32,895 bases of DNA, taken from a virus. The position numbers and the translations under genes are program-made. Shown here in pieces: positions 1 through 32,895 of the stretch. Where the stretch lies: the IMG/VR virus record IMGVR_UViG_3300046007_006446, positions 1-32,895 of that record; one strand, 5' to 3'. Each line of letters starts with the position of its first letter. The stretch's first letter is position 1. The notes below the pieces were generated by a model that saw only the letters and a program-made list of their open reading frames with translations, was not told where the DNA came from and did no database searches.

Positions 1-2
1 AA

Positions 3-80
3 CTAATGCGGGTTGGAGATCCAGTAGCATGTGGTTCTTCAATAGCAACAGGAAGTACAAATGTGTACTGTGGGGGGTAA
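3..80 (+). CDS. PAAR-repeat spike-tip protein, C-terminal end (partial)
   Basis: The open frame entering from the left edge ends at TAA 78-80. It reads VGDPVACGSSIATGSTNVYC followed by Gly-Gly and the stop. The VGDP start, the CG pair, the GS..NV..GG ending and the small-residue composition are typical of the last strand of a PAAR domain. In T4-like phages this protein (gp5.4 in T4) caps the gp5 spike and sharpens the tip that pierces the host envelope. Only 25 residues are visible, so domain completeness and any C-terminal extension upstream cannot be judged. The position just ahead of gp25 and gp6 supports the call. The next start codon lies 9 bases downstream. Confidence 0.7.
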   Translation, partial: LMRVGDPVACGSSIATGSTNVYCGG

Positions 81-89
81 AAAATAATA

Positions 90-725
90 ATGCTGCTATC
101 AACTACTATAGATTTTTGGTTAGAAACAGGAATGGCAATCGCTGGCATTTTAGGAGGGTTGACCATAGGATTTTCCTACTTTAGAAAAAAATACGAAACA
201 ATAAAAGAAAAAAGAGAAGAAAGAACAATAAATCCCTTATTAACAAAATATTCTAAACACGGAACTATACATGAAATGCTGACTTCTTTAAGACTTCATT
301 TAAATGCAGACAGAGTACAAATTGCTCAATTTCACAATGGTGGAAAATTTTTAGAGGGAACACCAATAAAAAAATTTAGTGTTACACATGAATCTTGCGG
401 TCCTGGTATTTCTATGGAAAGTCAAAATTTTCAAAATGTTATAATAACTTTGTTTTGGTCAATTATTGAACTATTAAAAGAAAATGATTCAAAAATAAGA
501 TTAACTAGAGCATTATCTGTAGACTCTCCTATAAAAATCTATAATCAATCTAAAAATATTGAAGCATTTTGTTTGTTACCAATAAAAAAATCAGAATTGT
601 TTGTTGGTTTTATAAAAGCAGAATGGAACAGTTTACATGAAGTTCCTGATGACTATAAAGAATGTTCTACTCTAATGGATAGATATAGATCTTTTATAGA
701 ATTGGAATTAATAAAGGACTCTTAA
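90..725 (+). CDS. Membrane-anchored GAF-like protein of unknown function
   Basis: I do not recognise this as a named gene. Residues 13-31 form one hydrophobic, glycine-rich stretch (GMAIAGILGGLTIGFSYF) that looks like a single transmembrane helix. It is followed by a charged K/E/R segment (32-46) and then a soluble domain. The segment RVQIAQFHNGGKF (75-87) followed by IKKFSVTHE resembles the core strands of small-molecule-binding GAF domains; this is pattern recognition, not a search result. The gene lies between the PAAR gene and gp25, with its stop directly abutting the gp25 start, so it is transcribed with baseplate genes. It could be a minor virion or membrane protein acting at genome delivery, or a late-expressed signalling or lysis-timing protein. 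A G-rich run upstream (GGGGGG, within the end of the previous gene) is a possible ribosome site. Confidence 0.55.
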   Translation: MLLSTTIDFWLETGMAIAGILGGLTIGFSYFRKKYETIKEKREERTINPLLTKYSKHGTIHEMLTSLRLHLNADRVQIAQFHNGGKFLEGTPIKKFSVTHESCGPGISMESQNFQNVIITLFWSIIELLKENDSKIRLTRALSVDSPIKIYNQSKNIEAFCLLPIKKSELFVGFIKAEWNSLHEVPDDYKECSTLMDRYRSFIELELIKDS

Positions 726-1130
726 ATGAACAGTAAAAATAAACTAGAACCATTTTTCTTTGGTGATTTAGATTTAAATATAACTCCACATCCAATTTCA
801 AAAGATGTAATTGTTAAAGTAAATGAAAATGCTGTTAAAAGAGCAATTAGAAATTTGTTATCATTAAAAAAATTTGAAAAACCTTTTCATCCAGAAATAA
901 GTTCTGGAATACAAGACTTATTATTCGAAAACCCAAGTCCTGTTGTTTATTCAATTTTAAAAAGAAATATAGAAGAAGTAATAAGAAAATATGAACCAAG
1001 AATAGAAGGTCTTAGCATTACTTTCACCGTTGAACAGGACAAAAATGAATTAACTGTTTCCATTCGTTTTAATGTTGTTAACCGTCAGCAAACATTTGAA
1101 ACTTCCGTAATTTTGGAGAGAACTAGATGA
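726..1130 (+). CDS. 25: Baseplate wedge subunit gp25 (GPW/gp25 family)
   Basis: The product is 134 residues, almost the same as T4 gp25 (132). It shows the family layout: a short N-terminal arm ending in FFFGDLDLNI, the PHPISKDVIVKVNENAVKRA segment (22-41) in which the conserved asparagine and basic residues contact the sheath, then RNLL, FHPEISSGIQDLLFENP (54-70) and a C-terminal beta region ending in VILERTR. In T4-like baseplates gp25 sits in the inner wedge core next to gp6 and gp53 and acts as the nucleation point for sheath polymerisation. An AAGGA site lies at the end of the preceding gene. The stop overlaps the gp6 start in an ATGA arrangement, which suggests translational coupling of these two wedge partners. 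Confidence 0.9.
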   Translation: MNSKNKLEPFFFGDLDLNITPHPISKDVIVKVNENAVKRAIRNLLSLKKFEKPFHPEISSGIQDLLFENPSPVVYSILKRNIEEVIRKYEPRIEGLSITFTVEQDKNELTVSIRFNVVNRQQTFETSVILERTR

Positions 1131-3061
1131 ACAAAAATAACTTAAAAATAGATGCTTTAGATTTTGATTCAATTAAAAGCAATTTGAAAGCATATCTGAA
1201 AGATCAATCCCTTTTTAAAGACTTTGATTTTGAAGGCTCGGGAATAAATATTATTTTAGATTTGCTTGCTTATAATACTCACTATCAGGCATTTTACGCC
1301 AACATGGTTGCTAATGAAGCGTTTTTAGATTCGGCAATATTAAGAAACAGTGTTGTCTCTGTTGCCAAGCAACTAGGCTATACTCCAAGGTCTATAAAGT
1401 GTTCTCAAGTGTTTGTTGATATAGAATTTTTAAATGGAAACACAGCACAACCATCTCTTCTTCTCGATAGAGTTAGAAGCGGAACCGCGTTTGTCAATCG
1501 CGGGGATGTTTTTCGAGGAAAATTTCCTAGCGGTTCATTTTATGACTTTGTTGCAGTAGAGGATATCCAATTAAAAGTTGTTAATGGAATTATTAAAGCA
1601 ACAAATGTAAAATTATTGGAAGGTTCTTTAAAAACATATTCTTATGTTGTAAATACCTTTGACCCATCTCAAAGATTCGTATTGCCATCAAGCACAATAG
1701 ATATAGACACTATAAAAGTTAGAGTCCAAAATTCAATTGATGATAGCACAGGACTTTTGAATATTTGGAGCAAAGCAAACGATATAAACTCTCTAAATTC
1801 TGATTCTTATGTTTACTTTTTGCAAGAAAGCGAAGATGGTAGATATGAAATTTATTTTGGGGATGGTATTCTTGGCAAAGCATTAGAAAATGGTAATGTT
1901 ATAAATTTGGAATACATTATAACAAATGGAGTTTTGGCTAATAGTTGTAAAACTTTTACATATAGCACAGGAACAGTTTCTTCTTTTGCTTCACCAAGAA
2001 CCTCAGGCAGAAGTACTGCAATTACAACTGTTTTGGATAGTGAAGGCAATTTTACTTCTTCTTTTGGAGGAGAAAATCCAGAATCTATAGAATCAATAAA
2101 ATATTATGCACCTAGAAACTATCAAGCAAATCAAAGAGCAGTAACAACAGAAGATTATAAGACAATTTTAGTTTCTGAATTTAGTGACACAATAGACTCA
2201 TTTTTTGTATGGGGCGGAGAAGAAAACGAACCGCCAGCATATGGTAAAGTATTCATATCAATCAAACCAAAAAATGGAAACAAAATAAGTTTAATAGAAA
2301 AACTAGCAATAGAAAAAACAATATTAGGTAAAAGAAATCTAGTTACTATTACTCCAGAGGTTGTAGACCCAGATTACATTTATTTGGAAATTGATACAAA
2401 CACAATGTATAATCCAGCAAAAACAAATTTAAGTTTAGATGGCTTAAAAGAACTTATTACAAATCGTATATCTGATTATGAAACCGCTTATTTATTTAAA
2501 TTTGGAAAAGATTTTAGAGCATCAAAATTTCTTACTAATATTGATTCTGTTAATGGAGCAATAACCGGAACAAACATGAAACTAAGACTACAAAAAAGAA
2601 TAGAACCATTTTTAAATAAAACATCATCATATACAATAAAATTTTATAACTCTATTTTACATCCTATTGATGGATATACTCCTGTGCTTTCAACAACCGC
2701 TTTTGGTTATCAGGACAAAACTAGTTCAGCAACAGTAAAGCCAATTGTTGATTGTTATTTGGATGATGATGGTTATGGTAATGTTAGAATTTATAAAGTA
2801 GATGGCACATCAAAAGTTTATATAAACAGCAAAGCGGGAAAAATAGACTATGCAAAAGGCACAATAACTCTGAATAGTTTTAAACCAGAATACATAATTC
2901 CAAAAACTAACTCAGAAATAAAAGTCACTATTATTCCAGAAAAACAAGACATTAAAGCATTGAGAAATCAAATTATATTAATTGATAATGAGAGATCCAA
3001 TTTTACTGTTGAGCCAGAGAGTCTATACACATCAAACCAATCAAAAACAATTTTGTTTTAA
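1127..3061 (+). CDS. 6: Baseplate wedge subunit gp6
   Basis: The product is 644 residues, close to T4 gp6 (660). The N-terminal region has the family signature: a LDFDSIKSNLKAYL helix (about 11-24), then FEGSGINIILDLLAYNTHYQ and a run ending in LGYTPRS (about 36-90). This is the gp6/gpJ-like part that dimerises around the central hub. Later parts contain the YEIYFGDGILG motif (about 240-251) typical of this family and a beta-rich C-terminus. Gp6 forms the backbone ring of the baseplate that switches from hexagon to star during contraction. The start overlaps the gp25 stop by four bases. No truncation or frameshift is seen. Confidence 0.9.
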   Translation: MNKNNLKIDALDFDSIKSNLKAYLKDQSLFKDFDFEGSGINIILDLLAYNTHYQAFYANMVANEAFLDSAILRNSVVSVAKQLGYTPRSIKCSQVFVDIEFLNGNTAQPSLLLDRVRSGTAFVNRGDVFRGKFPSGSFYDFVAVEDIQLKVVNGIIKATNVKLLEGSLKTYSYVVNTFDPSQRFVLPSSTIDIDTIKVRVQNSIDDSTGLLNIWSKANDINSLNSDSYVYFLQESEDGRYEIYFGDGILGKALENGNVINLEYIITNGVLANSCKTFTYSTGTVSSFASPRTSGRSTAITTVLDSEGNFTSSFGGENPESIESIKYYAPRNYQANQRAVTTEDYKTILVSEFSDTIDSFFVWGGEENEPPAYGKVFISIKPKNGNKISLIEKLAIEKTILGKRNLVTITPEVVDPDYIYLEIDTNTMYNPAKTNLSLDGLKELITNRISDYETAYLFKFGKDFRASKFLTNIDSVNGAITGTNMKLRLQKRIEPFLNKTSSYTIKFYNSILHPIDGYTPVLSTTAFGYQDKTSSATVKPIVDCYLDDDGYGNVRIYKVDGTSKVYINSKAGKIDYAKGTITLNSFKPEYIIPKTNSEIKVTIIPEKQDIKALRNQIILIDNERSNFTVEPESLYTSNQSKTILF

Positions 3062-3068
3062 AACATAA

Positions 3069-5483
3069 ATGTCTACTTATAAAAACAAACCATTAACTCC
3101 CTTTATATCTGGTCAATTGCCAGAATTTGTTAGAGTTGGACACCCAACTTTAGTTGCTTTTTTATCAGCATACTATGAATGGTTAGATGGTGATGAGTCA
3201 GGATTTCGTTCACCTAAAAAATTGGCAAGTGCTGTAGAAGTTGATGAAAGCGTTGACGAATTTATTAGCAGATTTAAAAATGAATATCTATTAGATTTTC
3301 CAGAAACTTTAGCAGTATCTAATGTAACAAAAAAACCAGTAGATGAAAAAAAACTTTTAAAGAATATAAAAGCATTTTATTCTGCAAAGGGAACGGAAAA
3401 AACATATGAATTTCTTTTTAGAGTCTTGTTTGACACTAGCGTAGAATTTTATTATCCCAAAAATGATATTTTAAAATTATCAGATGGCAAATGGATATTG
3501 TCTCGTTCAATAAAAGTATCAAACACTTTAGGAAATACAATTTTTGATAGTATTGGAAAAACAATTTATCAAAAAAATGAAAACGGAAATCTTATTGCTA
3601 GTGCAAGAGTTTTAGATGTCAGCGTTTATCGAGTTGGAACAAATGATATTGCTGAATTATTTTTAGGCAATATAAACGGACAATTTGTTTCAGGATATAA
3701 AAACATAGAATTTGAAGACTCTAAAGGCAATTTGAGAACAGAACCTAGAGTTTTTCCTGTATTAGGAAAAATACAAATTTTAAATGGTGGTTCAAACTAT
3801 AGAGTTGGTGATGCTGTGGTTATAACTTCAGCAACTAATGACACAGGAATAAAGGGAGCAGGGCGTGTAAGAGAAGTGGATAGTAACGGTAAAATAAAAA
3901 AAATTAGCATAACTAATTTTGGTGTTAATTACAAAACTGTTCCAACAATTGGTATTAAATCTGATTTGGGAAATGGCTTTAGTGGAACTATTACTACAAA
4001 CGCGATATCAGAATACGATGGCTATTATGCAAACAATGACGGCAGATTGAGTACCAATAAAGTAATTCAAGATAACTATTTTTATCAAAATTATTCTTAC
4101 TTAATTTTAACTGAGGTTACTATAGACAGGTATAAAGATGTTGTTAAAAGACTTTTGAATCCCGCCGGATTATCTTTTTTCGGAAAAGTCCAATTAAAAC
4201 GATGTGCTGTTGCTGCTCTAGACACAGCCTCTTCACTAATAAGTTATGAGGTTCCCTTAATAGGAAATTATAGTCCATATACTTTATTGACACATGACGA
4301 TCTTGCACCTTGGTTTACAAATACTACAACGGGGTTAATTGCTGGATATGACCCAAATGTTCACGATTCTTTAATTAAAGGAAGTCTAGATTTTAATAGT
4401 GATGGCATACTGAACTCCGAAGATGTTCCTTACATGCTAGAACAAGGAATAGATCCTTTTAAAGCCCATGAAATACTTGGAAATCCAGTCACAAACGAAA
4501 GAAACTTTGTTAATCCTATTTCTGCTCAAACAACTCCAGAATTTAAAAATTCTGTCCCGTTTTGGATAATTTATCAACATCCAAATAGAAAAATAAAAAA
4601 TCCTGTTGTTGCAAGAATACCATACGATTTAAAAAATGAATTCTTAAATGATTTTGGTGGGTTTAAACTTATTTCCAATACCGATTATATTAATATGGGA
4701 GTCAATCCTATAGGCAATAATAATGGAACAACAGGGTATTGGGCGGAATGGGCGGAAGGCTCTACATCTACGAGACAGGAATGGGCTTCTGGATTTACTT
4801 CAGGGGAAAGATATGTTGTTCTCAATTACAACCCAACAAAAACAATAACTGCTTCTGTTGGTGGTTCAGGCAACACTTCTCAAGATATTAAATACTCAGA
4901 ATTTAGAAAAATAACTATAAATAGTTTTTTAAAAATGGCAAATGGAATTGAATTTGAGTGCAAAAATGAATCAATATCAATACCCGAACCACCAAAATTC
5001 AGAGTAACTAAAGTAAATAACACAAATATAACAAGTTCTTGGAGCACCGACCCACAATACATCGCTTTAAGAACTGATGGAAGTAGATCTATAACTTTGA
5101 CAGTAGACGAAGTTAAGAGCATTTCTGGAACTTCTACATTTTTAAATATTGGTTATTACGGAGCAATTTATTTTAAATGTGATTTGTATATCGTCAATCA
5201 GAGCGGAACAGAATTTTTAATGTCTAGTGTTAGTCCAATTTCGCTTTCTAGTAGAGTGATAAACATAAACTATCCCTTTGTCAATCCATTGGTTCAAAAT
5301 ACTGAACCGGGAGCAATAAGTTTAGGAACAGGAGTGATAGGAACTCCATTTTTATACGACGGGACTCTTATTGCAAACAATAGTTGTTTTTATAGAGTTA
5401 AATTGTATTTAATTAATTCTTCAAACAATGTCATATTAGGTAGTGAAACGAGTTTCGACTTTAACTACCTAATAACAATATAA
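3069..5483 (+). CDS. Baseplate/virion structural protein in the gp7 position, with dockerin-like calcium loop
   Basis: The product has 804 residues and follows gp6 directly, where T4 carries gp7. Its N-terminus (PLTPFISGQLPEFVRVGHPT, then FLSAYYEWLD) and the segment FYSAKGTEKTYEFLFRVLFD (about 103-122) are recognisable from large structural proteins of aquatic T4-like phages. Clear homology to T4 gp7 cannot be shown by eye. A glycine-rich beta region (about 235-310) resembles gp8/gp10-type repeats. Residues 441-452 (DFNSDGILNSED) exactly fit the DxNxDGxxNxxD calcium loop of dockerin/EF-hand modules and are followed by a helix-like stretch. The last 200 residues look like two Ig-like beta domains. 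No Shine-Dalgarno site is visible before the start. A long inverted repeat covers the 3' end. Confidence 0.65.
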   Translation: MSTYKNKPLTPFISGQLPEFVRVGHPTLVAFLSAYYEWLDGDESGFRSPKKLASAVEVDESVDEFISRFKNEYLLDFPETLAVSNVTKKPVDEKKLLKNIKAFYSAKGTEKTYEFLFRVLFDTSVEFYYPKNDILKLSDGKWILSRSIKVSNTLGNTIFDSIGKTIYQKNENGNLIASARVLDVSVYRVGTNDIAELFLGNINGQFVSGYKNIEFEDSKGNLRTEPRVFPVLGKIQILNGGSNYRVGDAVVITSATNDTGIKGAGRVREVDSNGKIKKISITNFGVNYKTVPTIGIKSDLGNGFSGTITTNAISEYDGYYANNDGRLSTNKVIQDNYFYQNYSYLILTEVTIDRYKDVVKRLLNPAGLSFFGKVQLKRCAVAALDTASSLISYEVPLIGNYSPYTLLTHDDLAPWFTNTTTGLIAGYDPNVHDSLIKGSLDFNSDGILNSEDVPYMLEQGIDPFKAHEILGNPVTNERNFVNPISAQTTPEFKNSVPFWIIYQHPNRKIKNPVVARIPYDLKNEFLNDFGGFKLISNTDYINMGVNPIGNNNGTTGYWAEWAEGSTSTRQEWASGFTSGERYVVLNYNPTKTITASVGGSGNTSQDIKYSEFRKITINSFLKMANGIEFECKNESISIPEPPKFRVTKVNNTNITSSWSTDPQYIALRTDGSRSITLTVDEVKSISGTSTFLNIGYYGAIYFKCDLYIVNQSGTEFLMSSVSPISLSSRVININYPFVNPLVQNTEPGAISLGTGVIGTPFLYDGTLIANNSCFYRVKLYLINSSNNVILGSETSFDFNYLITI
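5434..5474 (+). repeat. Inverted repeat with nested hairpin at end of gp7-position gene
   Basis: TATTAGGTAGT (5434-5444) is perfectly complementary to ACTACCTAATA (5464-5474). Between them GAAAC (5445-5449) pairs with GTTTC (5452-5456). The structure sits in the last codons of the gp7-position gene, nine bases before the stop codon region ends. It has no following T-run, so it is not a classical intrinsic terminator. It could be an mRNA stability or processing element. Confidence 0.7.
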
Positions 5484-5514
5484 ACCTATAAAATTTTAAT
5501 ATAGATAATAATAT

Positions 5515-7974
5515 ATGGCAAATTGCTCACCAATAAAACAAAACTACAGAAGACACATGGCAGAAACACTTCTGAAAGATATGAGTGTTTCTTCTAGTAA
5601 CAATTACTTTTTAACATTGGGAAAAATTTCTCCTTGGGAAACCGAGTCTTCAATAACAGGCAGTACCATTCTTTCTATTCCCGAATCTTTAGATTCGGAT
5701 TACTCAGAAACTACCTTTTGGAGAGATTTGTTGGCGGCAAAACGAATAACACAGGATGATATTTCTTTGGTTGTTCCAAGATATGACTGGAGAATGGGTT
5801 CTGTTTATGAGCCATACAATAACCAAACAGATTTATTTAATGATGTAAATCCTTCAAAATTTTATATTTTAGTTGATGAATCTCGTGTCTACAAATGTAT
5901 AGACAACTACTATAATACTCCATCTAAAATTGCTCCTACTCATACTGATCCAGAAATAAGAAAACTTTCAGACGGGTACAGATGGAAGTTCATGTATATT
6001 ATTCCAGAAAGCAAAAGAAAGTTTTTGACAAAAACTGTATATGATGAAAGTCTAGGTACAGCAATAAATCAGAGAATTATAACTCAGGGATATATGCCAG
6101 TTGAGTATGTTGATTACTTAAAAATTACAGATGAAGAAAGAACACTTCAATGGAATAATCAAGAATCTGCAACTCCTGGTGAAATTTCTTATGTTCAATT
6201 CAAAGAAAAATATAAACCATATTTAACGATAGTAAATTGCGTAAAGCCAGATGCAAACAATTTAATTCAGGAAGATTACGGCAATGGTTATACAGGAACA
6301 ATAAGAATTTACAGTCCTTATTTAATTGGTGCAAATCAATTTTATAATAACTTAATTTTTTCGGTTGATTCCGGACAAGGCGAAGGACAAAGAAGGCTTA
6401 TAAAATCATATTCATATTCTGCAACAGGAAGTTACGGCTCCATAACTGTAGATTCACCTTTAACTGTAGGTTTATCGGCAAGCGATAGTAAATTTTCTAT
6501 ACAGCCTCATATAAAAATATTAGGAGATGGAAAATCAAAAGACACTTATTTAAATAATTTTAATGCAGCAGATGTGACTGTTAAATTTGGTGAAGGTATA
6601 ACATCATCAATTGATACTTGTTCTGGTCTTAACATCTACAATCAAAGTTATGTTGATTCTTTTGAGTTAGTGGACACAGGTATCAATTATACTAAAGCAG
6701 AATTTTTAGCAGTAAAAGGACTAACCTTTATTTCTGGTTATGTTGGTGATATTAATGATGTTGCTGATATTATAATTTCACCAGCAGAAGGACATGGAAG
6801 TAATGCTGTTAAAGAGTTGGGGGCTTCAACTATAATGGTTGTGGCTAACTTTAGCCAGAACGAAAAACAAAAAATTTCTGCAATATCAAAATATAGACAG
6901 TTTGGAATAATTAAAAATCCAGAACTAAAAAACCCACAATATCGTTTAAGTTTTGCAGAACCTGGAAGTGATGGTTCTTTCGTAGTAGGGGCAACAATAG
7001 TTCAATCTGCAACAGGAGCAGGAGGAATTACAGGTTATGATAATGCTACTGGAAGAATTATTTCATGGACAAGAGGAGTTTCTGGGTTTTACGGTACATC
7101 TGAACTAATTGTGGATTCTGTAACAGGGGGTAAATTTCATTCTGATACATTTGTTAGTTCAACAACCGGATTTGTAAGCAGTGGAAATTTTACAACAATT
7201 GATGTTAGCCCAAGAATTGTTGCGGGAACCGAGGGGAGAGAGGTATTAAGACTTCAAGTTTCTCCAGCACCAGGAGCACTTGGCGGAACATCCGGAAAAG
7301 AATTTAGAATAGATGGAACCGATTTTAGACCAGGATTATTTGTAAGCAGTATAGGAAATAAGTTAAACAATGTGTCAAACAGTCGTTTTAGTGGATTAAT
7401 AAATCGTTGGGTTACTGCTGCTGGAATTGAATCTTTAGGAACTTTGTTTATAGAAAATCCCTCAAGAATACCAACAAGATTAGAAAGACTTGTTGAATGT
7501 GATTATTTCATGTCACCAATTAGAGGAATAACAGGAGCATCTGGTATAGCAACAATTGTTGATATTGGAGAAACCACAAGAGGAGCAACTTCTGTTTACG
7601 ACCAAACAACAGCAATTTCACTAATAACAACCATAAGTAACCCGTTTACAAACAATTCTTTTGTTTCAAATACACTAATTTCTGGTGTTACAGGAACCAC
7701 AACTCAAGGCACAGGTTATGTTGTAGAATGGTCGTCGGCTACAGGCTCAACGCAAGGGGCTATAAAACTACACGCGGTTGAAGGAACATTTTTGGGTACT
7801 CAAATACAATTTAAAGATTCAAACGGTGTTACTTCAAACGCCATAGTTTCGGGGATATCTCACGAAGAAGAGTTAAAATATCGTTCTGGTGAACTGATAT
7901 ACATACAAAATGTTCAGCCAATAACTAGAAGCATTGAGCAACGAGAAGAAATAAAAGTTATTTTTCAATTTTGA
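5515..7974 (+). CDS. 8: Baseplate wedge subunit gp8-like protein
   Basis: The N-terminal 200 residues show the pattern of gp8-type wedge proteins: NYFLTLGKISPWETE (about 29-43), FWRDLLAAKRI, then the KFYILVDESRVYKCIDNYYN segment (about 116-135), SDGYRWKFMYIIPE and a YDES..A....I loop. At 819 residues it is far longer than T4 gp8 (334). The extra length is beta-rich, with TG-containing repeats (for example SATGAGGITGYDNATG around 500-515), and may decorate the outer wedge. In T4, gp8 dimers join gp10 and gp7 in the wedge. The gene follows gp6 and the gp7-position gene on the same strand. No convincing Shine-Dalgarno site precedes the ATG. A CTATAAAAT sequence about 25 bases upstream resembles, but does not match, a late promoter. 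Confidence 0.75.
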   Translation: MANCSPIKQNYRRHMAETLLKDMSVSSSNNYFLTLGKISPWETESSITGSTILSIPESLDSDYSETTFWRDLLAAKRITQDDISLVVPRYDWRMGSVYEPYNNQTDLFNDVNPSKFYILVDESRVYKCIDNYYNTPSKIAPTHTDPEIRKLSDGYRWKFMYIIPESKRKFLTKTVYDESLGTAINQRIITQGYMPVEYVDYLKITDEERTLQWNNQESATPGEISYVQFKEKYKPYLTIVNCVKPDANNLIQEDYGNGYTGTIRIYSPYLIGANQFYNNLIFSVDSGQGEGQRRLIKSYSYSATGSYGSITVDSPLTVGLSASDSKFSIQPHIKILGDGKSKDTYLNNFNAADVTVKFGEGITSSIDTCSGLNIYNQSYVDSFELVDTGINYTKAEFLAVKGLTFISGYVGDINDVADIIISPAEGHGSNAVKELGASTIMVVANFSQNEKQKISAISKYRQFGIIKNPELKNPQYRLSFAEPGSDGSFVVGATIVQSATGAGGITGYDNATGRIISWTRGVSGFYGTSELIVDSVTGGKFHSDTFVSSTTGFVSSGNFTTIDVSPRIVAGTEGREVLRLQVSPAPGALGGTSGKEFRIDGTDFRPGLFVSSIGNKLNNVSNSRFSGLINRWVTAAGIESLGTLFIENPSRIPTRLERLVECDYFMSPIRGITGASGIATIVDIGETTRGATSVYDQTTAISLITTISNPFTNNSFVSNTLISGVTGTTTQGTGYVVEWSSATGSTQGAIKLHAVEGTFLGTQIQFKDSNGVTSNAIVSGISHEEELKYRSGELIYIQNVQPITRSIEQREEIKVIFQF

Positions 7975-7984
7975 AGGGCAATAA

Positions 7985-10900
7985 ATGGCATACGATCCAA
8001 CAATATTCAACATAGATCCTTATTACGACGACTATGATTCTAACAAAAAGTTTCTTCGTATGTTGTTTAGACCGGGATACGCGGTCCAAGCAAGAGAACT
8101 AACTCAATTACAAACTATACTTCAAAATCAAATTCAAAAATTTGGTGATAATATTTTCAATGATGGTTCCATAGTTTTAGGTGGAGAAGTAGTAGAAAAT
8201 AAAGTTAAGTTTGCTAGAGTTACAGGATTAACTGGAACGCTTGATATTACAGAATCTATAGGAACTCTTCTTACTGCTAATGGTTATGCAAACGCAAGAA
8301 TAATTCATGCAGAACCTGGTTTGTCTGCAAGCACTTCCGATAACTTGCCAATTATATTTTTTGAATACACATCAGGCGGTGCAACATTTGCTGCAAATTT
8401 AACTGTTGGCGGAACAGCATCCGATGGTAGTAATATTTCAATGCAATTGTCAGGAATAACTTCAGGAATTATAACAGGAAATGCTTTAGGAGATGCTATT
8501 GTTGTTAGTGTTGGAGAGGGTGTTCGTTATGTTGACGGTTTCTTTGTTGCTAATGATAAACAAACAATAGGCGCATATTCTCTGACAGGCCCAACTGGAG
8601 CACAAGTAAGACAGTATAATTCCGCCAATAGTAGAATTGGTTTTAATGTTGATAGACAATTCATAACATCAGAAGAAGAAGAAACTCTTAAAGATCCAGC
8701 ATTTGGTTATTATAATTACGCTGCTCCTGGAGCAGACCGATATAAAATAAATCTTGATATTAAACAATATCAATTTAATCCAACAAATAGTTCTTCTACA
8801 GATAATTTTTCAAGAGAAAATTTTATAGAATTTATAAGAATTGTTGACGGCAATGTTATAAAGAAAGAAAAATATCCAGACTATGTGGCTTTTGTGGACA
8901 CATTGGCTAGAAGAACTTACGATGAATCTGGCAACTATACTGTAGAACCATTTTCTATAAACATAACAGATTCTGTTTATGGCCCAACAGGAGCAACATT
9001 AACAGTTGAGTTGGGAGCAGGTAAAGCATACATCTATGGTTACGAATTTGAAACTCAAGGTTCAACAAAACTCGATTTACCAAAACCAAGAACAACTCGC
9101 TACTATGAAGATGCTAGATTGTCTACTGTTGTTGGCCCTTATGTTTTGGGAGAACTAAATCCTTATGGAACTTTTGCAGATAGTGGATTATCTTCTTTTG
9201 ATTTTTCAATTTGCCCAAAAATTCTTCTTTCTTCAGTAACAGGAAACTCACAGTTTTCTCAAATTGGTTCTGCAAATATTAGAGGAGTTCAATATGTTGG
9301 AGGAACTTTAGGAAGAAGATGGAGATTAGACCTATTTGATATTTCGATGACCGGCACGAACACATTCTCTAATGTGAAAAGTTTGTTTGTACCAGGATTA
9401 ACATCTCCATCTTTAACGGGACAACAATTGTTTAATGTGTATTCTCCAACCGGTGGAGCAGAATTGCAAGATTATACCAACACTCTACTTTTCCCACATA
9501 CAGCAGGAGAAGGAACAGAGTCAATAGAAGATGTTAATTATTTAATAAGGATGTCTAAAGTTGTAAAGTTTGATGCTACTGGCTCAAACACAATTTCAAT
9601 ATCAGATTTAAATTTAGGAGCCGACTCTAGTAAAGCATTTTTCAATTATCCCTCTGGAGTTTATTCGCCAGCAAACAATTTTTCGGTTATAAATCTTTCT
9701 GGACAGTCAGTAACCAATGCTTACGCATTTGGTGATTCTGGCTCTTACGGTCAACTGTATGTTTCTTACGGCCCACCAGGAGTGTCTGGAGTTGTAAATT
9801 TTGAAGTTTCTATGCAAGGTGTTGGCGGTAGTTATTTGTATAGACCAAAAACTTTAACAAATGCGACAATAACAGTAACAGGAGGTTCAGAAATTCGTTA
9901 TGAGGTTGGAACTTCTGGCTTAGGTTCAAACGGTAAAGAGTTTTTATATTTAAACAAATATGTTGATGTTGTAACTGTGACATCTATTACCGGAATTTCA
10001 GGAAACATAACAAATTATTTTACTCTAGATACCGGTCAAAGAGACAATTACTATGATTGGTCTAAGATAGTTGTTGCTCCTGGATTTACATCAGGAAATA
10101 TTCCAGGCGGTTTAAGTGGAACCGTAACAGTGTCTATGCAATATTTTGCTAGACCAACATCGGGAGTTCTTTCTGCCCCATTTACAATTGATTCGTATCC
10201 TTTAATTCTAGAACAAATTCCTACCTATACAAGTCCAGATACTGGTAAAACTATTAAACTTTCAGATTTTGTTGATTTTAGACCAGATAGGCTTGCTGAT
10301 GGTACATTTTATCCAAATATAATGCCATCAAATAATAGCGTTAACTTTATAAGCGTTAACAGATATTTACCAAGAACTGATAAAATAGTTTTAAATAGAA
10401 ATAAAGAGTTTAAATTAGTTCAAGGCATTTTAGATGTTACCGCACCGACTCCTAAAGACGATTCGAGTAGTATGACGCTGTATACTTTGTTTAGTCCACC
10501 ATATACCTATTCTAAAGATGATGTTGCTATCAGAGTTCAAAATAACAAGAGATACACTATGGAAGACATAGGTAATCTTGAAAAAAGAATAGGTGCTGTA
10601 GAATACTACACATCTCTAAGTTTACTAGAACAAGAAGCAAAAAACACTGTTATAGAAGATGATAATGGAATAGACATTCCTAAGAAAGGAATATTGGTTG
10701 ACTCATTCCGTGGTCATAACATTTCAGATGTAACAGACAAAATGTTTAATTCCGCTATTGATTATCAAAGTAACATTTTAAGACCAGCATTTCGTAGTAA
10801 AATTTACAGAATGGATATAGACAGCAGATTCCCTTCTTCGTCTTATATTTTGCCAGCACAAAGCACACCAGGAATTACCGCAGATAGAATTTACACTATT

Positions 10901-13090
10901 CAATATAATGAAATTCCTGGAGTTATTCAGCCTCTAGCAACAACAAGTAGAACAATAAATCCATATGGAATATTCAACTACTTGGGCAATCTAAAATTAT
11001 ATCCCGAATCAGATTTTTGGTTCTCAGATATAGTTTCTCCTTCAGTTCGTGTGAATATTTCAGGAGAAAATGATAATTGGTCATATTCTGTAAGAGGAAC
11101 AGCAGGAGCAGAAGGAGGAAGTGGTCCAGGCAATTATTATGGGTTTGGAACACAATGGAATGATTGGGAAGCAAATTGGTTTGGAAAAAGTAATAATGAT
11201 GAAACAAATCAATCACTAAGCAACAAAAATGTCGGTGACATGTCTATACAATCAAACACCGATAAAGCATCTTTATCTCTTTCAAAACTAACATCTCAAA
11301 CTCCGGAATCAATAAATCAATATAGTGCAACAAGCACAATAAGTAAAGATTTAGATTTTTATGCAAGAAACATTTATGTGTTAGTTCAAGCAGAAGGTCT
11401 TAAACCATACACAACAATGTACGCATTTGTTGACGGAGATACAACCGCTTCTACAATTTACGAGGTAGTACAAGGAGCAACATCTGGCTCTTACAATATT
11501 GTAAGTTCTGTAGGTAGCATTGTTACTGATGGTGATGGTGGAGTAGGAAAAGATGCTACCAAATATGCAATTCTATTAAACCAAACTGGAAAAGTTAAAA
11601 CTGGACAAAAACTGATTAGACTTTCTGATAGTGCAACAAACGATTTATCTCAAACAACAACCTGTGCGGAAAAAATATTCTATGCAGAGGGAACATACGG
11701 TAGTAGAGAAAACGATATTGTTAGTACAAGAAAAACATTTTCATATAGAGAAAGTGTGAATTCTCCAAATATAGAAACAGAAATATTTACAAAAAATACA
11801 GGTTCCTCTGCTACAACAAGAAGTAAAGTAAATCCTTTATCACAATCATTCTTTGTTGATCCAGTTTTGTACCCTAATGGTTTCTTCATAAAGAGTGTAA
11901 ATGTTTGGTTTGCAACAAAAGATGGAAATTCTGGAACGCCAATAACAATGATGTTAAAATCAATGAATGATAATTATCCCCATCCATCAAAAGTTATGCC
12001 TCTTGGGGTATCAACTTTGTATTCTCGGGATATAACAACTACAGAATATGCGACGGGAAATGGAACAAAGTTTTCATTTACCTCACCAATTTACTTGGCT
12101 CCAGGTTACGAATATTCATTCTCATTTAAAACTAGCAGTCAACAATTTGCAATTCATACAGCAGTTGTTGGAAATACAATCTATAGACCAACAGAAGCAG
12201 ATCCTTCTTATGCTGCAACAATACAGCCTAATGTTGGAAGTATGTTTAGTGCACAGGGGCAAAATACTCTAAACAGAGTAGAAACTGAAAGTTTGAAATT
12301 TACAGTAAACATCTGCGAGTTTGATACATCAAATTCGCCGGTTTTGAGAATTACAAATATACCAAATAATTATTACGGCTCCGAAAGCACGAATCCATCA
12401 ACCGTAAGATTTCATATTCCAAATATGACTCCATCTGGAACATCAATCAATATGATAGAAGAAGGTATTTTGAGTAATGCTGGTAGCACTAGAATATTAG
12501 AAGGAAAAAATATTACTAGAAGAAATTCCGTTTCCGCAGATACAACTGGAATTGATCCGCTAACACAATTCACATCAGTTTATGCATATTTAACTACAAC
12601 AAACAAATATGTTTCGCCTGTAATAGATTTAGATAGAGCATGTGTAGTATTTGTAGAAAATCAAATTAATAATAATAAAGTTGGTTCTTCTAATGATAAT
12701 GGAGAACAAAGTCCAGACAATCGTTTGATTGATGGAAGTGCTCGTTCAAAGTCCAGGTATATTACCAAAAAGGTAAATCTAGAAAATTCGGCAACGCAAT
12801 TGAATGTTTATTTAACAATGAGTAATCCGTATCCTTCGTCTATAGAAGTTTTTGCTAGAACTCTTCCAGATGAAACCGACTCTTCAATTTCTTTTGCAAC
12901 AAGAGGATATACAAAAATGACGGCTTCAACCAATGCAAATACGGCAGAAGGAGAATATCAAGAAGCAAAATATTCTCTAACAGTTGATGACGAGAATAAA
13001 TTTTCTACATTTGCCATAAAGATAGTATTTAATTCAAGCATAGAAAGTGTTATCCCATCCATCAGATCTTTAAGGGTAATAGCCACATGA
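7985..13090 (+). CDS. DUF4815-domain giant virion structural protein
   Basis: This is the largest gene in the window (1701 residues). The start (MAYDPTIFNIDPYYDDYDS, then FLRMLFRPGYAVQARELTQL) and the later RVQNNKRYTMEDIGNLEKRI plus EYYTSLSLLEQ (about 849-882) are the two ends of the DUF4815 domain found in large structural proteins of T4-like phages. After it comes a GTQWNDWEANWFG segment (about 1055-1067), which recurs in this family, then a long beta-rich C-terminal half. The product most likely forms an outer wedge or long fibre-like baseplate appendage; the precise role is not established here. A GAAGGG ribosome site precedes the ATG. The stop overlaps the next start by four bases. Confidence 0.8.
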   Translation: MAYDPTIFNIDPYYDDYDSNKKFLRMLFRPGYAVQARELTQLQTILQNQIQKFGDNIFNDGSIVLGGEVVENKVKFARVTGLTGTLDITESIGTLLTANGYANARIIHAEPGLSASTSDNLPIIFFEYTSGGATFAANLTVGGTASDGSNISMQLSGITSGIITGNALGDAIVVSVGEGVRYVDGFFVANDKQTIGAYSLTGPTGAQVRQYNSANSRIGFNVDRQFITSEEEETLKDPAFGYYNYAAPGADRYKINLDIKQYQFNPTNSSSTDNFSRENFIEFIRIVDGNVIKKEKYPDYVAFVDTLARRTYDESGNYTVEPFSINITDSVYGPTGATLTVELGAGKAYIYGYEFETQGSTKLDLPKPRTTRYYEDARLSTVVGPYVLGELNPYGTFADSGLSSFDFSICPKILLSSVTGNSQFSQIGSANIRGVQYVGGTLGRRWRLDLFDISMTGTNTFSNVKSLFVPGLTSPSLTGQQLFNVYSPTGGAELQDYTNTLLFPHTAGEGTESIEDVNYLIRMSKVVKFDATGSNTISISDLNLGADSSKAFFNYPSGVYSPANNFSVINLSGQSVTNAYAFGDSGSYGQLYVSYGPPGVSGVVNFEVSMQGVGGSYLYRPKTLTNATITVTGGSEIRYEVGTSGLGSNGKEFLYLNKYVDVVTVTSITGISGNITNYFTLDTGQRDNYYDWSKIVVAPGFTSGNIPGGLSGTVTVSMQYFARPTSGVLSAPFTIDSYPLILEQIPTYTSPDTGKTIKLSDFVDFRPDRLADGTFYPNIMPSNNSVNFISVNRYLPRTDKIVLNRNKEFKLVQGILDVTAPTPKDDSSSMTLYTLFSPPYTYSKDDVAIRVQNNKRYTMEDIGNLEKRIGAVEYYTSLSLLEQEAKNTVIEDDNGIDIPKKGILVDSFRGHNISDVTDKMFNSAIDYQSNILRPAFRSKIYRMDIDSRFPSSSYILPAQSTPGITADRIYTIQYNEIPGVIQPLATTSRTINPYGIFNYLGNLKLYPESDFWFSDIVSPSVRVNISGENDNWSYSVRGTAGAEGGSGPGNYYGFGTQWNDWEANWFGKSNNDETNQSLSNKNVGDMSIQSNTDKASLSLSKLTSQTPESINQYSATSTISKDLDFYARNIYVLVQAEGLKPYTTMYAFVDGDTTASTIYEVVQGATSGSYNIVSSVGSIVTDGDGGVGKDATKYAILLNQTGKVKTGQKLIRLSDSATNDLSQTTTCAEKIFYAEGTYGSRENDIVSTRKTFSYRESVNSPNIETEIFTKNTGSSATTRSKVNPLSQSFFVDPVLYPNGFFIKSVNVWFATKDGNSGTPITMMLKSMNDNYPHPSKVMPLGVSTLYSRDITTTEYATGNGTKFSFTSPIYLAPGYEYSFSFKTSSQQFAIHTAVVGNTIYRPTEADPSYAATIQPNVGSMFSAQGQNTLNRVETESLKFTVNICEFDTSNSPVLRITNIPNNYYGSESTNPSTVRFHIPNMTPSGTSINMIEEGILSNAGSTRILEGKNITRRNSVSADTTGIDPLTQFTSVYAYLTTTNKYVSPVIDLDRACVVFVENQINNNKVGSSNDNGEQSPDNRLIDGSARSKSRYITKKVNLENSATQLNVYLTMSNPYPSSIEVFARTLPDETDSSISFATRGYTKMTASTNANTAEGEYQEAKYSLTVDDENKFSTFAIKIVFNSSIESVIPSIRSLRVIAT

Positions 13091-13326
13091 GTCAAGAACG
13101 ATTAAAAGTAGAAAATGAGCCAATATATAGAGACCTCGAAAGTGGTGCTTTAATTTACACAAATAAAATAGAAATACAAGAATATGAAAAGAAAAAAAGA
13201 AAAAGAGAAGCAAAAGAAAACTCTTTAAAAACAGAAATAAATACTATTAAACAAGATGTGGAAGACATTAAAAAAGCAATTAACAGTATGATAGAAACTA
13301 TTACTAACAAAATAAAGGAAGGGTAA
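13087..13326 (+). CDS. Small coiled-coil protein, probable structural accessory
   Basis: The product has 79 residues and is very rich in Lys and Glu. The first half (VENEPIYRDLESGALIYTNK) resembles short proteins that follow DUF4815 genes in other T4-like phages. The second half, from about residue 32, has heptad-like spacing of Leu/Ile (KTEINTIKQDVEDIKKAINS) consistent with a parallel coiled coil. The start overlaps the DUF4815 stop (ATGA), so the two are probably translationally coupled. A role as an assembly partner or trimerisation aid for the neighbouring structural proteins is inferred from context only. Confidence 0.65.
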   Translation: MSQERLKVENEPIYRDLESGALIYTNKIEIQEYEKKKRKREAKENSLKTEINTIKQDVEDIKKAINSMIETITNKIKEG

Positions 13327-13330
13327 TTAG

Positions 13331-16300
13331 ATGTCAAATGGCATAACAGGAGCAAGTATTACAGCAGTTGCTTTAGATGCAAACGGTCATCTAATTATTA
13401 CCATCACAGATTACTCAACTGATCCGGCTGGTTTAACTTATAATGTTGATGTTGGTTCAACAATAGGAAATACTGGCCCAACGGGAGCAACTGGCCCTCA
13501 AGGAGCAACCGGTGTTCCGGGCGCAACAGGTGTAACTGGAGCATATATTACTAATGCTACAGTAGTAGGAACAGGCAACCTTATATTTACTCTTTCAAGC
13601 GGTGTGACATTTAACGCAGGAAGCGTTGTTGGGCCAACAGGGCCTATGGGAGCAACTTCAACATGTCCTTCTTGTGTAGACCCACTAGGAGGAACCGGAG
13701 GGACAGCATACGGATGTGCTGACCTGATTAATATTGAAAAACTTGTTTTGTCGGACACATTCCAAACTTGGTATGACCGAACAAATCAAATCATTGACGC
13801 AGTTAATCCAATAAACATGTATGAAATTGCAGGATTGACTGGTATAGAAATAATAACAGGAAGAAGTAACTGTAATTATAATGGTGTTGTGGGCGTTGCT
13901 ATAGCAAATGGGCCAGGATTAACTTACGGAACAACAACTACAGGCATTTATAATAGAAGATTATTTGTTGACCCTGCTTCCATGCCTCTAGTTTCTGGAA
14001 TTTTTTCCGTCGCTAATAATGATATGTTCATTTTTAATGATGTTAGCGATACAACCAATGTTAATACTGGTACACCAAAAGCGGTTCTTGCAGAATACAT
14101 GGTTCCGCCAAGATTAACTTTTGATGAATTAGAATTAAACGGCGATATTGTAATTAATGGTAATTTTACTATAGTTGGAAGTCAAAGTAGTGTAGGTACA
14201 AATGATGTTGTTATTGAGAGCAAAAATCTCAATTTAGCATATCAGCGTTCCGCACTAATGACAATTACAGGCCCCTCAGCAGCAATACAACAACTTTATC
14301 AGATTGGAATTATTGGTGCTTCTGCATTTTACGATGACTCTGCAAGTAGTCCCGGAACAACAGCAGGAACCATAGGAGTCGTTAAAAGTATTACAGGTCC
14401 TCAAAATGGTCTAACTGCTCAAGTTTCTGTTGGTTCAATTTTTACTTCAGGAAATCCTGATGATTTTCAAATCGGCGGAACAATTAGATTTGTTTCAGTA
14501 ACGGGAACAACATTCTCTCTTCTTTCTGCCGATGGTTCAACCACAAATTTCTTTAGTGACGCAGACCTTGATGGTGCAGGAATAATTATTAAAGGATTGA
14601 GTGGTGACAAATACTTCACATGGGAAAATTGTAGCAACGCTTGGATATCAAACACAAATTTGGGTGTAGATAATGTTGGATTTATAACATCAAGAAATTT
14701 TAGAAATGTCTGTATTGCAGGAGATCAAAAAAACGAATTTAATTTTTACGGTGTAAGTGGTCAAAGTGGTCACACAACTTTAAGATTAGGACACGACCAA
14801 TATGGTAAGTGGATGTGGTCACATGCACATAATCTTGATGGTTCTCCTTTACTTTTAAAGTACGCATCAACAACTGCATCAACCGAAGAGCACACCTTAG
14901 CAACAATTTATGGATTGACCACTGGGCCATATAACTTTATTTCTGTTGGCGGAACTGCAAATATGTGGGCCCAAGGATTCAATTCGGATTTCTTGGATGG
15001 GGCTGGTGCAACCACAGGAACTCCATACGGAAATATAGGAGAACCAAATGAAGGAATTTCTGGTTCTGTAGCATACAGCATACCAATATCAGATAGTCGT
15101 GGTAAAATAAATGCTAATTGGCTTGAATCAGATTCAAACAGAATTAGGGTTTATCAAACGGGTCACGGATTAACAAACGGTAACTGCATTATAAGAACAC
15201 TTGGAGATGTTATGGGCCCAACCTCGGCGTATTATTCCGTGGCGAGTCCATATTCAACAAATCTTTCCGAAACAGTAGGCATTGTTGTTGAAGTTATAAA
15301 TTCTAACGAATTTGTTTATGTTAATAGTGGTTTGGCTACTATACCTGTCCCTCCAGACATTTTACCAGGTGTTTCTTTATTGTTGGGCCCAAATGGCAGT
15401 CTAACCTCAGATATAGGAGATCAATCTTCTTATATTGAAAAACCTATGTTCATGCCTGTTGCAATAACAGGTTCTATAGGTAACAGAAAAGCAACCGGAA
15501 TAGTACTATCTCAAGCAGGATTCCTAGTTGGAGGAGATGTAACAGACCAAATTTATGCTAGAGGTTTAGTTCCAGTTGGAACAATAATTCCTTACTCTGG
15601 CAATTTAAGCAATCTTCCGTCAGGAGTTTGGTTGCCCTGTGATGGAAAATCTGTTAGACCAGGATTATATCCAGAATTATATGCTGTAATAGGGGTAACA
15701 GCAGGAACAACGGAAGATCAAAAATACTATGCAGATGTTAAAGTGACAACTACTGCAAGTCAAAATTTTACAGATGAAGACGGAACAATTTCTGGACTTG
15801 AAGATTCTATTGCTTCAATGTACATTAAAGGTGGTACTAGAGGATTTGCAGCAGGAAATAACCCAATACTTGAACAGGGAGATCTAGTAAAATTAGCAGT
15901 TTACTCGAAAATCAGTAAATCTGTGGTTGCAAATCGAGATGCAAGAATTTGGTCTATAAATGGGCCATATGAACTCACCATAGCATTTAGGGTTTCAGTA
16001 GTTCAAGACGGGTATACAAGAGATCAATTTGTAGAGTTTTTAAACACAGTAAAAAGTGATAAAAATTACTCTATAAGATTGTATGGCCGACACCGAACAG
16101 ATGCTCTATCGCTTTGGGGAACCACATTACTACCAGATATAAGAAGTAGAACAATATACGGTTCTGGCCCTGGTGGCAGCGAATACGATAATGGTTCTCA
16201 AATGGTTGCTGGTGACCTTGTTAATTCTTTAGGATATTCTATAGGAGAAGATGGATATCCTAAACCTCTTGGTGGGGACGAATACGGTAGTCTAACTGGA

Positions 16301-17197
16301 AACAATGGAGTAACAGGATATAGTTACACTCCAGGTATTGTAACAAACTATGTTATAAGAGCAACTCCAGAAATTAACGCTTTAATTATATCAGGTCACA
16401 ACCATGATGACAGATATGTTCGTTTAGATGTTTCTCCTCAACAAGAATTGCATGTTTCTGGAACTACTGCCACCAACAGAGCAAATGCTCGCTACAATAT
16501 TCAAGCACTTTCTCGTGAAACAGGCGATACTCATGTTGGTGAATTTGGTATAACTTTTAATTCGCTCGGTCAATATAATTTTTATTCTGCAACATCTGGA
16601 GATGTATCTGCTTCTGTTAAAATAGAAAACCCTTATGGGTGGTCTAAACTAGTAATGTCTGGAGTAACAGGAGGATATATTGATATCAAATCTTCTAATC
16701 GTTCAGATTATGATTTAAGAATTATAGGTGGTTACTCTGCGGACGGTTACACAGGAAATCAAACTTGGTTGATTTCTGGTATAGGAAACGATTTGAAACT
16801 CGTTGTTGATGGCAACACGGGAGTTTCAAGAGAAACTGGAATTTATGTAAAGAGCGGAACAGGTTCTGCTCGTGGTAATGTTGGTATAAAAACAGATTCA
16901 CCCACACTTTCATTAGAGGTTAGAGGTTCAGGAGTTAAACTTGGGCCTAGTTTGTATTCGGGAAATACAACCAATCCTGCACCATCATGGGAAGAAATCC
17001 CAACAGAAGGAATGTTTCAAGGAGGTATGTTTAATACCACAGGATTAACAACTATTTCCATAGATTTTACAATAAATTCTTCAACATTTCCTAACAGTCC
17101 AAGCGGAGTTTATACTGTAGATCCTGGAACAGGAATAGTAATATCTTCAGGAAAAACAGTTATAATTGAAACTGGTTACACTTGGAAAATAATATGA
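13331..17197 (+). CDS. Long tail fibre with collagen-like repeats and tail-collar domain (gp10/gp12-like)
   Basis: A strong AAGGAAGGG ribosome site precedes the start. The 1288-residue product is modular. Gly-X-Y collagen-like triplets lie at about 46-73 and again near 97-106. A central beta region includes NFTIVGSQSSVGTNDVVI and an FNSDFLDGAG linker of the NADYLDG type. A phage tail-collar domain follows (VPVGTIIPYSGNLSNLPSG, then WLPCDGKSV and a tyrosine-rich YPELYAVIG, about 744-785), with its closing LPDIRSRTIYGSG at about 934-946. An SGHNHDDRYVRL motif (about 1021-1032) is typical of metal-bound trimeric fibres. The tail end carries NVGIKTDSP and a GVKLGPSLYSGN module shared with the genes that follow. 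It probably forms the trimeric short fibre or wedge pin that attaches the fibre array. Confidence 0.75.
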   Translation: MSNGITGASITAVALDANGHLIITITDYSTDPAGLTYNVDVGSTIGNTGPTGATGPQGATGVPGATGVTGAYITNATVVGTGNLIFTLSSGVTFNAGSVVGPTGPMGATSTCPSCVDPLGGTGGTAYGCADLINIEKLVLSDTFQTWYDRTNQIIDAVNPINMYEIAGLTGIEIITGRSNCNYNGVVGVAIANGPGLTYGTTTTGIYNRRLFVDPASMPLVSGIFSVANNDMFIFNDVSDTTNVNTGTPKAVLAEYMVPPRLTFDELELNGDIVINGNFTIVGSQSSVGTNDVVIESKNLNLAYQRSALMTITGPSAAIQQLYQIGIIGASAFYDDSASSPGTTAGTIGVVKSITGPQNGLTAQVSVGSIFTSGNPDDFQIGGTIRFVSVTGTTFSLLSADGSTTNFFSDADLDGAGIIIKGLSGDKYFTWENCSNAWISNTNLGVDNVGFITSRNFRNVCIAGDQKNEFNFYGVSGQSGHTTLRLGHDQYGKWMWSHAHNLDGSPLLLKYASTTASTEEHTLATIYGLTTGPYNFISVGGTANMWAQGFNSDFLDGAGATTGTPYGNIGEPNEGISGSVAYSIPISDSRGKINANWLESDSNRIRVYQTGHGLTNGNCIIRTLGDVMGPTSAYYSVASPYSTNLSETVGIVVEVINSNEFVYVNSGLATIPVPPDILPGVSLLLGPNGSLTSDIGDQSSYIEKPMFMPVAITGSIGNRKATGIVLSQAGFLVGGDVTDQIYARGLVPVGTIIPYSGNLSNLPSGVWLPCDGKSVRPGLYPELYAVIGVTAGTTEDQKYYADVKVTTTASQNFTDEDGTISGLEDSIASMYIKGGTRGFAAGNNPILEQGDLVKLAVYSKISKSVVANRDARIWSINGPYELTIAFRVSVVQDGYTRDQFVEFLNTVKSDKNYSIRLYGRHRTDALSLWGTTLLPDIRSRTIYGSGPGGSEYDNGSQMVAGDLVNSLGYSIGEDGYPKPLGGDEYGSLTGNNGVTGYSYTPGIVTNYVIRATPEINALIISGHNHDDRYVRLDVSPQQELHVSGTTATNRANARYNIQALSRETGDTHVGEFGITFNSLGQYNFYSATSGDVSASVKIENPYGWSKLVMSGVTGGYIDIKSSNRSDYDLRIIGGYSADGYTGNQTWLISGIGNDLKLVVDGNTGVSRETGIYVKSGTGSARGNVGIKTDSPTLSLEVRGSGVKLGPSLYSGNTTNPAPSWEEIPTEGMFQGGMFNTTGLTTISIDFTINSSTFPNSPSGVYTVDPGTGIVISSGKTVIIETGYTWKII

Positions 17198-17206
17198 GGA
17201 TTCATT

Positions 17207-17749
17207 ATGTCAGAATTAAAAGTAGATACCGTTAAAACACAAAATGAAAATAATTTAGTAGTAACCGAAAAACTTTCTGTAAAAGATTTTAGCGGAACGC
17301 AAAGTTTATTTACAGCAAGCAGAGAAAATGGAATTAAACTTTTTGGTCCTGTTTATTTCGGAAATTCTCAACACGATAATTCTTGCGGCAAACCAGGAGA
17401 ATTACTTTTTGGCAATGGAGCAACAAATTCGCCAGAATGGAGATCTGTTCCAGTACCGCCCATAATAAATATACCAGGAAATACTATGGTTCAAATTTTG
17501 ATTGATTACAATGGATTTTGCCCAACAGACACTAGACCCAGACCAGTTATACCAACAGTTGATCAAGTTCAAGACTGGTATTATTGTGATGGTACTAATG
17601 GCACACCAGATACAAGGATAACAAATCCATTAACTCAAGAAAAAGATTTTCCCGTATTTGATGCTAATTTAAGAGGAGATTATGTGAATGCTGATTGGGA
17701 AAATGTTTGTCAGTATACAAAATCAATTGCATACATTATGAGAATATAA
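17207..17749 (+). CDS. Fibre cassette 1: MSELKVD anchor with short collar-like head
   Basis: First of six consecutive genes starting ATGTCAGA. The 180-residue product has the array N-terminus MSELKVDTVKT, then a linker module (NGIKLFGPVYFGN, about 44-56, with SPEW about 76-79). It ends in a reduced tail-collar motif, DWYYCDGTNGTPDTRI (about 122-137), and a hydrophobic-basic terminus, YIMRI. Full collar domains have GWxLCDG followed later by TPDLRDRF. Here the two halves are fused into one short motif, so it may be a minimal head or a capping module. A GAGG ribosome site precedes the start, and only one base separates the stop from the next start. A role in host recognition is inferred from the anchor and context. 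Confidence 0.65.
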   Translation: MSELKVDTVKTQNENNLVVTEKLSVKDFSGTQSLFTASRENGIKLFGPVYFGNSQHDNSCGKPGELLFGNGATNSPEWRSVPVPPIINIPGNTMVQILIDYNGFCPTDTRPRPVIPTVDQVQDWYYCDGTNGTPDTRITNPLTQEKDFPVFDANLRGDYVNADWENVCQYTKSIAYIMRI

Positions 17750-17750
17750 A

Positions 17751-19439
17751 ATGTCAGAAATAAAAGTAAACAAAGTTAGTTCTGCGTTAAATCCTTTAAA
17801 GGTAAGTGTAGAACCAGGATTGGAAGTTAAAAATACCAGTCTATCTGAAGACAACCAAACAAGTTTTGTTGCAGATTCTTCCGGCGTTAAATTTTTGGGC
17901 CCAATTTTTGTTGGTAACGAAGCGTCTAACACAGCAGGAATTAAACGGCAAGTTTTATCCTCTAGAGGAAAAAATTTATCACCACAATGGGTAGATGAAC
18001 CTAATTCTTTGTGTGGAGATAGACCATTAATAGGCACTTTATGGGGAGTCGGAGCAAATAACACCGGTCAACTAGGACAAGGAAACACCGTTCCAACTTA
18101 TACGAATTTTAAACAAATTGCAGGAACTGGTGTATGGATAAGCATTTCAGCAGGTGGCGGTCACACCTTAGGAATAAAACAAGACGGAACTTTATGGGCT
18201 TGGGGTCTTAACGATAAAGGACAATTAGGAGACAATACAACTACAACAAGAACTTCTCCTGTAAAAATTGGTTCAGAAACAAACTGGTCTAGAGTTTTTG
18301 CAGGTTTGGGATTTAGTGCAGCCGTAAAAACAGATGGAAGTTTATATGTTTGGGGTAGTAATGATTGGGGACAACTTGGAACAAACAGACCGATTACAGA
18401 CACTCAAAAAATACCAGTTAGAGTTGGAACAGATTTCTGGCAACAAATAGAAATTGGTATAGCAAGTATAATTGGTATAAAACAAAATGGAACTTTGTGG
18501 GCTTGGGGTCAAAATAGTTTTCAGTCTTTAGGATTGAACACAACAACTACAACCATAAAAGTTCCAACACAAGTTGGAAGTGATTCGGATTGGTTACAAG
18601 TTTCACAAGGAAATAGTCATGGAATGGGGATTAAAACCAATAAATATCTTTGGGGTTGGGGCTCAAACTCACAAGGACAATTAGGAGATAGCACTACAGT
18701 AACAGCAACTACACCAAAATTAATAAGTAATTCTTTTTGGAAAGAAATTAATTGCGGAAATCAGTTTAGTGTTGGTATACAAGACGATGGAACTTTGTGG
18801 TCTTCTGGTAGAAATTCAACCTCACAACTTGGTGTTCCTTCTTCGGGGCCAAATGATAAAAAATTAAGTTTTGAAAAAGTAGGAACCGACGATAACTGGG
18901 ATTCAATATCTTGCGGGGATGGATGTTGTGTTGCTTTAAAACTTTCTGGAACAATGTGGGTTTGGGGTTTAAATGATAAAGGACAATTAGGAACAGGAAA
19001 TACTCAAACTATAACCACACCCACACAAACAGGAAAATCGGTTGTTTGGGCTCGTGCAACAATGTCAATTGCTATCGGATTTATGATTGGGATAGGAAAT
19101 GAACTATTGGTTGTTCCTATTGGAACTATTGCTCTTTTTATTAGAACAGGGTATACAGATCTAATAAACACATTAACTAACTCCGATTTTTTGGATGGAT
19201 GTCCAAATGGAACTCCTTGTGCTCCAAATCCTCCTCCAGCACCACCTCTAGGTTGGAAATATTGTGATGGAACAGATGGAACTCCAGATTTAAGATTTTA
19301 TCCAAATCCTTTAGATGAAGGAAATTATACTTTTCCTCCTTTATTCGGATATTCAGAAATAGATCCTACCGGTTGTGGAATTATTCCTGGCAGTAGAGCA
19401 GGACAATTGTGTTATATAATTAAAACAGAAATGGCGTAA
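17751..19439 (+). CDS. Fibre cassette 2: RCC1-type seven-repeat beta-propeller fibre protein
   Basis: The 562-residue product has three parts. Residues 1-90 carry the array anchor (MSEIKVNKVSS) and the linker module SGVKFLGPIFVGN with SPQW. Residues about 94-445 contain seven RCC1-like repeats, each with a core such as GTLWAWGLNDKGQLG. The seven cores begin GTLWGVG, GTLWAWG, GSLYVWG, GTLWAWG, KYLWGWG, GTLWSSG and GTMWVWG, and each is followed by a TxxPVKIG-like strand and a GxxHTxGIKxDG-like strand. Seven repeats make one closed propeller. The C-terminus contains a proline-rich hinge and the collar-like GWKYCDGTDGTPDLRF, ending CYIIKTEM. RCC1 propellers bind proteins or lipids in other systems; here a receptor-binding head is the natural inference. 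No Shine-Dalgarno site is visible, so translation may be coupled to the upstream gene. Confidence 0.8.
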   Translation: MSEIKVNKVSSALNPLKVSVEPGLEVKNTSLSEDNQTSFVADSSGVKFLGPIFVGNEASNTAGIKRQVLSSRGKNLSPQWVDEPNSLCGDRPLIGTLWGVGANNTGQLGQGNTVPTYTNFKQIAGTGVWISISAGGGHTLGIKQDGTLWAWGLNDKGQLGDNTTTTRTSPVKIGSETNWSRVFAGLGFSAAVKTDGSLYVWGSNDWGQLGTNRPITDTQKIPVRVGTDFWQQIEIGIASIIGIKQNGTLWAWGQNSFQSLGLNTTTTTIKVPTQVGSDSDWLQVSQGNSHGMGIKTNKYLWGWGSNSQGQLGDSTTVTATTPKLISNSFWKEINCGNQFSVGIQDDGTLWSSGRNSTSQLGVPSSGPNDKKLSFEKVGTDDNWDSISCGDGCCVALKLSGTMWVWGLNDKGQLGTGNTQTITTPTQTGKSVVWARATMSIAIGFMIGIGNELLVVPIGTIALFIRTGYTDLINTLTNSDFLDGCPNGTPCAPNPPPAPPLGWKYCDGTDGTPDLRFYPNPLDEGNYTFPPLFGYSEIDPTGCGIIPGSRAGQLCYIIKTEMA

Positions 19440-19441
19440 TC

Positions 19442-19966
19442 ATGTCAGAATTAAGAGTAAATAAAATATCTTCAACAAGCGATAACAAAGAATTGATTGT
19501 TAATTCTGGAATAGCGGTTGGTCAAACTGGAGAAACATATTTTGAAGTTCTTGATACTGGTGAAATAAAAGTAAACAATACTTTTTTTGTTGGTTCCCCT
19601 ACAGGAAACACTCATGGAGATGATTTTCAACTTCTAGTGTCAAATGGTCCAACAGAACCTCCATATTGGAAAACTTTTAGGTTTGATTGTCCAGCAATAA
19701 GTAACAATATACCGGCAGACAGCATAACATTTTATTTTTTAGAAGGATTTTATGCATGTGAGTTTCTTTATGGAACTCCTTGTTCTGGTGCGACAATACT
19801 AGCATTACCAGAACCACCAGATGGTTGGTTATGGTGTGATGGAACTAATAGTACTCCAAATTTAGTTTTTTCTTTTTCTCAGTGCAATTGTGGAACAGAT
19901 CCAGATGTTTTTGCTCAAACTGGAGACTCTAGAGTTTGGTCATTGATACCTATGATAAAATTATAA
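19442..19966 (+). CDS. Fibre cassette 3: MSELRVN anchor with short collar-like, cysteine-containing head
   Basis: The 174-residue product repeats the array plan: anchor MSELRVNKISS, a linker resembling the other cassettes (TGEIKVNNTFFVGS at about 40-53 and PPYW at about 75-78), and a terminal collar-like motif PPDGWLWCDGTNSTPNL (about 124-140). After that it differs from cassettes 1 and 2: a CNC pair at about 148-150 and a short end, VWSLIPMIKL. The start lies two bases after the RCC1 gene stop with no visible Shine-Dalgarno site, again pointing to coupled translation. It is probably a small receptor-binding or capping protein on the same attachment site as its neighbours. The function is inferred, not shown. 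Confidence 0.6.
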   Translation: MSELRVNKISSTSDNKELIVNSGIAVGQTGETYFEVLDTGEIKVNNTFFVGSPTGNTHGDDFQLLVSNGPTEPPYWKTFRFDCPAISNNIPADSITFYFLEGFYACEFLYGTPCSGATILALPEPPDGWLWCDGTNSTPNLVFSFSQCNCGTDPDVFAQTGDSRVWSLIPMIKL

Positions 19967-19978
19967 AGGATAATTTAT

Positions 19979-20794
19979 ATGTCAGAATTAAAAGTAAACT
20001 CGATAAAAAGTTTAGACACTAACGGAGTAAGAATAGATAGTCCAGTTGGTATAAACACCACTCCACCATCAAAAGGATTAAATGTTAGTGGTAGAGTTTC
20101 TGTGATAGATAATGGTCTTGAGGTGGTAACTGTAGTTTCTGAAAATTATGGTGTAAAAATAAAAGCACCACCAAGTAATAAAAATTCAGTTCTACAATTT
20201 ACAGAAAATGATGGAGTAGCAGAGCGAGCATTTATTGCTGCAAATAACAATAATGATTTGATTTTTAACACTGGTGCTACAGCAGCCATCATAACTGGTG
20301 CTGGATTATTTGATTGTTTATATCAGTCGCTGTTTAGAGGTAATACTACATTTCAAAGCACATCTCAATTTCAAGGTCAAGCAACTTTTAACAGCAATGT
20401 TATTCCAAAAACTGCTGGTGTTCCTTCTGCAAATGAAGATTTGGTGAATCTTGCTTACATTAAAAGCATACTTTTTTCTCCAACAATAGTTAAAACCTTT
20501 TCTACTTTTGGTGGTGTAAACAATGCTGGTCAGGGAGGTTGTTGTGCATATTATCCTGGAGCAGCAAACACTAGAAGTTTTACTGAACCGCTAGTAGGAA
20601 AATGGGCGGTTGTAGCATTTTCTTTTGGTGTTAGAGGATGTTCTTGTTACGACAACGAGCAATTTCATTTTCCAATAGATGATTCTAAAGTATTTTTTGT
20701 TGAAAATAACAGTATTAGAGATGTGATTGTGACTAATAGTTATTTTGGTAGTGTTTACAATGTGTTTGGATTTGCAGTAAAGGTTGGGGTGTAA
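19979..20794 (+). CDS. Fibre cassette 4: MSELKVN anchor with cysteine-rich C-terminal head (paralogue a)
   Basis: The 271-residue product begins MSELKVNSIKSL and has a beta-rich stalk (ENYGVKIKAPPSNKNSVLQF about 56-75, INTTPP repeats) and a TNKxYVD-type step (LVNLAYIKSIL). Its C-terminal head has a CC pair (GGCCAYYPG) and the motif RGCSCYDNEQFHFPIDDS. It is clearly homologous over its whole length to the next gene, so the pair arose by duplication. The conserved cysteines suggest a disulphide or a bound metal; neither can be decided from sequence. An AAAGGA ribosome site precedes the start and the stop overlaps the next start (TAATG). Confidence 0.6.
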   Translation: MSELKVNSIKSLDTNGVRIDSPVGINTTPPSKGLNVSGRVSVIDNGLEVVTVVSENYGVKIKAPPSNKNSVLQFTENDGVAERAFIAANNNNDLIFNTGATAAIITGAGLFDCLYQSLFRGNTTFQSTSQFQGQATFNSNVIPKTAGVPSANEDLVNLAYIKSILFSPTIVKTFSTFGGVNNAGQGGCCAYYPGAANTRSFTEPLVGKWAVVAFSFGVRGCSCYDNEQFHFPIDDSKVFFVENNSIRDVIVTNSYFGSVYNVFGFAVKVGV

Positions 20795-21657
20795 TGTCAG
20801 AAATACAAGTTAAAACCATAAAAGGACTAGGAACAGCAGGGATAACAATTAAAAATCCTGTAGGATTTGATGATATTGCTGCACCATCAAACGGAATTTC
20901 TGTTAATGGTGTTATTTCTGTTGTAAATAGCGGGGTTCAAGTTGTTACTGTTGAATCTGAAAATTTTGGTATTAAAATTAAAGCCCCGCCACAAAATTCT
21001 GGTTCTATACTGCGGTTTGCAGATAATAGTGGTAATGATAGAGCAGCAATAGTTGCATCTTTTGAAAAAGAATTGATGTTTGAATCGCAGGGAGTAACCG
21101 GAGTGGTTATGAATAACCAAGAATTGTTTGAAACAAAATATGCTTCACAATTCAGAAATACCAGCACATTGGCAGGAGAAACTCAATTTTTAGAACAATC
21201 CACATTTTCATTGCCTCCGAAATGTTCGGGAACACCAATTTTAGATGAACATTTAGTAAATCTAAATTTTTTAAAATTATGGTATTTATTTTCTCCTGAA
21301 AGAGTTAAACTGTGGTCTTATTTTGGAAATGTAGAAAATACAGGACTTGCTATACCAAAAGTTCCAAGTGGCAAACGAAAAGGAAAATGTTGCTGTGGGT
21401 GCGGTTCATATCCTGGAAGTAGAAATCCTGGTGATTATAAAACCATTCTCACGGGAAAGTGGACAATTGTTGCTTTTGGAATCGGAAAAAGAAGTTGTTC
21501 TTGCTATGATAATGAAGAATTTCATTTTCCAATAGACGATTCTGCTGTTTGGAATTTAGAAGACAATTCTGTTTATAACACAATATCGGGGAAAATGCCT
21601 GGTGTTAGCCTTTATAAAGGGTTTGGATTTGCAATAAAACAGTATCCATCATTGTAA
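20794..21657 (+). CDS. Fibre cassette 5: MSEIQVK anchor with cysteine-rich C-terminal head (paralogue b)
   Basis: The 287-residue product is the paralogue of the preceding gene. Aligned landmarks are SENFGIKIKAPPQNSGSI, LVNLNFLK, GKWTIVAFGIGKRSCSCYDN and FHFPIDDS, followed by a GFGFAIK ending (GFAVK in paralogue a). It differs in a lysine- and cysteine-rich insertion (SGKRKGKCCCGCGSYPG, about 190-206) that replaces the shorter GGCCAYYPG loop. The invariant SCSCYDNE..FHFPIDDS core with a variable Cys loop looks like a stable fold presenting a divergent surface loop, which would suit receptor binding. The start overlaps the previous stop by one base in TAATG. Confidence 0.6.
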   Translation: MSEIQVKTIKGLGTAGITIKNPVGFDDIAAPSNGISVNGVISVVNSGVQVVTVESENFGIKIKAPPQNSGSILRFADNSGNDRAAIVASFEKELMFESQGVTGVVMNNQELFETKYASQFRNTSTLAGETQFLEQSTFSLPPKCSGTPILDEHLVNLNFLKLWYLFSPERVKLWSYFGNVENTGLAIPKVPSGKRKGKCCCGCGSYPGSRNPGDYKTILTGKWTIVAFGIGKRSCSCYDNEEFHFPIDDSAVWNLEDNSVYNTISGKMPGVSLYKGFGFAIKQYPSL

Positions 21658-21659
21658 AT

Positions 21660-21667
21660 AATAAATA
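21660..21667 (+). promoter_or_regulatory. Candidate T4-type late promoter (AATAAATA)
   Basis: AATAAATA fits the NATAAATA late-promoter motif described for T4-like cyanophages. It lies just after the stop of fibre cassette 5 in the 26-base gap before cassette 6, whose AGAGG ribosome site is at 21671-21675. The motif is very close to the ribosome site, so a transcript starting about six bases downstream would have almost no leader. AT-rich sequence makes a chance match plausible. Confidence 0.3.
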
Positions 21668-21683
21668 ATTAGAGGTAAAATAA

Positions 21684-22619
21684 ATGTCAGATTTAAAAGT
21701 AAATTCTTTAGAAGCAGCCGCAGGTGGGTTTATAATTTCTCGCTCTGTTATAAAATGTAATACGCCACCAAGCGATAATAATGATTTAACAAACAAAACT
21801 TATGTTGATAATGCGCTTTCTGTTGTTAGTAGTGGCGCAGTAAATACAGGTTATGTTGATACTAGAGATCAATTTTATTATGATCAAGTTTCTCAAAACT
21901 TTGTTAATAAAACAAACAGTATTTCCGAAATTATAACCGGAGTTAAAACATTTCAAGATTCTCCTCTTTGTTCTGTGCAACCTAGCACGGCATCTTCTCT
22001 GACAAATAAACAATATGTAGATCAAGAAATTGGTTTAGGTGTTAATCAATCTAAGGCATATGTTGATGCTCAATTGGAAGCAACACTTTTGTCTACAGCA
22101 GATGCTATTAAAAAAATAGTTTTACCCAATCAAAGTGTAGTTTATACAGATCCAGACACAGGACAAACATATACAGGGCCAGCAGAAGTTTTAGGAGATG
22201 GCTCTACTCCTATTGCGATGATTGGTAAAAGTGGAATTTCCATAACAGGAGGAACAGCCATAGTTGCCTTCACAAAACCTGGAGGAGTTTTGGTTGAATC
22301 TGAAGTTAATACTATTACTATTGATAATAGAACTAGTTGGATTGTTTTTAATGGTGTAGGAGGATTAATTAGCAGAAGCGGTTCCAATATGGAGGTTTCT
22401 AGAACCAGCAACGGAACTTACACTATAACTCATAGTGCTGTGGGCGGAACTAGCGCGGGAATTTTAACATCTTTTAGCGGCAGAGTGAGCGGAAGTATAG
22501 TAACCACACCTCAAATTTTGGCTAGGAATACTGGAATAACTGGTGTGCAGATTATTACAAGATCAGGAACTGTTGCTACAGATTTTGATGATTTAATCAC
22601 AGTTCAAATAATGGGATAA
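21684..22619 (+). CDS. Fibre cassette 6: MSDLKVN anchor with TNKxYVD repeats
   Basis: The 311-residue product starts MSDLKVNSLEAAAGG. It contains two clear LTNKxYVD steps (LTNKTYVDNALS about 33-44 and LTNKQYVDQEIG about 108-119) and a third related YVDAQLEA. Such repeats build trimeric coiled/beta stalks in many phage tail fibres. The C-terminal half is beta-rich and Ser/Thr/Gly-rich (SRTSNGTYTITHSAVGG, then TSFSGRVSGSIVTT) and resembles a fibre tip. It has no collar-like motif and no Cys pair, so it uses a head type different from cassettes 1-5. An AGAGG ribosome site and a possible late promoter lie upstream. It ends one base before the next gene. Confidence 0.65.
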   Translation: MSDLKVNSLEAAAGGFIISRSVIKCNTPPSDNNDLTNKTYVDNALSVVSSGAVNTGYVDTRDQFYYDQVSQNFVNKTNSISEIITGVKTFQDSPLCSVQPSTASSLTNKQYVDQEIGLGVNQSKAYVDAQLEATLLSTADAIKKIVLPNQSVVYTDPDTGQTYTGPAEVLGDGSTPIAMIGKSGISITGGTAIVAFTKPGGVLVESEVNTITIDNRTSWIVFNGVGGLISRSGSNMEVSRTSNGTYTITHSAVGGTSAGILTSFSGRVSGSIVTTPQILARNTGITGVQIITRSGTVATDFDDLITVQIMG

Positions 22620-22620
22620 T

Positions 22621-23142
22621 ATGTTTGATACAAAACTACAAGAGTATATTGAAAATCAAAACAAAGCCTATTATTTTCATTCAGAAAAAAATACCAATTG
22701 TAAAATTAATGATTTGAGTGAACAACTAGAAAAAAAAATACAAAAATTCAGCGAACAAATAAAAGAAGAAATAAAAGAATCAGTAATATTTTCCAAACAA
22801 CACACAGATAATCTTTATAAAAATGTAGAATCTTTTATACCAAACATAAGCGACGATTTTTTTATTGGTTCTATTATATCAGTATCAGTAGTTTGTTCAC
22901 AAGAAGAAGCAGATATTCCATATCTTAATAATGGAATTAAAGTTAATAGTATACTAAACAATATTTACATGTACGAAAAAGAAAATGTTCAAAACCAAAT
23001 TTTTTATTGGTTTTTTGGTAAAGAAAATAATGATTGTTCATATGTAAAATTGCCTGGTGTTTGGAAATTTAGAGGAATTTGTGGTGGATTTAGTAATGAA
23101 GTAGTTGGGTTCAAATACTATCTTGCACAAAGGGTAAAGTAA
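22621..23142 (+). CDS. Coiled-coil fibre protein with WRCMG-like C-terminus
   Basis: The 173-residue product is not recognised as a named family. Residues about 28-75 are strongly charged with heptad-like spacing (LSEQLEKKIQKFSEQIKEEI), predicting a coiled coil. The C-terminal 80 residues are beta-like and end with LPGVWKFRGICGG and YLAQRVK. This resembles the LPGTWRCMG...LxQRI ending common to phage tail-fibre tips, with the cysteine shifted. It may therefore be a small trimeric fibre tip. The gene is packed one base after fibre cassette 6 and overlaps the next start (TAATG), in line with fibre-operon membership. Confidence 0.5.
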   Translation: MFDTKLQEYIENQNKAYYFHSEKNTNCKINDLSEQLEKKIQKFSEQIKEEIKESVIFSKQHTDNLYKNVESFIPNISDDFFIGSIISVSVVCSQEEADIPYLNNGIKVNSILNNIYMYEKENVQNQIFYWFFGKENNDCSYVKLPGVWKFRGICGGFSNEVVGFKYYLAQRVK

Positions 23143-23477
23143 TGGCAGTAAGTATCAATCACGATATGGATCAAGGCTCAAATTTTGCGTTTAGCATTTC
23201 TGCTAAAGATAGTTCGGGTAATCCTGTCAGTTTGTCTGGCAGCACAGCCTATTGTCAGATGCGTAAATATTACACCTCAGAAACTGCCATATCCCTAACA
23301 ACTTCTCTTACGGGAGGAACAGGAAACATTATAGTTTCTTTGGGCCCTACAGGAACTGCCGCTGTAAAACCTGGTGTTTACTTTTACGATGTGGAATTGC
23401 ATTCCGCAAACGGAACGCAAGTTCAGCGTCTTGTTCAAGGAATGATTACTGTTTATCCTGAAGTAACCAGAATCTAA
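23142..23477 (+). CDS. Small Ig-like virion structural protein (BppU/N-terminal fibre type)
   Basis: The 111-residue product is predicted all-beta. It begins with an [19 protein letters not shown] strand and continues [23 protein letters not shown], a pattern of tail-associated Ig-like domains (DQGxxFxFxxxxxDxxGxPVxLxG) used as fibre or receptor-binding-protein base modules. It ends [10 protein letters not shown]....[17 protein letters not shown], the usual last two strands. Overlap by TAATG on both sides places it in a tightly coupled group with the collagen-like fibre gene downstream, which it probably anchors or decorates. The family is common in phages; the exact role is inferred. Confidence 0.6.
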
Positions 23478-24481
23478 TGTGCTTTCCTGATATTAGTGTT
23501 GTAGTTGTTGGAGGGACTTCTACAGGCCCTGTGTCTTCAGTAAACATTTCTCCAGGAACTGTGTCTTCAGTTTCTGTTTCTACTGGTCTTCCTAATCCAG
23601 TTTCATCGGTTGGTATTTCATCTTCTGGGTTGGCTACTCCAATTTCAATGGAGCAAGCCGCGTTGTATGTTGGGGCTCAGGGGTCACAAGGAGTTCCAGG
23701 TGCTACAGGTCCTCAAGGAGCAACTGGCCCTAAAGGAGATAAAGGAGATAAAGGAGATACTGGAGAGAGAGGTGCTACAGGGCCCGCTGGTTCTGGTGAA
23801 GGAGGAGTAGGTGCTACAGGAGCAACTGGCCCTCAAGGTGTTCAAGGAGTTACAGGAGCAACTGGCCCTCAAGGTGTTCCAGGAGAACAAGGAATTCCTG
23901 GTGCTACAGGCTCTCAAGGTGTCACAGGATCGACTGGTGCTACAGGCTCTCAAGGTGTCACAGGAGCAATAGGATTCCGATATCTATACACTTCTTCAGG
24001 AACAGGACAAAGTGCAAACGGTGGGGTTAATTTTGGAGCAGGGTATATGTCTGGCAATTATGGAGTAGCAATACCCCACGGCGAATCAAATACTCTATTT
24101 CTTCCTGCAACAGATTACAGTAATTCAGATCGTTCAAATGTTTATGAATTTTTTGATTCTCTGCCTGGAACAGGAATTGCTGGATATCAAGGACATCTAT
24201 ATGTGCAAAGTATGCAACGAGATTTGATATCGGTTTATAGAATTGGAAGTATTAGTAGAATAGGCCCCTATAGTGGTGCAACAGCATGCTATGTGTTTAA
24301 TTGGAGTTCTGGACAAGAAGGATCTGCAACAGGTTCAGTGGCAGATGGAGTATTTGGAGAAGGCGAATTATTTGCAGTGTATTATGTTCCTGGTGGTCAA
24401 CAAGGAGCACAGGGAGCAAAAGGCAGCGATGCAACAATAACAACTTTAGATGGCGGATTGCTCAATATAGCAATACCGTAA
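23477..24481 (+). CDS. Collagen-like tail fibre protein A
   Basis: The 334-residue product has a Ser/Val/Thr-rich start ([17 protein letters not shown]), then Gly-X-Y triplets from about residue 68 to 165, including a charged [13 protein letters not shown] block and several [19 protein letters not shown] units. A head domain follows from about 167 ([17 protein letters not shown], continuing VNFG), like the C-terminal domain that follows collagen-like stalks in other phage fibres. A second short triplet run ([12 protein letters not shown]) and a hydrophobic end, LLNIAIP, close it. The start overlaps the previous stop (TAATG). A 71-base block here is identical to one in the next gene. Confidence 0.7.
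23809..23879 (+). repeat. 71-base direct repeat, copy 1
   Basis: Identical to 24811-24881, starting AGGTGCTACAGGAGCAACTG and ending CAAGGTGTTC. It encodes part of the collagen-like stalk of fibre protein A. The copies are 1002 bases apart and in the same reading frame. Confidence 0.9.
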
Positions 24482-24487
24482 ACTTTT

Positions 24488-25384
24488 ATGCCTGAAATTC
24501 AAATATCATTAAAGAAAGCAACACAAGATCCAACATCCGCATCGGGGTTAACCCTTGCGGAACCAGTATTCAATTCATCAAATAATACTTTTTGGATGGG
24601 CAAAGGAACAGGAAGTGCTCCAATATGGATTGGTGCAGGAATATCCGCATCAAGTGGTGTTATTGCTTCAGGCAGTCAATATTTAATTCCTACAGGAAGT
24701 GCGATAAAAGATTATATAAATCTAAATCTAGTTACAAGTGTTAACGGGCAAACGGGTTCTGTAACAATTCCTCAAGGTTCAACTGGCCCTCAAGGCGTTC
24801 AAGGCAACACAGGTGCTACAGGAGCAACTGGCCCTCAAGGTGTTCAAGGAGTTACAGGAGCAACTGGCCCTCAAGGTGTTCAAGGAGTTACAGGAGCAAC
24901 TGGCCCTCAAGGTGTTCAAGGAGTTACTGGTGCTACAGGAGCAACTGGCCCTCAAGGCGTTCAAGGCAACACAGGTGCTACAGGAGCAACTGGCCCTCAA
25001 GGAGAAATTGGCCCTCAAGGCATTCAGGGTGAAAGTTTTTACTTTAGAGGCCCTTATGGTGGTTCGGAGATTGTTTATAATCTCAATGATGTAGTTACAT
25101 TCAATGGCAATTCTTATATTTGTTTAACTAATAGTCTTACTGGCTCTCAACCAGATTCTTTAGTGGGTTGGGATGTATTTGTAGAAAAGGGTTCAACTGG
25201 CCCAACAGGAGATACGGGAGCAACTGGCCCTCAAGGAGAAACTGGCCCTCAAGGAGCAACTGGCCCTCAAGGAGCAACTGGTGCTCAAGGCATTCAAGGA
25301 GTTACAGGACCTCAAGGAAATACAGGAGCAGCAGGTCAAGCCGCAGACCTCGGATTTGTGATTGCGATGGCAATAGCCCTATAA
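24488..25384 (+). CDS. Collagen-like tail fibre protein B with carbohydrate-binding-like insert
   Basis: The 298-residue product starts [20 protein letters not shown] and reaches [16 protein letters not shown], which resembles the N-terminal virion-attachment domain of the major tropism determinant type. [15 protein letters not shown] leads into Gly-X-Y triplets (about 98-180) with [12 protein letters not shown] repeats. Residues about 183-234 interrupt the triplets with [20 protein letters not shown] and a closing W (GWDVF), the pattern of CBM5/12 chitin-binding-like modules. Triplets resume to about 285 before the hydrophobic end, [10 protein letters not shown]. The module may bind surface glycans. 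No Shine-Dalgarno site is visible before the ATG. Confidence 0.7.
24780..25015 (+). repeat. In-frame tandem repeats (36-base unit) in collagen-like gene B
   Basis: A 36-base unit containing CAACTGGCCCTCAAGGTGTT is repeated head to tail. It is flanked on both sides by exact copies of a longer block (24791-24840 and 24953-25001) containing GGCGTTCAAGGCAACACAGG. All units are multiples of three and encode [10 protein letters not shown]-type triplets. Length change by slippage or recombination would keep the frame. Confidence 0.85.
24811..24881 (+). repeat. 71-base direct repeat, copy 2
   Basis: Exact copy of 23809-23879, inside the stalk region of collagen-like protein B. See copy 1. Confidence 0.9.
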
Positions 25385-25387
25385 ATA
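25380..25387 (+). promoter_or_regulatory. Candidate T4-type late promoter (TATAAATA)
   Basis: A perfect TATAAATA, within CCTATAAATAT, overlaps the stop of collagen-like gene B and lies 13 bases before the next ATG. It matches the T4 late-promoter consensus and the CTATAAATA form in cyanophages. The AGGAG ribosome site is at 25391-25395. The likely start of transcription would fall near or in that site, so the promoter call is tentative. Confidence 0.45.
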
Positions 25388-25400
25388 TGCAGGAGAACCT

Positions 25401-26024
25401 ATGAAGAAACTACTAGGACAAGACGCATCAGGCACATACGCCTTCAATCCAACTGCAAAGACAGTCACCTTTTCAGGTCTGTCTCAGCAGATTACATTGG
25501 CTAACATTCTTTTGATTACCAATGTAACCGCCAACACTATTATCTACAATTTTGCTAGTTCATCCACAGGAGCAGTAAGTTTTGCCAACAATGTGCTGAC
25601 TCTAGACTACGACACCACATCCATGAGTTCCACAGATGTTCTGCAAATCTACCTTGACCTTGCAGGCGAAGAGTCACTACACGATCTCCTTCGCCGCATG
25701 AACAAACTGCTGGAAAGCAATGCTGTTGTTGATTCTCGTTTGCGCCAAAAGGTCGTAATAGAAGCAATCGGAACTAACTTGGCAGCACCAACCGAAGTTA
25801 ACGCAACTGTTCCTGTTTCGGGAACTGTTACAGCCACAGCCAATGTGAACAATGCTGTAACCGCTACAACATTCAACAACTCAGCAGTAAATCCATACAC
25901 CCTGTCAACATCACAGGTAGTAGGATTGGTTTCAGAAGGTCCAGTTCATCAATTATGGCGTGTAGCCAATGACGCTCAAGCCTGCTACGCTCAAGCAATT
26001 CGGTCTAAACTCTCATTCACATAA
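25401..26024 (+). CDS. Virion structural protein (hypothetical), partner of the downstream modular protein
   Basis: The 207-residue product is not recognised as a named family. Residues 1-85 are beta-rich and Thr/Ser/Asn-rich (VTFSGLSQQITLANILLI, then NVTANTIIYNF). A helical segment follows (ESLHDLLRRMNKLLESN, about 91-107). Residues about 120-160 repeat VSGTVTATANVNNAVTATT-like strands, and the end is mixed (HQLWRVANDAQACYAQAI). It has a good AGGAG ribosome site and a possible late promoter directly upstream. Codon use differs visibly from the genes to the left: more CGT/CGC arginine and AAC, fewer AGA. It is probably co-expressed with the 968-residue protein 12 bases downstream. Confidence 0.6.
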   Translation: MKKLLGQDASGTYAFNPTAKTVTFSGLSQQITLANILLITNVTANTIIYNFASSSTGAVSFANNVLTLDYDTTSMSSTDVLQIYLDLAGEESLHDLLRRMNKLLESNAVVDSRLRQKVVIEAIGTNLAAPTEVNATVPVSGTVTATANVNNAVTATTFNNSAVNPYTLSTSQVVGLVSEGPVHQLWRVANDAQACYAQAIRSKLSFT

Positions 26025-26036
26025 TAGGAATACACA

Positions 26037-28943
26037 ATGCCAGTAACCAATCTACTAAAGACACAAGTTGACCAACCCGTATTTGAATGGATGCGTTTTG
26101 CTCCCACAGCAACCGCAACACTATCGGCTTTAGCAGGATCAGACGATCTTGGTGGTCGTTATTTTTATTACATAGTTGCACAAGCCCTATGGCGTTATGA
26201 TACTTATTCGGATTCATGGCAGGAACTTGCTCCACCCAATACAGCACCAGCAACAGTTCTTGCAATGAAATATTCTAAGAATTCTGGTTATCGTGGTCAC
26301 ACCATTTCTGCAACTTCAAACACCATAACTGTTGCAGGATTTAGTCGTCACGCTCACATTCCTGGCGGAATTAAAATTCGCATCATTGCAGGCACAGGTG
26401 CAGGACAAGAGAGAACTATTACAGAAGTTGCTGACGCGGTAATTGCGGATTATGGTATCGCTACCACAGCAACCACTTCAACGATTGGTGATTCTACTAA
26501 GCGTTGGCGTGTAAATCAATGGGACGGGTATCAGTGTCGTCTAACTTACAGCACAGGTCAAAGTCAGATTCGTAGAATTCTTTATAACGACACAACAACC
26601 TTAACTTTTTCAGATGCAAACTTTCAAGCCATTGATTCGTTTAACAACACAGGCTTTTCAATTGTGTCTCCGTATGCTGCTCCTGTAACTACAGCAGGTT
26701 CACAAACTCATTTTGTAATTGAGTCTGCACAATTAACTGTAGATACTCCTTGGACGGTTACACCAGATCAGTCTTCAATTTATCTGATTGTTTCTGGCGG
26801 ATTGTGGCTACTATCATCTTCCGCATCATCTCCTTGGACAACATGGCAGTTTTACGATATTTTATCAGATACTTGGCAAAATAAAACTCCAACTAGCGGT
26901 CATTTAGGTGCGGCTCTAGCAACAGATGTCTCTATTGACAAAATAGGAGAATTTGCAGGAGCAAGCATTTCAGGAAATACTGCCACTGCATCAACAATTA
27001 AAACTTTAGTTGATAGTGGCGCAACAATGGCATATGATCGTTGGGCAAACTATCAGTTGCGTATTGTTTCGGGCCCTGGCATAGGACAACGCCGCCGAAT
27101 TGTTGGTAATACCGATACCACATTTCATATAGATCATAATTGGGATGTGGCTCCAAGTGCAACATCTCAGTATTCAGTATTTCCTAATACAGATATGATT
27201 TGGATGATAGGCAACGGTTCTTCACAACTACACGGATATTCTGTTGAGAGAGATCTGTGGTTTAATGGTCATATGAGTGATTACGGTATTTCAAGAAACA
27301 TTTCTATTACTCCTGTATCAACAACGGGATATTTTCCGCCACACGAAGGATACGCTGCCACAAACATTATTTTCAACGGAACTGGAGTGCTTGCGGTAAC
27401 TGTTCTGCAAGGTGGAACTGGATTTACCGCAGGAGAACTATTGAATCTTATTACCACAGGTTCGGGTGCTCAGGTTTGGGTTACAAGTGTTACAGGGCCT
27501 CAAGGAGCAATCAATACCATTGAACTGGCTGCTTGCGGAACAGGATACACATCAACCGTATCCACATCAATCCTTAACGGTGGCTCGGGGACAGGAGCAT
27601 CAGTTAATGTGGTTTCTGTGGGTAAGAATGCTCTGATAAATGTGGCAACCAACCACGATTTTCGTGGCCCATCAAGTGGAATCCCTATGGAATATGTCAG
27701 CATCACAGGCTGCTCTGCTGGTGTGGATTCCTCGTTCAATAATACCTTTGGTGTTATTGGTGTTCAATCGTTAACTGGCTTTTATATTGCTTGTCCAAAC
27801 GCTGCGGCATCGCCAACAGGAACTACATTCCATAACACTTTACTCATGGTTGATTCTGCACAAAACTGGACAACCAATGAACATGTTGGAAAACTTTTGA
27901 TGCTTCAAACAGGCGGAACTGCTTCGCCAACACTTCAAGTTCGTAGAATTATTTCCAACACTCAAAACGCTCTAGGATTAACAGGTGCAATAACCGCACC
28001 TACTAACGGAACAAGTCGTTACATTATTCAAGAGCCTCGTGCTTTTGGTGCAATGCTTGTGAACAAGCGGTCAGGTAAGGAACCAACAGGTTGGGCAACA
28101 TCTGCCACATCAACTACCCTTGTAGACACATCAAAGGACTGGCTCCCAAATCAATGGGTAAACTGTCGTGTAAGAATTACTTGCGGAACAGGTGCAGGGG
28201 GTGAAGCAGTTGTTATCACAAACACACGAACCACACTTACTGTGGCATCTTGGCCCAATGGAACACCAGATGCAACATCCGAGTATGATATTGGAGACTC
28301 GTATGGATTTGTTACAACCGCAGGAACCGGAGTAGCAACCATTACCGATGCCAACAAAAATTGGCCAACAAACTCCTTGGCAGGCAAGCGTATTCGCTTT
28401 ATTGGTGGAACAAATATTGCTAACGAATATTCAATCGTATCTAATACTGCAACGGTTATAACTATAGGCTCTTCTATTACAACAGACACTTCTTCAATTT
28501 ATGTGATTTATGAGCCACCTATTCGTTCCACAGGAACCAATTTAACTTGGCTGTTTGGTTTAACAGACACAGAGAAGCAAGGTAAATTCTTGATTTCTCC
28601 TCGTGGTGGTGGTTCTAACATCTTTGATCTGTATGACATCACACAAAATAGATGGGACATCACACCGTTCTTCTCTCCCATGTCAACAACTGTAACCACA
28701 GGTTCCATGTATACCTATGATGGTGGAGATAATTATTACTTCACGAAAGATGCAACAGGTCGTGTCTATCAATTAAACATGAATACATTTGCGGTTAACG
28801 CAGCCGCAACGACTCCGTATGCACACAGCACCGCTATTCTTGGAAATCGTATGGAAATTGTGGAAACCGTAGACGGATTGAAGTATCTGTATATCATGCG
28901 TCATACAGGTCAGGAAATGTGGAGAACTCTCAAGTTCTGGTAA
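26037..28943 (+). CDS. Large modular virion protein with GTGAGQ-type repeats and Kelch-like segments
   Basis: The 968-residue product has an AGGA ribosome site. Six related modules of about 60 residues occur near 85-150, 145-210, 320-383, 601-663, 691-751 and 765-824. Each has a DxxKxWxxNxWxG start, a basic RIxxGTGAGQxRxI centre and a TTLT...PDATSxYxI end, as in TLVDTSKDWLPNQW and RVRITCGTGAGGEAVV. Similar modules recur in phage fibres and adhesins. Between and around them are Kelch-like strands: LWRYDTYSDSWQELAPP (about 48-64), FYDILSDTWQNKTP (about 271-284) and DLYDITQNRWDI (about 863-874). A disc- or propeller-like adhesin on the virion is the best guess. Its last 14 bases overlap the convergent resolvase gene. 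Confidence 0.7.
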   Translation: MPVTNLLKTQVDQPVFEWMRFAPTATATLSALAGSDDLGGRYFYYIVAQALWRYDTYSDSWQELAPPNTAPATVLAMKYSKNSGYRGHTISATSNTITVAGFSRHAHIPGGIKIRIIAGTGAGQERTITEVADAVIADYGIATTATTSTIGDSTKRWRVNQWDGYQCRLTYSTGQSQIRRILYNDTTTLTFSDANFQAIDSFNNTGFSIVSPYAAPVTTAGSQTHFVIESAQLTVDTPWTVTPDQSSIYLIVSGGLWLLSSSASSPWTTWQFYDILSDTWQNKTPTSGHLGAALATDVSIDKIGEFAGASISGNTATASTIKTLVDSGATMAYDRWANYQLRIVSGPGIGQRRRIVGNTDTTFHIDHNWDVAPSATSQYSVFPNTDMIWMIGNGSSQLHGYSVERDLWFNGHMSDYGISRNISITPVSTTGYFPPHEGYAATNIIFNGTGVLAVTVLQGGTGFTAGELLNLITTGSGAQVWVTSVTGPQGAINTIELAACGTGYTSTVSTSILNGGSGTGASVNVVSVGKNALINVATNHDFRGPSSGIPMEYVSITGCSAGVDSSFNNTFGVIGVQSLTGFYIACPNAAASPTGTTFHNTLLMVDSAQNWTTNEHVGKLLMLQTGGTASPTLQVRRIISNTQNALGLTGAITAPTNGTSRYIIQEPRAFGAMLVNKRSGKEPTGWATSATSTTLVDTSKDWLPNQWVNCRVRITCGTGAGGEAVVITNTRTTLTVASWPNGTPDATSEYDIGDSYGFVTTAGTGVATITDANKNWPTNSLAGKRIRFIGGTNIANEYSIVSNTATVITIGSSITTDTSSIYVIYEPPIRSTGTNLTWLFGLTDTEKQGKFLISPRGGGSNIFDLYDITQNRWDITPFFSPMSTTVTTGSMYTYDGGDNYYFTKDATGRVYQLNMNTFAVNAAATTPYAHSTAILGNRMEIVETVDGLKYLYIMRHTGQEMWRTLKFW

Positions 28944-29532
28944 TAGTATGTTGTGTTCCGTAGGCGGCTAGCCAAACTGCATCCACAACATCACTTACCG
29001 GATTGCCTATCTTACCTTCTCGTCCTGCTAAACGGGCTTGCATATCTACACCGAAACGCTGCTGAAATGCCGCATGCATTTTTTCTTTATCGGCATTTCC
29101 TTTGCCTGTTGCCCATTTTTTAAGAACGGTTGGGCCCACCACCGAGAACGGTATTTTAAGATTCCACAGTTTCCATTTTAATAATCCAGCGTTCTCTCCG
29201 ATATGGAAAACACGCCCTTTGGCTCCAAGAGCATAGTCCTCTATCATTACTTGGTCGGACGCACCAGCGAGGCTTATAGCCCATTCTGAGAGCCCCTGAT
29301 AGCGTTCCTCAGGTGTCGTCCAAGCAGGATATTCCCATCCTTTTATTAAAAAGTTACCAAATTTAAAATCACCTAGAAACTTTTTAGTCGAAGTAAGATA
29401 ATGGGCTTGGTAGGATAGCCCGCCGTCTGTGGTTACAGCAACACACGGCGAGCATAACGAATAGTCAATTCCTACAATTTTCACCCCATTATTTATGGGG
29501 GTCAGTTTGCCACGAGGTCTACGATTTCGCAT
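28930..29532 (-). CDS. RuvC-like Holliday-junction resolvase / RNase H-fold nuclease
   Basis: The 200-residue product shows the four acidic positions of the RuvC active site: D23 in KIVGIDYS, E98 in QVMIEDYALGAKGR, and D181 and D184 in SDVVDAVWLA, with the usual three-residue spacing of the last pair. GKGNADKEKM (about 142-151) matches the basic segment before the last acids. Phage resolvases of this type cut branched DNA before packaging and process recombination intermediates. The start at 29532 overlaps the end of the reductase gene by 31 bases and lacks a clear ribosome site, so it may be translationally coupled. A GTG at codon 17 would also give a plausible KIVGIDYS start. The 3' end overlaps the convergent fibre gene. 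Confidence 0.8.
   Translation of the reverse strand: MRNRRPRGKLTPINNGVKIVGIDYSLCSPCVAVTTDGGLSYQAHYLTSTKKFLGDFKFGNFLIKGWEYPAWTTPEERYQGLSEWAISLAGASDQVMIEDYALGAKGRVFHIGENAGLLKWKLWNLKIPFSVVGPTVLKKWATGKGNADKEKMHAAFQQRFGVDMQARLAGREGKIGNPVSDVVDAVWLAAYGTQHTITRT
29484..29500 (-). repeat. Hairpin directly after the reductase stop, inside the resolvase 5' region
   Basis: CCCCAT and ATGGGG form a perfect six-pair stem with a five-base loop, one base after the stop of the - strand reductase gene and near the resolvase start. On the - strand the loop region reads CATAAATA, which fits the NATAAATA late-promoter pattern. No T-run follows, so it is unlikely to be a simple terminator. Confidence 0.45.
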
Positions 29533-31439
29533 GAGTTAGCCGAGCAAGCGTAGGTTTGAGTGCCTGCGGTATTATCTTCCTTTTCATACTTGCTCAACTC
29601 AGTCCAATCCACATCCTTAGGCATACGCAACACAAAGGCTTCGTATTCCTCCTTGGTGCAGTCCTGATATGGAGCCTGCTTGTAGGAGTGATCCGAGTGC
29701 GGCAGGAACGAGATGCCTGATACTGAATCCAAGTGCTTATAGACCCATGCACCAACCTCTACCCATTCGTGTTCCTTGACGGTAACGGTGATACTTGGCT
29801 TGTGTTCGCACCAATGATTCTGATAGGTGAGCCACAGATCAAGATGCTCAACAGCAGTCATATCGTTTCGTGTGATGCAGCCCTTGGGTGACTTCATCGG
29901 AAACGAGAACACCATGACCGAATCGGGCTTCATGGCACACGGCTCTGCGGGGAAGCCCTTGTCCAACATGAATTGACACAGCGGGTCTTTGCGATCTGCA
30001 CGAACGGTGCGAATGTAATACGGATTGTGACGAGCGTGAATGCCTGAAGCAGCATCCGTCAACTGCGATACGGTTCCGCTTGGCTTCACACAACTAATCG
30101 CTGCGGCAGGAGAAATCTTAAGTTTGTTTGCCCACTTTGCGTTTGTTTCTACAGCATGTTCACGAAGATCGTTAAGCATATTGTGTAGACCTTCACGATT
30201 ATCTCGCATGATTGGGTTATCCAAGATACCTGTGAGAGACACACCAAGCAGGGCTTCTTCGGTGCAGTTCTTGCGCCACTCGCTTGACAGATAACGGAAG
30301 TCTACAAGACTAGCCTGCCATGTGCCAAGAATTGCGGCAAGACGAACCTTACGCTTCAGAGTTTCTTCCGTATCTTCTCTGCGAACCACAACCTCGCTGA
30401 GATTGCAGAACTCACGATCACGAAGAATAATCTCGGAGCAAGGATTAGTTCCGAACTCATGGTTTGGATCACGACGATCACCCAACTTCGCAACAGTTCG
30501 CTTGGCAGCATCACGATTAAAGATGCCACGCTCGCCTGACTTAGAGTTGTAAAGTGATAGCCATTCTTCCATGAATGTTCCAACTTCAGGACGCTCTTTA
30601 TAGACAGCAGAGTTGTTAGCCAAGGCTCGCTGTGCGTTGGCTTCCCACCATGCACCCGTCTTGGCTCCACGCATACGCTCATCGTTCAGATCAGATAGAG
30701 AAATGAGAGCAGAACGACGAACGCCACCAACCACAACAATCTCAGCAATCTTGCAAACGATATCGTGAACCTCAATAGAAGTCAACTTGCGTCCCGCTGC
30801 CTTCTTGAAAGTGTCAACACAGAAACGGAACAGGTCTTCAAGTGGTCTTGGGCCAGATGCTCTACCACCGAAAGTCTTTAGTCTTGCGCCAGCACCACGA
30901 ACCTTTGAAGTATCCCACTTTGGAATCTGACCGCCAACAAGCAGCGACATTAGTTCCTTGTATGCCTTTGCCCAACCAATCTTGCTGTCCTCAACAACAA
31001 TTACAGTATCGCTATCGCTGAACTCTTCTGCAATGGTTGGCAACTTGTTTACAAACTGCTGCTCAACAGAGAAGCCCACGCCCGTACCGCACATGAGGAT
31101 ATACAGGATTTCATCAAACGCACGAAGACGATTGAGTGCAACGAACGCACAGTTGTAGCCCGCAACATGGTCACGCTCAAGTGCTTCGCCTGCTGTCATC
31201 AAGGCTCGCATGGAAGGCATCACTTCAAGATTTAGAACAGCGGTTTCTAGTTCGCTGCGTGTTGCTTTATCCACCTTGTATCCACACTTGGTTTCAAGAT
31301 GCTTCTCAAAGAAATTAAAATAACGAGCAACAGTTTCTTCCCATGTTTCTCTGCGATTCTTTTCGGGCATCCATCTTGAATACCTCGAAAGATGAATGAA
31401 AGATTGGTAGGCCGTGGGCAATCCGTTGAAGTCACTCAT
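29502..31439 (-). CDS. nrdJ: Adenosylcobalamin-dependent ribonucleoside-triphosphate reductase (class II)
   Basis: The product makes deoxynucleotides with a coenzyme-B12 radical. I choose the ATG at 31439 (MSDFNGLP) because AGGAG lies 7 bases upstream; a farther ATG at 31481 has no such site. Numbered from there (645 residues), the catalytic residues match the monomeric Lactobacillus-type enzyme: C97 in GYNCAF, and N332, C334 and E336 in NPCSE, with C345 eleven residues after C334. The redox pair C632/C637 (ACSANSCEI) has the same five-residue spacing as in that enzyme. GTGVGFSVE and CVKPSGTVSQLTDAASG are further family marks. The gene is GC-richer than the tail genes and uses many CGT/CGC codons. 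No ATP-cone is seen. Confidence 0.93.
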   Translation of the reverse strand: MSDFNGLPTAYQSFIHLSRYSRWMPEKNRRETWEETVARYFNFFEKHLETKCGYKVDKATRSELETAVLNLEVMPSMRALMTAGEALERDHVAGYNCAFVALNRLRAFDEILYILMCGTGVGFSVEQQFVNKLPTIAEEFSDSDTVIVVEDSKIGWAKAYKELMSLLVGGQIPKWDTSKVRGAGARLKTFGGRASGPRPLEDLFRFCVDTFKKAAGRKLTSIEVHDIVCKIAEIVVVGGVRRSALISLSDLNDERMRGAKTGAWWEANAQRALANNSAVYKERPEVGTFMEEWLSLYNSKSGERGIFNRDAAKRTVAKLGDRRDPNHEFGTNPCSEIILRDREFCNLSEVVVRREDTEETLKRKVRLAAILGTWQASLVDFRYLSSEWRKNCTEEALLGVSLTGILDNPIMRDNREGLHNMLNDLREHAVETNAKWANKLKISPAAAISCVKPSGTVSQLTDAASGIHARHNPYYIRTVRADRKDPLCQFMLDKGFPAEPCAMKPDSVMVFSFPMKSPKGCITRNDMTAVEHLDLWLTYQNHWCEHKPSITVTVKEHEWVEVGAWVYKHLDSVSGISFLPHSDHSYKQAPYQDCTKEEYEAFVLRMPKDVDWTELSKYEKEDNTAGTQTYACSANSCEIVDLVAN

Positions 31440-31460
31440 TGTATTTCTCCTAGTTATAGT

Positions 31461-31478
31461 GTTCCTGTATGTAGGAAC
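31461..31478 (-). repeat. Hairpin in the leader of the reductase gene
   Basis: GTTCCT and AGGAAC form a six-pair stem with a six-base loop between the Mom-like gene stop and the reductase ribosome site (AGGAG at 31447-31451 on the opposite strand). A TATAAC sequence between hairpin and ribosome site resembles a -10 box but has no good -35. It could be a mild attenuator, a processing site or chance. Confidence 0.4.
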
Positions 31479-31490
31479 CACAAGACTAAT

Positions 31491-32309
31491 TTAGCACATC
31501 TCTCCCATTAAATCCACAATAGACTGTGGATTTTGTTTGTGTGCATTAACATTTTTTGCGTTCACATTCACAACATCAAGTTTAAATTCTGGCATGCTTG
31601 CAAGTAAAGTATATTTCCCGTCTTTGCCTTGCTGTTTCCACTGTAAATCAGAATGCTTTGGATAAGCAATGCTCCAATTTACTGTGGAATTTTTTAATTC
31701 TTTCTTTGCGGTTTTGTTGAGAGGCATAATATACCGAAATTGTTTACCTTTAATTCGGCGTATGCCTTTGCTGTGCATAAAGTCTGGAGTCAACCAAAAC
31801 ACTTTAGATTTTCCTAACAATTTTGCATTTTCTTCGCACAGAGATTTGCTTGTTCTTGGATGAATTTTTTCTCCGTCTGCTCCGATGTAAACATCCGTCC
31901 AAATAAACCCACCGTATAAGAAATTTGCAGACTGATACACATATCCAGGCTTTCCCACAATTCCGTCTGCCCAAGTATACAAAAACTTTTTGTCGGGCGT
32001 ATTCTTTCTCATCCAGCCAATAACAGCGGAAAGCATTTGAGATTCCGAATTTCTTGGCATGTCAGGAGACATACACATCTTACCAATTTCGTAATAATCG
32101 GCTGAAGTGCAGTTTGGAAATAGTTTTTTAATTGTGTGAAGTGGCTGAGTTCCCCATCCTAAAGTTAGAACTCCCACAAGTTTGCCGTCTGTGTGTACAC
32201 CAAGATAATGCTTGGTTAAACGCGGCATCACTTTAGAGTAGTGATGGGTTTGAACAAACACTACCGCTGAAGATTTTGATATTTCAAAAATGGTAAAATT
32301 GTATTTCAT
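31491..32309 (-). CDS. Mom-like DNA modification protein (GNAT-related fold)
   Basis: The 272-residue product carries the layout of the phage Mu Mom family: an N-terminal H-Y-S motif (THHYSKVMPRL, 21-31), GKLVGVLTLGWGTQP (about 41-55), an E-x-x-K-M-C-x-x-P segment (YEIGKMCMSPDMPRNSESQM, about 74-93), and WADGIVGKPGYVYQSANFLY (about 114-133), the A-D-G...G..YQ..NF.Y core. Mu Mom converts adenine to N6-carbamoylmethyladenine and protects DNA from restriction. The last 100 residues are an extension of unknown role. A strong sigma-70-type promoter lies just upstream, pointing to expression from host polymerase. The start has only a weak GAG ribosome site. Confidence 0.72.
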   Translation of the reverse strand: MKYNFTIFEISKSSAVVFVQTHHYSKVMPRLTKHYLGVHTDGKLVGVLTLGWGTQPLHTIKKLFPNCTSADYYEIGKMCMSPDMPRNSESQMLSAVIGWMRKNTPDKKFLYTWADGIVGKPGYVYQSANFLYGGFIWTDVYIGADGEKIHPRTSKSLCEENAKLLGKSKVFWLTPDFMHSKGIRRIKGKQFRYIMPLNKTAKKELKNSTVNWSIAYPKHSDLQWKQQGKDGKYTLLASMPEFKLDVVNVNAKNVNAHKQNPQSIVDLMGEMC

Positions 32310-32338
32310 ACAAATAAAAACTCACAAGGGAGTTCCTT

Positions 32339-32366
32339 AGTATAGCATGAATTTTTCGTGTGTCAA
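32339..32366 (-). promoter_or_regulatory. Sigma-70-type promoter for the Mom-like/nrdJ/resolvase operon
   Basis: On the - strand a perfect -35 TTGACA (32361-32366) is followed after 16 bases by a -10 TATACT (32339-32344). The -35 directly abuts the stop codon of the upstream 111-residue gene. The leader of about 25 bases contains a short AACTC/GAGTT hairpin followed by a T-rich run. This is the only clear host-type promoter in the window. Confidence 0.75.
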
Positions 32367-32702
32367 TCAATCCCAACGAACATTTTGAACTGCATCACAA
32401 GCAGCAGCACGGGTGGATTCCTGCCCGTCCCAAATTACAGCAAGAATTTCTGCTTCTTTCTGATTTGAAATAGTCCGAATGCTTTCTATATGTGCTCGGA
32501 TTGCATTTGCTTCGGCATCAGACAGCAATCCTAGAGCAGCGTTTCGTTGCTTGTATTCAGGAGCACCTTCTAAAATTAAATCTTTGGCACGATTACGAAT
32601 GGTTTGAAGTTGATTATTTAAACAAAAATCAAATACTCTTTCGTCTATTGTGTAAGACTGTCCTGTTTCTTCATCATATATTACTTCTTTAATGAAAGTC
32701 AT
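32367..32702 (-). CDS. Hypothetical phage protein, possible fibre-assembly chaperone
   Basis: The 111-residue product has a beta-like start (VIYDEETGQSYTIDERVFDF) and a predominantly helical remainder: LNNQLQTIRNRAKDLILEG, QRNAALGLLSDAEANAIRAH and an end in AACDAVQNVRW. I do not recognise a named family. Its size, the helical, charged C-terminal half and the position just downstream of a structural-looking gene recall tail-fibre assembly chaperones (the T4 gp37/gp38 order), but no diagnostic motif is present. An AAAGGA ribosome site precedes the start, 15 bases after the upstream stop, so the two are probably one operon. The following -35 box begins right at its stop codon. Confidence 0.5.
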   Translation of the reverse strand: MTFIKEVIYDEETGQSYTIDERVFDFCLNNQLQTIRNRAKDLILEGAPEYKQRNAALGLLSDAEANAIRAHIESIRTISNQKEAEILAVIWDGQESTRAAACDAVQNVRWD

Positions 32703-32717
32703 TGTTGATCCTTTCTA

Positions 32718-32894
32718 TCAGAGTGCCTGCCATTGAAATGTTGGAAGAATATAAGTGTTTGGATTAAATTCCTGCCAAGCAAAAGTTACTCCTGCTGCAC
32801 TAATTGAACTAGGTGCTGTAAATCCAGAAGTATCTACTATTGGATTATAGAATCTGTAACCGCTTGTGTGATCTGGCGAACCCATAGGGTGCAT
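32718..32894 (-). CDS. C-terminal end of a probable virion/fibre protein (partial)
   Basis: An open frame enters from the right edge and ends with TGA at 32718-32720. The visible 58 residues include GSPDHTSGYRFYNPIVDTSG and end TFAWQEFNPNTYILPTFQW-QAL. The aromatic, Pro/Asn/Ser-rich composition is like a beta-structured tip or capsid-decoration domain; no family can be assigned from so little. An ATG codon at the very edge may or may not be the start, since the frame could continue past the window. It shares the strand and probably the operon with the 111-residue gene. Confidence 0.4.
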   Translation of the reverse strand: MHPMGSPDHTSGYRFYNPIVDTSGFTAPSSISAAGVTFAWQEFNPNTYILPTFQWQAL

Positions 32895-32895
32895 A

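Follow-up and report, generated by a model that had tools for sequence, protein, structure and literature searches.

What would a phage gain from six adjacent genes that begin with nearly the same peptide and end in different ways, and how would it have come by them? The question arises from the window analysed here, a complete IMG/VR record of 32,895 bases, in which six adjacent plus-strand open reading frames (g1 to g6) start at 17207, 17751, 19442, 19979, 20794 and 21684. As the original prediction had noted, they begin with MSELKVD, MSEIKVN, MSELRVN, MSELKVN, MSEIQVK and MSDLKVN. To place these genes, the upstream region was compared with Pfam and PHROG. Homologues of gp25 (726-1130; PF04965, phrog_261), gp6 (1127-3061; PF21379, phrog_219) and gp8 (5515-7974; PF09215, phrog_438) were found in this order on the plus strand, together with a gp7-like wedge protein (3069-5483) and a DUF4815 protein (7985-13090). 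They are followed by a large collar fibre of 1288 aa (13331..17197, plus strand), whose Collar domain at residues 750-792 scored 30.5 bits against a cut-off of 24. The assignment of g1 to g6 to a T4-like baseplate/fibre locus is thus supported by homology. The records of the top cultured gp6 matches class them as Kyanoviridae. Among the genes examined in Melnitz and HTVC008M, two of the best cultured gp6 matches, such genes were absent, so the six-gene array does not appear to be a general T4-like part.

The six genes are tightly packed, with intergenic gaps of 1, 2, 12, -1 and 26 bases, and the start of g5 overlaps the stop of g4 (TAATG). Within this block, promoter-like sites occurred at chance level and terminator-like sites slightly over chance (8 versus 4.4). 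Two further plus-strand genes follow, g7 (22621..23142, 173 aa) and g8 (23142..23477), the latter similar to an “L-shaped tail fiber protein assembly” family (phrog_3304, 5e-18).

The C-termini of the six had been sorted into four kinds. The variability of the heads was confirmed, while the count came down to three families, namely g1-g3, g4-g5 and g6. The proteins encoded by g1 (17207..17749, 180 aa), g2 (17751..19439, 562 aa) and g3 (19442..19966, 174 aa) have an N-terminal anchor and neck of about 80 residues in common, with necks matching each other at E values of 1e-6 to 1e-11, and all three end in a reduced collar head, GWxYCDGTxGTPDLR...YIxK. The RCC1 propeller of g2, taken before as its C-terminus, turned out to be internal (about residues 97-436) and is followed by this same collar end. 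Its RCC1-like domain scored 230.5 bits in Pfam (cut-off 150), with seven RCC1 stretches, and the RCC1 repeat (PF00415) reached 175.2 bits against 21.7. In the AlphaFold model of g2 the RCC1 fold is recognisable, and RCC1 structures topped the fold search (TMt about 0.8). None of the three reached the cut-off of the Phage Tail Collar family PF07484 (g3 scored 12.9 bits against 24; g1 and g2 were unmatched). The genes g4 (19979..20794, 271 aa) and g5 (20794..21657, 287 aa) are paralogues (E = 3e-29) with a common beta-rich shaft (about 165 residues) and a Cys-rich head, which in g5 carries an extra KCCCGC insert. For the g4 family, a PDB sequence search gave nothing convincing, and a fold search with g4 gave no match at E ≤ 0.001. 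The gene g6 (21684..22619, 311 aa) stands alone. Its TNKxYVD motifs, described before as C-terminal, sit in the N-terminal shaft (residues 36-115 or so of a shaft of about 120) and the head is separate. Since the propeller of g2 is internal, with the same collar end as in g1 and g3, and the TNKxYVD motifs belong to the g6 shaft, three families are distinguished rather than four. Members of different families resemble each other significantly, for the most part, within the first 10-60 residues only.

The shared start was then examined in DNA and in protein. The record contains exactly six copies of ATGTCAGA, each at the start of one of the six genes, and the degenerate pattern ATGTCAGAWWTAARAGTAAA with up to three mismatches gave six matches against 0.03 expected from shuffles, which bears out the near identity of the first 20 bases. 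Based on residue frequencies in 167 other phage ORF starts, the chance of one start fitting MS[ED][LI][KRQ]V[NDK] is about 2e-5; the consensus of the start peptide, hereafter the plug, is MS[ED][LI]KVN.I. Viral contigs were surveyed with a degenerate DNA pattern for MSE[LI]KVN.I, which yielded at least 119 stretches. Among the matches listed, an open reading frame begins at the motif in 114 of 119, mostly in fibre-like genes with diverse C-termini. The motif was N-terminal in all 32 distinct protein contexts, counted over all loci compared, and the sole variants were MTSEIKVN and a GTG start. From these sequences, the start peptide MS[ED][LI]KVN is a common feature of putative fibre-like genes in aquatic phages. 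Pfam and PHROG searches gave no family match for g1 or g4, and the monomers modelled with AlphaFold scored poorly (mean pLDDT 53 and 61), with N-termini below 50 and hence no reliable fold for this part.

When the proteins of cultured phages were searched, g1, g4 and g6 had no match, a shaft-type query found no cultured relative, and g2 matched mainly via RCC1. Several candidate relatives were rejected: the RCC1 genes of S-SRM01 and BUCT-ZZ01 lack the plug, the examined pelagiphage tail-fibre genes carry it neither at the start nor inside, and the tail-fibre array of P-SSM2 shows collar similarity with the plug absent.

Relatives of the array itself were found among viral contigs. Three of them, IMGVR_UViG_3300017701_001078 (G001), IMGVR 3300007735_000783 (G002) and IMGVR 3300047551_001516 (G003), carry six genes in the same order as the window. 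In four others (L023, L047, L123 and L127) three adjacent genes are present, one from each family, arranged as collar, shaft and YVD; across the whole 145 kb contig of L123 there are three occurrences of the plug pattern. The Collar matches of the single-copy relatives L023 and L123 are weak, yet better than those of g1-g3. Apart from the contigs with six genes, no run of more than three adjacent genes was present among the matches listed, in line with the expectation that six in a row is unusual. In phylogenetic trees, the orthologues of g1 from the four six-gene phages formed one clade (support 99/97), as did those of g3 (98/95), and g4 and g5 together were separate from the single-copy shafts (100/99); the trees did not resolve where g2 branches, nor how g4 and g5 split from each other. 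Because four relatives carry three genes, one per family, we suggest that an ancestral three-gene set probably became six by an old tandem duplication, before the four six-gene lineages split, with the root of the collar type being uncertain.

Given these results, we consider it reasonably likely that g1 to g6 encode co-inherited virion adhesins of a T4-like phage which dock via the short N-terminal plug, which grew from three to six by duplication and which are exchanged as one cassette. Sequence comparison supports the idea that this T4-like baseplate/fibre locus holds an adhesin-like set in which the N-termini are conserved and the heads vary. In the proposed mechanism, each protein would start with a short plug, continue as a neck or beta-rich shaft and end in a head. 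The plug would dock it onto the tail apparatus of the virion, and contact with the cell and receptor binding would fall to the head or, in g2, to the RCC1 propeller. An ancestral collar type, shaft type and YVD type would have given rise to the six by tandem duplication, and in one copy an RCC1 propeller would have been placed between anchor and head. The C-terminal 260 or so residues of the preceding fibre, the six adhesins and g7 would be inherited and exchanged together.

The docking reading was weighed against two others. The original prediction had proposed that the six proteins compete for, or jointly fill, one socket, and competition would make each virion or site a random mixture. The near identity of the first seven residues in all six speaks for this proposal, but the families differ past about 10 residues, which would also fit distinct sites, and the order of the three families is kept across eight phages. 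With that order conserved, distinct roles are to be expected rather than interchangeable alternatives, and we consider a random mixture unlikely. The shared start could also be an assembly element, for trimer nucleation or chaperone recognition, and no docking plug at all. That it is very short, strictly N-terminal and common to many unrelated fibre-like genes would suit such an element, as would the resemblance of the neighbouring g8 to a fibre-assembly protein. Against this, no chaperone partner was identified, and well-studied fibres such as those of T4 and T7 usually have their N-terminus at the end next to the virion. An assembly role in place of docking seems unlikely.

The third part of the preferred reading, exchange of the adhesin set as a cassette, came from comparison of the six-gene phages. 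DNA identity between the window and G001 is 64-85% over the first 16 kb, rises to 87-100% between about 16.4 and 23.1 kb, and falls to about 71-80% beyond that. Between G001 and G002, DNA identity is mostly 86-99% outside this block, while within it the two are hardly alignable. The proteins follow the same pattern. From gp25 to gp10, amino acid identity between G001 and G002 is 95.6-100%, with 93.7% for the N-terminal part of the fibre and 100% for g8, while in the cassette it drops to 53.5% for the C-terminal part of the fibre, 35.5-49.8% for g1-g6 and 48.0% for g7. Between the window and G001, the corresponding values are 79-85%, 75.2% and 82.8% in the backbone against 98.4%, 84.6-92.7% and 94.7% in the cassette. 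The left recombination seam lies in the fibre gene at 16362..16478, where G001 turns from G002-like to window-like at HNHDDRYVR (about residues 1023-1031), just past the collar domain. The right seam lies at the 3' end of g7 and the start of g8 (23069..23168), where G001 turns back to G002-like; g8 is thus a backbone gene beyond the cassette, and g7 moves with the six. The cassette, which comprises the last 260 or so residues of the fibre (DNA from about 16,420), g1-g6 and g7, measures about 6.7 kb. In one recipient contig, an adhesin block of conserved gene order thus shows a degree of relatedness unlike that of the backbone to its left and right. This indicates that relatives exchange the whole six-gene set as one block, and the exchange probably changes which cells the phages can attach to. 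Since the C-terminal part of the fibre, g1-g6 and g7 are co-inherited, we infer that they may form one assembly, with the fibre C-terminus as the likeliest dock, perhaps together with g7.

The evidence for block exchange comes from a single recipient contig, G001, which is metagenomic and could be a chimera assembled from one G002-like and one window-like phage; a search with a 29-base probe in the C-terminal part of the fibre turned up no other contig with the cassette or with these seams. Such an artefact would, however, require two independent misjoins and a diverged window-like donor in the sample. The cassette of G001 differs from that of the window by several percent (dS 0.02-0.21 by segment), so contamination by the window phage does not account for it. 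Moreover, the right seam of the window also lies within a second contig, G004, which is 100% identical over most of 22.2-32.9 kb. The window has a GC step at 23.1 kb which is common to its relatives, so a chimera at this step was rejected. Taken together, we regard a chimeric origin of the exchange as quite improbable.

It had also been proposed that the identical gene starts could be recombination seams for swapping heads, and comparison of related genomes had been named as a check. The comparison does not support this proposal. The starts are not kept at the DNA level in the orthologues, the crossovers lie in the fibre gene and at g7/g8, and all six genes swap together instead. Where single heads were replaced, in g4-type and g6-type genes, the change lies about 110-165 residues downstream of the ATG. 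That the starts are a purely DNA-level feature, serving translation initiation or recombination and having no protein role, is very improbable: TCA is the second codon in six of six genes, above the codon usage of the window (p=0.002), and codons 3-7 show a mild excess (p=0.024), but synonymous identity is gone by codons 11-20, orthologues vary in DNA (GTGTCG, ATGTCT, ATGTCC) while largely keeping the peptide, no exchange was seen beginning at the starts, and genes with such starts generally have TCA as their second codon (113 of 123 among the matches listed), so that their DNA identity needs no recombination.

Next, divergence was compared between heads and necks. In crude two-sequence estimates for the window and G001, pooled dN/dS was 0.72 for heads and 0.36 for necks (Fisher head versus neck p=0.018), so heads tend to change faster than necks; by the same crude two-sequence estimate, the RCC1 part of g2 reached 1.30, and the shaft of g5 was an exception at 1.22. 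On longer time scales, g4-type shafts bear unrelated heads in L023, L047, L123 and L127. The g6 shaft is 51-54% identical to those of G002 and G003, against about 27-28% for the head (a partial local match), and by this comparison the g6 head appears to be largely replaced between the window and these two phages.

These results provide a natural experiment, in which a backbone has swapped its entire predicted adhesin set in one block with crossovers that can be mapped. The exchange points to parts that must fit together, namely the fibre C-terminus, the six adhesins and g7. The plug also offers a short N-terminal signature for recognising adhesin genes in aquatic viromes, one that lies outside any Pfam or PHROG match of g1-g6. 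More tentatively, MS[ED][LI]KVN.I might be a portable docking plug across unrelated aquatic phages, on which nearly any head could be mounted, with multi-adhesin cassettes growing by duplication and spreading whole; we hold this to be possible but doubtful.

Parts of this arrangement have parallels. Like the branched tailspike cluster TSP1-TSP4 of Ackermannviridae, for which gene duplication has been suggested as the origin, the locus has adjacent receptor-binding gene candidates with conserved N-terminal modules and variable C-terminal heads (PMC11414711). The TSPs differ in that their anchor, XD and TD domains are large and make contacts that have been defined, whereas g1-g6 have a short plug alone and gave no Pfam or PHROG match to XD, TD or anchor domains. 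In the Alteromonas phages A5, V22 and P24, too, a complete host-recognition module keeps its gene order on backbones that are unrelated; that module is built around a single tail fibre with its chaperone and occurs in phage families that are distantly related (PMC10579305), whereas here six predicted adhesins move between related T4-like phages. As in marine metaviromic islands, tail-fibre and adhesin genes vary most, and the C-terminal part more than the N-terminal part; those islands were defined by read recruitment (PMC3909814), while here a donor-like cassette and both crossovers were located.

The collar-like end GW..CDG...GTPDLR of g1-g3 resembles the short tail fibre of the T4 gp12 type (PF07484); unlike that fibre, g1-g3 are reduced and fall under the Pfam cut-off, and within the window it is the preceding fibre that matches in full. 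The propeller of g2, which matches phrog_4219 in a PHROG search, resembles the phage RCC1 proteins of phrog_4219 and phrog_7220, known from phages W70 and GAP32. RCC1 proteins of phrog_4219 were found by mass spectrometry in virions of the E. coli phage W70, whose authors mention a suspected DNA-encapsulating role (PMC11370258), and the RCC1 protein of GAP32 is likewise a virion protein by mass spectrometry (PMC5259590). The proteins of the two phrogs are annotated with chromosome condensation or DNA metabolism, whereas the propeller of g2 lies between a fibre anchor and a collar head. This sandwich would favour an adhesin role for g2 and suggests a tail-adhesin function for some of the phage RCC1 proteins that carry a DNA condensation label. 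Adhesin clusters with conserved N-termini, the exchange of host-recognition modules and variable adhesin islands were thus already known; what is new is the six-member array, the short plug common to three head families, the insertion of RCC1 and the mapped block exchange.

At the right seam, the crossover of the exchanged cassette between the 3′ end of g7 and the start of g8, the GC content rises from about 34% to about 44% (window 23,000–23,200), and a comparable step also occurs in all three relatives that carry the same six adhesin-like genes in the same order (G001, G002, and G003). Two collagen-like repeat proteins are encoded immediately after g8 (23477–25384), a region that has little in common with the relatives and where G001 and G002 are still 93% identical to each other. 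Between late g6 and the end of the window (22,170–32,895), a second contig, G004 (IMGVR 3300046010_004942; L176), matches the window at 100% identity, with the sole exception of one 300-base bin near 25.8–26.1 kb, which is 84% identical. Toward the window end, genes within 28930–32309 on the minus strand encode a RuvC-like resolvase, a Mom-like protein for DNA modification, and a ribonucleotide reductase that shows features of class II.

Among the matches listed for survey loci L048–L165, many viral contigs carry a gene beginning with MSEIKVNSIKGVGASAAAITV or similar; the C-termini of these genes are highly variable and frequently end in AEL, and no Pfam match was obtained for any of the three tested. 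Two of the listed contigs (L097 and L129) each harbor three plug-start genes, which are several kb apart and not neighbouring.

Phage RCC1 proteins are placed under DNA metabolism or chromosome condensation by PHROGs and sequence records. The RCC1 propeller of g2 (17751–19439) forms part of a predicted fibre protein, and in the cultured phage S-SRM01 (L007, 4671–13098), a long tail fibre gene is followed within 3 kb by two of the three RCC1 genes. This label may be mistaken in many phages.
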